From: Pseudeuparius sepicola
Taxonomy: Eukaryota > Arthropoda > Insecta > Coleoptera > Anthribidae
Direction of reading: 5' to 3'
DNA: 64,000 nt
NCBI GenBank assembly: GCA_963920635.1
Contig: OY987298.1
Coordinates: 112,024,035 to 112,088,034 of the forward strand
The notes under the pieces are model-generated. The model searched no databases and had not been told where the DNA came from. It was given only the letters and a program-made list of their open reading frames with translations. The number at the start of each line of letters is the position of its first letter. Position 1 is the first letter of the stretch. Position numbers and translations under genes: made by a program. Below, in pieces: positions 1-64,000 of the stretch.

Positions 1-118
1 ATTCTTAGGACTCGATACTGACTTGAGGTATATGTATTTTAATTTAGTTATTAGTTTTTATATAAAATTGTATGCAAAATATTTGGTGTTTCTGACAGTC
101 TATATAATAATATATGTA

Positions 119-542
119 CAGTATGTCCACGGATGGGGTAAATAAGAGGACAAATGGACCAAAAAGTGAAAGATACGAAAAAATGTCATTCTTTATAAAA
201 GTTTTTGCTTGCTTTAAAAATAAGATCCACGATGCCAAAAATTTGTTTTTTTGTACAGGGTATGCAAAGAATACAAAAACGTAAAATTTGATGAAGATTA
301 AGGTTGGCTTTTTATAAATTTTAATGCAAAACGTTAAATAAAAAACTTGTTTGAAAATTTAAAAGAATTCTTCTACCAGATTTTCAAGGAAAAATTTGAA
401 ATTTCTAAATTACTCTTTTAAAACCGATATTTTTCCAAGTCATATTTTGACCTTTTTATTTGATTACGCCATTGATAACTGTTACTGTGACATATTTGTC
501 AAAATAAGAACGATGTTGTCTTTAGAGCAAAGAATATTTTTA
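119..542 (+). repeat. Left terminal inverted repeat of the Tc1-like element
   Basis: It pairs with 1696-2104 on the opposite strand with scattered mismatches and small indels. The arm runs past the presumed transposase ATG at 513, so the first codons of the gene lie inside the repeat. Confidence 0.8.
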
Positions 543-1575
543 TAATCCAAAGTTACAGAAACGGCGAGAATAGTTATCGCTACGTTATTGAGAAGTTTCA
601 AGAAAAGTTTCCAAGTGTACAATTATGCATAAGTTCAGTACATAAGTTAGTAATCAGATTTTAAAAAACTGGATCCGGTAATGATTTAAAGAAGACGAAG
701 AAAGGATACGACGAAAACGATGCTTCTACAGTATTAATTTTGCAATCTGTTGATGAAAATCCTATGCTGTCTTTAAGAAAACGAGCCCAAAGTTTTCAAA
801 TCTGAAAAAAAAAGCCATATTCAAAATGTGTTGAAGGAAAATAAAATTTATCCTTTTAAACCAATTTTTAACCATACTTTGGAAGATGGGGACAGTTACA
901 AACGCTTGGATTTTTGTTTGTGGGTCGGTGATGAAATTCTAAATAACAACGTGAACTTTCATAAGCTGATAATGTTCTCAGATGAGTCAACCTTCAGTAC
1001 AAACGGCACTGTAGCCTCTCAGCATGTGAGATACTGGAGTAGGAAAAACCCAGAGTTTAGAATTGCGAACCGCCGCCAGTATTTTAAAAAAGTAAATGTT
1101 TGGTGCGCCATTTCCTATTATTTATGCGATTATAACATATTTTTTTGATAATACGTGTAACAGACATTCTTATTTGCATATGCTGGAGTCATTTCTGTTA
1201 GACAAGTTAGAAGAATTGCCTCTTCAATATCGGCAAAATATGTATTTTCAGTACGATGGGTGTCCTGCCCATTATACTACAGAAGTCAGGGATTGGCTCA
1301 ATCGCAAATTTGGAAATCGATGGATGGGCCGAAATGGTCCAATTTTGTGGCCCCCTAGGAGTCCCGACTTGACAATTTGTGATATGTTTCTATGGGGGCG
1401 CATTAAACAACTAACATATGAAATACCCATTGAAAATAACGAAGAAGTTTTACAGCAGAGAATTTTAAGAGCGATAGAATCAATTTCACTAGGAGAAATA
1501 AGAAGCAGCTTTAGCCATTTACGACGTCTATTGGAAAAATGCGTAGAATATGGAGGAGAAGTTTTTGAAAAATAA
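513..1575 (+). pseudogene. Broken DD41D-type Tc1/mariner transposase
   Basis: The gene starts at ATG 513 and ends at TAA 1573-1575. The N-terminal part (513-827) needs several frame corrections and has internal stops. The middle part (828-1148) holds the first catalytic Asp in FSDES and the strand motif KVNVWCAI. A frameshift in a T run near 1137-1147 moves the frame to that of 1096-1575, which carries the second Asp (FQYDGCPAHY) and the third (WPPRSPDLTICDMFLW). Counting residues between the second and third acid gives 41, matching the DD41D spacing described for rosa/Visitor-like transposons. The C-terminus ends in a Leu-rich stretch and GGEVFEK. All three acids are present but the frame is not continuous, so the gene is dead as read. 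Confidence 0.85.
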
Positions 1576-1695
1576 AAATAATGTGCCCCTAATTGTTTAG
1601 TTTAATAAAATAAGAAATATTTCTCGAGTATTACAATTATTATTTAATATTCCATTAGTAATTTTATTTAACCTGTATGTAATTTTGGATTATAA

Positions 1696-2104
1696 ATATT
1701 TTTTGCTCTAAAAACATCTTTCTTATTTTGACAAATACGCCACAGTTATCAAAGGTGTAATCAAATAAAAGGGTCAGAATATGACTTGGAAAAATTTCGG
1801 TTTTAAAAGAGTAATTTAGAAATTTCAAATTTTTCCTTGAAAATCTGGAATAAGAATTCTTTTAAAATTTCAAACAAGTTTTTTATTTAACGTTTTGCAT
1901 TAAAATTTATAAAAAGCCAACTTTACTCTTCATCAAATTTTACGTTTTTGTATTTTTTGCATACCCTGTATAAAAAACAAATTTTTGGCATCGTGGATCT
2001 TATTTTTAAAACAAGCAAAAACTTTTATAAAGAATAACATTTGTTCGTATCTTTCACTTTTTGGTAAATTTGTCCTCTTATTTACCCCATCCGTGGACAT
2101 ACTG
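1696..2104 (-). repeat. Right terminal inverted repeat of the Tc1-like element
   Basis: Reverse-complement partner of 119-542. It includes the mirrored copy of the segment around the transposase start (GACAAATACGCCACAGTTAT on the plus strand). Confidence 0.8.
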
Positions 2105-4490
2105 TACATATGATATTTATGTAGCTTTGTCCATGTTAACGGTGATGAAGTTCTATATTCTTTTGGTGATCACTTCAAAACTAATGAAGATAACAAATTG
2201 AATCTTTCACATTTATTCTTGCAAATTTAATATGTTATGATTTATGATACAAGAATAAAATGTTGGAACGATTATGAAAAAAAAAACGATTTTTTTAAAT
2301 AAATCCCTCTATCTAGCTAGGCCTGCGAAAATCACTATGACAAGATTATTATTTCGTTTTACTCGACAAATCTTTCTTTCTTAAACGAGACTGAGTTTGT
2401 TCGATTGTTTCAAACCAAAGTTATTGACACTTTTAACAGTAGACTTTCCTCCTTCTCTTTTGCCTTATAGTCCGGCAGCCACGGGGGTAAACTCAAAAAT
2501 ATGGGACGAAGTTTTTTTCAAAACGGATTTGACATCTCTAGGACTCCTAGTTTTGATATCCAAGTGATGACAAACTGCCATCCTTGAGCAATTTGAGATA
2601 CAGGGTATCCTTTTAATACGTACCATGTGATCACGTATCAGCTTTTTTCAGCGTTTATTTATTTTTATACAGGGTGTTCAGAAAAGCGGTGCCAAACCAA
2701 ACTTTTGTTTCTTTAAATCGAATACCCTATATATTTTTAGATATTTGAAATCTACTTATTGTCACAATTTCAATGATGTATACATATGTAATAATATGTT
2801 TGTTTCAAGCGTTTGTAAAGTATTCGACCTTGAAACTTTCAATTTTGCACTTTTGATGTTATTTATTTCGAAAATGAATCTGGCGGATATCGTTTTTATT
2901 TTGTAATTAATTTATTAAAAGAGTTATAAAAAAACGAAAGACAACTTTTTCTGCTCTACATGCTTTTTATAGGAATTTTAATATACAGGGTGCGATGACA
3001 GATTCCTCTCGAGAAGTTATGAAGGTTTAGTGAAGCTATAAAGGGGCTCCACGAAGGCACTTTTTCTTAACTTCAGAACCGTTTAACTGTTAAATTTTGT
3101 ACACACTATACACTCAATAATACCCACTAACCACCTTTAAATGGACCCCCTGGTATACAAAGTGTCTGTTTTTTAGGTGACTCATTACTATTCATTGTAA
3201 CAGCAACCCATCCGTAATTGAACATCAGCAGCTCAGGTATCATTCTATTCCACACATGTTTGTAAAATAGGTAGCTCCCTTCATTGCTTTTTCGTATTCT
3301 TCTCTTCCACGACTCTGAACGATCGCCATCGTTGAAGATTTTTTTATTTTTTCTAAGTCGCACTTGTCCACAGTACAAACCTGCTTGATCTCTAAAATTA
3401 AACTTTATGTCACTTCTGAACGTCGCGCCGCTGCATTTTTACAGTTGGAGTTCCAGTATTGGTAACAATATTCTCCGGAGATAAGCATCTTTTTAAGTGG
3501 CTTTAGGAAATATATGTGGATACGCAACTTATTCTATGAAAAAATTAAAAAATCCTTACCTACTAGCAGTGAGTAGTCGTTTCTTCCAATTCTCTAAACA
3601 TGTGGTCCTCGTAAACTTTACTACAATTTAAATTGTTTTTATACGCTGAATACCATAGCAACTGAAAGACTCATTTTTTTCACAACCATATTTTCACTCA
3701 AAAAAGCACTTATCACTCATGTCTAATAACCTTTTATTAAAATTTAAAAGCTGCGGAACAAAACACTATTATAGTTGTGCCACAAGACACGATAAGGCTG
3801 TTTTAGTACGTTTTTGAGAATTGATGAAAACAATAACATTCCCGCACTGGTTGCTAAAATGATATTATACACAATGACTTGCATTTCTCAATTAAAAACG
3901 AACATACAATGCTATGAGGCAATTTCTTTAGAGTCTTGGAAAAAGCGAGTTTTTTGTTTCTTAATATAAATGTAATAAATTAAAAAAGCATTCTTCTTAA
4001 GCACTAAAATTAAAATGTAGGAAACGCAAACTGAGAAGGTGAGTTTTGGAAAGGGGATGAGGGACTAGTAATATAATACACGAAAGAAATGTTTAACAAC
4101 CAATAAAAGGGTTTTATACATAGGCCTAATTGCTATTAGTTCTTCCCCATAATTCTCATCTCATTTCTGGATATAATATTATAATATACCGAGTAAAGAA
4201 TGCCATTAAATGAAGTACATTAAATTACACTAAAGTAAAAAAACGTAATTTTTTTATTGTAGTAATGCCCATTTGCCCATTTGCCAATTACTGGCGGGGG
4301 GGGGGGGGCTGGTTGACAAAGTTAATTTTTCATTGTTAACAATTGCGCCGCAGGCGAAAATATTCAAATTTTCAAGGTCAAACATTTTTAATGAACTAAA
4401 AAAAATAAGTCACCTAATATTAGAAAAAAAAATTAGGTAGTTTTTTCTTTGTTAACTGTAGAACCATAATAATAATAATAACAATAATAA
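2105..4490. other. Intergenic, transposon tips only
   Basis: No gene recognised. Orphan 'TACAGGGTG'-type tips occur near 2668 and 2985, typical of degraded insect DNA transposons. An open frame of 83 codons on the minus strand (3127-3378) has no recognisable domain. A run of about 14 G lies at 4295-4310, and a GCGCCGCAGGCGAAAA motif (345-360 of the fourth kb) recurs elsewhere in the window. Confidence 0.5.
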
Positions 4491-6440
4491 TATTAATCTC
4501 TCTAATTAAGCTCACAGGTATCTTAAAGCTGTATAAAATAGATCATCATACAGTTTCCTTTTTAGAACACGTTATGACAACCTGGCGCACTAAGATACAA
4601 CTCAGAACCGCAGACAGTAACATCGAGACCGACACAATCAACATCCGAAGAGGGATTTTCCAAGGAGATTCACTCAGTCCACTGTGGTTCTGCATGGCGA
4701 TGAACCCTCTATCACATCGGTTGAACTCTACAAAATATGGCTTCGCTATCAAAAGCAACAACGCAGAAGCGATCAAGTTGAATCACCTATTATATATGGA
4801 TGATTTAAAACTGATCGCCGCAACCAAAAACCAACTAACGCAAATGCTTAAAATTGTAGAGGAGTTCTCCAGGGACATCGGAATGCTGTTTGGACTGGAC
4901 AAGTGCCGCACCCTTAGTATCATCCGGGGAAAGCTCGAACAAAGCGCACACGAGATGCAGGACGGCCAGGAGATCGAAGCAATGAGCAAGGGAGATACAT
5001 ACAAGTATCTCGGGATGAAACAAGCTCAAAGGATAGACCATCGAACAATGAAGACTGATTTAACGAATGAATTCATCAAGAGAGTAAGACAAGTAGTGCG
5101 AACTGATCTTAACAGCAGGAATTTGTTTAAGGCCCTGAACACGTATGCGTGCTCTGTACTCAGCTATTCGTTCGGAATAGTGAATTGGACCAACACGGAC
5201 ATCAACAACCTGCAGCGAAAAGTTAGGACACTACTGACAAAAGCTCATAAACATCATCCCCGTAGCGCCGTAGAAAGAACTACTCTGCCACGTCAACTAG
5301 GAGGAAGAGGATTGGCAGACCTCAGCAAGCAATTGGACCAACAAATAATAAATCTGCGTAATTATTTCCAGAGACAGGCCAACAGCTCCACACTACATAA
5401 AGCTATATGCGGAGCAGACGTCTCAACACCGCTACGTCTGACGGAACACGAGCGTCAAAATCACCACCGAACCGACAACGATAAACTACAGAGGTGGTTG
5501 GGGAAGCCGCTGCACGGGAGACATCCTAATGAGGTTAACCAGGAACATGTCGACAAGTTAGCGTCGAACTATTGGCTGACCTCGGGACGAATGTTCCCCG
5601 AGACGGAAGGCTTCCTACTGGCCATACAAGATCAGGTTATACCAACTCGCAACTACCTAAAATTCATTGTAGGAGATGCATCGGTAGTGGATGACAGATG
5701 CAGATACGGGTGCCCAACTTCAGAAACAATCAGGAGGATGTCAGATGTTCGCATCAACGGAATATAAGGAACGACACGATTCGGTTGCCAAGATCTTGCA
5801 CCGGGAACTGGCGGAAAAGCTGCTGCTTGTGCAGACAGAAAGGGTCCCATATTACAACTACACACCTGAGCCTGTTCTTGAGAACAGCAACTACAAGATG
5901 TACTGGGATCGTACAGTTCTGACTGATCAACGAGTTGCCCATAACAGACCGGACCTTATAATAGTTGATAAAATTTCTAGGAAGACAACTCTGATTGATG
6001 TGGCCATCCCGAACAACAACAACCTGCGTGTGAAGCAAGTCGAGAAGATCGCGAAGTACAGAGACTTAGAAGAACGAATTAGAAGGCAATGGGAAATGGA
6101 GAACGTCCAGACGATTCCAATCATCATGTCAACAACTGGTGTTATACCAAAAAGTTTGCTGAGAAACATCAAGGAGCTGAATCTAACTGATAGTCTTTAC
6201 AGGTCCATGCAGAAAGCGGTACTACTTGCGACAGCCCGAACCGTCAGGAAATTCATGGGGAATGCAGGATCGTCCAAGAACATCAATGTCACCTAGGGCC
6301 CGATAACATGGCAAGGGTCTCGTCCGAGCCAGATCCTTTTGGTATCCGGGATGCCCGGGATCTGAGTGAATGTTCCCCGTAGAGGGAGTGCGAATGCCTT
6401 TTGGCTAAGTCGATATAATATTAATAGTAATATTTAACTA
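4466..6440 (+). mobile_element. 5'-truncated R2/R4/Dong-type non-LTR retrotransposon
   Basis: The element begins abruptly within reverse transcriptase, directly after an AATAATAATAATAACAATAA tract (4466 onwards). It ends in a roughly 120-bp 3' UTR followed by ATAATATTAATAGTAATATT. Dong and relatives insert into TAA repeats, so the flanking tracts fit target-site use, although the exact ends are not resolved. The GC content is clearly higher than the surroundings, suggesting a younger insertion. Confidence 0.7.
4502..6296 (+). pseudogene. Retrotransposon polyprotein fragment: RT C-half plus restriction-like endonuclease
   Basis: The frame is open from about 4502 through ATG 4574 to 5767, then shifts to the frame of 5691-6296. 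The RT part shows FQGDSLSPLWF and the catalytic box LLYMDDLKLIA; the N-terminal RT motifs with the first Asp are missing through 5' truncation. Downstream are CRYGC (first half of the CCHC finger) and, in the second frame, GCQMF. The shift falls exactly in the finger and removes its His. The C-terminus has RPDLIIVDK and TLIDVAIP with a following EKIAKYRDLEER. This is the PD-(D/E)XK endonuclease layout of R2/R4-clade elements, rather than the APE endonuclease of Jockey/RTE elements. Stop TAG is at 6294-6296. The assignment to R4/Dong within this superclade is an inference. Confidence 0.85.
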
Positions 6441-7900
6441 TGCAGTATAACTGTAAGAACTAGGTACTCTTTTTTTCTTTTATATAAAAGCCCGAGAGGG
6501 AATTCCTTGAGTGATGTGGAAGTAAAAAATTTAAGTTAGTACCTATAAATTGATTCCCACATCCTATAAATTAACATGTCCTCTCAAAGGGTCAAATGTA
6601 AAATATATAGAGAGGTAGGTATCTTCCTATAGAAATTTATTTCCTTGTGGATTCATAATTATTATTCATTTTTAAAAGCAGGAATTAAAATAGGCGCATA
6701 TAATTCAGGTTAGTTTTAAGTTCGGCGCAGGTTTGGTTAGGTTTTAAGGTCCGCGGCGCGAAGCGCGTGTGCGTGTGACTTGTGTTTCTATTCTGTGCCG
6801 ATTGCCGGCCAGGCAACTAATCTTTCATTAAATGTCAACTACTAATATTAATTTGTACCACCGATATCCGATATCCTCAATTTCGTATATTTGATAAATC
6901 ATAACATAAACTTAAAAAATACAGGTTAAACAAAATACAAAGCATTCGGTCTTGTTTTTATTTAGCGCTTTTTCGCTTAGTTGGTACGAGCTCGGGGGGG
7001 GGGGCTGCAGCCCGGCCTATAATTACACACAATTAGGAAAAATTACGTAATTTAATGTACAACTTTGAGTTTAGCCAAAATGCTCATTTGGCTGCAGAGT
7101 GGACAGAGCATCAAATATAAGACGCCCTGTACCTGTCATTTAGCTTTATCTCTAAACATACCCATTTTTATAATTTTATTAGTTTTTTAACTTAGATACG
7201 AAATGTTCTAATACAGAGGAATTTATGAATATTTGAAATTCATAACATATGTTTTTAAAACACCTTGTATATTAATGATAACTATAACGTAAATAATTTA
7301 TTCAATAATATAATAGTAACAACAATTTTACAGCTAAATAGTAAGATTTAGAGAAGAAATTCCATATATTATCTAATATTTACTGTCTAAGATTTGAGGT
7401 ACCCTCAATGACGCCAGCATGTCATCAGTCGGATATGGTTAATAGACATACAAATCTGCAAGAATCCGTTAAAAAAAGAACTTCATCCCAAATTTCGCGC
7501 TTCAGGCAAAAAAACCGGTTCCGCTGCCGGACTATTACATCGACATGGTTTTCATCATTTTCTCTAAACCAGTTCACTATACACACAAAAAATATAAGAA
7601 CACTTTTTCATGCAGAATTAAAGTATGCATCTGCTGTTTATAATAGAATGTTTAAACATTTTATGGAAAAGGCAAAATTTATTTAAAAAACTTTGATGGC
7701 ATTATCAGTCATTGCAAAGGCTGAATGTTCAAAAGTTATATGGCCAATAATAAGGTACATTTAGGACTCTTAATTTTTAGCTTTGAGTAAAACAAAAAAC
7801 AGAGGTATCTTAATTTTTGACACTTATTACGGCTGTGTATATATAGGATGTCACTCATTTCTGGAACACCCTCTGTATTACAATAATATAATAATAATAA
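6441..7900. other. Intergenic, no gene seen
   Basis: AT-rich unique-looking sequence. A short GC-rich patch (6745-6775, CCGCGGCGCGAAGCGCG) and a G run (about 6993-7004) are the only notable sites. No domain was recognised in the short open frames, including 7408-7686. Confidence 0.4.
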
Positions 7901-7902
7901 TG

Positions 7903-8200
7903 CTCACCCTCACAATACTCCAAACTAGGAGTACCCCAGAAGCAACCACATGCTTGTGCGGGGGAGGGGGGCAATTACTATTATTTTGTCTTCGTTGCCA
8001 TTTGCGGCTAGGGCCGACTTTTTTCCGATAGAACTAGGATAGCATTCGCTCAAGTACTACGGAAAACCCTAGAAAACCGTAGTAATCCCAGTGAGTGTAT
8101 AGGACAATTAGTAAATCACACGGATAAAGCCTATTTAGGAGCAATACCGTGAACCCATATTATTTGTGCAGAGCTATTGGCCATTATGTATTTGCTATGC
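7903..8200 (-). repeat. LINE or SINE 3' end with (ATT)n tail, copy 1
   Basis: Read on the minus strand this ends GAGTATTGTGAGGGTGAG followed by an ATT-repeat tail (7883-7902 on the plus strand reads as TAATAATAATA). The same sequence recurs at 41705-41960 (plus strand) and as a stub at 47250-47300 (minus strand). All copies share the tail-side end and differ in how far they extend the other way, the usual sign of 5'-truncated retroposition. No coding domain is visible in the shared part. Confidence 0.65.
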
Positions 8201-8482
8201 CTCGTGGAAATTTCGACAATGTTTCTGACAGTCTATCTGTAGCTTGGTTTATGGTCTGTGGTTTAAGAAAGTAATTCGATATTTTCGTACTTTATATCTC
8301 TGGAAAGAAAAGAGATACTCGGTTTTTGCTCCAAAATTAAAGTTTGAAACTTAATGCGCCAGGAGTTTTTGACGGACGGGTTCAACAATACTTCTGACTA
8401 TGTCTCCATTAAGCCATGTTTCAACGCTCTGTATCTCGAAAAATACCCCTTGTTTATAGAAGTTTTTTGTTCTAAAATGTCC

Positions 8483-9231
8483 TTAGACAAGAAAAGAGAG
8501 AGGACGCCTAACAGCGCTCGCGGCCGTGTTACCGACTGTCACATCGCACGACAGGCCAGTGGCGTAGCATGAAACGCGTTCTTCGAAAATATCACAAAAA
8601 TGTTAAAAATCAAAAGGTAGTTAATTTTGACTTACATGTAATTTGAAATGTTGCTATTTATTTGCAGATAATTTCCCGAATGTAAAGCTAGTGTCACGTG
8701 CTGAAATATATTTATTTGCGGCGGTTTAGAATTAATTAAAATAAAAAAATAATGCACGCCCATGGAAACCAGCCCATATTTTAAGAAACTATCATAATTA
8801 ATTTAAAAAATTTCAATAAAAACGATGTTAATAAATAATTATATTGGTCCACAAAACAATGCATTTTATTATACTAAAAAGGTAGAAGGAATTTGAAGAA
8901 GTTATAATGAGAAAAAATGAAGTTTTAGGGCATCTTTCAAAGGTATAGCTTGTAGCTTGTTAAATACCTATTTACCTGTGAAACGAAATCCCGGGCTCTT
9001 GCTTTTCACTTCTGCTTTTGCAACCAAACGCTGAACAATTCACCATCATAGGAATATATTTTCCCCTTAATCACTGTTACTTTTAATTCACAAATTCACT
9101 AAATTAACACACAAGTACTCGCTTTGTCCGCCACATATAAAATGGCCGCCGCGCCGTTCAAAACGACGTAACAAAATCTATACACGGCAGGGTAGGCAAG
9201 CGCGGTGTCCTTTCTCTTTCTTTGTCTAAGA
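8483..9231. mobile_element. Candidate inverted-repeat element with promoter-like right half
   Basis: TTAGACAAGAAAAGAGAGAG at 8485 is mirrored by CTTTCTCTTTCTTTGTCTAA at 9211-9230, giving imperfect terminal repeats of about 27 bp. The interior is AT-rich. The right part (9130-9200) is CpG-rich, with AAATGGCCGCCGCGCCG, resembling a promoter or first exon read on the minus strand. No coding frame was recognised and no TSD established. Confidence 0.35.
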
Positions 9232-10105
9232 AACTATCCTTTTAGAGAGAAAAACGATGGACACAAATAAATATCCATGCCGAAATATTTTGCATATGTT
9301 TATCTTATTTTCAATTTCAGATTTTTCTCGGGCGAGTTATTTTCGCTGTGGTATTTATTTTTTGCGGTCTGTTATTCTTTAATTTAATTTTGTGTCAACC
9401 AATTCTTATTCACGAATTTCCAAGCTTTACTTCTCCACCGCCGCCCTCACAGTCGTTCCGTGTTCAATTTAACTGCGAAGTGAAATACGTCGCTAAACAT
9501 TGAGGCAGAAAATAGACCCCGTCGATATTTCTCTATCGAGTTTACTATGGCCGAATAGCGGCGAACGAAACAAATTTTAGTCAAGCGCCACAGTGCCCAA
9601 CATTTGCCTTTCAATATGTTTCTAAAGTAGCGAAGTTTACGGGAATCATCTATAAACATGCAAATTTCTGTAAAGTTAAATGTAGTTTGCTTTCAATTTT
9701 CAACTACAATTTGTTGTCCCGATATAAAATATTTGTACATTATAGAAGTTCAGAGAGGAGATGCACGTAATTCGGAGATAGTGTTCATAAAGCCAAACCT
9801 CGTCTTGTTGCGATCGATGCATACAGTGAGTGTCTATCATTACCGCGAAATCTGGCGACAGAGAATAAGCGGGAAGTTGAAAAGTGCAGCACGAAACCAG
9901 TACGAATAAAATTTTAAAATTAATTTTACTATTGCAACCGCATTATTTTACTATTATTTACATTATTCGCCGATTTTGAGAGTTACGAATTAAGATATTA
10001 TCATACCTGTCCGAAAAAATTCCGGCCGTATCCAGGAAAACGCTGGGCAAGTAGGATTTGTTGGTTAGCAATTTATAGACGGAGAGCTGGCTACGTGGAG
10101 TAGGG
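9232..10105. other. Intergenic, short unassigned frames
   Basis: Two abutting frames of 70 (minus, 9447-9659) and 83 codons (plus, 9658-9909) have no recognisable motif. The segment is slightly less AT-rich than average. Nothing else stands out. Confidence 0.35.
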
Positions 10106-11030
10106 GTCACTCGATAAAGTGGAAATTTGATCATTTATAGGTTCCGTTGTTACTGATATCGCGAGAGGCGGGCGGACAGAAGGCACCCTGGAAGACTAAA
10201 GTGAGGGTAGGGGGATAAACATGCAATTTTTTTTGTAAAAAAATTGATAAGGTAAAGTGTTGAAAATTTGCAGGATAATCGGAGATAGTGCAATTAAGTA
10301 GAGAAAAAATCGGCAGAAGGCTAGGTGGAAAATAAAGAGTCGGCAGAAGGAGCTAATGTTGCAAAAAATTTTGCAACAATTATGTGACTGAGTAAACTTC
10401 TGCCAATTTTTACATTTATTCTGTAACTCAAAATAACACTAGTTGCAAAACGGCAGAAGGCTAGTTGGAAGAATTACGGAGATATCACAAATAGTAGGTA
10501 AGTTCGTGGGTGGCACACTCGAATAATTACTTTACCTGATATATTATATTTTTCTTGAAATCGGCATTAAAATGTCCCAAAATCGTCATTAAAAGCACAG
10601 AAATCGTACAATAATGTAGCCCATTATTGTACGATTTTTTCAATAAGTAGGCCTTGGCGAGATGTAAACATCAAACGTCAGACGCGGAGAAATCGCTCGT
10701 CAAAAGTGACCAAATATTCAAAACCCGGCCGATAAAGGCTCATTTAACTTTTCGTACACATTGCGAAATTGTTTCCTATAGAAGCGCAATCCTTCAGTAT
10801 ACATATTTTAGTAAATTTGAAAATCAATAGATTTGTTGTGTAGGCTGCACAAGAAGCAGCAGTTTGGTTTTTCTGTCAGAGGGTGCCGTACATCATTATA
10901 CTTGTCCTAGGTAGAGCGATCGGTAAAGTCAAGCAACGCCGCGCGTAGTCGGTTCGTGGACGGGTGATCCCTTATTATTATTTTCTTGCCTAATAAAACA
11001 TTTTTTTTCCGATTTCAAGAAAAATATAAT

Positions 11031-11150
11031 ATGTACCTCGGCACTGAAGTTCTTTTTATGACTCATGTGGTTTATTTGCCTCGGCCAGAGGCCTCAGCAA
11101 CTAAACTCCACATGAGTCATAAAAAGTTGAACTTCAGTGCCTTGGTACAT
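11031..11150. repeat. Near-perfect hairpin (MITE-like)
   Basis: ATGTACCTCGGCACTGAAGT at the left end is mirrored by ACTTCAGTGCCTTGGTACAT at the right. The arms (about 50 bp) also share GACTCATGTGG. The short loop includes the palindrome GGCCAGAGGCC. It would fold into a long stem. Confidence 0.75.
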
Positions 11151-11160
11151 AAATAACTAT

Positions 11161-11789
11161 TATTTCATCAAGTACACTTCTGGCAATTTGTCAGCATATT
11201 TTACGATAATTCAGTGCACTATTTGTCAATTGCCAGAAGTAAATTACGAAGACATATGTAAATCAATAATTTTATTAAAGAAAAAATAAAAAATGTAAAC
11301 GAGCCTTTTCAAAAAAAAACAATTAAAAAACTTCGATGCTTCCTGCTTGCCACCTTGCTACACTGAATTACGCCAACACATGGAAAGAACGCATTATATT
11401 GCAAATATATGGACAAATGCGAATTTATTTGATCCGTACGAATTAGAAGCTGAAAATTGCGGGTGAATATTGAATGGGTCACAATACGAATCCAAATGGT
11501 TTGAAGGACGACAATTACCACCATCAGTCAAAGCCGTTGTTCTTGATAGTGACGATTCGGAAGGTAATTTTGAATTTGATTTCAAACATGATTTAATAGT
11601 GATTTTCGAAAAATATTCAAAATTATAAATATCATTTTAATAGAAATGAAATCAGTCGCCATATTTTTTCATTAATAAAATTATTGGTTTACGTATGTCT
11701 TCGTAATTGACTTCTGGCAATTGACAAATATTGTACCGAATTTTCGTAAAATATGCTGACAAATTGCCAGGAGTGTACTTGATGAAATA
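11161..11789. mobile_element. Nested MITE with ~125-bp inverted arms
   Basis: The left arm (11161-11285) reads TATTTCATCAAGTACAC; the right arm (about 11670-11789) reads back GTGTACTTGATGAAATA. Both arms carry TTCTGGCAATTTGTCAGCAT and TACGAAGACATA or their complements. The middle 350 bp has no recognised gene. Confidence 0.7.
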
Positions 11790-12824
11790 AAATATAGGTA
11801 TACCCCGATTACTGTAAGAAGTCCCGATTTTGTCAGATGACATTATCCACAAAATCCCTAGGAATTTTCTGTTAACCATGGGTATAACATTGGTATATGC
11901 GTCTCAACTAGTTAATGACGTCACTCATTGATTTATGATGTGAAAAGTTACCCAAGCGATACGAAAAAAAAGAACATAATAAAATAAAAACCCTATTGCA
12001 ATCACGATTATACCGCTACAAATAAAAATAACTAGGACTACAACTCATTTTAATAATAATTTCAAACGTCATGGAAACACTTTCATTTTGGTATTTTGGT
12101 AAAATCTGCTACTTGCGGCTGCGTCTATGGGGCGTACTCAGGCAAATTAATTTTATTTCGGTGTTGTGAAAGTGACAGTGAAGGTTTTCCGGATCGTTCA
12201 AAAAGGTTCAAACTTTGGGCAGTGAAAATATTCGCGGGTTTTGTACGTTTCGTGAGTTTTACCGTTATCTGTGTTGTTCTTGTTCGTGTTATTAGTAGTT
12301 ATTCATTGTGCAAATGGGCTCGTTACTGACCTGGCCTTAAGACCCGGTTGCATTTTTTCTGCATTGATGCCAACTTACGATGGCGAAATTACCAATTGAC
12401 AGTCCCAGTGAGGACTTCTTAAAATAATTTTACTATAGGTAAAGTAATTATTCGAGCGGGCCATCGACGCCCTTACTATTTGCCATATCTCCCTAAATTC
12501 TTCCAACTAGCCTTCTGCCGTTTTGCAACGGGTGTTATTTTGAGTTACAGAATAAATGTAAAAATTGGCAGAAGTTTACTCAGTCACATAATTTTTGCAA
12601 AATTTTTTGCAACATTAGCTCCTTCTGCCGACTCATTATTTTCCACCCTTCTGCCGATTTTTTCTCTACTTATTTGCACTATCTCCGATTATCCTGCAAA
12701 TTTTCAACACTTTACTTTATCAATTTTTTTACAAAAAAAAATTGCATGTTTAACCCCCTACCCTCACGCTATGTCAGTAACAAGGGAACCTATAAATGAT
12801 CAAATTCCCCCTTTACCGAGTGAC

Positions 12825-15000
12825 ACTATTATGACATGTGATTCCAGCATTGTTTTTGGGTTAAAAACCCATTATAAAACTATCAAAATATGTAATATAC
12901 CTAATAAAATAAGGCCTATAGGCAAATAAACCACGTGATAAAATAATATAGATATTATTATACACTTTGGTACGATTTAACTTGGCGGAAAGCCGGGTGG
13001 CATAAGTTGGTAACGAGATCCCGAGATTCAATTTGAGGCCGGCCCGCTAGCCCCAGCCGTGAGGGTCTGGGAAAGTATGATGGATACAATTAAAAAAAAT
13101 TAGTGGGCGCCACCTGCGTCAACCTCTACGTGACCCTGGGATCCGACACGGTACCACACTCGAGGCGGGAGAGTTTGGTGTGTCCGAAATAAATCACGAT
13201 AAACGTAATCAAAGTATTATGTAATGTATTCGTGAAAACAGGCTTGTTCCGCAGTGAGTTCGGGGGGGGGGGGGGGGGGGGCTGGCAAGACAAAGGCACC
13301 TAAAATCCTTAAAAATAGACCATACAAATTAAAATTGCGAAATAACACAGCATTTACAATGTACACATATTGACTAGAGAAACCCAGAGGTTAGTTATAA
13401 TTATGCCGAGCCGCTTGGCTGAGTGGAGTAGTAGAGTACCCGTCTACGTGATTGGGGAACGCATCCCTAACGGTTGACAAACCGAACTTTCTTGTCTTGT
13501 GGACCAACCTACCCTCTTAAAGTTTGTAATAACCTATATATTTTGTGGTTTGTAAGGCGCTGTATGGTTGGTGGTCGAGATCGATCTATAGAACGCCCTG
13601 AGGGAGGTTCGATTAGGCGGTGAAAGCACAGTTTAAGTATTTTGATTGAAGGGAGTGCCTCCCGGCTATAATAATAAGCCGTACTGGATTATCAGGCCCC
13701 CGTGCCTGCGGGTGCGCAGAGTTGAGTGGTCAGATTGTATGCTTTGAAGATGATGTCTCAAAGAAAGCCACTTCAGGGTGCAATAATTGGAGAACAAGGC
13801 TGCAGGACATCTATCAGCAGTACGTGGGATCGCGATTTACTTAAACCTATGCTTATCTGGCTTGCGAACATTCGATGTCCTCCATTGGCTCCCGACTCTA
13901 TTCAGGTAAGTGTGACGAGCAACTATAACTACAGTCAGCTATCAGCATCTAACATATTTCAGGAACCTCAACCATATTGTGTAGCGGGCCAGCATACAGC
14001 TCATGCAGAGAGGGTCTTGTAAGATGGGAGCTATGTTTTCGTAGTAAGCGAGAGTCTGCGAATCACCTATTCGTAACTATGAGGCCTAGAACAAAGTTAC
14101 TAATTTGGCGGCAAGCAGGCTTCGACAAATCAACTCCTAACAGGCAGAGAACACGTCCAAGGCATTACAGATAACATCCAAACGTACCTGAAGGTGTAAG
14201 GCGGCCTCTTGATTAGAGTCGGTGCAAGCTGTGGAATTTATAACAACTAGGTCCCCGTTCCCAACAAAAATCAGCCTAAAGCCTCATAGAGCTTAGAGCT
14301 AGTTGGCACGTCAGAAAACGGGAACGTACCTTTAGTTCCACCAAATCTGATATTAACATATCATTCACCCATGTGGTCAGCTCGACACCTCAAAATTAAG
14401 TGCCCTTTTTTGTAAGGGACGGCCTACGGAAATGGAGGGAAATAATCTGGTTACTTTTAGTTTTTCTGCCAGAAATATTGAAGGTGTACAGAATTATCAC
14501 ATGCCAGAATTATGAAAGTTGGACAGAAATGGCAGATACACAGCACTGCCAGAAAAGACAGGACAAAAATAAACAAGGGAAATCAGCAATGGCTCTTGAA
14601 ACGAGATAAGTGAAACGGCCGGGAAAAGTTGATGATCCCCTTAATCAGCCTCAGTCTAAAACCTTAATAATTAGACCTTTCCTTCGTTTAGGCCAACCAA
14701 CCAGTCCATACCCCCAATGTTGTTATCGCCCGCATCGGACCAGCCACCTGCGGAATAGAAAACCGAAAGGACCTTATTGTCACTCGAAATCCTTAGGGTG
14801 AGTAGTTAACTTGGTAGCTGTGAGTACATCAGCTAAATATAAGTTTGTTTGTAGCTCAGCGAGATATGGACGTGGCGTAGGACCGCAGCGGAGAGGACAC
14901 ACACTTGGCGGGACAATTACTAGCCATTATGAGTTATCGAACTGAATTGATGTACACTTTATCGAAAATAAAGGGTAATAAAGAGCTTTCAGCGTGTTAT
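12825..15000. other. Unassigned, moderately GC-rich stretch
   Basis: GC content is raised compared with the flanks, especially 12960-13200 and 13550-14200. Several short frames exist (13726-14022, 14400-14609, 14610-14801) with no domain I recognise. An uninterrupted G run of about 19 lies at 13262-13281. The style (GC-rich, many broken frames) suggests a decayed retroelement, but I see no RT, integrase or endonuclease motif to support that. Confidence 0.35.
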
Positions 15001-17371
15001 TTAAATATTTAGCCAGCAACGCTACATCTTACAAATGAAACGTAACAACTTGTTGACAAGTGAGGTATTATTTACCCAGCACTTTTATATCCTGAAGCGC
15101 GTAGCGCCAAATTATATAAGTTAATATTGATCTATTGCCATATTTAATTCGATTAAATTTTAATATTTTAGTCATTTCTCATTTTTTTTTCAAATACTTG
15201 GGAGTTCAGCTGACAAAGTGATAAGATGAAACTAATGCAATATAATTTTAAATGTCACCTTCCAGGAAACAGAAGCTACCTAAAAGTTCTAAGTAAAACG
15301 TGTGAATAAAATTGGAAAATGAGTCAAAATTTTAGTGACGGTGATTTAGGGATGGAAGTGTGTACCTCGTCTGAACTTAGAGATGCAGCAATTAGTGCAA
15401 GTATAGTGATTTTGTTGACAGGAGAATAGAAGAGATTGTATAATAATGCATACATCCAATTAAAAACATTGTGTAAAAAAAGAAAGCATTGTGGGCAAAT
15501 TATTCCATGTTAAGAGACAATCTTGAAATAAAGGAAAACATTAACATTTCAAAGCTTTTTAAATCAGAAAAAGAATGCTTATAAACCCAAAAATTTATGT
15601 GCATTTGCAAATAATGAAATCAATAAATTTATAATTAAAGCTCCTGATGATGAATATCTATCAAAAGAGGTACATTTTATTATTAATTTGTGTTTATCTT
15701 TTTACAAGAACTACCTATATTCTAGTCTATTGTGGTAATTGGGGTAGCAGGTGTCTGCAGAACAGATGAACCTGGACCGACAATATATTAAAGACCCGAG
15801 CATGACGTCATATTTCATTTTTGTTTGGGGACTGGGGTGGCGCTTCTCCACGAAAAAAATGGCGGATTATTATAGGTTATACAGGAGGGATATTCTGTGG
15901 TTATAGGTATGTCAGTTTCTGACATTTAGAATGTACCATATTTTAAATATCCTGCTTTAGTACCATTTACGTTCTTTTTACGGTATTGAATTCCCTTTGC
16001 GGTCAATATTTCGCAGTTTTGTCATATTAACAGAACTTTTATAGGTAGACTTTGTGTGATCACATGAAATTTCCATTCTCATAAAGAAAATCGTACGCAC
16101 ATACCATTACGTGAATTTCAGAATACAATACAAAATACAATGCAGAATACATTGTTAGCCATCAGAACCATCTGTTTTCCAGGGTCCAGGACATAAAGCT
16201 ATAGCCGTGAGAAGTCTTTATAAATACGTCAGTCGACGATTTTGGAGTTAGGACGCAATGATCTGACTAACCCAGTTGAAGAAGCGATAATTGTGGATAT
16301 TATATTTTGGCAGAGTATTTTGTAAGGTATGCAATAACTATAAAGGGGATCTATACAGTACAGCTAGCCATGGACTTCATTTCCAACGGTACCAAAATAT
16401 TCTTCCTTGCTTTTTGGACTCGCTTTTCTTGAGAAATTTAAGGAAATGTCATGTAAACTTGTCAAATTAAAGAACATAACAAACAAGCATTTTATTTTAT
16501 TTTGGATAATAAATTCCATAGAACAGACATATTTGCATGTTTATTATTTTTTAAAAGATTCTGCAACAATAGTGTTTTAACATTAGGTAAACCACCCTGT
16601 CGATTTTTTTCGTCGAGTGGCGCCAGTGGTGATCGCTTGAAACAGCGCTATGCACAGGTCTTTAATATAGTGATGGTCCAGGATGAACTGTGCAATAATA
16701 TGGTCATTGTTGATTTAGACATCCGAGATGATGTTATTGTAATAAATATTCCTAGGTACTTCAAAGAACGGAACATCTAGGAAGTTGGTTATTGTTGAGC
16801 CACAATGGATTAATTTTTTTAAAAAATAGGTACCTACCTATCTAGTCAAGTGACATTAGATAAGTTTTTATTTTATACCGTAGAGGTAAACATATTAAAC
16901 AAAATATTGGGCATAATACTATTAGTAAAATATTTCATGTTATGGCTCAATATCTGGAATTAGGAAATTCTAAGTGTTATACCGGTTATTCTCTAAGGGG
17001 CAGTTCGGCAACACTTCTAGCACTTCTATGGAGGAGACTTACTAAGTTTAAAAAGGCACGGTGGGTGGAAGTTGGCTACAGTGACTGAAGGATATATTGA
17101 GGAATCAATAGCTGACAAGAAGATAAATGCTAAATTAGTACAAAAACCCACCTTATCTCATGAACATTTAAGTACATAAATAATATACTACCTACTTGTA
17201 TTTAAGTATATCTTCCACTTCCATGGCACCTCAATATTCTGTCCTAGAAAACTTCCAGGCTACTGATGATTTAATGCCAAATGTCACTAAATGTCCAGAA
17301 AATACGAAAAATATTTATAATACAAAAATAAATATATGTATTAATACAGGAAATGCAGGAATACACATGAT
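15001..17371. other. Intergenic, no gene seen
   Basis: AT-rich. The 92-codon frame at 16502-16780 has no recognisable motif. Nothing further can be supported. Confidence 0.35.
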
Positions 17372-17573
17372 TTAAACGTCAAACTTGAATAACAACCATT
17401 TAAGGAAGAAATAATCTAAATAACAGGAATAACAATAATTTGCAATGAAGAGTTATTTTAGAAATTGTTGAAAATGATCACCGTTTTATTATTATTTTAT
17501 TGTTATTCCTGTTTCTTTTTGATTTTTTGATTCTTTTTCCATTAAATGGTTGTTATTCAAGTTTGACCTTTAA
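17372..17573. repeat. Hairpin MITE of about 200 bp
   Basis: GTCAAACTTGAATAACAACC at the left is mirrored by GGTTGTTATTCAAGTTTGAC at the right. The inner arms share CAGGAATAACAATAA and its complement. The loop is about 50 bp. Confidence 0.75.
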
Positions 17574-19892
17574 TTTCACAGCCAACTTTTGAATTTTCAA
17601 AGATTTTAAATATCACACCAAAATACGTGTTTTCAGTTAATCGCGGTTTTAGCGAGAGCGATAAAGTGTTTCGAAAAATAACAAGAGTAAAACAAGTTTT
17701 AGAATTAAATTCTTCATAACACAAAGTAACAATTTTGTGAGTCCGCCAATGGACAAAAAAGTTCTGTCACATTTTTAGGGTGCATCACTCTGTATCAACC
17801 CTTTAAAATTGTACAATTGAACTATGTTTTCTGACGACCCACAACGTGTACCAAATTTAATTTGTTTTTTCCAAGTATAAAAATATCTGGGATATTGATT
17901 TTTTTCGAAATTTCAAAGCCCAATTTCAAGGCATGTAACTTCTTAGGGGTGCAACTAAGTATAGAGGTAAGTTGCGTTAAATCACCTTATTTTGGGCTCC
18001 CCTGTATGCTCCTGCTCTGTGTCGGTTCTTAGAAAATATAAGAAAATATAGAAAATTAACTTAGTTCTGTGCAAATATGAATTGTTCAATACTTTCAACA
18101 ACTATTTAAAAATAAAATACAGAATGAAAATTTAAAAATTATTATACAGGGTGAGTTTTTTTCGATGCCCACTATGAGGATCTCGGAAACTAGCAGAGCT
18201 AGAACAAAGGTTAAATGTGGAAAGAATTGCAGTTTTGTATGCTCAATCTAATGCCCCTTTTGGATTTTTAAAAAAGTTCATGGCTCACTAGATATTTTGA
18301 AAAGAGTGATTTTTGCTATTTCATCAGATCTCTGTAGCTCCGTTATTTCTGATTAAACATAAAAACTGTAGAGACAAACATTGTAGATAATTTTGGGTTT
18401 AATAAGATAATCTGATCCATTTTTTTATGTTGTTTGTGATTTTTGAGATGTGACATAAACTTGTGTTTTTTTAGATGTAAATCATAGTTGGCTGTGGCCT
18501 TATAAAATCGGCCATTTTTTGAGCTCTCCAAAGATATAATACTCGGCATAGTTATTATGAAAAATAAAAGAGCTATGGCTAATTTCCTGATTTTTTTTTA
18601 AATTTTCACATAGTCAGCCATGGAATATTTTCATAATTACGTTCTATTTTATAACTAGACATACTTCAAACTTTCTAATATTTTGTTTTTAGCTGGTAAC
18701 AAAATGTATCAACGCTATGACGCTTATGTCCTATATTCCTTTTGTGACGCCAATTAGAGTTTTTTTTATGCTGTTTTAAGTTACTTTAGAAATACTATAA
18801 CCGTTCAATATTGCTACAGATTGAGACTGAAACATAAATTCCATAGTTTTTATTTATTAAAGGTAAATTTAACAGCAGTATTATACTGAAATAAGTATCA
18901 ACATTTTAACCACGTATTTAACTCATCAAAAGGAACATTATTTTCCCTTTTTTAGAAAACTCAGTGTTTTTTCCCGTATTTTGTCCATTAAAATAACGCT
19001 AACGAGTTGCTCATGGATAAAAATAACGAAGTAATGCATGGGAATCGATGATTCATTGTCTTCATTTTTTTGTTACCGTCAGGCGCGGCTTTTTATAAAT
19101 AGTTGTTGTAGGTATTTACACGCGTTCGGAGTGAGAACATTTTGTGACAAACCCATGGGAACTGTCTTCAGTACTTCAGGCTCGTAAGAAGTAGGTAGGT
19201 ATACAGAACGATTCCAGAATTGTCTCACTTAGTGTATTATAGACATCTGACAGTTGAACAATAACAAAGTTGAAATCTTTGTTAGGTACGTCCAAAGTGT
19301 GTCAGTTTAATAATCATGTTCCTTTTTACTAACTTTACCAAAGATGATTTTATTTTGAAACAGTAAATGGGAATTTGACAACATCATTCGTCCCGATCTC
19401 ACAGAAAAAACAAAAAGTAAACAGAGCCAACATCTTTTTGAGTCACGCCACGTACTCTATTGTTTGCAGTATTTGATTTCAAAATAATAGTATATTACAT
19501 AGCGAGAGTTGTAAACAGCACCCGTGATAATTGCATTTTAATTAAGAACAGATACGTAATTTTTTTTTATTACGTGTCAGTCATTACGTCTCAGTCATTA
19601 CGTATCAGTGTTCGTAACAATGAACTTACTTATAACCTAAACTGTCACTTAATAGGTATGTTACTAGCATAGGAGTAGAAAAACGGGTTTATATAATAAT
19701 GGGAATAAATGAAGACAACTTCTCATAACATTAAATTAACAAATTAATGTAGCAATTAATTCTTTGTACGTGACAATTTTAAAAACTAAAACTACATCGC
19801 TATACGAAAGATTCGACTTATGTGACGGGTAACAAAAACACATTAATGATAGGTATATTACCTACATATTAGCGAGAGGAAAATTATTGGTG

Positions 19893-20030
19893 GAAGACAT
19901 TATTTGGTCGAAAACATTTAACCGAAAAACATTTGGCGTAAACATATTTTTGATCGAAGAACGGACGGTAAAAAACATTTGATCGAAAAAATAGTTGGCC
20001 GAAAAGAAATTTGATTGAAAAATATTTTAA
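19893..20030. repeat. Degenerate ATTTGGTCGAAAAAC minisatellite
   Basis: About eight imperfect copies of a 14-18-bp unit built on TTGGTCGAAAA-ACATT (variants TTGATCGAAAA, TTGGCCGAAAA). Confidence 0.6.
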
Positions 20031-20837
20031 AAATCCTACTAAAAATTTTAAAAAAATAATTAATGAGTACTAATATGTGTATATTAGAGAAAGAGGCCTT
20101 GCCAAAATTTCTTTGAATGCTCCATATTTATATATTTTTTATAAACAGTCTCCTCCAAAAAGTTCGCACCGTAGGGGGGAAATTTTTAATTAATGTTTTA
20201 TTTTGAAATTTAATTTTGGGATTACCTTTTGCTTTATAAAGATGAAAAATCACCCACTCAAACGTGGTCATGTGACTTTCGTTATCTGTCAAAATTGACA
20301 TTTAAAAAATATATCGCCAAAAATGGGTGATATATCTAAAAATATTTAGTTTTTTGCCAATTTTAATTATTTATAAAATTTCTGAAAATTTTTAAAACTC
20401 GAAACTTCGTAAAAACTATTTTATATCACTAGCTTTACCATTCTATTAATTTTTTATTACTAATTACCGATAAGAATAGGTATTTTTCCAAAGAAAATGA
20501 TATTTACGCTTTAAAATTCTGTTATGTTTGTTGCAAAGTTGATTTACCGTCTAGCATTTGGGGTATAACTTTAGTTACGTTACGTTTCTCAGTTCTAAAT
20601 TGATGCCAAAATAATAATAAATTAAAATATCATCAAACTATTTTACGTATCTAAGCAAAATTCTTGCCTTTTATGGAACAAATAATTATTACCTTTAAGT
20701 TTAATTTCACATTAATCGATATTGTATGTATATTATGTGGCCATGGAGAGAAAAAATAATGTCCTTTAGTTGAAAATTCTAGAATCGAACAATTATTGTA
20801 ACGTTGCATTTCGATAATTGCGTCCCCATACCTACTA

Positions 20838-20925
20838 AAGTGTGGATTTACAGCTAAAGTGTAAATTTACAGATAAAGTGTAAATTTACAGATAAAGTGT
20901 AAATGTACAGATAAAATGTAAATTA
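20838..20925. repeat. Minisatellite of ~20-bp units
   Basis: Four to five tandem copies of a unit reading AAAGTGTAAATTTACAGAT, nearly identical, with a degenerate last copy. Each unit contains the palindrome GTAAATTTAC. Confidence 0.75.
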
Positions 20926-21499
20926 TATCTAAAAAAAGTTTACTTGTGTGGTGGCAGTTCAGCGCCGTCGTAGTTATCGGCCAAAAACTAATTTACGCCT
21001 AAATTCAAGATGGCGGAAAACCTGCAATGGGTTCATGGTCGAAAACTCGGATTTGAGCTTTCTACTATGGATGGAAAAAATTTCTTACCTAATGAATTGC
21101 ATTATTACCCATATAAATCCGATTAAATTTAGTGGATTATTATTAGGAGTATACGTTGGAGCTAAAATATAATAATTCGAGAGTATTTATTTGGTCTCAC
21201 CCAAAACCATTCAGGGTCCTTTTTCATTACTTTTACGTGGCCTGAAAAACTGCAACGTGGATGGAATACTTGATTCGGTACAAGCCCCCGCAAAAGTCTG
21301 ATGCGTCGCATTGAAAGCCTCTAGACCAACAACTCGTCTCGGGTGGGCGTTCGCCCGATGGTTCGGCCTCCAGTCCGGAGTTGGGTAACTAAACTTCAAG
21401 CGTCCATTATGGATGTGAGAGATGTATTTGTGATATACAGGGTGAGTCTTTGCCTAGTGTACAAAACTTTTAACCATGGGTAAAGTTGATCCCCCGAGC

Positions 21500-23090
21500 A
21501 TGAAAGAAAATTCAAGTTTTGAGACCACTATTTTCTAAAATTTATTTGTTGCCTAAACAGATCCATTGAATTTTAATTGGCTTTTTCGTCACCAAACTGG
21601 TTAAAAGACAACTTTTTCAAGTTGCCTGGAAAATTAATAAATTCTTAACAGTAAATGAACTAAACTTTGAACTCGTAACTCAAAAAGTATCTTCAACAAA
21701 TTTGTTTCCTGAGCTTTCGGAGAATAAATCCTCATCCTTTCTCAAAGATCATGTCACGTCAAAGTGAAATGACAGATTAATAAATTTCATATCATAATGT
21801 CATGACAGCAGAAACAATAGCCTAGCCACCTTTCTGATATTGTACCTACCCTGTGTTCTATCTAATTATTTATACTAACTTCTCTTTGAATAAGTGGCAA
21901 TAATATTTTATCTACTGAATTCAACTGAACATTCAGCAACACAGTTGTCTGTAATTCCTAGAATAAATGCTGATTCTTTAGTTTTTCGTCTATTTCCTAC
22001 TTCTTCATTGAGAATTGGTTTGGACCTATCCCACAAAATCCTATGATTGTTATTAAAAGAGTGTTCACATATTTTCGACTTCGAAATTTGATTTTGCCTG
22101 ATTTAATTTTTGTTCTTTTAAACGAATGCTAAATGGCCTATACAAGTCTCCCCAACATAATGACATATGACGGGGCTAAAGAGATTTGCTCTAATAACAC
22201 AAAATTTGAGGAGAAAATTAAACATATTTATAAAACATGTTCCTGAGGAGAATAGTTATCCTATTGAATTTATTGAGCAAGTTTTTCAGGATTGCCAACA
22301 AAATAACGATGCTAATAGAATTAGAGAAATAAATTTGGTGGACCGACCAGTTAATTTAATTATTTCTTATATTCCTGGACTATCAGATAAGCTAAAAAGC
22401 ATTGGCAATCGTTTTAATGTCAGAACAGTATTTAAAACAAAAATACATTAAGATCGATGCTAATTAATACATAAAATTCCTTGCGAATGTGGAAAGTTCT
22501 ATGTAGGCCATTTAACGTTCGTTTAAAAGAACATAAAAATTATATCAGGCAAAATCAATTTTCTAAGTCGAAAATATGTGAACACTCTTTTAATAACAAT
22601 CATAGGATTTTGTGGGATAGTTCCAAACCAATTCTCAAAGAAGAAGTAGGAAATAGACGAAAAATTAAAAAATCAGCATTTATTCTGGGAAATACAGACA
22701 TCTGTGTTGCTGAATGTTCAGTGGAATTCAGTAAAATATTATTGCCACTTATTCAAAGGGAAGTTAGTATAAATAATTAGGAAGAACACAGGGTACAATA
22801 TCAGACAGGTGGTTAGGCTATGGTTTATGTTGTCATGACATATTAACCTGAAATTTATTAATCTGTCATTTCACTTTGACGTGACATGATCTTTGAGAAA
22901 GGAGGAAGATTTATTCTCCGAAAGCTCAGGAAACAAATTTGTTGAAGATATTTTTTGAGTTACAAGTTCAAAGTTTAGTTCATTTACTGTTAAGAATTTA
23001 TTAATTTTCCAGGCAACTTGAAAAAATTGTCTTTTAACCAGTTTGGTGGCGAAAAGCCCAATTAAAATTCAATGGTTTTGAGACCACTGT
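21500..23090 (+). mobile_element. Penelope-like element with inverted flank
   Basis: The plus-strand part (22160-23090) holds the RT tail, a GIY-YIG nuclease remnant and a 3' region. The segment 21500-22140 is the inverted copy of 22500-23090: shared blocks include GTTTCCTGAGCTTTCGGAGAATAAA, described here by its ends, and TGAACACTCTTTTAATAACAAT in mirrored form. Penelope elements often carry such inverted or direct partial copies (pseudo-LTRs), so the structure fits the family. Confidence 0.75.
22160..22780 (+). pseudogene. Penelope-like RT C-terminus and GIY-YIG endonuclease fragment
   Basis: The first frame (22167-22451) ends with ISYIPGLSDKLKSIGNRFNV, the conserved stretch after the RT core of Penelope elements, then VRTVFKTK. 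The next segment reads KIPCECGKFYVG, the start of the GIY-YIG-type nuclease with its Cys pair. A small deletion follows, and the frame resumes at 22481-22780 with RPFNVRLKEHKNYIR, CEHSFNNNHRILWD and RRKIKKSAFI. The order RT, linker, nuclease is diagnostic. Frame breaks and the missing RT core show a dead fragment. Confidence 0.85.
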
Positions 23091-23689
23091 CTCATTTCTT
23101 GTTCCATCCATGATTCTACTTTAAAGTCTGAAATGTTGCCGAACTTCATAAAAATAGCAATGTTACTTATTTCTAAAAATTTTTTTATTTTATTTGAAGT
23201 AAATTGCAATTTTCCCCATCACCCTAGAGGTATTGTAAATTTTGATTTAAGATTTGGTTTAAAAGAAGAAACTGAAAATATAACGCGTTATATCCTTTAC
23301 TTACATTACAACTAAACTTGCGTGCATAAAATTCGGCCCCCCGTTAAACTATTGACTTTTACTGTATTTTTTTTTTTAGAAATTATTCAGAATATCAAAA
23401 AAGAAATGTTATTTGAAATACAATAACATGCCTTCATTATAAAAATTCCAACCTCGGTCGGTCAAGTTTTGAAAGTTAAAAAAAAATTATACCCGGGGGA
23501 GCCTCGAAAAAATCCGTCCTAGAAGCCTACAGCCAGAACCACTATTGGAAATTGCGTGTTTTTTCGTTGACTGAAGGTTTTTTCCTATATCTCGATTTTT
23601 CGGGGGCGCCGAAAGTATCTGAACCTGCCCGGAAGACTACTTGGGGACAGCTTAATAGTGAGGTGGCTTAGAGCTGTATTTTAGGATTA
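23091..23689. other. Intergenic, no gene seen
   Basis: AT-rich. A 60-codon frame (23133-23315) is unassigned. Confidence 0.35.
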
Positions 23690-24207
23690 CCGTAACCTGG
23701 TGGATAAAAGCACCAAATTTGGTATGAAGGCACCTTATAAATATTAGCCTAGGAGCTCTCTGGAATTTCTAAACATTTTAGAAAAAATATGTTTTTTTAA
23801 TGGGATTTTTGATATTGTGTTGCAGATGTTGACCATCTTGGATTAATTTACCCTTATTTTACCTTAATTAGCCTTGAAATGATTTATTTTAATTTATTTT
23901 ATTAATTATTACCATCTTAGATTTCGATCCTCTTTATACAGGGTGCTCCCAGATCGACTTAACGATAGGTGTTTTTATATTTTAAAAATCAAACAGGCCT
24001 TGACAGGGGCAATTTATTCATTTTCAGTACTAGGTACGATAAACTACGATATCGAAAAATTTTATTAGAAAAAGTTGTTCAGAATGCAAATGTAAGTAAA
24101 AATTTTAAAAAAATCTGCACACTTATTTTTTGTAATCTGCAAGCAGCCAATCTGGACTGCTTTGCAAGTGCAAGTGTAATTTGCAAGTGAATTTATCATA
24201 TTACATA

Positions 24208-24505
24208 CTATACTAAAATCGAGCAATCCGTACGCGGGGCGTAAATAAAACCACGTGGTCGGTAGGCTATAAAATTTTACCCGACTCGGCAACAGGGACG
24301 TACTCGATCGCAAAAGTGTAGTTATTCGGTTTTATCTTGTTGTTTTCAGCTATTTACCTAGACACTGCCACAAATAATTTTATCGATGTTTTGAACCATT
24401 TTAATTAAGCCAATAATTCTTTTCCGAAATATCTTGATGTAAACAATTTTAAAACTACGTGCTCTTGTTTACGCCAGGCGTAAGAGTTGCTCGATTTTAG
24501 TATAG
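24208..24505. repeat. MITE with TIR CTATACTAAAATCGAGCAA
   Basis: The terminal 19 bp are perfectly inverted: CTATACTAAAATCGAGCAA at the left and TTGCTCGATTTTAGTATAG at the right. Weaker pairing follows inward (TACGC...GCGTA). TA dinucleotides within the ends fit a Tc1/mariner-mobilised MITE. The interior is non-coding. Confidence 0.8.
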
Positions 24506-24965
24506 ATTCCATTGAATAAATAGCTATATTTTTTTGGGAACTCTTATTAGCATTATATTTGTACTTTTATACAGGATGTTACCATTGATAAAAGTTTATG
24601 TAGGTACCGAATCGCCATCTGTTGTCATTTTTTGAAACTGTCTACTAACTGAACCTATCAGATGTTTTGCAGTTGCGGCTGCGCAAAGAATCTTTTAATG
24701 ACGGCCGTTATATTTATATTTTGGGTTAGAACTGTAAGTATTATCCCAACAGTTTTTTGTGTGTCAATTATTAGAAAAGATCAAACGAACAATTTTAACC
24801 TGTTTTATAAATTTTCTGTAGTAGAAATATTGAATGTAATAATTACATGTTATAATATCCTAATTTGGACTGGTTCAAGGGCCGAGAAAATGAGTTCAGT
24901 GCATATATTATAATAATAATTATATCCTGTAAAGTATGGGTGCATTTAGCATACATAGTGATATT

Positions 24966-25614
24966 TAGTCCTATTTGTCGGCCATTTTGGATTTTAACAC
25001 TTTTAAAGGAAAACTCCTATTTTTAACGGAGCAGTTAGACGAAAACTGATATCGGTGTCTGAGGCTCATTTTTTATGATAAACTTAATTCTGTAAAAAAA
25101 CATTTCTAAAGCACTTTTTACGTAGAATCCATTGCTGCGGCTAATTTTTTTTCAAATCAATGATTTAAGAGTTACTTACTGGTGAAAAAAATATTTTTTA
25201 AATACACAATAACACCCTGTATATTTTCGCAGTTTTTAATAGAGCAAAAATTACCATTCCAAAAATATATGACACTGAATGATTTACTTAAGTAGTTATC
25301 AATTATTACTAATAGCTTTTAACTCTTAAACATTAAACTCTTAAACCAAAATGTAATAGCAGCATTAGATTTTACGTAAAAAAGTGCTTTAGAAATATTT
25401 TTTTACAGAAACACAAAATTTTCAACCTGAAAAAAGTTACGGCCATTATTTTTCGAAAACGTACATTTTCTAAAAACGCCCTGTAACTCAAGAAGGGTGA
25501 CATATATCGATTTGCGGTTTCCCCCATTAAGTTTATGAGAAAAAATGAGCCGTAGACACTAATATCAGTTTACGTCTATCTCCAAGTTTCCATTTAAACG
25601 TGTCCAATTTGGCC
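24966..25614. repeat. Inverted repeat, ~650 bp
   Basis: Left arm blocks (GGCCATTTTGGA, AAACTGATATCGGTGTCTGAGGCTCATTTT, GAAATG...AAAGCACTTTTTACGT, given by their ends) reappear inverted in the right arm (ACGTAAAAAAGTGCTTTAGAA, AAAATGAGCC, ATATCAGTTT, CCAATTTGGCC). A 'CACCCTGTATATTTTCGC' transposon tip lies in the loop. Confidence 0.65.
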
Positions 25615-25740
25615 CACCCTGTACATGGAAATTTTTAGAAATTCCAGAAGGCTCCTGAGCTAATATTTATTAGTATACCGTAAGGTACCTTCATACCAAA
25701 TTTGGTGCTTTTATCCGCCAGGTAATGGTAGTTTCATTAA

Positions 25741-26218
25741 GCCACCATCTATAAGCGACGCCGGTCTAACAGCCCAAAGCCAAAATAATATCGAAGCCGA
25801 TCGACGAAAAACGGCAATTTTTCGCCAAATCGTGATATTGTCGGTATAAAACTTTTGGAATATAACATATTTTTTGACCCGATGAATAATTTCTGAAAAA
25901 TATAATTATGTAGTCAGCAGTCAAAAGTTTAACAGTAGGCCGATTTCTCTGCCATGGACTTTCAAATCAAAAGGTGTCAAAATGTGCTCTTCCCCAAAAT
26001 TTCCTTAAGAAACAAGAATAACACAAAAGTAAACAATCGAAACATCAACTCAAACCGGCGAAATCTCAACGAACTCTGCTGTTGGGGCATAATAAAGCAA
26101 ATGCACATTGATTACAAATAGCTCGTGCAACGTTGCCACGTTAGCCAGAATAAGCAATTTATTAAGGATATTGTTTAAAGAACAAGTAGGATAAGTAAAT
26201 TCAGAAAATAAGTAAAAT
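25741..26218. other. Intergenic, no gene seen
   Basis: AT-rich sequence between two inverted-repeat elements; no recognised motif. Confidence 0.35.
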
Positions 26219-27258
26219 ACAGGGTGATTCAGTTTTAATCTGCAACACTTCAACAGGTGATAGAAAACCAAAAAATAACCGCACTTTCTTCTAAAAACTA
26301 TATCATTTTAAGGCCTTATAAAAAAGTTACAGGGCCAGTGGCGTAGAAATGGGTAATTAGTATAATTTATTTTAGAAAAAAAAATAGAATCACCTTGTAT
26401 AGCAATAAAATGTATTCAATTTCTTATGTAAATTTTAATTGTAAACAAAAACGTTCTCTTAGCATTTTTTCATATGTGTCATGGTTTCATAGCAAATTTG
26501 ATTTTTTCGTATTATTTCGGGGTACATCTGAAAAATTAACTTAAAACTTTTCTCCATAAGTAACACTCAAAGTAGAAAAAATGTGTTTTTTGCTTTAAAT
26601 ACAGTAACTTTTCCCAATAAACTTACCCATTCAAGGTTTTACTTTTTAAGATACCGAGCGTAACATTAATTGTATCTTCCTTAAATGTTTTAGACCCTGT
26701 ATCTTCAAAAGTATAGCCTTAAATAGGTGAGTTTATTGGAAAAAGTTACTTTATTTCAGGTAGAAAACACATTATTTCTACTTTAAGTGTTACTTATGGA
26801 GCAAATTTTTTAGATAATTTTTCAGAAATACCCCGAAATAATACAAAAAATCAAATTTGCCACTAAACCATGACACATACGAAAAATTACCAAGAGCGAA
26901 TTTTTGTTTAAAATTACAATATACATAAGAAATTGAATACATTTTATTGATATACAAGGTGGTTCTATTTTTTTTCTAAAATAAATTATACTAATTACCC
27001 ATTTCTACGCCACTGGTTGTTCAAGATGTTTGATATTAACAGGTTTTATGCTAACCCATGCCGTTATAACGTGCACCAAATATTACTTAAATATCTCCAC
27101 TAGTTTGTAAAGTATTCAATAAATTCCACATATTTCTTGCAACTTTAACACCCTGTAGCTTTTTTATAAGGCCTTAAAATGATATAGCTTATAGAAGAAA
27201 GTGCGGTTATTTTTTGGTTTTCTATCACCTGTTGAAGTGTTGCAGATTAAAACTGAAT
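26219..27258. mobile_element. Near-complete foldback MITE, ~1.04 kb
   Basis: The left end reads TTCAGTTTTAATCTGCAACA; the right end reads back TGTTGCAGATTAAAACTGAA. The arms pair almost to the centre near 26660. Shared blocks are GGTGATAGAAAACCAAAAAA, CAGTGGCGTAGAAATGGGTA, CATGGTTT and TTTCGGGGTA. The right arm carries about 150 bp extra (27015-27165) next to CACCCTGTAGC. The left end has the TACAGGGTG tip. No coding sequence was seen. Confidence 0.8.
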
Positions 27259-27769
27259 TTATATTCTTAAATGATAACTGTCCAAATTTTCACTATGTGT
27301 AGATTGTAGATAGAGTTCCAAATTGATGTTTTTTAACGTTGGTTATACATTTATTTCGTAAGTACAAAATAAATTTATAAAGAAGTTTGGCAATGGTGCA
27401 ATCATTGCATTGTTTTGTTTTAGATTTCTATTACTAACTCAGACAACTAATGTTACTAAACATTTTTTTATCTTGACAGGATCTGTTATTGTATTGCACT
27501 ATTAGTCTATATTTATTATTTGTCTGAGTCCTTAATGTAGTGATGGTTCAGGTTAGGGAAATGTAGTTCAGTTGTATATATAGGAATAGCGCAGAAAACA
27601 CTTCTTATAGCGAGCCCCTCCTTAATACCGAATGTTTGTTTATTTTAGTCCAGTTTCAATTATTACAACCATATCTTTTTTTCAGTTTAGTCTCCAAATT
27701 TTATTAGAACATCCTGATAACCACCTTGCCAATAGCATATAATTTTTGAGATGAGACTACCTGGGGTAG
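27259..27769. other. Intergenic, no gene seen
   Basis: AT-rich flank of the GC island. No motif was recognised. Confidence 0.35.
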
Positions 27770-28060
27770 AGCCAGAAAAGAACCGAGTGTTGCGTTCCAC
27801 GAGAAGGGTCGGCATACCGCCTCCTTCGCCCATGTCCCCGACGTCCGCCGACGCCTGCCGACGCGACGCGCTCATCCCGGCCGGGAAGCCGCCGCCGCCG
27901 CCGCCGGCCCAGTCTCCGGCTGGGATCACGCGGAGGTGCAGGCCGAGCGAAGGGCGTGTCGGGTGCAAGTCACGCGCGTCGAGCCAACGTGGTCGCGAAA
28001 GTGCGGGCGAACCTTGCGGCCATCCGGCGATCGCCAGGTACGGGGTTGCTGGGCTTTTAC
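27770..28060. other. GC/CpG-rich island, possible first exon or promoter
   Basis: About 290 bp is strongly GC- and CpG-rich in an otherwise AT-rich window, with a (CCG)n tract near 27890. Frames are open on both strands (plus 27751-28071, minus 27687-27968). That is expected from GC-rich sequence lacking stop codons, so coding is not established. CCAG/GTACGG at about 28036 would serve as a plus-strand splice donor. It could be a promoter-associated CpG island, a 5' exon or transferred GC-rich DNA; I cannot choose. Confidence 0.4.
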
Positions 28061-28772
28061 CTGGCAGTTAATTTTACTATCCCCTTTTGCACAGGACACA
28101 ATGAAAAAATCGTCACTTGCGATAAACTGACAATAATAATTGTTATTTGCGCACGGGTAAGTGCACTTGTTGGTCCAGGAGGTTACCCTTAAAAGCACCC
28201 CAAGGCCAAAGCACACACGCTTCCTGCAATGTATTAAATTTTTCCTAATAATTATTTATATCCGATTAAATTTGGGTCATGAGCCGCTGAGCTGTATCAT
28301 TGGGTAAATAAATGGTGCCACTGTAGTATGCGCCATACCTGCGTTACCCTACTGTAGTCTGCGCTCTACCATATTTTAGTGTAATGTGCGCTCTACCTGC
28401 AATATTTTAACATGAATTTAATAAAAAAGAAGTAAAAGACAATGTAAGTTTTAATGATATTTTAGGTGATCTACCTGAATTGTATATACTTAATTGTAAC
28501 GTGTGTTCTACCTGTCCAGATAATAATCAAGTATCAATTGTTAAGAAATCAATTTAAGTAAAAGCAAAGGGTTCTGGTCAGTATTTAAATCTCCCATTAT
28601 TAACATGTTTTATTTATTGCTTTTGTTTATTAATTGCGGAAAAACGAACCTGACGTATTCCTAAGCTTCTTAAATGATATTCGAATTGTATATACCTAGA
28701 TAGGTTTTTTATCAGTAATAATTGTATATATTGCATATACCTAATGTATTCCAATATTCATTTCATAATTGC
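28061..28772. other. Intergenic, no gene seen
   Basis: AT-rich. It contains three near repeats of TGTAGT/ATGTGCGCTCTACCTGC-like text (about 28320-28400 and again near 28500), i.e. a short degenerate tandem repeat. Confidence 0.4.
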
Positions 28773-28792
28773 AACAGAAATCGGCATCCAGG

Positions 28793-28910
28793 ATGAGCGT
28801 GAAAGCAGCAACGAATTTTCTAGCAACGGATTTGTTGCGCGTCGCGCGGTGGTCCCCGCGGGCGGGACAATACCGCCTGCATGGATAGTCTAGGCCGCCA
28901 GTTCTTTACC
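28793..28910 (+). repeat. Left unique TIR of the foldback element
   Basis: Starts ATGAGCGTGAAAGCAGC and ends TAGGCCGCCAGTTCTTT. It is almost identical to the reverse complement of 34635-34749. GC content is well above the surroundings. Confidence 0.85.
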
Positions 28911-30905
28911 GTGCAAATGCGCATTTTAACTTGTATGAAAAATTTTTTGCGGGAAATGGATGCTAATAGGTTCCTTCGAATGTTCTGAGAATATCAGAAT
29001 TTGCTTCCCTCAACTTACCCCCTTTTCACCCCCCAATCCGAAAACATAAAAAAACCGTGCAAATGCGCATTTTAAATTGCATGAAAAATGTTCCTGCGGG
29101 AAATGGATGCTAATAGGCCCCCACGTATGTTCTGAGAATCTCAGAATTTGCTTCCCTCAACTTACCCCATTTTCACTCCTCAATCCGAAAATATAAAAAA
29201 ACCATGCAAATGCGCATTTTAACTTGTATGAAAATTTTTTTGCGGGAAATGGATGCTAATAGGTTCCTTCGAATGTTCTGAGAATATCAGAATTTGCTTC
29301 CCTCAACTTACCCCCTTTTCACCCCCCAATCCGAAAACATAAAAAAACCGTGCAAATGCGCATTTTAAATTGCATGAAAAATGTTCCTGCGGGAAATGGA
29401 TGCTAATAGGCCCCCACGTATGTTCTGAGAATCTCAGAATTTGCTTCCCTCAACTTACCCCATTTTCACTCCTCAATCCGAAAATATAAAAAAACCATGC
29501 AAATGCGCATTTTAACTTGTATGAAAATTTTTTTGCGGGAAATGGATGCTAATAGGTTCCTTCGAATGTTCTGAGAATATCAGAATTTGCTTCCCTCAAC
29601 TTACCCCCTTTTCACCCCCCAATCCGAAAACATAAAAAAACCGTGCAAATGCGCATTTTAAATTGCATGAAAAATGTTCCTGCGGGAAATGGATGCTAAT
29701 AGGCCCCCACGTATGTTCTGAGAATCTCAGAATTTGCTTCCCTCAACTTACCCCATTTTCACTCCTCAATCCGAAAATATAAAAAAACCATGCAAATGCG
29801 CATTTTAACTTGTATGAAAATTTTTTTGCGGGAAATGGATGCTAATAGGTTCCTTCGAATGTTCTGAGAATATCAGAATTTGCTTCCCTCAACTTACCCC
29901 CTTTTCACCCCCCAATCCGAAAACATAAAAAAACCGTGCAAATGCGCATTTTAAATTGCATGAAAAATGTTCCTGCGGGAAATGGATGCTAATAGGCCCC
30001 CACGTATGTTCTGAGAATCTCAGAATTTGCTTCCCTCAACTTACCCCATTTTCACTCCTCAATCCGAAAATATAAAAAAACCATGCAAATGCGCATTTTA
30101 ACTTGTATGAAAATTTTTTTGCGGGAAATGGATGCTAATAGGTTCCTTCGAATGTTCTGAGAATATCAGAATTTGCTTCCCTCAACTTACCCCCTTTTCA
30201 CCCCCAATCCGAAAACATAAAAAAACCGTGCAAATGCGCATTTTAAATTGCATGAAAAATTTTCCTGCGCGAAATGGATGCTAATAGGTTCCTTCGAATG
30301 TTCTGAGAATATCAGAATTTGCTTCCCTCAACTTACCACCTTTTCACCCCCCAATCCGAAAACATAAAAAAACCGTGCAAATGCGCATTTTAAATTGCAT
30401 GAAAAATTTTCCTGCGGGAAATGGATGCTAATAGGTTCCTTCGAATGTTCTGAGAATATCAGAATTTGCTTCCCTCAACTTACCCCCTTTTCACCCCCCA
30501 ATCCGAAAACATAAAAAAACCGTGCAAATGCGCATTTTAAATTGCATGAAAAATTTTCCTGCGGGAAATGGATGCTAATAGGCCCCCACGTATGTTCTGA
30601 GAATCTCAGAATTTGCTTCCCTCAACTTACCCCACTTTCACCCCTCAATCCGAAAACATAAAAAAACCGTGCAAATGCGCATTTAAACTTGTATGAAAAA
30701 ATTTTTTGCGGGAAATGGATGCTAATAGGTTCCTTCGAATGTTCTGAGAATATCAGAATTTGCTTCCCTCAACTTACCCCCTTTTCACCCCCCAATCCGA
30801 AAACATAAAAAAACCGTGCAAATGCGCATTTTAAATTGCATGAAAAATTTTCCTGCGGGAAATGGATGCTAATAGGCCCCCTCATATTATTTCGGCACAA
30901 TCTCA
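28911..30905 (+). repeat. Satellite array, left block, 146/147-bp units in dimeric order
   Basis: About 13-14 units. Unit starts (GTGCAAATGCG or ATGCAAATGCG) fall at 28911, 29057, 29204, 29350 and 29497, alternating 146 and 147 bp. Two subtypes alternate. Type A has GGTTCCTTCGAATG and ATATCAGAA; type B has GGCCCCCACGTATG and ATCTCAGAA. The 293-bp A-B dimer is repeated almost identically from about 29057 to 30220, then the order becomes irregular. Every unit carries the 12-bp palindrome AAATGCGCATTT. Confidence 0.9.
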
Positions 30906-30974
30906 GAATTATCATCCCTTAACTTCCCCCCTTTTTACCCTTCTATACTAAATCCTAAAAAAGCCGTGCGCATA

Positions 30975-33900
30975 TGCGCATTTTTTTAATGTTTTAGGAT
31001 AGAGGGGTGAAAATGGGGTAAGTTGAGGGAAGCAAATTCTGAGATTCTCAGAACATACGGGGAGGCCTATTAGCATCCATTTCCCGCAGGAAAATTTTTC
31101 ATGCAAGTTAAAATGCGCATTTGCACGGTTTTTTTAAGTTTTCGGATGGAGGGGTGAAAATGGGGTAAGTTGGGGGAAGCAAATTCTGATATTCTCAGAA
31201 CATTCGAAGGGACCTATTAGCATCCATTTCCCTCAGGAAAATTTTTCATACAACTTAAAATGCGCATTTGCACGTTTTTTTTTATGTTTTAGGATTGGGG
31301 GGTGAAAAGGGGGTAAGTTGAGGGAAGCAAATTCTGATATTCTCAGAACATTCGAAGGAACCTATTAGCATCCATTTTCCGAAAAAAAATTTTTCATACA
31401 AGTTAAAATGCGCATTTGCACGGTTTTTTTATGTTTTCGGATTGAGGGGCGAAAATGGGGTAAGTTGAGGAAAGCAAATTCTGAGATTCTCAGAACATTC
31501 GAAGGGACCTATTAGCATCCATTTCCCGCAGGAAAATTTTTCATACAAGTTAAAATGCGCATTTGCACGGTTTTTTATAAGTTTTCGGATAGATGGGTGA
31601 AAATGGGGTAAGTTGAGGGAAGCAAATTCTGATATTCTCACAACATTCGAAGGAACCTATTAGCATCTATTTCCCTCAGGAAAATTTTTCATACAAGTTA
31701 TAATGCGCATTATTTGCACGGTTTTTTTTATGTTTTCGGATAGAGGGGTGAAAATGGGGTAAGTTGAGGGAAGCAAATTCTGAGATTCTCAGAACATACG
31801 TGGGGGCCTATTAGCATCCATTTCCCGCAGGAAAATTTTTCATGCAATTTAAAATGCGCATTTGCACGGTTTTTATATGTTTTCGGATTGAGGGGTTAAA
31901 ATGGGGTAAGTTGAGGGAAGCAAATTCTGAGATTCTCAGAACATACGTGGGGGCCTATAAGCATCCATTTCCCGCAGGAAAATTTTTCATGCAAGTTATA
32001 ATGCGCATTTGCACGTTTTTTTTTTTCACGTTTTCGGATGGAGGGGTGAAAATGGGGTAAGTTTAGGGAAGCAAATTCTGATATTCTCAGAACATTCGAA
32101 GGAACCTATTAGCATCCATTTTCCGCAAAAAAAAAATTCATGCAATTTAAAATGCGCATTTGCACGGTTTTTTTATGTTTTCGGATAGAGGGGTGAAAAT
32201 GGGGTAAGTAGAGGGAAGCAAATTCTGAGATTCTCAGAATATACGAGGGGGCCTATTATCATCCATTTCCCGCAGGAAAATTTTTCGTGCAAGTTAAAAT
32301 GCGCATTTGCACGTTTTTTTATGTTTTCGGATTCAGGGATGAAAAGGGGGTAAGTTGAGGGAAGCAAATTCTGAGATTCTCAGAATATACGAGGGGGCCT
32401 ATTATCATCCATTTCCCGCAGGAAAATTTTTCGTGCAAGTTAAAATGCGCATTTGCACGGTTTTTTTAAGTTTTCGGCTTAAGGGGTGAAAATGGGGTAA
32501 GTTGAGGGAAGCAAATTCTGATATTCTCAGAACATTCAAAGGGACCTATTAGCATCCATTTTCCGCAAAAAAAAATTCATACAAGTTGAAATGCGCATTT
32601 GCACGGTTTTTTTATGTTTTCGGATAGAGGGGTGAAAATGGGGTAAGTAGAGGGAAGCAAATTCTGAGATTCTCAGAACATACGAGGTGGCCTATTAGCG
32701 TCCATTTCCCGCAGGAAAATTTTGCATGCAAGTTAAAATGCGCATTTGCACGTTTTTTTATGTTTTCGGATTCAGGGATGAAAAGGGGGTAAGTTGAGGG
32801 AAGCAAATTCTGAGATTCTCAGAATATACGAGGGGGCCTATTATCATCCATTTCCCGCAGGAAAATTTTTCGTGCAAGTTAAAATGCGCATTTGCACGGT
32901 TTTTTAAGTTTTCGGATTGAGGGGTGAAAATGGGGTAAGTAGAGGGAAGCAAATTCTGAGATTCTCAGAACATACGAGGGGGCCTACTAGCATCCATTTT
33001 CCGCAGGAAATTTTTTCATGCAAGTTAAAATGCGCATTGGCACGGTTTTTTAATTTTTCGGATTGAGGGGTGAAAATGGGTTAAGTTGAGGGAAGCAAAT
33101 TCTGATATTCTTAGAACATTCGAAGGAACCTATTAGCATCCATTTCCCTCAGGAAAATTTTTCCTGCAATTTAAAATGCGCATTTGCACGGTTTTTTTAT
33201 GTTTTCGGATTGAGGGGTGAAAATGGGGTAAGTCGAGGGAAGCAAATTCTGAGATTCTCAGAACATACGTGGGGGCCTATTAGCATCCATTTCCCGCAGG
33301 AAAATTTTTCCTGCAATTTAAAATGCGCATTTGCATGGTTTTTTTATGTTTTCGGATTGAGGGGTGAAAATGGGGTAAGTAGAGGGAAGCAAATTCTGAT
33401 ATTCTCAAAACATACGAGGGGGCCTATAAGCATCTATTTCCCGCTGGAAAATTGTTAATGCAAGTTAAAATGCGCATTTGCACGGTTTTTTAAGTTTTCG
33501 GATTGAGGGGTGAAAATGGGGTAAGTAGAGGGAAGCAAATTCTGAGATTCTCAGAACATACGTGGGGGCCTATTAGCATCCATTTCCCGCAGGAAAATTT
33601 TTCAAACAATTTAAAATGCGCATTTGCACGTTTTTTTTATGTTTTCGGATTGGGGGGTGAACAGTTGGTAAGTTGAGGGAAGCAAATTCTGATATTCTCA
33701 GAACATTCAAAGGGACCTATTAGCATCCATTTTCCGCAAAAAAATTTTTCATACAAGTTAAAATGCGCATTTGCACGGTTTTTTTTATGTTTTCGGATAG
33801 AGGGGTGAAAATGGGGTAAGTTGAGGGAAGCAAATTCTGAGATTCTCAGAACATACGTGGGGGCCTATTAGCATCCATTTCCCGCAGGAAAATTTTTCAT

Positions 33901-34620
33901 GCAATTTAAAATGCGCATTTGCATGGTTTTTTTATGTTTTCGGATTGAGGGGTGAAAATGGGGTAAGTAGAGGGAAGCAAATTCTGATATTCTCAAAACA
34001 TACGAGGGGGCCTATAAGCATCTATTTCCCGCTGGAAAATTGTTAATGCAAGTTAAAATGCGCATTTGCACGGTTTTTTAAGTTTTCGGATTGAGTTGAG
34101 GGAAGCAAATTCTGATTTTCTCAGAACATTCAAAGGGACCTATTAGCATCCATTTTCCGCAAAAAAAAATTTCATACAAGTTAAAATGCGCATTTGCACG
34201 GTTTTTTTATGTTTTCGGATAGAGGGGTGAAAATGGGGTAAGTTGAGGGAAGCAAATTCTGAGATTCTCAGAACGTACGAGGTGGCCTACTAGCATCCAT
34301 TTCCCGCAGGAAAATTTGTCCTGCAAGTTAAAATGCGCATTTGCACGGTTTTTTAATTTTTCGGATTGAGAGGTGAAAATGGGGTAAGTTGAGGGAAGCA
34401 AATTCTGATATTCTCAGAACATTCAAAGGGACCTATTAGCATCCATTTTCCGCAAAATTTTTTTTCAAACAAGTTAAAATGCGCATTTGCACGGTTTTTT
34501 TTATGTTTTCGGATAGAGGGGTGAAAATGGGGTAAGTTGAGGGAAGCAAATTCTGAGATTCTCAGAACATATCATCCATTTCCCGCAGGACAATTTTCCA
34601 TGCAAATTAAAATACGTACG
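30975..34620 (-). repeat. Satellite array, right block in opposite orientation
   Basis: About 25 units of the same satellite on the other strand (plus-strand text AAAATGCGCATTTGCACGG... GAGGGGTGAAAATGGGGTAAG... TCTGAGATTCTCAGAA). They are more varied than the left block: spacer and T-run lengths differ, and a shortened unit lies near 34090-34120. Open frames within it are by-products of the repeat. Confidence 0.9.
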
Positions 34621-34634
34621 TTTTTTGTTTTTTG

Positions 34635-34749
34635 AAAGAACTGGCGGCCTAGACTATCCATGCAGGCGGTATTGTCCCGCCCGCGGGGACCACCGCGCGA
34701 CGCGCAACAAATCCGTTGCTAGAAAATTCGTTGCTGCTTTCACGCTCAT
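34635..34749 (-). repeat. Right unique TIR of the foldback element
   Basis: Mirror of 28793-28910. It starts AAAGAACTGGCGGCCTAGAC on the plus strand and ends TTTCACGCTCAT. Confidence 0.85.
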
Positions 34750-35640
34750 GCATCCAGGGCCAACTTGTCGCGCAATATTAAAAAAACCTCAAATTGAGCA
34801 AAACTATTAATAGCCGTGGAATGTTTATTTTAAGAGACAGAGGAAAACTTTTATATTGAAAATTGATGGCACTGAGAAGCTTTATCCATCCACGTAGTCA
34901 GATAGTTTCAGCAAATTACACAGGGTCTTCGGCTCTCTTGAGACCTTGAAAATTTTTGACGATTCTAAGTTTTCTTAGTACAGTTCGACAAGTTGGGCAT
35001 GGAGGCCCATTCCTTTTTTAAAGTCGCCTCGCTGACCAAAATTGCCATATTTTGTTTTCTTACTTATTTTCTGTGCGGCCGAAGCGAGAAAATCGCTTAA
35101 TAATAAATAAACAACAAAATTTTCGTAGCGTCAAGAGAGCCGAAGACCCTGTGTAATTTGCTGAAACTATCTGACTACGTGGATGGATAAAGCTTCTCAG
35201 TGCCATCAATTTTCAATATAAAAGTTTTCCTCTGTCTCTTAAAATAAACATTCCACGGTTATTAATAGTTTTGATCAATTTTAGGTGTTTTTAATATTGC
35301 GCGACAAGTTGGTAATGGATGCCGATTTCTTTTGCAGAACCACTTAGCTGTCGAAAATTGCAACACTTTTGTTTGTTTACGCTTTTTTTGTAGGGCGTAA
35401 AATAAGCGAGAAAATGGCGCTGGTAGACCTAAAAAAATCATCCTGTATATTAAAATATATATTCTTTTAATCAATGGCTGTATATAGTGTTATAAGTTGT
35501 TATCAAAGTAGATTGCCATGAGAGAAAAATCACAGTGCCACGCGGTGAGAATTTAGATTTTGATTGATTGTTTTCAGTACTCTGCGTGTATATTGTACCA
35601 AAATATAAGAGTCAGAAAGTAGCTGTCATAATAAAAAATT

Positions 35641-35713
35641 GCGGTTTGTGCGGGATTTGAACCAACGAATAACTAGGAAATGCCGTGCTATAGGCTAAAT
35701 TAGCCAGCAGTCG
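35641..35713 (-). pseudogene. tRNA-derived Pol III unit (tRNA pseudogene or SINE head)
   Basis: On the minus strand an A-box-like TGGCTAATTTAG lies 44 bp before a perfect B box, GGTTCAAATCC, the normal tRNA spacing. A TTTTTT terminator follows directly (35633-35640 on the plus strand reads AAAAAA). The acceptor arms do not pair and the T stem has a mismatch, so it is not a working tRNA. It could be the head of a tRNA-derived SINE. The anticodon cannot be assigned. Confidence 0.4.
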
Positions 35714-36235
35714 TTTGTTTTCTATACCTAGATGCTATTCTTATTTGCCACTTATTAATATTATTCATTTCCTTTTTTATGCATGTAAAATATGTACCTA
35801 TATGTACTAATAATATAGGTACAAATGGACTGAATGTGCGAACAACAAAATCATGAAACAAAACAAGTTGCCTTTGATAATGTATCTACGCGTAGAAAAT
35901 GCAGGAGGCTAATTCTTTGGCCAAAATATTACGATTGAGTTTAAAAAAACTACTGGCGCTGCTGTATTTTTGAGGATGAAGAATGAGATGAAAATGTGAA
36001 TTTCGACGTGTCTCACAGAGGGCGCCACTTGCGCTATTTTTGGATCGTGTTTTTACTCGTAACTTCTCTGAGGTTATCTTTTTGGTCTTGCAGGTCCATC
36101 ATTTTATTGCATCTTTTTATTTTGCAACAAACGTGAACTCTTGTTTCATGACAATAAAGTCCACCATTTGCGTTGAAATTGATAAAACGTGCACCAAAAC
36201 ACAGTTAACTCCAACATTCAACTGTTACAGATGTT
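35714..36235. other. Intergenic, no gene seen
   Basis: No recognised motif. A 66-codon frame (36040-36240) is unassigned. Confidence 0.35.
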
Positions 36236-36640
36236 ACTAAATATTGAATTTGTTCAGCAAGTTTTTCAGAATTGCCAACAAAATCCTGGACCATCAGATA
36301 AGCGTAAAACGCATAATAGGCAATCGTTTTAATGTTAGAACAGTATTTAAAACAAAAAATACTTACATTAAGATCGATGCTAGTTAAAAAGAAACCATTT
36401 AATGAGGTACAAAGTTAAAAAAATTGAATTTATAAAATTCCTTGCGAACGTGGAAGTTCTATGTTGGGGAGACTTTTAGACCATTTAATGTTCGTTTAAT
36501 TTAATAGAACATAAAAATTATATCAGGCAAAATCAAATTTCGAAGTCGAAAATATGTGAACACTCTTTTAATAACAATAATAGGATTTTGTGGGATAGGT
36601 CCAAACCAATTCTCAAAGAAGAAATCGGCATCTGAATGTC
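36236..36640 (+). pseudogene. Second Penelope-like fragment
   Basis: It matches the element at 22270-22640 block by block: TTTGTTCAGCAAGTTTTTCA, GGCAATCGTTTTAATGT, CCTTGCGAA-GTGGAA and CGAAAATATGTGAACACTCT. Here the linker has an internal deletion, extra sequence before the nuclease, and GTTGGGGAGACTTTTAGACC at the nuclease core. It breaks off after ATTCTCAAAGAAGAAATCGG. All frames are disrupted. Confidence 0.8.
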
Positions 36641-38524
36641 GTGTCTTAGACGACGCGTTTATAGAGGCTGATTTCGAAGGCATAATCTCTAGCCGATCCG
36701 GAGATACAAGAAAAAACCGAACTTCGAGTTTTCGGTTTCGATTTGAAGGCCATTTGCGCCGAAACGGTTAGAACATTCTACCTTACGGAAATCGATGCAG
36801 CGCCTCAAGATGAACACTATAATATCCCGAAATATTCGGGTGGGTCAACCCCTTTGAATCCTGAAATTTGGCGATTTCCCTAAAAGAAATAAAATCAGTT
36901 AACTTTTATGAAAAGCATCTGAACATGCCATTTTTTTATGGAAGATCGGCTGACTCAAAAACAGTCCTACCATATTTATGTAAATGTAAATTGACCTGTA
37001 GAATACGATCCATTCTGAGAATTCCTCTAAAAATTTTCTAAATGCTCAATAAGTTAACTTTTTTAAATTTGCGAAAATGTTAACCTGCTCCTAGAGAATA
37101 TGGTTTAAATTTGATTTCGACCCCAGGGGGGTCAGACTTTTTGGGGCTAATTTGGTGTGATACGCTTTTAGTTTATTTGTACTGATTTCGATAACCTGAA
37201 TTAATGACTGAAAAGGAAAGTAATTGTAATGTTTATTTGTTGGGACATTTTGGATATTTAGTATAGTTGTTAAATATGCTTATTGCAGCAACCGCTAAAT
37301 GGACATAGTCTACAATGCTCATATATTCCTTTGTAACTAACTTTATTTAGTATCCATTGTGAAATTCCAGCTGCGTTTCAGATGTTACCCTGATAAATTA
37401 TGTTATAACTTCTGCGTCTCGGCACAACACACTGCATGTTAAAGCTGGCACGTTAGCAGGAAAGCACAACAGTTGGCAACAGATTCCAACTAAACCGGAA
37501 AATTTTTGGTACGGTTATTCTGCCGGCTAAATGCGGTAGCCGGCTAAATGCGTATCTACCAAATCAACTTTTGATGAGAGGACGGAGTAACCTTAATATC
37601 TAAGCCTTTATCTCATTCAGTAAATGAGATAAACCATCCGTATTAATTAAATTGTGTCTATAGACAAACTTTAACAAAGAGCAGGCGACTTCACACTCGG
37701 ACTGCCCATTTAGATTCACCAGTTGCGTGCGTGGAGGTAATGATCACTACTTTTTAAGCTCAATTTCTACGTCAATGGTTTTGATAAAGTTCTGTTCATT
37801 TCTTAAATTTTAATATCTATTTTTTAGAGTTATCTACTTGTAAAATATCCATGTGACTTTTTCTTGAATTTTAAAAAAATCATTTCCATGCGTCGTAGAG
37901 CTGATTCAAAACCTCTAGAGTTGTGACCTTGACTGAGAAATTTACCAAAACGACGAAAAAACGACGAAACTCGCGAGGCATTACTAGTAGAAATAAAAAA
38001 TATTGGACATAATATATGCCTTCGCAATTGATGTGCACAGGTAAATATCTCGAATATTTTTAATCTTGCTAGGCTCACCATTATCCTCGTTTTAGTAAAT
38101 TGCTCAGTCAGGACACAGCTCCATGAGGTTTTGAAAAGGCTCATAGTTAGTAGCGGAACCAAAATTAGCCAGATGGTCTGTTTGCGTTTTCCTACTTTTT
38201 GTCACGCACGCCCCTGCTGAATCTAAATAAGCAGTTCTTTCACATATCTGTGGGCCTTGATGACTTATTAGACACTCATACAGAGTTTAAACTTGTAACT
38301 CTTTTCGTTCCAGACATAAAATATAAAATACGAAAATAATTATTTTCTTAAACGTTTTGTGTTTTGAAAGCTAAAGGTAATTATATACACCCATATTTAT
38401 AGGAACTTCCTGTGCTAAAATTACCAAAAATTTGCATTATTTATACATTCGGGTAAACATTCGGATAAACAATACCTACCTATAATACCATATAGGATCC
38501 AAAAATGTGTAGTTGTCTATGTAC
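36641..38524. other. Intergenic with weak coding-like patches on the minus strand
   Basis: No named domain. The minus-strand frame at 37830-38162 (110 codons) is open but contains GTGAGC-type donors and alternate-frame coding-like text, so it may overlap exons of a host gene or be chance. Nothing firmer can be said. Confidence 0.3.
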
Positions 38525-38738
38525 CTAATTGGTAAAGTGTATTTTTCATAACTCAATAGTTCCTGTTGCCGGCTGGCTTCTTTCCTTTCCATGGACCCAA
38601 GGGCAAATTCGAATGCAGCTAGTTTAGGCACAGACGGCCAGGTATTTGTATCTTGTTGCCTGATTGTGAATGTTTTCCCCGTTGCTACAGATAAGATTAA
38701 AGTAGAGCAACGGCGGGCGGTTTCATTATTAGTTTCAC
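38525..38738 (-). other. Candidate internal host exon, 214 bp
   Basis: On the minus strand a TTTTATTGTGTAG acceptor ends at 38739 and a donor GTACATAG starts at 38524. The 214 bp between are open in one frame (phase 1 in, phase 2 out). They encode about 71 residues of ordinary composition, including TWPSVPKLAAFEFALGSMER and RQQELLSYEKYTLP. The composition is unlike the transposon translations nearby. A second acceptor (TTTCTATCTAG, about 39020) precedes another open stretch (38839-39018). I do not recognise the protein. It could be the only host coding sequence in the window, or an unfamiliar transposon gene. Confidence 0.3.
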
Positions 38739-39039
38739 CTACACAATAAAAGATATAATAATTAACAGTGAAGTGTTGAACGAGAGACAAATAATTATCT
38801 ATTATAGTCAAATCCAAGTACAAACGACAGAGAGGCATCTATAATATGCAGATTTTATTTCTTAAAATTAGGTTGGGAAACTTGAATCCCTTATCCCTTT
38901 GTATAGATACATTCTTGAATCCCCTGTCCAGCAGCTTGTCCAACATTTTTCTTTGTTCAAGAAGACTTTTCGATATGCCATTTTGACAAAGAAGTTTGAA
39001 TTGAAGTTTTGGAGGCCTTAGCACTTTGTCTAGATAGAA

Positions 39040-41704
39040 AATCTTTTTAGTTAGGCATAATAGACGACAACTAGATATTAGTATGTCGAAATTGAATCAT
39101 GTGAATTCCAAAATCGTAAAATCCCAACATTTGTCCAAAATGTTATCCTTGTTATTCATCAGCTAGCTGGGGTCGAGTGTACGCGATAAAAATAAATATT
39201 AAACCTGTCCCCTCTTTCGAATTTCATAAAACCTGGCAATATGTCTGGCCCGAAATATTAAAAAAGTTTTAAACATGCGTCATTTCCTACGTGTATAAGG
39301 ACCTTATTCATTTCGCCCTCTACACTTGACGCGATTTAGGTCAAATTTGCAGCATCGAGTTGACAGAGAACTTTACCAACTTGACTCTAAAGGGTCCATT
39401 AGTGGACAGTTGATGCAGCTAGTTTAATTTGGTGCGTTTGGTGTTTTAGCGCCATTTCCAGTGTTCGATGTTTACCAAGTTACGTGCAACTTTCAGTCCG
39501 TTTTACAACTTTGCGAATGGGCTAGTCTGAGATATTTGAAGTTAAAAGTTTGTTTAAGCACCACTGTTAGGATTTAAGATATTAAATTTTGCAAAAATTT
39601 ATTAGATATCTACTCTAAATAAAATAGCAAACAACCATACGAAAAAATTTCTCTGATTTTTATTATCAGCCAATTGCAATTTGCATTGCAAGGTAAGAAA
39701 TATCTGGCAAAATGATTAATAAATATACGGCGTTTTTTTACTACGCATTGCATCAAAATATTAGTACCTATGCCTCCACTGCTAGTGACATTACGGCAAC
39801 AAATTTTATTATACTGGCTTAAATCAAGTATTTAACTTGAAATAGGGAAGAATTTGATATGCGGACTATATTTTAAAATGGATTTTTAAAAAAACGTGAC
39901 CCACCTATATTTTTTTGTAACTAAAACCGCTAGGATTTTGATACATGTTCATATCTATTTAATTGACGTTTTCTATATCTAGATTCTTGAAGTTTTGCTT
40001 ATAAAAATAGGCCACCCTGTATAAAACAACATACAGGCAGAAAATAGAGGTTTCGTGGATTCCCCCGGCATATTTCATTTTTTTCGCACATCCCTGTTTT
40101 CGTAGAAAATATAATCCAAAATTTTTAAGTTATACCTACTCTTTCTTTTGCTCTCAAATGATGGCGTTAAATTCTACTATAGATGATATGAGGTTGAAGC
40201 TCACGAAAAATGTTTAATAATTCAAAATCAACCTTCTTTTTAAAGTGACAGTTCGAATTCCAAATTATCAATTTTGTTGGAATGTTTATGTTATAATCTA
40301 ATCATATTGCCCTTATAATTCATTAAATAAGCATTATAAAACGAATTATTAGAAATATAAAACTGCTGCATTGCAATAATTATCCTTTCCAATAGCCTCT
40401 ATAATCTTGTCTCATAACGGTTATAAAGCAATTTTTTTGTGACCCCGGTGTCTATAGCTCGATTTTGAAAAAAGTTTTATGCCCCCAAAGGCATCTCCAT
40501 ATATCTTGATTAATTTAGGAGATACAGTGTTTCGTTTCCTGGCATTTCTGAATTTTATTATGATAACAATTTTTTAAAGTATCTCTACATCAATGAATTA
40601 AACCTACTTATATGTAAAAAAAATTAACAAAGAAAGTTGTTAACCGTTATTTGCCGAAATCGAAAATATTCATAAGCAAAAACATTATAGACAAGTTTAA
40701 GAAACGGGGAAAAACGAAAAACGCGCTGTATCTGTATAAATTAATCACGATACCGACATGCGGTTTGCGGCACTTAACTTTTAACGAAAATCGAGCTCTA
40801 AACACCTTAGCTACTTTTTGTCTATATATTGGTTGAAAAAGTCTGGAGGTGTGTTAATATATTCATTACATAAGACTGAACTATTTAAATTGCTTTTAAA
40901 AAGCCAATTTTTTGGGTGAAAAAATTCAAATGCGGGCTTGGACTTCTACGCCTATGCATTTAAAGGGATAAACAGTGAAGAAAAAGCTTACATTTGGGGC
41001 TAACTAAAGGACTTGGAGGTATGAAACAAAGAACAGTTTTATTAAAAAAAAGTACACGAATATACCATTATATGAAATCGGTGGGCAAGCTTGCCCATTG
41101 AAAACATTGTCTCTTGTCTAAAGTAGGTACTTGAAAATAGAAACAATTAAATAGCCTAAAACTCATGCCAAACACGCAAAAATGTCTCTTACCGATTGAA
41201 AATCAATTACCTATGTCCATGCAGCGACGCTACTGCACTATAGTCTGGTGGGGCTGTACCACATCGGTGGCGGTCACAAACGAAAACCGGCGACTGGCTT
41301 CGTGGCGTAGGCGTAGATGATAGATGATGGCAACGATGGCGGCACACCATTTTTCATAAATAGCTCCTCTTGGTTCGTAAAAAGAGCACAATCAATTATT
41401 ACCTACTTCTTAAATGTACACAGTATCTTTGAACTCTTGCACAATTATTATCACAAAGAGTCTATAGACGCGTAAGTACCTATGGCTAATTTCACAACGT
41501 GGGTGTTGCACTACATCCTCATCGAATTCTATCGGACAACTGGGAACGGGAACGATGAAGGGAGACCGGCGCATCCATGTCGTAGATTTCCCCCACTCCG
41601 CACAATTTCGGATTATATTTTATAACAGCTATGCAACGTTTTAGTGTTGCAGCTACACGGAATAGCTGCCGCAACAAAATGCGTTTTTGAGACTATAAAC
41701 CAAT
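39040..41704. other. Intergenic, no gene seen
   Basis: AT-rich. A transposon tip (CACCCTGTATAAAAC) lies near 40014. No open frame longer than 61 codons and no recognised domain. Confidence 0.4.
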
Positions 41705-41960
41705 TATGTTATAAAACCGCAAATGCATGCCCATGTCTGGACAAATTGTCGATTCACAGTATTGCTCCTTAATAGCTTTATCAGTGTGATTTACTAAGTA
41801 TGTGTAGCGAATGCTATCCTAGTTCTATCGGGACAAGTCAGCCCTAGCCGCAAATGGCAATGAAGACATAATAATAGTAATTGCCCTCCTTCCCCGCACA
41901 AGCATTCAGTTGCTTCTGGGGTACTCTGTTTGGAGTATTGTGAGGGTGAGGATTATTATA
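41705..41960 (+). repeat. LINE or SINE 3' end with ATT tail, copy 2
   Basis: The reverse complement of copy 1 (7903-8200), with about 80% identity by eye. It ends GGAGTATTGTGAGGGTGAG and then GATTATTATATTATG. Shared internal text includes TAGCGAATGCTATCCTAGTT and AGCCGCAAATGGCAATGAAG. Confidence 0.65.
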
Positions 41961-44525
41961 TTATGTGTCAAAAGGAGGCTTTTGGGCAAAATATCTTCAG
42001 CAGAGATAACATAGTGCATTTTATTTGCTTTTACCTTTAAATCTACAGCAAAAGAGACTATATTGGAACCAAAGTTATGTTTAAAATTCTGTCTATTTTT
42101 CTGACTCACTTATTTTTGACACATATGTCGTCGAAGAGGCTTCTTGCGAAGCTATTAATTATTTTGTGCTTCAAATGACCTCTGAAAAGTACCTCCTACC
42201 CACATGTCTATAGATTATATTGGCCCTACTGCGCACGACAAGGCACAGGGAATGAAAGGAGATGGAATTCGCCGCCATTTTTAATCCTGTATTGGCATTT
42301 TGTATGGGGGATAAATAAAAACACGTTGGTTGCTGTTTTGTATACTTGGAGAATCGGCCGATAAATCACAAAATGTTTCTGTGCATGATATAGGTTAAAA
42401 AAGTTCATGTATTTTTTAAATCAATGTTTCATGGTGTTTTTGGACCAAAAACAAGTTATTAGTTGGGTTGTATTAAAGGGCCTCATAAGAATCTAAAAAA
42501 TGCGATGAAGCTTTTACCTTCAGAGGGTGAGATTACCTATATTCTATATTAGGTTATAGTACCTAGAAGTATGATTTTTTTATCAAATAAATCGTATTTG
42601 TTAGCATTTTATGAAGGCGAACAAGCAGAACAAATTAGTTAGCTTATATTTACTACAATGTTTTGATTCTTCATGTTTTTAGGTTTTCAAAAGGAGACAT
42701 GCTTTTAGAATGGCTGACTAGGTGTACTAGCCTTTTGTATAGAATCTCAAACATTTAAACTTCCAGAACGATCCTGCCATGATTTTAAAGTATCTGCTCC
42801 ATTTAGGATTGGTATAATAGCTAGCTATAGTTATTAAGCCCCTCCCTAACCTATACTTTATTATTAATTATTTTTTCTCTCTCCTTTGATATTGAATTAT
42901 GTGAGTTATTTACGAACGGGAACTCTCTTTGCTAGGTGGTGCACTTTTGCTACCTACACGCTTTACAAATTTTTCCAGCTCATTTCGTCAGTATATCAAG
43001 CTTCGGTGCAGAACCTATTTAAAATGGCTTCAAAGATTAAAGTTTAGAAACTCCTTTCCAAGCTGAGGGCCGTAAATTCTGCACAAATCATGTCAAGTGC
43101 AAGGAGAAGAGAAGAATAAGTCCCTTATACATATTACATATAAAAAAGGCGCGTATGTTTAAAACTTTTTTAAAATAATAATATCAGAATGCCGACATAC
43201 AGCGTGCTTTATGAAATGTGAAGGAAGGGTCTCCTGCAATATTCTTTTATCACGTAGGTAGACTTACTGGCCTTATTGCGGTGAAGAAGGCGAATATTCT
43301 GGTTCCATGTGAAAATGTTAGAAGGCACGAGGGCCTTCGAAATAACAATACCCGTTATACAACTTAGCATTAGCAACGATAGAAACCTGTTGCGGGTGTT
43401 AAGTACAGCATTGTGTACTAGTCCAGTCTGTGGGGATATCTAAAGTGAATTTTTGTCGCTAGGAGCTGGATTAATGGTAGATTCTGTCCATAATAATGTT
43501 TATAACGATATCTAAGTATATGTGAATGCGTACTAAATACGTGCGCGCTAAAAAAATAATTGAAAATTTCACAGTTTGCAAACTGTTTCTTCGAACTCAA
43601 TCAACGCGACTTGAAAATAAAGTGGTAAGTTTAGTTTCGAAAACCCCAATAGCACTAGCCAAAAGTTCAGCTCCTATAGAACACCATACTCAGACTTGTT
43701 GAGAATACCTATCGGTATCCTTTTTTCAAAATTATATCATGTACTTGATTCCTTATTTCATCATATTTTGTATTCCTTAGCAATCCTTCTCAGATATTGA
43801 ACCAAAGAGTCCAGAAAATAAAATTAAAATTTTATCGGACGTGACAATCCCTTTGTTTCTAGATAACGAATCTTCAAAGAAAGGCTTATGCTTTGTTTGT
43901 ACTTTCAGTATTACGGAAAGTGTAGCGGGGGTCCGAGACAAAAGTTGTCGCAGGTCTTATCACACTAAATGTATTCTAAAAAATGGATCTTACAGAAACA
44001 GGGAGATATTTTTTAATTAGAATGTTTTATGTTGCTTCAAATAAACATTTTCATTTCTGGCATTAAATTTTATTTTTATTCCACAGGTATACTTACGATA
44101 TAATGATATTTAACCCTGCTAAAAGTATCATTTCGGTAACGAAACATCATTTAAGTAACGCTACTTATATTGCAGTCTTTTGACGAAGCTTAATTTACTA
44201 AACCCTTTTGAACCTGACAGAACCTTACCAGAAGTATCTACAATATATTGATGAAATTTGCATATACTAAAGCGCTATATTTGCGTCAAATGATCACAAT
44301 AATTATAAAATTGCGTACTATAATAAAAGGCAAATTTTCGATTACAATTTAAAATTTGGTGTCGATTTGTCAACAAGGTTGCTTAGGTATCCAATGTACT
44401 CCTTATTATTATCGATGGCATTGCAACATTGTTGGTAGTTACCGGAATGACGATTTTAAAACAAAATCTTACAAAAATTAAACCTTTCAGAACTTTGCGT
44501 TGATGCTTCTTAAATTATAAGTACC
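41961..44525. other. Intergenic, no gene seen
   Basis: AT-rich; no recognised domain or structured repeat. Confidence 0.4.
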
Positions 44526-44567
44526 TATGTAAGTAGTTAAGTAAGGGGGTTTCTGGATGGCACCTGT

Positions 44568-44870
44568 CCATCCGGAGTGACCATTGTTCAGGGTCATTGC
44601 TGAAGAAGTGACGTGTCTTTCAAGGTCATTGCCGAAGACCAGAGGCTGTTGAAGAAGTGACGTCATTGCCGAGTCGACGATGGTCAGAGGCTGTTGAAAG
44701 CGAAGAAGTGTTCAATGTCATTGCCGAAGAACTCGACAATGACCAGAGGATGTTGAAGCCGACTTGGACATCGGGGAGGGGGTGCCGAAGAGGCTGCAGG
44801 GGCAGAGGGTTGGGGCGGGTGGTGCCGAAGAGGCTTCAAGGTCATGAAGAAGTTTTCAATTGCCGAACCA
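44568..44870. repeat. Subterminal GC-rich imperfect repeats of the left arm
   Basis: Overlapping copies of GAAGAAGTG, ATTGCCGAAG, GACCAGAGGCTGTTGAAG and TCAAGGTCATTG, with a C/G-rich core near 44775-44830. The mirrored set lies at 51090-51342 and 54242-54360. Repeated short motifs just inside the tips are typical of transposase or replication-protein binding regions; that role is an inference. Confidence 0.6.
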
Positions 44871-45051
44871 GAGGCCGAGGCTATGACCTCATCGTTCGAA
44901 ACATTTTTCCTGGAAAAGCTCCCAGTAATTTTCTAGAAACTTCTACTGATTTAGCGTCCTTTAACACGTAGAATAAAAGTGCTAACTCTACAATTTTTAG
45001 GGGATTCTAGGAAAGTGCTGACTAATTTCTCTTTCAATGTAAAAATTATTC

Positions 45052-45363
45052 TTAAAAAAATTGCAGCAAAATTATTGTATTGTAAATAATGTTCTCAGTC
45101 CACTCAAAAAAATCTACAGTAATTCCGTTTGATGTATGAAAGAAAACAAATTGATTGTTTTGCATATTCATTATTATTTTTACACGCACATTTAAATATT
45201 CTTTGTATTTATTTGCAAGAACAATATTTAGATATGTTGAAGAATCTTGAATGCGTTTTTGAAATTTATGACGGTCAAGCGCATATTGCATCCATGGTCC
45301 TTTCCTATCCCATTGTGAAATTTCTCGAATATCTACAGTTTGTGCGAAGCGCACACGTTTCAT
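45052..45363 (-). CDS. ORF3 copy in left TIR arm, PPP1R15-like with C-terminal extension
   Basis: The first 58 residues match the right-arm ORF3: RVRF at 3-6, Trp18, GPW at 22-24, Asp30, KF at 33-34 and RI at 37-38. A frame change in the sequence after YKEYLN removes the original stop and adds about 45 residues of unrelated translation (to 103 aa). This suggests decay outside the conserved region. It starts at ATG 45363 and overlaps the ORF2 stop. Confidence 0.6.
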   Translation of the reverse strand: MKRVRFAQTVDIREISQWDRKGPWMQYALDRHKFQKRIQDSSTYLNIVLANKYKEYLNVRVKIIMNMQNNQFVFFHTSNGITVDFFEWTENIIYNTIILLQFF

Positions 45364-45509
45364 TTTTTGTTATTTTCCTTTTCCAAACTGAGGGTTTGCA
45401 GCTGAAGTGTTAATTCATACAAATTTAGTTGTTCCTTTAAACGTTGTAACGCACACAAATAATTGTTTAATTTTTCTTTATAACATTCAACTGCACTAGA
45501 TGGTTTCAT
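45360..45509 (-). CDS. ORF2 copy in left TIR arm (49-aa coiled-coil protein)
   Basis: Intact 49-codon frame starting ATG at 45509, inside the last codons of the ORF1 copy and ending in TGA that overlaps the ORF3 start. It differs from the right-arm copy by a few substitutions (for example LCALQRLKEQLNLYEL). The Leu spacing fits a short coiled coil. Confidence 0.5.
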   Translation of the reverse strand: MKPSSAVECYKEKLNNYLCALQRLKEQLNLYELTLQLQTLSLEKENNKK

Positions 45510-45809
45510 TCTCATAAATAAACTCAACATTCACTGTTTCTCCAAAATGCTCCGCCACCTTTATATAAATCTGACCGGCTTCAACTTCCTGCTGTATATG
45601 TTGCAAAAATCTTTCGGTGAAAAGAATATCAAACCTTGCAGGTAAGGTCACCTTGTTCTCCTCCAGGTCTAATGAGTATTCTTGAACCAAACTTGGTAAC
45701 TTGTCTCCAGATATTTATCACTTTAAGTGGTTGATTTAGTGGCAAATCAACACACCTTGCAAGGGCTTGTACCTTAGAACACTTTGTTTAAATATTCAAC
45801 AGATTCCAT
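45496..45809 (-). pseudogene. ORF1 copy in left TIR arm, frameshifted
   Basis: Inverted counterpart of the intact ORF1 at 50187-50489. The start ATG (45807-45809) is kept, but a short insertion after MESV and one extra base near 45675 break the frame. The C-terminal two thirds (from LEENKVTLPARFDILF to FIYENETI) are still open. It overlaps the start of the ORF2 copy exactly as in the right arm. Confidence 0.75.
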
Positions 45810-46064
45810 CGTGTTGCTAGGTGATGTCAGTAACAATTAAAATTTTTAGATTGTCACCAATATTTATATGTCTTTAATCCTACGTCATTTTTGCTGAAAG
45901 ATTTTCTAGAAAATTCAAGAAAGGGGTTGAATATTGTAATGTCAGCATTTACATTTCTGAGAAATACGGATGTTTATAATTTTTCGAAAGCACGTTCCGA
46001 CAGGGAAAAAAATCCTGATGATTCAACATCCTTGAAGGTCGTTATTTTACACATCCTGAAAATT

Positions 46065-46445
46065 CTAGAACAAAAAAGTGTTGCAGTCATGTTCTCGGTT
46101 CACTGACAAAAGATTGCAATTAATTCTAATTATTTGCCTTATATTATTGAAGCCAATGTCATTGACTGTATTCAAAACCAAAGTGGTACGAGTTATTTTG
46201 CTTGCTCTCTGCTTTGATGTCCGCCCGCAGAAAGAAAGTACTTTTATTTTATTGTAAATATTATTGGAATAAACACGAAACACATGCATGTATTTATTAA
46301 TTTCCTTTAGCAGATAGCGGTCAAAAGTTCTTTGAATGGAGGTAGCATTTCGGATTTCAGCAGAAAATGTGTTTACATATTTGAACATTTCCCCAACGGG
46401 AAAGTTTAGCATATGAGTAGTACCGTGGGTAGAAGGTTTTGGCAT
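46065..46445 (-). CDS. ORF4: hypothetical protein in left TIR arm
   Basis: A 126-codon frame starting MPKPSTHG, on the same strand as and upstream of ORF1-3 in this arm. The right-arm counterpart (from about 49535) begins MPKPSYP but is soon broken by a stop. A 66-codon piece (49594-49794) there keeps the matching DRYRLKKINKYMHMF segment. The conserved core KINKYMH-F-V-SNNIY-KIK is rich in Lys, Asn and Tyr. I do not recognise it. Conservation between the arms is also expected from the DNA repeat alone, so coding status is uncertain. Confidence 0.35.
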   Translation of the reverse strand: MPKPSTHGTTHMLNFPVGEMFKYVNTFSAEIRNATSIQRTFDRYLLKEINKYMHVFRVYSNNIYNKIKVLSFCGRTSKQRASKITRTTLVLNTVNDIGFNNIRQIIRINCNLLSVNREHDCNTFLF

Positions 46446-46550
46446 ATTGGTTTATGGGGGAGGAAAACTGGGGATTTTTTTTCTCTCAAGCTCAGCAAAT
46501 CTTAAACATTTAAATATGAAGACATCACGGCAGATTGAACAGACTCGTGC

Positions 46551-48540
46551 TAACACTCCATTTTTGCTACACTTTCCACCAAGGAAAAAAATGGCGTTCT
46601 TCCTGGAAATAGTGCGTTTTCAAATCGTAGAGATTGCAACCATAATAGTGCGAGTACATTTGCCGCCACCACAATGTGTAAGTACAAAAAAATATTACTC
46701 ATGAAGGCAATATTTATGATCATTTTATGTTCAAGGTTTTGAAAAAATTACAGAAGAGCAGCGACAGAATATTTTTAAATATTATAATAAGTTGGAATAT
46801 GCAAACAAACAATTATTTCTATATGCAGAGAAATGAAATAATATACAGGAAGGTAGATGCGGAAAAGAACAAGCAGTTTACAGTTTCTTACAGATTGCCC
46901 AAAAAACATTGAAGACGTTAATTCTGGTATGGTTATACTATAACTGGAGTGGCCGTAGATTCGAATGCCATTAATACTGGCCATAATAATTCTCTTCCTG
47001 AAGAAAGTAAAGGAAGTAGAGAAATATAGTAAATGGGTTAATGTTAGTTTGGTTACTGTTTGTAAACAGATGTTTATCCACACCCTTGGGCATAAATCCG
47101 ATGGTATCATATATTCATTCCTTAGAAGAACATGTAACGATCTTCCTTCCCTTCAAGATAACAGAGGAAAAGCGAATGCAACAAAAATGAAAGAAATAGC
47201 AGAAATAAATTATAATGATATTAAGTTGCATATTATAATAATAATAATAATAATTCTCACCCTCACAATACTCCAAACTAGGAGTACCCCAGAAACATAT
47301 CATCCACAGATATCTCATTATAATCTCGTTCATGCACCACACAGGAGATTATCTACCATCTGATCTGACCATACATCAGATGGATAAAGATTTTAATTCC
47401 AAAAACAGTAGTCGTCGCGTGTGCTATGAAACATACCGAAGAGTTTTCGATAAAGAAAATATTGGTTTCGCAGCACCAACACAAGATTAATGCGGTACTT
47501 GTTCAATTTATAAACAACATTCGCATTCAAATGAAGATGAAGCTGAATCTGAATTCAACAGAACGGAGTCAATTACAGAAGAACAGGAACAAGTTTCTCC
47601 AAATATTCAACTTGACTCAATTAATTTCTCCGCTTGTGATAAATAGAAATTGCATAAACAAAGATAATATACAGTAGCTAGACAGATTTATAGTGACGAC
47701 AGTTCTGGAAATGTAGAAGCCAATTACGAAATATGCAAAAAGTCTCGCTTCTGCTAAAAATGTCTCTAAAAAATGCATTCTTCGTCAGCAGGCTTATAGT
47801 TTTCCATCAAACTTTCGCAAATTTGAGACCATCAGATGAGAATAAATGTATTATTTGGAATGAAGCAGTAATGGGCAGAAACGGTCCAGATGTTGCATCT
47901 GCGTACTACAATGCTGTGATATAAGACTACAAGAGTCGACGAAGCACATTGTGTTTTGGGCGGATAATTGTGTATCCCAGAATAAGAACTGGGTGTTGTT
48001 CACAGCTTGTTTAATTTTCATAAGCGAGAACTGGGGTCCTGAGAGTATAACCTTTAAGTACTTCGAGCCAGGCCATAGTTTTATGAAGGCTGATTCGGTG
48101 CACGGCCAAATTGGCAAAAAGTGGAACAAAAGCAAAGAAATTTTAGACTTTGAGGTCATGGAAAATCTTATTAAAAGCTCGAACAAAGCAAATTCGGTAA
48201 TCAGTCTTAGAAGTGAAGATTTCAGGCATTTTGAAAGTTGATGCGTCCAACGGAAAAAATATGGCACAATCCCTAAAATCAGTGTTTTTAAGCCTGTTCA
48301 ATTCAGAAAAGGTTCTAAGAAGTTATTTTACAAGCTAGAATTAGAACAAACTGATTTTTTTGAAGTGTCGGTTTTGAAATCAAAATTCAAACTCGAACTT
48401 CCCGCGAAGGTTAACTGTAATAGAGGCGTGAACACAAAAAAGAAGGATATAATTTTAAAGGATCTAGTGCCTCATAATATGCCCCCCCAGAAAACAAATA
48501 TTTTGGCAGAATTTGCCAAATTGTGATACCAAAGAAGACT
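46551..48540 (+). pseudogene. Decayed DUF7869-like gene between the TIR arms
   Basis: Pieces in different frames line up in one order. They are a Cys-rich start (about 46551-46676), a possible intron (GTAAGT 46677 to TTCAAG 46735), and EKITEEQRQNIFKYYNKLEY with YANKQLFLY. Next come VCKQMFIHTLGHKSDGIIYS and DNRGKANATK (47050-47190), then YHPQISHYNLVHAPHRR, and ENIGFAAPTQD, CGTCSIYKQHSHS (about 47455-47530). Then follow NLRPSDENKCIIWNEAVMGR and FWADNCVSQNKNWVLFTACL with KYFEPGHSFMKADSVHGQIG (47951-48241), and finally PPQKTNIWQNLP. The DNCxxQNKN and GH-F--AD blocks resemble DUF7869-type proteins, which are abundant and often transposon-linked in insects; the family name is from memory. Stops, frameshifts and a LINE stub (47226-47300) show it is dead. 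Confidence 0.65.
47226..47300 (-). repeat. LINE or SINE 3' end stub, copy 3, inside the DUF7869-like gene
   Basis: About 50 bp of the same 3' end as copies 1 and 2 (CTCACCCTCACAATACTCCA on the plus strand), joined to an ATAATAATAATAATAATAAT tract. It interrupts the gene between NYNDIKLH and YHPQISHY. It was the later event. Confidence 0.7.
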
Positions 48541-48947
48541 TGGGAGAGTCACACGAATAATGATAAGAAACATCTTATATTATAATAAGAAACTACTTGA
48601 AAATATTTTTCTTATAATTCTTCATATGACTCTACTAAGTAGTTTTCTTTGCTGACGAAGACATGAGTTTTTTTTTCGATTTTATTTTGTATAAGAATAA
48701 GTATTCAAAATATTTATTATGTTTTGATTTTATAACGAAAATTTAAATACATAAAAATGTATTTTACTTGCCTGTGTTTTAAAAATAATTAGTGTCAAAA
48801 TAATATAAAAATGGAATTCAATCTAGTTACTGGCCCAATGAATTATGTTTATAATTTTATAGTTATGAGTTATGTTATGACTAATCTACTTAATTAATTA
48901 ATTGATATATTTTTGTCGTTAAGGCCTTTGCTAGAAACCTAAATAAC

Positions 48948-49255
48948 TTAACTTACTTTGTTTTTGTATGGTACTTCGGAGAGATGAAATGAGACAAGTC
49001 AACTTACTTACTTTTACTGTAGCAATACATAGTGGTTGGAATAGACTAGTTAACTTACTTTCTTTATCTATAGCTATTTCGGAGAGATGAAATGAGACAA
49101 GTCAACTTACTTACTTTTTACTGTAGCAATACGTAGTGGTTGGAATAGAGTAGTTAACTTACTTTGTTTATGTACAGCTACTTCGGAAAAATGAAATGAG
49201 ACAAATCAACTTACTTACTTTTACTACAGCAATACATAGTGGTTGGAAAAGGCTA
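48948..49255 (+). repeat. Tandem repeat of ~117-bp units, three copies
   Basis: Each unit runs AACTTACTTT... ACTTCGGAGAGATGAAATGA GACAAGTCAACTTACTTACTTTT... GCAATACATAGTGGTTGGAA (given as blocks). The third copy is the most diverged (CTTCGGAAAAATGAAATG). It lies just inside the right TIR arm and has no counterpart on the left side. Confidence 0.8.
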
Positions 49256-50186
49256 TTAACTATAAACTTGTAAATAACACGTTTCTTTCAAAAAATATTT
49301 ATAATCCACCTTAAAATACGAAATAAGTTCAAAATATATTGTAATTGAACAAAGTTTTAAAAAATAACCATCATTAACAAATAAATTATTACCAACCAAA
49401 CTTCAGAATTTTTAAATCGCCGTATCCAAAAATTGGGAAATTAGAGTTATAAAACTTTTACTATTGCTGGGCAGTGTTTAAGATTTGCTGAGCTTGAGAG
49501 AACAAAAAAAAGTCCCCCAGTTTCATAAACCTATATGCCAAAGCCTTCTTACCCACGATATTACTCATATGGTGATCTTTTCCCTCAGGGGACATGTCCA
49601 AATATGAAAAACTTTTTGACCGCTATCGGCTAAAGAAAATTAATAAATACATGCATATGTTTCTTGTTCATTCCAATAATATTTACACTAAAATAAAAGT
49701 AGGTACTTTCTTTCTGCGAGCGCACATCAAAGCCGAGAGCAAGAAAAATAACACGTATGACTTTGGTGTGAATACGATCGACGACTTCGAGTAAATAATA
49801 TAAGACAAATAATTAGAATTAATTGCGATATTTTTTTCAGTGGGTCGAGAACATGATTGCAACACTTTTTCTGAAATATTCTAGAATTTTCGGGATGTGT
49901 AAAGTAATGACCTTCAAGGATGTTGAATCATGAGGGTTTTTTTCCTGCCGGAACGTGCTTTTGAAAATATAAACATCCGTATTTCCCAGAAATGATATTG
50001 CTGATATCAGCCGCTTTCATTTTCTCTATCAGAACGTCCTTTTCGAAAATTATAAACATCCATATTTCCCAGAAATGAAAATGCTGACATTACAATATTA
50101 TATAAAAATGACGTAGGCGTAAAGTCATATAAATTGAGACGAAAATCTAAAAATTTTAATTGAAACTGACATCACCTAGCAACAAG

Positions 50187-50489
50187 ATGGAATCTGTAAA
50201 CAAGTGTTCTAAGGTAAAAGCCTTTGCAAGCTGTGTTGATTTGCCAATAAATCAACCTCTTAAACTGATAAATATCTGGAGGCAAGGTACCCAGTTCGGT
50301 TCAAGAATACTCATTGAACTGGAGGAGAACAAGGTGACTTTACCTGCAAGGTTTGATATTCTTTTCACCGAAGGATTTTTGCAACATATACAGCAGGAAG
50401 TTGAAGCCGGTCAGATTTCTATAAAGGTGACGGAGCATTTTGGAGAAACAGTGAATGTGAAGTTTATTTATGAGAATGAAACCATCTAG
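50187..50489 (+). CDS. ORF1: conserved small protein of the Polinton-like element
   Basis: 100 codons from ATG 50187 (MESVNKCSKV) to TAG. This ATG is preferred because the left-arm copy has an ATG at the mirrored site, whereas the open frame upstream has none. Predicted beta-rich core: PLKLINIWRQGTQFGSRIL, VTLPARFDILFTEGFLQ, ISIKVTEHFGETVNVKFIY. It has no signal peptide or membrane segment. The pattern of short strands, an LPxRF motif and a helix could fit a small single-stranded nucleic-acid-binding (OB-like) fold, but that is speculation; I do not recognise the family. The last 14 bp overlap the ORF2 start. It is the only intact copy of the two in the element. Confidence 0.6.
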   Translation: MESVNKCSKVKAFASCVDLPINQPLKLINIWRQGTQFGSRILIELEENKVTLPARFDILFTEGFLQHIQQEVEAGQISIKVTEHFGETVNVKFIYENETI

Positions 50490-50625
50490 TGCAGTTGAAT
50501 GTTATAAAGAAAAATTAAACAATTATTTGTGTGAGTTACAACGTTTAAAGGAACAAATCAATTTGTATGAATTAAGACTTCAGCTGCAAACCCTCAGTTT
50601 GGAAAACGAAAATAACAAAAAATGA
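50476..50625 (+). CDS. ORF2: 49-aa coiled-coil protein
   Basis: ATG at 50476 lies inside the ORF1 stop region (GAGAATGAAACCATCTAG) in another frame. TGA at 50623-50625 overlaps the ORF3 ATG (AAATGAAACG). The sequence MKPSSAVECYKEKLNNYLCE is followed by regularly spaced Leu residues to LSLEN and a basic end NNKK. It is charged and helical, and likely a dimerising or partner-binding helix. It is kept open in both TIR arms. Too short to classify by family; support comes from the tight overlap with both neighbours and from its preservation. Confidence 0.5.
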   Translation: MKPSSAVECYKEKLNNYLCELQRLKEQINLYELRLQLQTLSLENENNKK

Positions 50626-50819
50626 AACGTGTGCGCTTCGGAGAAACTGTAGATATTCGAGAAATTTCACAATGGGATAGGAAAGGACCATGGATGCAAT
50701 ATGCGCTTGACTGTCATAGATTTCAAAAACGCATTGAAGAATCTTCAACATATCTAAATATTGTTCTTGCAAATAAATACAAAGAATATTTAAATATGTG
50801 TAAAAATAATAATGAATAA
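50622..50819 (+). CDS. ORF3: PPP1R15/GADD34-like PP1-binding mini-protein
   Basis: 65 codons. It has the PP1 docking motif RVRF at residues 3-6, a hydrophobic strand ETVDIREI, Trp18, then GPWMQYALD (22-30), RF (33-34) and RI (37-38), followed by a helix to YKEYL. This order (RVxF, about 15 residues, GPW-x2-x-A-x-D, RF-x2-RI, helix) is that of the C-terminal domain of PPP1R15 proteins. These recruit protein phosphatase 1 to eIF2alpha and reverse the stress or antiviral translation block. Some large DNA viruses carry stand-alone versions of the same domain. Here almost the whole protein is that domain. The start overlaps the ORF2 stop by 4 bp (ATGA), suggesting coupled translation. Function is inferred from motifs only. 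A fragment captured from a host PPP1R15 gene is the main alternative source. Confidence 0.65.
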   Translation: MKRVRFGETVDIREISQWDRKGPWMQYALDCHRFQKRIEESSTYLNIVLANKYKEYLNMCKNNNE

Positions 50820-51853
50820 ACCTATCCAAAACAATCAATTTGTTTTCTTTCATACATCAAACGGAATTACTGTAGATGATACTGAGAACATTATTTACAA
50901 TGCAATACCTACTTTTGCTGGAATTTTTTAAAGAATAATTTTTACATTGAAAAAGAAATTAGTAAGCACTTTCCTAGAATCCCCTAAAAATTGCAGAGTT
51001 AGCACCTTTATTCTACGTGTTAAAGGACGCTAAATCAGTAGAAGTTTCTAGAAAATTGCTGGGAGCTTTTCCAGGAAAAATGTTTCTGAACGATGAGGTC
51101 ACAGCCTCGGCCTCTGGTTCGGCAATTGAAAACTTCTTCATGACCTTGAAGCCTCTTCGGCACCACCCGCCCCAACCCCCCGCCCCTGCAGCCTCTTCGG
51201 CACCCCCCTCCCCGATGCCCAAGTCGGCTTCAACACCCTCTGGTCATTGTCGACTTCTTCGGCAATTACCTTGAACACTTCTTCGCTTTCAACAGCCTCT
51301 GACCTTTGTCGACTCGGCAATGACGTCACTTCTTCAACAGCCGAGGCCAACGACAAAGACAGGCCACGGCGCTAACCCATAATCGCGTAGTCACGTGACC
51401 AACTTAGTGCTATTTAATAAAAGGCATTTTTGGAGATAAGTAGAAAAAACAAATTTCGTAACAATTTGGCAAGTTTTCTTTCATCTATTACATTATTGGT
51501 TTTGTGCATCCAAGCTTTTTCTAATTGTTTTTTCAAAATTTTCAACCTGCATCAGCTGTTTTGGGTACTCACAATATTTTGGCACTTCTCAAAAATTGTT
51601 GGGACATCACCTTCCTTTAGCTTAGGTGATATTCTCTATAGGTATTATTTTCCTCCCACAACACATTTGTCCACTTTAATTATTGTTTCACTTTCTTGAA
51701 AATGTGTTAGTCACACATACTTAAGGGTTTTTTAGAAATTAAATCTCAGTTGGGATTTGACGAATCCATTTTTGACGGAAATTTTCATCCCGAGGCAAAA
51801 CAAATGTTTGTTATGGCGACACTTTCTTCCTGGCTTTTGTAATCTGTATAAAT

Positions 51854-53498
51854 TACGGAGTGCTATAAGAAGGAGATATATCGATACAGCACTTTTTCAA
51901 AATTTCTAGCCTTACTTTTATTGCAGTTCAAGTTTTCGACGTCGGTGGCGCGTCAGTCGTTCGCGGCGCTATTTGATTGGCGTTTTTTGTGAAGTTCCAC
52001 AAATTTGTGCTATTTTTATATTAAATTCAGTGGATTTTTCGCGTATTTTGCTAACATTTATAAAAAATGAGTGATATGAAAGGAAATACAGATATAACCT
52101 ACGTCTTCGTTGTGTTACTCGAAAAAATTTGAGATTTAAACAGAAGGTAAAATATCAAATTTTGGTTTCCATTTTATTTTTCATTTCCACTTTCAGATTG
52201 CTAAACTTATAAGTTAGGTAGAGCAATGCAAAAAAAGTGCCATGTTGACCTCTGGGTCTTTAGAGCAGATTATATCAGAACTACCAAGCTCTCAACAAGA
52301 AGCAGTTAGAATGTGTTTTGCTGCTTCAAAAGTAACCAACCCAAAAATCAGCGTTATACACTGCCATGGATTTATGAGTGTCTTCAAATAAGAATTAAAG
52401 GAAGAGCTGTACATACGAGCATTGCGAAAACAAAAACTCCTACCACTTCTTTGTTGTGTAACTTTAAGTAAATATATTAGAAGAATGAGTGGGTGTTATA
52501 TCAACTTTCGAACTTCTTCGAAAAAAGTCGTCCGGTATGAAATCAGAGGAAAAAAGGGGTATTTATACATCTAGCAGATTATTTTTCTTTATTATTATTT
52601 TTCCTTATCGTAGGTAAACTTCTTATAGGCGAGATGAAATTGAATGAAACATTAATGGTTTTACTGATTTGGGTGATTATACACCTTTACATCAAAAAAT
52701 GAAAAGGGAGATCATGCTTTAGTAATGATGTTTCAACCATTCAGAGGTTCATGGGTGCAATCTTTGGCATGCTTTTTAAGTAAAGGAAGAATATCATCGA
52801 TAAAGATAAAAAAGAAAAAACTAGAGAATTGAGGCAACAGTCAAAATTGTAATTTACTTTAAAATATTTAATCTAGGCTAATTTATTATAGTTACAAATA
52901 TTTGTAAAATTTCACAAATAAAATACATTTTCACACCTTGTTTTTTTATTATTGAATAAACAAAGATCTATTTTAATTCGATACTTCACAAAAGCTATAT
53001 TTCCCAAATACTCCAGGAAAATAGATAGCGAATAATTAATAATAATAATTGTTTATGTCCAAAAAAATGGCTTTATTACCCAACTTGATCATATGCCCAG
53101 AAATCTCAACGTAAGTTAATTTTTTAATAATTCACCAAATTAATATTTGCGATAGTTTATTCAGCTCCGTTGTGGGATAGCCATACAGCCCTATGAATAA
53201 AGAACCCCTTATTCATTGATATAGCCAATCGATTTTTATTTATTTCAGAGCCGTCAAGAATATTTCAAAATATACTTGATATAATCCATGCACCACCCAA
53301 TATACACATATACAAACATTGAGTTAATTAATAATTCATTGAAAATAATTTTTGTTTTAAAGCGCTATTCCGTACATTTTTATACTCGGTTAGAACACGT
53401 GCGCCTCTAGCGGTGTTTTCAAAAAGCTCAATTACAAGTCCGATTTCAGGCCCATTAGGTTGACATTGCGATTTATCTCCTTCTTATAGCGCTCCGTA
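51854..53498 (+). mobile_element. P-type DNA transposon (1645 bp) nested in the Mutator-like element
   Basis: TIRs of about 30 bp: TACGGAGTGCTATAAGAAGG and the mirrored TACGGAGCGCTATAAGAAGG, continuing AGATA. The perfect 8-bp duplication GTATAAAT lies at 51846-51853 and 53499-53506. Both sizes are right for P elements. The empty site can be read in copy 2 (about 56317-56335), which lacks this insert. It contains a broken P/THAP9-like transposase. It is internally deleted compared with full P elements of about 3 kb. Confidence 0.9.
52070..52850 (+). pseudogene. Broken P-element/THAP9-like transposase
   Basis: A Leu-rich coiled-coil piece (AKLIS, about 52200) runs into SLEQIISELPSSQQEAVRMC, the segment before the P transposase core. 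A second-frame piece LRIKGRAVHTSI and LSKYIRRMSGCYINF (about 52385-52510) follows. Later comes DEIELNE, then GFTDLGDYTP and GDHALVMMFQPFRGSWVQSL (about 52640-52775), a signature stretch of P/THAP9 transposases. A possible short intron lies at about 52149-52197 (GTAAAA to TTTCAG). The N-terminal THAP zinc finger and the C-terminal part are missing. Several frameshifts and stops are present. Confidence 0.8.
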
Positions 53499-54241
53499 GT
53501 ATAAATATACTATAAACAGACCCAATATTTGGTATTTAGTTTATTTTTTACGAAATAAAAATGAAAACTAACCTCAGTAGGTAGGTATACTGCAAATATT
53601 GACGAGGTCTCAGTTGTTCGGCAGCGTGAAAGACCGAATAGATAAACCGTATCGGGGCGTGGGTCGACAGCGAAAATCAACGGTTACAACACTGATTTAT
53701 TTCGCACAAGGTGAATGGTGAATACAATAAATACACAAACCCGAACGTGGTCAACGGGAACGGCTTCCAGCCACCCGGACCGTCTGAACTCGCGGATCTC
53801 CCGTAAGCAGTTCACCCCTCTGTGAATCAGGCTCCACTGTCCAATACGGTCCATGTCCATAATAGTCCATTCCGGAATTCCGGGCTCCCTATTCTGTGGT
53901 TCGGGGGAGAATTCCCCTTTACAGCGCTCACGCGTCGGTGCGAGCGGCACCAATACTCCTGGACAGCACGGCTCCCACCAGTTTATCGTGCTCCCACCTA
54001 GAGGCATAATAACACCTGGGCGGTTCCCCTCCGCCAGGACACACGCGCACTCTAGTGTTTCTAAAATTGTTTCTAAAATATAAACTAAGACGTTTAAAAA
54101 CACTTTAAACATTGAAAACTTCTCAAAACCCAATCTCCCGCTTCCAGTTATGTGACAAATGACATGTAACGTCTGACTAAGATGGTCACGTGATTTTTGT
54201 GCGCCAGGGCCTGTCCTTATAGTAGGCCTTGTTCAACAGCC

Positions 54242-54412
54242 TCTGGTCATTGTCGACTTCTTCGGCAATGACCTTGAACACTTCTTCAACAGCCTCTGGT
54301 CTTCGGAAATGACCTTGAAAGACACGTCACTTCTTCAGCAATGACCCTGAACGATGGTTACTCTGGATGGACAGGTGCCATCCTGATCCAGAAACGCCCT
54401 TACTTAACTACT
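54242..54412 (-). repeat. Right TIR arm, outer part displaced by the insertion
   Basis: Continues the arm broken at 51342: TCTGGTCATTGTCGACTTCT through CCTTACTTAACTACT. Its inverted partner is about 44532-44700. Confidence 0.85.
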
Positions 54413-54418
54413 TATGTA

Positions 54419-55651
54419 CACAGAGGTAAAATAAAAACTGATTTATTTTAATATTGGCGCAACCATTTACACAACAAAAATAGGTCATTTAAAAAAAAAT
54501 TGCCGACTCTCACAATAAAACCCGTATAAATAAAGATAATAAGTTATATTTTGTTTGCCCCTCAGCCGAATGACATTTGTCAAGTGACGTCACACTTAAA
54601 TGGTCTATTAAATACTTAAATATAAAGTTATGTTTAGGTTAAGTTGACTACATTTTAAAATTGTTTGACACAAACAAATATCTCTGGCAGTTGTCAAGTA
54701 AATACCTATTACCTATGCGATTTAACAAAATGGGACTGACCTGAACAAATGTTTATTCTAAATTCTAAGCAAGATGAGGGGTTACGAGCCACAAACGGAA
54801 ATTTCCTTGACGTGCAATTTCGAGAAACAGAAACTTAGAGTGACTTCCTAGAATGTGTGATCTAACACACCTTGACTTTTTCCTTATTGGAAAGGAAAAA
54901 TTATACGATAGTATTCCACAAACATTTCAAGCGGCTAAAGAGAATTTTCTTTCTATTATTCTTGAAACGTGAAATGTGCGAAAGCGTTGGGTAGAGTTTC
55001 CTCAAAATAATAATCATTCAAAACAAAAACCGTTGATTGCCATTTACCAGATAATATCATGTTCCACATTTAATGGAAAAGCTGCAATAATAATTAACTT
55101 ACACTCTCAATAATAATATGGTACATATATCTATTTGGTTCGTGATGAGGATGGGTTATCTAATTGAAGTCAACCATATTATCTCGGACCTATATGTAAA
55201 GGATGTCCCAAAAAAATTAACAGCTTTATGTTGCAGAGAATAATAATTGTTGCATTGATATATTAGATACTGCGTGTATTACCATATTATGCGGAAATAT
55301 AACTCGGTACATATTTCTAAAAAATTTCGCCTGCGGCGCATTTTTACTTCATTGAAGACTATTTAAACAAAAATTAAAGGGTCCCCTCCAGAACAAATTT
55401 TTACATTGGTGACATTGATCAGAAAAAAGTATGTTCTAGGCAAAAGTTAGATTCTTCTAATGTGGTCCTTTAGTACGACATAATAATTTTATACGGTGTC
55501 TCAAAAATTTTATTACTAACAATATTTTTGCTTCTACATCCTTAAGGCTAATGGGTGATATTGTTATTGATAATAACTGAGTTGTTATCAGTTAAAAATT
55601 AACGTCGCAAGTGGTTAGCATTGTATTTTGTTATCAGTGAGATAGCCGTGA
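54419..55651. other. Intergenic, no gene seen
   Basis: AT-rich. It contains one TTTCGCCTGCGGCGCA motif (55325-55340) shared with three other sites in the window. No coding domain was found. Confidence 0.4.
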
Positions 55652-55661
55652 GCAGTCTTTA

Positions 55662-56839
55662 CAAGGCCTACTATAAAGGCAGGCCCTGGCGCACAAAAAT
55701 CACGTGACCATCTTAGTCAGACGTTACATGTCATTTGTCACATAACTGAAAGCGGCAGCTTGGGTTTTCAATGTTTAAAGTGTTTTTAAACGTCTTAGTT
55801 TATATTTTAGAAACAAGTTTGTGTCTAGTGCGCGTGTGTCCTGGCGGAGGGGAACCGCCCAGGTGTTATTATGGCCTGTGGGAGTCCTGCCGTCCAAGAG
55901 TATTGGTGCCGCCCGCACCGACGCGACGCGACGCCCGAACCACAGAGTAGGGAACCCGGAATGGACTATTATGGACATGGGACAGTATTAGTATTGGACA
56001 GTGGAGCCTGAGACACAGAGGAGTGAACTGCTTACTGGAGATCCGCGAGTTCAGACGGTCCGGGTGGCTGGAAGCCGTTCCCGTTGACCACGTTCGGGTT
56101 TGTTGTATTTATTGTATTTACCATTCACCTTGTGCGAAATAAATCAGTGTTGTAACGTACTCGAGGATTTTCGTTGTCGGCCTACGCCCTGATATGGGCT
56201 TTCACGCTGCCGATCAACTGAGACCTCGTCAATATTTACAGTATACCTACCGAGGTTAGTTTTCATTTTTATTTCGTAAAAAATAACCTAAATACCAAAT
56301 ATTGGGTCTGTTTATATAATATTTATACATATTACAAAAGCCAGGAAGAAAGTGTCGCCATAACAAACATGTTGTTTTGCCTCGGGATGAAAATTTCCGC
56401 CAAAAATGGATTCGTCAAATTCCAAATGAGATTTAATTTCTAAAAAACCCTTAAGTAACCTATGTGTGGCTAACACATTTTCAAGAAAGTGAAACAATTA
56501 AAGTGGACAAATGTGTTGTGGGAGGAAAATACCTATAGAGAATATCACCTAAGCTAAAGGAACAATTTTTGAGAATGTGCCAAAATATTGTGAGTGCAGT
56601 GCCGTTTAACTCTCAACCTAAAACAGCTAAGGCAGGTTGAAAATTTTGAAAAAACAATTAGAGAAAGCTTGGATGCACAAATCCAATAATGTAATAGATG
56701 AAAGAAAACTTGCCAAATTGTTATGAAATTTGTTTTTTCTACTTATCTCCAAAAATGCCTTTCATTATATAGAACTAAGTTGATCACGTGACTACGCGAT
56801 TATGCGTTAGCGCCGTGGCCTGTCTTTATCGTTGGCCTC
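55662..56839. mobile_element. Mutator-like element, copy 2, opposite orientation
   Basis: Flanked by the perfect 10-bp duplication GCAGTCTTTA (55652-55661, 56840-56849). It starts CAAGGCCTACTATAAAGG and ends TGTCTTTATCGTTGGCCTC. It matches copy 1 in reverse orientation over its whole length, except for the P-type insertion and small indels. A GC-rich core (55830-56110) includes CCGGGTGGCTGGAAGCCGTT and ends with CGAAATAAATCAGTGTTGTA, which carries a poly(A)-signal-like AATAAA. That resembles a captured retroelement or gene 3' end. No transposase gene. Confidence 0.8.
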
Positions 56840-56849
56840 GCAGTCTTTA

Positions 56850-58820
56850 TTAATGACGTCACTCAACGCTTTAAGACGCACAATTTTAAAAATCTCTATT
56901 AGGTTCAATGTAACCGCTTTAATAGACTACAATTAAATAAGTAACTTCACAATCACTGGAAAAGCAATAATTTGTTTTCTATACCTAATTTTTTTTTAGA
57001 TTATAACATGATGTGGAACGAACATTGTTTTTTTATAAGAAAGTGTCGGCTTCAATTTAATCTACGACGTTATCAAAAATGAAATAGTTAAACGGCGTAG
57101 CGTTGATTAATAGTCTTGCTAGAAACGCTAACGGATCCAACCTTATAAATCTGTCGGATCTTAGAACGTCAGAAATTGCGAAAACTCAATTAAAACTCGT
57201 AATTCCGAAACATTGTTAAATGCCCGGTTAGAATTTATTATTTAATGTAACCCTTTGAGTAAATCCATATAATAAAATGTCAGCTCATATTAAATTTTAA
57301 ATCTGCCCCCTAGATAATTTTTTGTTTAGAGGAATTGCCAATAAAAATTTAATTTTGTGCATTTTACAAGGTCGTATCTAACAAAGAGAGAAATAACGTG
57401 TTATAATTTACATAAATACTTTAACCAAATTACCGATACAGAAAACTTACCTATTGATATATTATATTATTATAAGAACTGGGTGAGATGGGCTGGAGCA
57501 TTTATTTCATTCCTCAAAAACTACCAACTTTTAGATGTAGGTACAGTCTGCTCTACCTGAAGTGTGAATATCCTCCTGCTACTTTTGTTTCTGAGATATT
57601 AAAGTCCTTTTTTTCCACCATGATGGAAGGTGGGAAAATTCTCTCTGGGAGCATTTCACATTCCACAAGTCTTATATACACACAGCCTACTACGATCATG
57701 TTTATATAGCCAGAATATTGCATAATATATTTTATTCGTGATTTTGACACCGCTATTTCACAGGGTCAGTTTTACAAATATGCCATTTTCAAAATTTTAC
57801 TAAAGAATAGTAGGCCACGAAAACATGAAACAAATTACATTCGTGATATTGCAAATGTGTCTATGTGTCTATTCTTTGTTAAAAATTTTTAGATTGCAAT
57901 ATAACTTCACTGTCCTGGGAAATAACTAACTTTTTGATAAGTCGATTATCGGACACTACCTAACCATTAATTAATCAGTTGTAAAGATTTGATACTATAA
58001 AATACTGAAATTTGTTTAAAACAAAATAATTATTTCTACGAAACCTTTTTGTAACCTTAAACATGTTTCAATTGTCAAGAATCGAAAAATTTTTCAATTC
58101 ACAGATTCTTAAATTGAAAACTGTTGAAGGTAACATTTAGGAACAAAAGTTTTACGAGGGTGTTCAACTTAAGAAAGAACACACTGTAGGTATACCTACT
58201 TGCAACGAAAATAATTCATATTATTATTATGGACATTTCGCTAGTAGGTACCTAGTTCAAGCCATGGGAATAGACGGCTTTTCTCACAATAATTTTGATA
58301 TAGCTGCCACTTAGTTTCTATAAATTTGTCTGCATGCCAAACAGCTTTTACGACGTTTTCACTTAAAGCCCCATTAGCACGCAAAGTTCCCTGAAAATTT
58401 ATGGTACTTGCGAAACTAATTCTTTAGCAAATGACAACTCTCATTTCCAATTAGTATAGGAACGCTTTGTTTCATGTCAATTATGTTCACGGTTTACTGA
58501 ATAATATTTATCTGTTATAATTTTGTCTCCTGTTATAGTCCCATCGGACCGTAAACTTTTTGTTAAAAATTTAAAATAAAGACATATGCCTAGGTCAACT
58601 TCGTGTTTTCGTGTTTTTCAGGAATAACTATAATAACAAAAACTTTTATTTAACATATTATCTACACTATAAATGATTTTGTAGAGTTAATGGGTTAATC
58701 TATTTACAACTGCCGCACCCTGTTTCAACACTTAATTCCAATTTAAGAAATGAAAATTTTAAAGCCTTGGCTTGATAAAAATAAACGATGCCATTCATTT
58801 ATCTTAGATCTTGTCGTTCA
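56850..58820. other. Intergenic, no gene seen
   Basis: AT-rich. Short frames at 57357-57560 and 57488-57709 have no recognised domain. Confidence 0.4.
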
Positions 58821-58829
58821 TAAATTGTT

Positions 58830-59175
58830 GTGAAATGCCTTTTATTTTGATGCCGTTCCACGTAAACTCGCATTATGGATGGGCCCTGATTTATTCATGT
58901 TTCAAATGGATACATCATCGTGAGTGGCGTTTCATCTGTTCATGCGATCTACCGAAATTCTATGGGCTCGGATTCAGCGAAATCAAGGATATCGGGCCCT
59001 TTACGCTTCATGCAACCGTACAGGACTCCTTTACATAGCATGGGATGTAATTGAAGTAGACAATAGGGTGCAGGGAATCTTATTAGTCAAGAACGTTAGA
59101 CCAGGCGCTCTTTCGCTCGGTGTCTTCCACGTAAAGGAAATTTTGGGATTTTTCATCGAAGTTTCCATTTATAGA
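58830..59175 (+). repeat. Dispersed repeat, copy 1
   Basis: Shares collinear blocks with 63338-63605: AATGGATACATCAT, TACCGAAATT, GGATTCGG/GGATTCAG, GGGCCCTTT-CGCTTCATG, ATCGTACAGG/ACCGTACAGG, TAATTGAAGTAGA-AAT and GGTAAAGGAAA. Identity is about 70% by eye. It is not clearly coding. Confidence 0.55.
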
Positions 59176-59393
59176 ACTATCATTTCTATTTTAAGAGACG
59201 TACCTACCTTATTTGGTGATGTTTCTACTCCGATTTTATCTTCGATAAATATTAGAAAATTTAGTTTAACATAAATAATTGGCATATGTTTTCGTTTGAA
59301 TCTCTCTACTGATTTGCTTTGAGATTTTGTTTATAAATATTATACCCAAATATTGAATTAATGCATATGCCAAATGAATAAATGTGTCTTATA

Positions 59394-60260
59394 TAGGGTG
59401 TTCCAGCGGAAACTTAACAGGCTCTATAACGGGCGGGAAAATTTTTTCTTGGAAAAACGGAAAAATAGGTCAATTTTGTTTGGCAGGGGGGCATCTTTTG
59501 GCATAAAATTGTTAGATATATTTGCAACCCCTTCAAAAAATTTAAATGGGAAGGGGGTTCATGTTGCACACCTTTGGAAACGTCTCTCAATTCTCTATAC
59601 ACCGGCAACAGATTTTCGAAAATCGATCGACTTTTCAAAAAGATACAGCATGTAAAATGCAAAACATACATTTTCGATTATTGCCTGGTATTGTTAAACA
59701 AAAGAAGATCTGCGTCTCCGTATTATAAACGAATGTCGACAAATCATCCCTGAAATGTCGCACAATGTTCGGCAGCGTTTTGAACAAAATCTTTATTATT
59801 ATGCATGGAAGTGAATGGGCAACATTTTGAGCATTTATTATATAAAGTTTCAATTTCCTCCCAGTTTATCAAATTTTCGTCAAAATAATGTTGCCGAACA
59901 TGCCTTCTATAACTTACGGCCCCCGACCACCACTTTCGGCTTAATTGTTTAACAATACCAGACAATAATTGAAAATGAATGTTTTGCATTTTACTCGGTG
60001 TATCTTTTTGAAAAGTCGATCGATTTTCGAAAATCTGATGCAGTATAGAGAATTGAGAGACGTTTCCAAAGGTATACAACATGAACCCTCTTCCCATTTA
60101 AATTTTTTGAAGGGGTTCAACCCCTGTTCAGGGGGTTGCAGATAGATCTATCAATTTTATGCCAAAAGATGTCCCTGTCAAACAAAATTGTCTATTTTTT
60201 TCCAAGAAAAAATTTTCCCGGCCGTTATAGAACTTGTTACGTTTCCGCTGGAACGCCCTG
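59394..60260. mobile_element. Foldback Tc1-like deletion derivative
   Basis: Ends TAGGGTGTTCCAGCGGAAAC and, mirrored, CAGGGCGTTCCAGCGGAAAC, with TA on both sides (59392-59393, 60261-60262). The arms of about 310 bp share GGGCGGGAAAATTTTTTCTT-like text, CCCCTTCAAAAAATTTAAAT and TTGGAAACGTCTCTCAATTC. The centre keeps the C-terminus of a transposase, so it is an internally deleted Tc1-superfamily element. Confidence 0.8.
59716..59840 (+). pseudogene. C-terminal transposase remnant
   Basis: Reads RLRIINECRQIIPEMSHNVR and RFEQNLYYY. One base shift later it reads EVNGQHFEHLL, the typical C-terminus (x-NGxHFExLL) of insect Tc1/IS630-type transposases. All catalytic residues are gone. Confidence 0.7.
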
Positions 60261-60553
60261 TATTTTAAATATCGTAATTGGATAACTTTGTTTACGGAAA
60301 CCCTAATTAGGCAATGTGACGGTGTAATATGTAAAGCACGGATTTAAAGGCACAAAACATAACAGGCGCCTATAAAGGCAGGTATTTTGAGTAAAAATGG
60401 CAGTCAAAATTTGAAAAAGGCAAAAATATAGGCAAAATTTTAATACCTCAATTAAACCTTAAATATTCTAAACAATTTCACCTGCGCCGCATTTTAGCGA
60501 GCAGACAAGTACCAGCTTTAGAAACAATAATCTTTATGGTCCCATAAAAACAC

Positions 60554-60780
60554 TTGTTGACAGAGATCAAAATATGGAAGAAGAAACAAAAAGGAGTCTA
60601 CTGGAGACTAGAGGAACACTCCGGGTCAAAGACAAGCGAAAGATTTTTTACCTATTCGCCTAAGAATGCCAAAAAGCTTCTCACTCTAAACAAGAATGAA
60701 TTACGACTAATCAAAGGCCTCCTTACTGCACAGTGCACAGTAAACAAATGGTCAAAATAGGTAATGATGAGAGCGATTGT
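60554..60780 (+). pseudogene. Non-LTR retrotransposon RNase H C-terminus fragment
   Basis: A 68-codon frame includes VYWRLEEHS, FTYSPKNAKKLLTLNKNELR and LIKGLLTAQCTVNKWSK. One base shift later it reads IGNDESDCR. The pattern L-L-x3-LR-x2-GLLTx2C-x2-N, then a short zinc-knuckle start, is typical of the RNase H to finger region of Jockey/R1-group LINEs. Everything else is absent. Confidence 0.65.
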
Positions 60781-61025
60781 CGGTGAATAGGACTCAATCA
60801 ATAACAACACTGGTGTTTTTCCTACACAAAGCCGACATTTCGATTTAATTTTAAATCATCTTCAGGGCTACAAGAAGATTGAACAAAATACATAAAAAAG
60901 TATGAATTAATAAAAACATTTTATTATTTAAAAAACATTAATAGTTAAACAAAACATAAGACAGGAAAAAATCTGACCTAGTGAGGCAACCACGTGGAGG
61001 TCAAAAATACCATCTAAAGATGTGT

Positions 61026-61503
61026 ACAGGGTGTCCAGTTTTGGTTGTAAATGCGGGGTATCTCAGTTATTTTTAGAGATAGGGAGTTGCGGTTTTCGCG
61101 AACCGTTGCTACATTTTTGTTAAACGAAAGATACCGTAAACAGATTTTTCATAGCCGCCTTCGTTTTTAAGCTACAGGGCGAAATTGAAAATTTGCGCTT
61201 TTGGGGCATACTTCGTATCTTGGGAACGGTTAATGATATTGAAATGGCAAAAACTGTATCTTATAGACATTTTCACGTATAATTCAGTTCCGTATTCAGT
61301 TTTTTACTAAAATTGATAGTGTTCAATATATGGACCAAACTTAGGTTTTTTAAAATAGAACTAGTAGAAAATATTTTCTACTAGTTATATTCAGATTGTC
61401 GTAATCTTTACAAAAATATATAACACTATGTAGTTATTATCTATATTAGGCTCTAAAAATAACCGAGATACCCCGCATTTACAACCAAATCTGGACACCC
61501 TGT
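61026..61503. repeat. MITE with ~55-bp TIRs
   Basis: ACAGGGTGTCCAGTTTTGGT at the left is mirrored by ACCAAATCTGGACACCCTGT at the right. The arms extend through TGTAAATGCGGGGTATCTC and TTATTTTTAGAG. The interior is non-coding, including a 77-codon chance frame. The tip ACAGGGTG is shared with many other elements here. Confidence 0.85.
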
Positions 61504-61777
61504 TTATCTTACGTAAAAATAGACAAATATTAATAAGAGTGGAACATGGGGAAACAAACAATAACAACAAATTCAAGGAACCAAATATGTAGGTAGGTAT
61601 ATTGGTAGACGATGAGAGAAACATTCAGTCGTATGTTTTGAACATACGCAAGCAAACTTCAGTTGCTTTTTGTTATTAAATCTGCTTTTTTTATATCATT
61701 CTTCTTCTGATAGAGGAAAGTTCATCGCGTCTGCGTATTTTATGTTTAAAGCCTAAAACCGAGGGGTGTCTCACTCG

Positions 61778-62110
61778 CAGGTAATCAGTGTACACATTAC
61801 CCAGAAATCCCAGGTAATCAGAAGAAATCACAGGAAATCAGTGATAATCTCAGGTAATCAGTAGAAATTACAGGAAATCAATGAAGAAATAAAAAGTAAT
61901 CAGCTGAAACCACTGGAATTCGAGAAGTGTTCACTGAGGTAATGAGTGTACAGTGTACACAATGTACAAAAATCACAGGTAATCAGAAGAAATCACAGAA
62001 AATCAATGGTAATCACAGGTAATCAGTAGAAATCTTTGAAAATCATCAGAAATCGCAAGTAGTAAAACAAATCTTAAGAAATCAGTCTAAAACTATCTAA
62101 AACTTTTAGA
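61778..62110 (+). repeat. Decamer-based minisatellite, block 1
   Basis: Runs of 10-bp units such as AGGTAATCAG, AAGAAATCAC, AGGAAATCAG and TAGAAATTAC in alternation (20-bp supra-unit), with two interruptions. The core (A/T)AATCA recurs almost every 10 bp. Confidence 0.8.
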
Positions 62111-62399
62111 TTTCGACGCTTTAGAACATTTTTATGTTTACATTATTATAATATGAATTCCCAAAACTTTTGGAACTCGCAAAAAATATTCAAAATAAAA
62201 AAAAATGAAAATTTTCACGATATGAATATTCTAGGACAAAGAACTTATTTCCGAAACAAGTGGTGTTTTATATGTTGTATTATTTACACATAAGAAGTAC
62301 ATAATTTACTCAAATAAATCATTTATATTTTTTTCGGAGATTTTATAACTTTTTTACATATTATGTTCAAAAATTCTGACCCTGTTTAAGGGAAAAAAA

Positions 62400-62575
62400 A
62401 ACTGGTAATCAGAGAAATCAGTCAAAATTTTGGAAATCACCAGAAATCACATTTATGGAAATCACGAGGAATCATAGGTATCTACCTAATCACAGAAATC
62501 ACAGTCACATTTCTGGAAATCATTAGTAATCATAAGGTAATCATACAATTCTGGAAATCAGTGTACAAATTTGAG
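62400..62575 (+). repeat. Decamer-based minisatellite, block 2
   Basis: The same motif family (CTGGTAATCAG, GGAAATCACC, AGAAATCACA, GGAAATCACG, GGTAATCATA) resumes after about 290 bp of AT-rich spacer. It is more degenerate than block 1. Confidence 0.75.
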
Positions 62576-63337
62576 ACAGTAAAACAGCCCCCGCCCAAAA
62601 CATTTCTAATTCGGAGAAACTAACTTTTTCTCGACTCCTCGATAAACGCAACAAAAATTCGGCACATTAGGAAGTAATTTAATGAATGGATTATAGGTAT
62701 GTATATTCTGCAATGAACGGGATGAGACTTTGGTCTTTTCTATAAAGGAAACAAGAATATTCTTGCTCACTGCACAAATGATTATAGGCCCGCATAATTA
62801 ACAAAAGTATATCACCAGTTGATTGACGTAACATTTGATGTTTATATTAGGTTACCTTCGAAGGTTTTTCTTTCATTTGAACTGTTTGTTTTACAAATTT
62901 TCTCCTGCGGCGCAATTTTTAACCAACGATTTAATTTGAATCTTTTTTAACCTCCTCCCCACCTCTCGAAGTACCACCCTGGAGGTACCTATCTCTCATT
63001 TCCCAAATGTTTACTGCCCTGACAGGAGAGTCATTTGCCCTGCCTCAAGTTCCTGTCTGGCTACGGCCCTGAGTACGGTGTAATGTTAACCAAATCAAAA
63101 AGGTACGCATGATTTGGGAAGCAACCACTGAAGTCCAGGCAAGAGCCAACAGCAATTATATATTATTAAAAGTATATGACTGTACAGCAAAACAGCTGAT
63201 CGAGTCTAAAATGGCGTCCATGGGACAATAAAGCTTGGTTGGTATAAACAAAGATCATAATATTCATGATCTTTGGTATATCTTAATATCTTACATTGAC
63301 TCTGAAATGATAAAAACTATGCTTTCGCTAATACTTC
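62576..63337. other. Intergenic, no gene seen
   Basis: Contains the fourth CTCCTGCGGCGCA motif (62902-62914) and GC-richer text at 62950-63080 that looks like an old repeat end. No coding domain. Confidence 0.35.
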
Positions 63338-63605
63338 GAATGGATACATCATACTGACTAATGGAGTTCATCCGAAGTCCATAAGCGTATACCGAAATTA
63401 AATGGATTCGGTGTTAGCACACACAAGAATATGGGCCCTTTTGCGCTCCATGTAATCGTACAGGTCCCTTTATATAGGCGTAATTGGAGTAGATAATGGG
63501 GCGTATGGAAACTCATTATGTTATTAGTTGGAACATGTGGCACTCACTCGGCACCACATTACGTATTATCCTAGGTAAAGGAAACTTGGAGATGCAATTT
63601 GGTTG
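63338..63605 (+). repeat. Dispersed repeat, copy 2
   Basis: Same orientation as the copy at 58830-59175, 4.5 kb away, with small indels. Its nature (LINE fragment or duplicated unique sequence) is undetermined. Confidence 0.55.
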
Positions 63606-63756
63606 ACATACCCTTATCAATTACTATCATTTACGGTATTCCCGTGATTCCTGGTACCTAGTTATTCACTCAGCTTAACCCCCTTATTTGGCGTAAGTAT
63701 TTGATATTTTCAATTTTTTCACCTAAATCAGTTTCGATCCGAGATGATGCAGAAGG

Positions 63757-64000
63757 ATGTTTTTTTTTGGGTATTGGGATCGTCTTAAAATGGAAACTAC
63801 TTTTCTACGTTGTCGACGTTTATCCCAGAAAACAAGTGCGATGAGATTGGCTCTGTTTTCAATAGTTTTCACCAATTTCACCCCATGCTTCAATTCACAT
63901 TGGAAAAGGAGAATGATAAGTCTATCCCTTTTTTGGACGTTTTAATTGTCAGACAGGATGAAGGTACTATCTTGTATATCACAAACCAACTTTCTTAGAA
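63757..64000 (+). pseudogene. Third Penelope-like fragment, RT domain, cut by window edge
   Basis: The frame 63810-63998 reads FIPENKCDEIGSVFNSFHQF, then MLQFTLEKENDKSIPFLDVL. This is the RT stretch just after the catalytic box in Penelope elements (HP-x-FT-E-x-N-SIPFLDV). The preceding YVVDV may be a damaged YVDD box in a shifted frame. It continues beyond the window, so its completeness is unknown. Confidence 0.7.

What the first reader, a model, noticed from the sequence alone, without database searches (positions are those of the whole stretch)
50622..50819. Mobile-element-encoded PPP1R15/GADD34-like mini-protein
The 65-aa ORF3 has RVRF, then W, GPW...A.D, RF and RI in the order and spacing of the PP1/eIF2alpha-targeting domain of PPP1R15. 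Host and viral versions counter eIF2alpha-kinase translation shutoff. A stand-alone copy inside a transposon-like element suggests it may protect its own expression or help a virus-like life stage. I know of no such report for a Polinton-like element.
Basis: partly seen in the sequence, partly recalled or inferred. Interest (0 to 1): 0.9.

Follow-up and report, generated by a model that had tools for sequence, protein, structure and literature searches.

The report
PPP1R15-like mini-proteins in animal Polintons
A virus-like jumping element carries a tiny stand-alone copy of the part of the cell protein PPP1R15 that switches protein synthesis back on under stress, and other such elements in the same genome carry their own versions, which suggests that these elements fight the cell's stress shut-off as some viruses do.

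Summary
Confirmed and extended. ORF3 (50622-50819 +, 65 aa) matches Pfam PP1c_bdg above its cut-off (32.6 v 26.1 bits). It keeps most residues known to contact PP1, G-actin and eIF2alpha, and covers roughly the minimal functional core of PPP1R15 and little else. It lies in a cluster of four overlapping ORFs inside long terminal inverted repeats (5'-AG ends, 6-bp TSD TATGTA); an inverted copy lies at 45187-45363. The window's element has lost its core genes, but some relatives in the same genome (26 ORF3 matches) sit beside viral-type DNA polymerase B, capsid or PLA2 pieces, so the family is a Polinton/Maverick. A second, young family (30 loci, 24 read; mini-gene copies 0.8% apart) has its own PPP1R15-like mini-gene; the one copy whose flanks I read has capsid, integrase, ATPase and polymerase genes. 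Two smaller groups exist; the host's own PPP1R15 exon is elsewhere and clearly different. Selection: dN/dS 0.24 (p 6.5e-5) between two groups of mini-genes, near 1 among recent copies; ORF3 alone is not significant in one test. Function (eIF2alpha dephosphorylation through PP1) is inferred, not shown. New variant of a known kind: viral PPP1R15 mimics are known; my searches found none for Polintons.

The parts
44526..44531 (.). target-site duplication TATGTA, left
44532..46508 (.). left terminal inverted repeat, starts AGTAGTTAAGTAAGG
   Evidence: same outer boundary in L002, L007, L022 with unrelated flanks
45187..45363 (-). left-arm copy of ORF3 (59 codons aligned, then a 2-nt shift; open frame runs on to 45052)
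45360..45509 (-). left-arm copy of ORF2
45496..45814 (-). left-arm copy of ORF1, frame broken
46509..49474 (.). core between the arms; no Polinton gene found; contains a decayed DUF7869 reading frame and a 104-bp tandem repeat (48948-49261)
47864..48238 (+). DUF7869 (PF25273) remnant, 25.0 bits, just under its cut-off of 26
49475..51342 (.). right terminal inverted repeat, inner part
50099..50105 (+). TATA-like TATATAA upstream of the ORF cluster (pattern match only)
50187..50489 (+). ORF1, 100 aa, strand order bbb-a-bb in a low-confidence model
50476..50625 (+). ORF2, 49 aa
50622..50819 (+). ORF3, PPP1R15-core mini-protein; its ATG overlaps the ORF2 stop as ATGA
50812..50931 (+). ORF4, 39 aa, overlaps the end of ORF3
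54232..54412 (.). right terminal inverted repeat, outer part, cut off from the inner part by inserted element B (51343-54231, 10-bp TSD TTCAACAGCC)
54413..54418 (.). target-site duplication TATGTA, right

Best explanation
ORF3 is a stand-alone PPP1R15 core encoded by a Polinton/Maverick (virus-like) element. Shown: homology, contact residues, gene context of relatives, presence in at least two Polinton families of one genome, purifying selection between older lineages of mini-genes. Inferred: the protein binds host PP1 by RVRF and the R-motif arginine, its helix binds G-actin and offers eIF2alpha to PP1, so Ser51 is dephosphorylated and translation goes on while the element makes its replication and capsid proteins under stress-kinase (PERK/GCN2) shut-off. 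It is made from a multi-gene transcript, perhaps by re-initiation at the ATGA overlap. The window's own copy is a fossil that has lost its core genes.
For: PF10488 above cut-off. Contacts named in PMC4394352, PMC8500838 and PMC5346070 (passages): RVxF V4/F6, R20 (R658), W24 (W662/W582), D30, R33, F34, R37, I38 and the DP71L leucines L45/L49 are kept; R612 is K54; R587 is L29 (residue matching by the alignment). Human R15B 631-700 suffices in cells; ORF3 spans about that stretch. The model has helices 23-40 and 43-63 (pLDDT 59.7), like the kinked actin-binding helix. Polinton context of family 1: PolB 30.1 and 68.6 bits, PLA2 42.6 bits, capsid-type pieces. Family 2, one copy's flanks: DJR capsid 347 bits, rve 50.5, A32-type ATPase 27.8, PLA2 50.9, a 1099-aa frame 36-49% identical to family 1's polymerase pieces; 22 of 24 copies read encode the full 73-aa mini-protein from ATG, mean distance 0.8%. 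Selection: family 2 v 4 mini-gene dN/dS 0.24, Fisher 6.5e-5; family 3 pairs 0.24-0.60; family 1 ORF1-3 together, singletons N:S 108:29 v shared and divergent 69:44, p 0.003.
Against: For ORF3 alone the singleton-v-shared test is not significant (40:9 v 32:14, p 0.23), and contact positions depart only marginally less often than others (13 of 288 v 72 of 962 cells, p 0.08). The two arms in the window diverge neutrally (N:S 15:5, 4:1, 6:0). GPW is lost in families 2-4 (NNY; ANY, TNY or SSY; SSY), so the Trp that matters for activity in mammals is Tyr there. R587 is Leu in family 1. Families 2-4 score below the Pfam cut-off (18.1, 24.1, 18.3 bits). Pfam gave no polymerase match for family 2's 1099-aa frame. 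No expression, binding or activity data; no complex model; single-sequence models are weak.
Confidence: 0.72

Rival explanations
1. Passenger: the element captured the 3' exon of the host PPP1R15 gene and carries it without use.
For: The host exon starts right at V-R-F behind a TTTTTTTAG acceptor (L025), close to where the mini-genes begin (M-K-x-V-x-F in the rows with ATG); recent copies evolve about neutrally; 11 of 26 family 1 matches carry stops.
Against: Only about 29-40% identical to the host exon over the matched parts, so not a recent capture, yet contact residues are kept; dN/dS 0.24 with p 6.5e-5 between families 2 and 4; own start codon inside an overlapping gene cluster; present in at least two Polinton families.
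Confidence: 0.12
2. PP1 retargeting: the mini-protein binds PP1 but steers it to another substrate, or only takes PP1 away from host regulators.
For: V.F and the R-motif arginine are kept in nearly all rows, while the Trp of GPW is lost in families 2-4 and R587 is Leu in family 1. PMC5346070 (passages) suggests that DP71L mutants which bind PP1 but lack LSAVL may take PP1 away from other partners.
Against: RF..RI, D30 and the hydrophobic pair at 45/49, which serve actin or eIF2alpha rather than PP1 docking, are also mostly kept.
Confidence: 0.13
3. Shared viral origin: Polinton mini-genes and ASFV DP71L descend from one virus-borne gene rather than from separate host captures.
For: In the PDB the best match of the family 1 and family 2 proteins is DP71L (E 5.1e-8, 0.0022), while the host exon's best is PPP1R15B (6.3e-8) with DP71L at 0.001. 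The mini-proteins and DP71L's short form are stand-alone and of like size (65-73 v 70-72 aa). At the place of DP71L's LSAVL, 8 of 10 mini-gene rows read L..VL and 2 (L011, L015) L..VI; the host reads I..IF.
Against: One of the four vertebrate-like rows (P0011) reads I..VL, so the motif is not exclusive. Family 3's best match is PPP1R15B and family 4's PPP1R15A. The tree is weak for mini-genes v host plus vertebrates (59/19) and DP71L was left out of it; short proteins can converge.
Confidence: 0.12

Closest known systems
PPP1R15A/GADD34 and PPP1R15B/CReP (PF10488)
   Same: RVxF, R-motif, W, RF..RI helix, order and spacing; ORF3 spans about the minimal functional core
   Different: no long N-terminal part; 65-73 aa stand-alone gene in a mobile element; one-residue shorter linker than R15B in family 1, GPW lost in families 2-4
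African swine fever virus DP71L, short form
   Same: 70-72 aa stand-alone viral PPP1R15 core; family 1's best PDB match; V16, F18, L57 and L61 equivalents kept in ORF3
   Different: different virus class; clear sequence divergence; function shown for DP71L, inferred here
HSV-1 gamma34.5
   Same: viral protein with a GADD34-like C-terminus recruiting PP1 (PMC10807198, passages)
   Different: herpesvirus protein; not compared by sequence here
Polinton/Maverick elements (adintovirus-like)
   Same: TIRs, 6-bp TSD, 5'-AG ends; PolB and capsid-type pieces in family 1 relatives; DJR capsid, rve integrase and ATPase beside a family 2 copy
   Different: carry a PPP1R15-core gene, which I found in no paper searched; the window copy has lost the core genes and has about 2-kb arms that hold the ORF cluster

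Membership tests
PPP1R15 / PP1c_bdg (PF10488) | profile score over curated cut-off | tested here: met
   ORF3 32.6 and left copy's frame 28.7 v 26.1 bits; families 2-4 not met (18.1, 24.1, 18.3)
PPP1R15 / PP1c_bdg (PF10488) | RVxF and R-motif PP1 contacts | tested here: met
   V4, F6, R20; in 26 family 1 rows V 25, F 26, R 26
PPP1R15 / PP1c_bdg (PF10488) | W, F, R, I residues for actin-dependent activity | tested here: met
   ORF3: W24, F34, R37, I38; in 26 family 1 rows W 22, F 25, R 24, I 23, the rest changed or missing; Trp not met in families 2-4
PPP1R15 / PP1c_bdg (PF10488) | PP1, G-actin binding and eIF2alpha-P phosphatase activity | not testable with these tools
   needs protein; complexes cannot be modelled here
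Polinton/Maverick | long TIRs, 6-bp TSD, 5'-AG ends | tested here: met
   6-bp TSD from PMC10045372 and PMC12220804 (passages); 5'-AG recalled, from no call
Polinton/Maverick | PolB and integrase in the window's own element | tested here: not met
   0 of 30 frames of 45 aa or more in 46400-49600 match PolB, integrase, ATPase or capsid models: a core-less derivative
Polinton/Maverick | PolB and capsid-type genes in relatives with the same ORF cluster | tested here: met
   PolB in L009/L024; tblastn matches to the polymerase-region frames in L002, L003, L005, L006, L020; capsid piece in L005, PLA2 in L017/L020; not seen in the other loci as fetched
Polinton/Maverick | rve integrase in family 1 | tested here: inconclusive
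   L022 has rve with H2C2 zinc binding, which could be a Gypsy insertion; family 2 has rve

The most novel reading that the evidence does not exclude
Animal Polintons keep a dedicated viral eIF2alpha-phosphatase adaptor, evidence that they meet the host stress response as infecting viruses do; and, since their mini-genes resemble ASFV DP71L in size, stand-alone form and the L..VL-type motif, DP71L may descend from a gene traded among Polintons and other arthropod DNA viruses.
Probability: 0.17. Interest if true: 0.92.

Novelty: new variant of a known kind. Interest (0 to 1): 0.8.

Why it matters
PPP1R15 mimics are known from a herpesvirus, ASFV and a coronavirus (PMC10807198, passages). Finding the same core in at least two Polinton families of one genome, one of them young and with capsid genes, is an unusual pointer to how animal Polintons live: as agents that must overcome a host translation shut-off. 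It gives a 65-73 aa protein that can be tested directly in insect cells, natural variants (GPW lost, R587 changed) that test which PPP1R15 residues matter, and a lead on where ASFV's DP71L came from.

Tried and rejected
Nothing found: the search for homologous proteins with P0001 and P0002 (none). With A1 it returned 10 proteins, all with PF10488: one named human PPP1R15B and nine that I read as vertebrate PPP1R15B fragments (no source name given). Scans of viral contigs with P0001, P0002, A1 and a motif (no relative) and of genome contigs with P0002 (none). ORF1 has no family and no convincing PDB match; its bbb-a-bb model (pLDDT 48.7) recalls an OB fold, but Foldseek gave nothing at E 0.001 or better. 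ORF1 v the family 4 upstream ORF: at best E 0.02 over 27 aa, not claimed. Considered and dropped for the carrier: IS3EU (TA ends) and Ginger (TG ends). DUF7869 as the element's own transposase: not settled. Placing the mini-genes against the host gene in a tree: too weak.

Literature: 10 searches. PPP1R15 with Polinton: 0 papers. GADD34 with transposable element: 13 papers, 12 listed, none with a title or abstract start about an element-borne gene. The other lists were capped (for example 25 of 1,176); no title shown describes one. Most subscription papers and preprints are not held.

Full report
Observation. ORF3 is present exactly as described. It matches PF10488 above the curated cut-off, and DP71L and PPP1R15B chains in the PDB. 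An HMM made only from nine PPP1R15B-like fragments finds 2 of 1213 ORFs in the window, ORF3 and its inverted copy; of 20 shuffled windows one gave a hit, 13.0 bits. Mapping by the alignments onto residues named in PMC4394352, PMC8500838 and PMC5346070 (passages): V4, F6, R20, W24, D30, R33, F34, R37, I38, L45 and L49 are kept, R612 is K54, R587 is L29.

The element. The arms 44532-46508 and 49475-51342 plus 54232-54412 form inverted repeats. The ends read AGTAGTTAA and are flanked by TATGTA on both sides. The same boundary, with unrelated flanks, is seen in L002, L007 and L022; L006, L010 and L012 come close but differ in the first bases. The right arm is split by element B (51343-54231, 10-bp TSD), itself holding element C (51856-53496, TA on both sides). 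Without B and one 10-bp TSD the element is 6982 bp. The arms carry ORF1 to ORF4, which overlap one another in the right arm; ORF3's ATG overlaps ORF2's stop. In the core no Polinton gene was found: of 30 frames of 45 aa or more, one matches DUF7869 just under its cut-off; the few other matches are weak and below cut-off. The two arms differ by 15 N and 5 S changes in ORF1, 4 and 1 in ORF2, 6 and 0 in ORF3 (gapped codons left out), about the neutral ratio.

The family in the genome. The host assembly (769 Mb, 16 contigs, unnamed) has 26 matches to ORF3, the window's two included, 15 without internal stop (the tool calls such counts lower bounds). 23 loci hold the other 24; in 15 of 23 ORF1 to ORF4 are all found in that order, in the other 8 only some of them. 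In L009 and its neighbour L024 the cluster stands beside a DNA polymerase B gene (30.1 and 68.6 bits) with an endonuclease VII domain (25.4 bits). Frames of that polymerase region match by tblastn in L003, L005, L006 and L020, and the frame next to it in L002. PLA2 pieces lie in L017 and L020, and a piece like family 2's capsid protein in L005; L017 and L020 also match a family 2 frame that I call penton-type from recall only, as it has no Pfam match. So family 1 is a Polinton/Maverick, and the window copy a core-less derivative.

The host gene and other mini-genes. PF10488 searched in the genome gave 62 matches at E 10 or better, 17 over the cut-off: 16 are family 1, one (C9:31346222) I read as the host's own PPP1R15 exon, which begins at V-R-F behind a TTTTTTTAG acceptor and ends in a stop; the gene's other exons were not looked for. 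The same search rang in 0 of 14 control genomes. The 45 below the cut-off are 8 family 1 copies, 29 loci with 93- or 94-aa open frames (family 2; 23 of them read), 4 with 73- or 74-aa frames (family 3, L029-L032), L034 (a family 2 copy without its ATG), L033 (family 4) and 2 that I did not assign. Of 24 family 2 copies read, 23 start with ATG and 22 encode the full 73-aa protein; the mean pairwise distance of the mini-gene is 0.0079 (the shifted tail of L054 included) and no stop lies inside. Beside one family 2 copy (L028) lie genes for double-jelly-roll capsid protein (347 bits), PLA2 protein, A32-type ATPase and rve integrase, and a 1099-aa frame that is 36-49% identical to family 1's polymerase pieces, though Pfam gave it no polymerase match. 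The flanks of other family 2 copies were not read. In L028 the mini-gene's ATG overlaps the stop of the ORF before it as ATGA, the same junction as ORF2/ORF3; in L033 the overlap is longer. The surroundings of family 3 were not read beyond 1.5 kb, so its carrier is unknown.

Selection. Among recent family 1 copies dN/dS scatters around 1 or is undefined for lack of changes; the main group v the divergent L011 copy gives 0.28-0.50. A count of singleton v shared or divergent changes over ORF1-3 (22, 27 and 26 rows; rows under half length and gapped codons dropped; the two identical L011 copies as one carrier) gives 108:29 v 69:44, p 0.003; by ORF, p is 0.26, 0.006 and 0.23, so ORF3 alone is not significant there. 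In 26 family 1 rows contact positions depart in 13 of 288 cells, other positions of residues 2-54 in 72 of 962, p 0.08 (one of two identical rows dropped). The family 2 v 4 mini-gene gives 0.24 with p 6.5e-5, though dS is high (1.25); family 3 pairs give 0.24-0.60, 2 of 6 with p below 0.05.

Mechanism. Established for mammals and, for the binding of actin, Drosophila: PPP1R15 holds PP1 by RVxF and the R-motif and uses a G-actin-bound helix to present eIF2alpha (PMC4394352, PMC8500838, PMC4394351; passages). ORF3 has these parts and little else, so I think it most likely that it does the same for the element. Shown: homology, context, conservation, selection between lineages. Inferred: translation, binding, activity, benefit. 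Insects' eIF2alpha kinases PERK and GCN2 as the counterpart, and the host being an insect, are recalled or guessed, not tested.

Relation to DP71L. Family 1 and 2 proteins match DP71L best in the PDB, the host exon matches PPP1R15B best; family 3 matches PPP1R15B and family 4 PPP1R15A best. At the place of DP71L's LSAVL, 8 of 10 mini-gene rows read L..VL and 2 L..VI; the host reads I..IF, and of four vertebrate-like rows one reads I..VL, the others lack the V. This may be shared ancestry or convergence. The tree joins families 2, 3 and 4 (89/91) and family 1 (100/99), but does not settle mini-genes v host (59/19).

Limits.

Noticed in passing
L028, L055, L056 (G000 C1): A young Polinton family (mini-gene copies 0.8% apart) with DJR capsid, PLA2, ATPase, rve and polymerase-like frames beside the one copy read; a sign of recent activity in this host.
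   Followed up: partly
window 28908-34616: Large array of a roughly 147-bp repeat in two opposite orientations (switch near 30970).
   Followed up: no
window 51343-54231 and 55662-56839: Two copies of one element (B) with exact 10-bp TSDs (TTCAACAGCC, TAAAGACTGC), the first carrying element C (51856-53496) with TA on both sides.
   Followed up: partly
window 46509-49474: Decayed DUF7869 frame and 104-bp tandem repeats take the place of Polinton genes; part of this core (48822-49482) recurs in L013.
   Followed up: partly
L011 2818-3178 and 5937-6297: Two copies of a divergent family 1 cluster, identical over ORF3, 3.1 kb apart in the same orientation.
   Followed up: no
window 4424-5767 and 1096-1575: Reverse transcriptase frame (RVT_1 56.1 bits) and a DDE_3-like transposase remnant (19.2 bits, under its cut-off).
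   Followed up: no
L029-L032: Family 3 mini-genes (70-71 aa) whose surroundings were read for 1.5 kb only; carrier unknown.
   Followed up: no
L023 2008-3210 (-): Cytochrome P450 frame (176.6 bits) near a broken family 1 copy.
   Followed up: no
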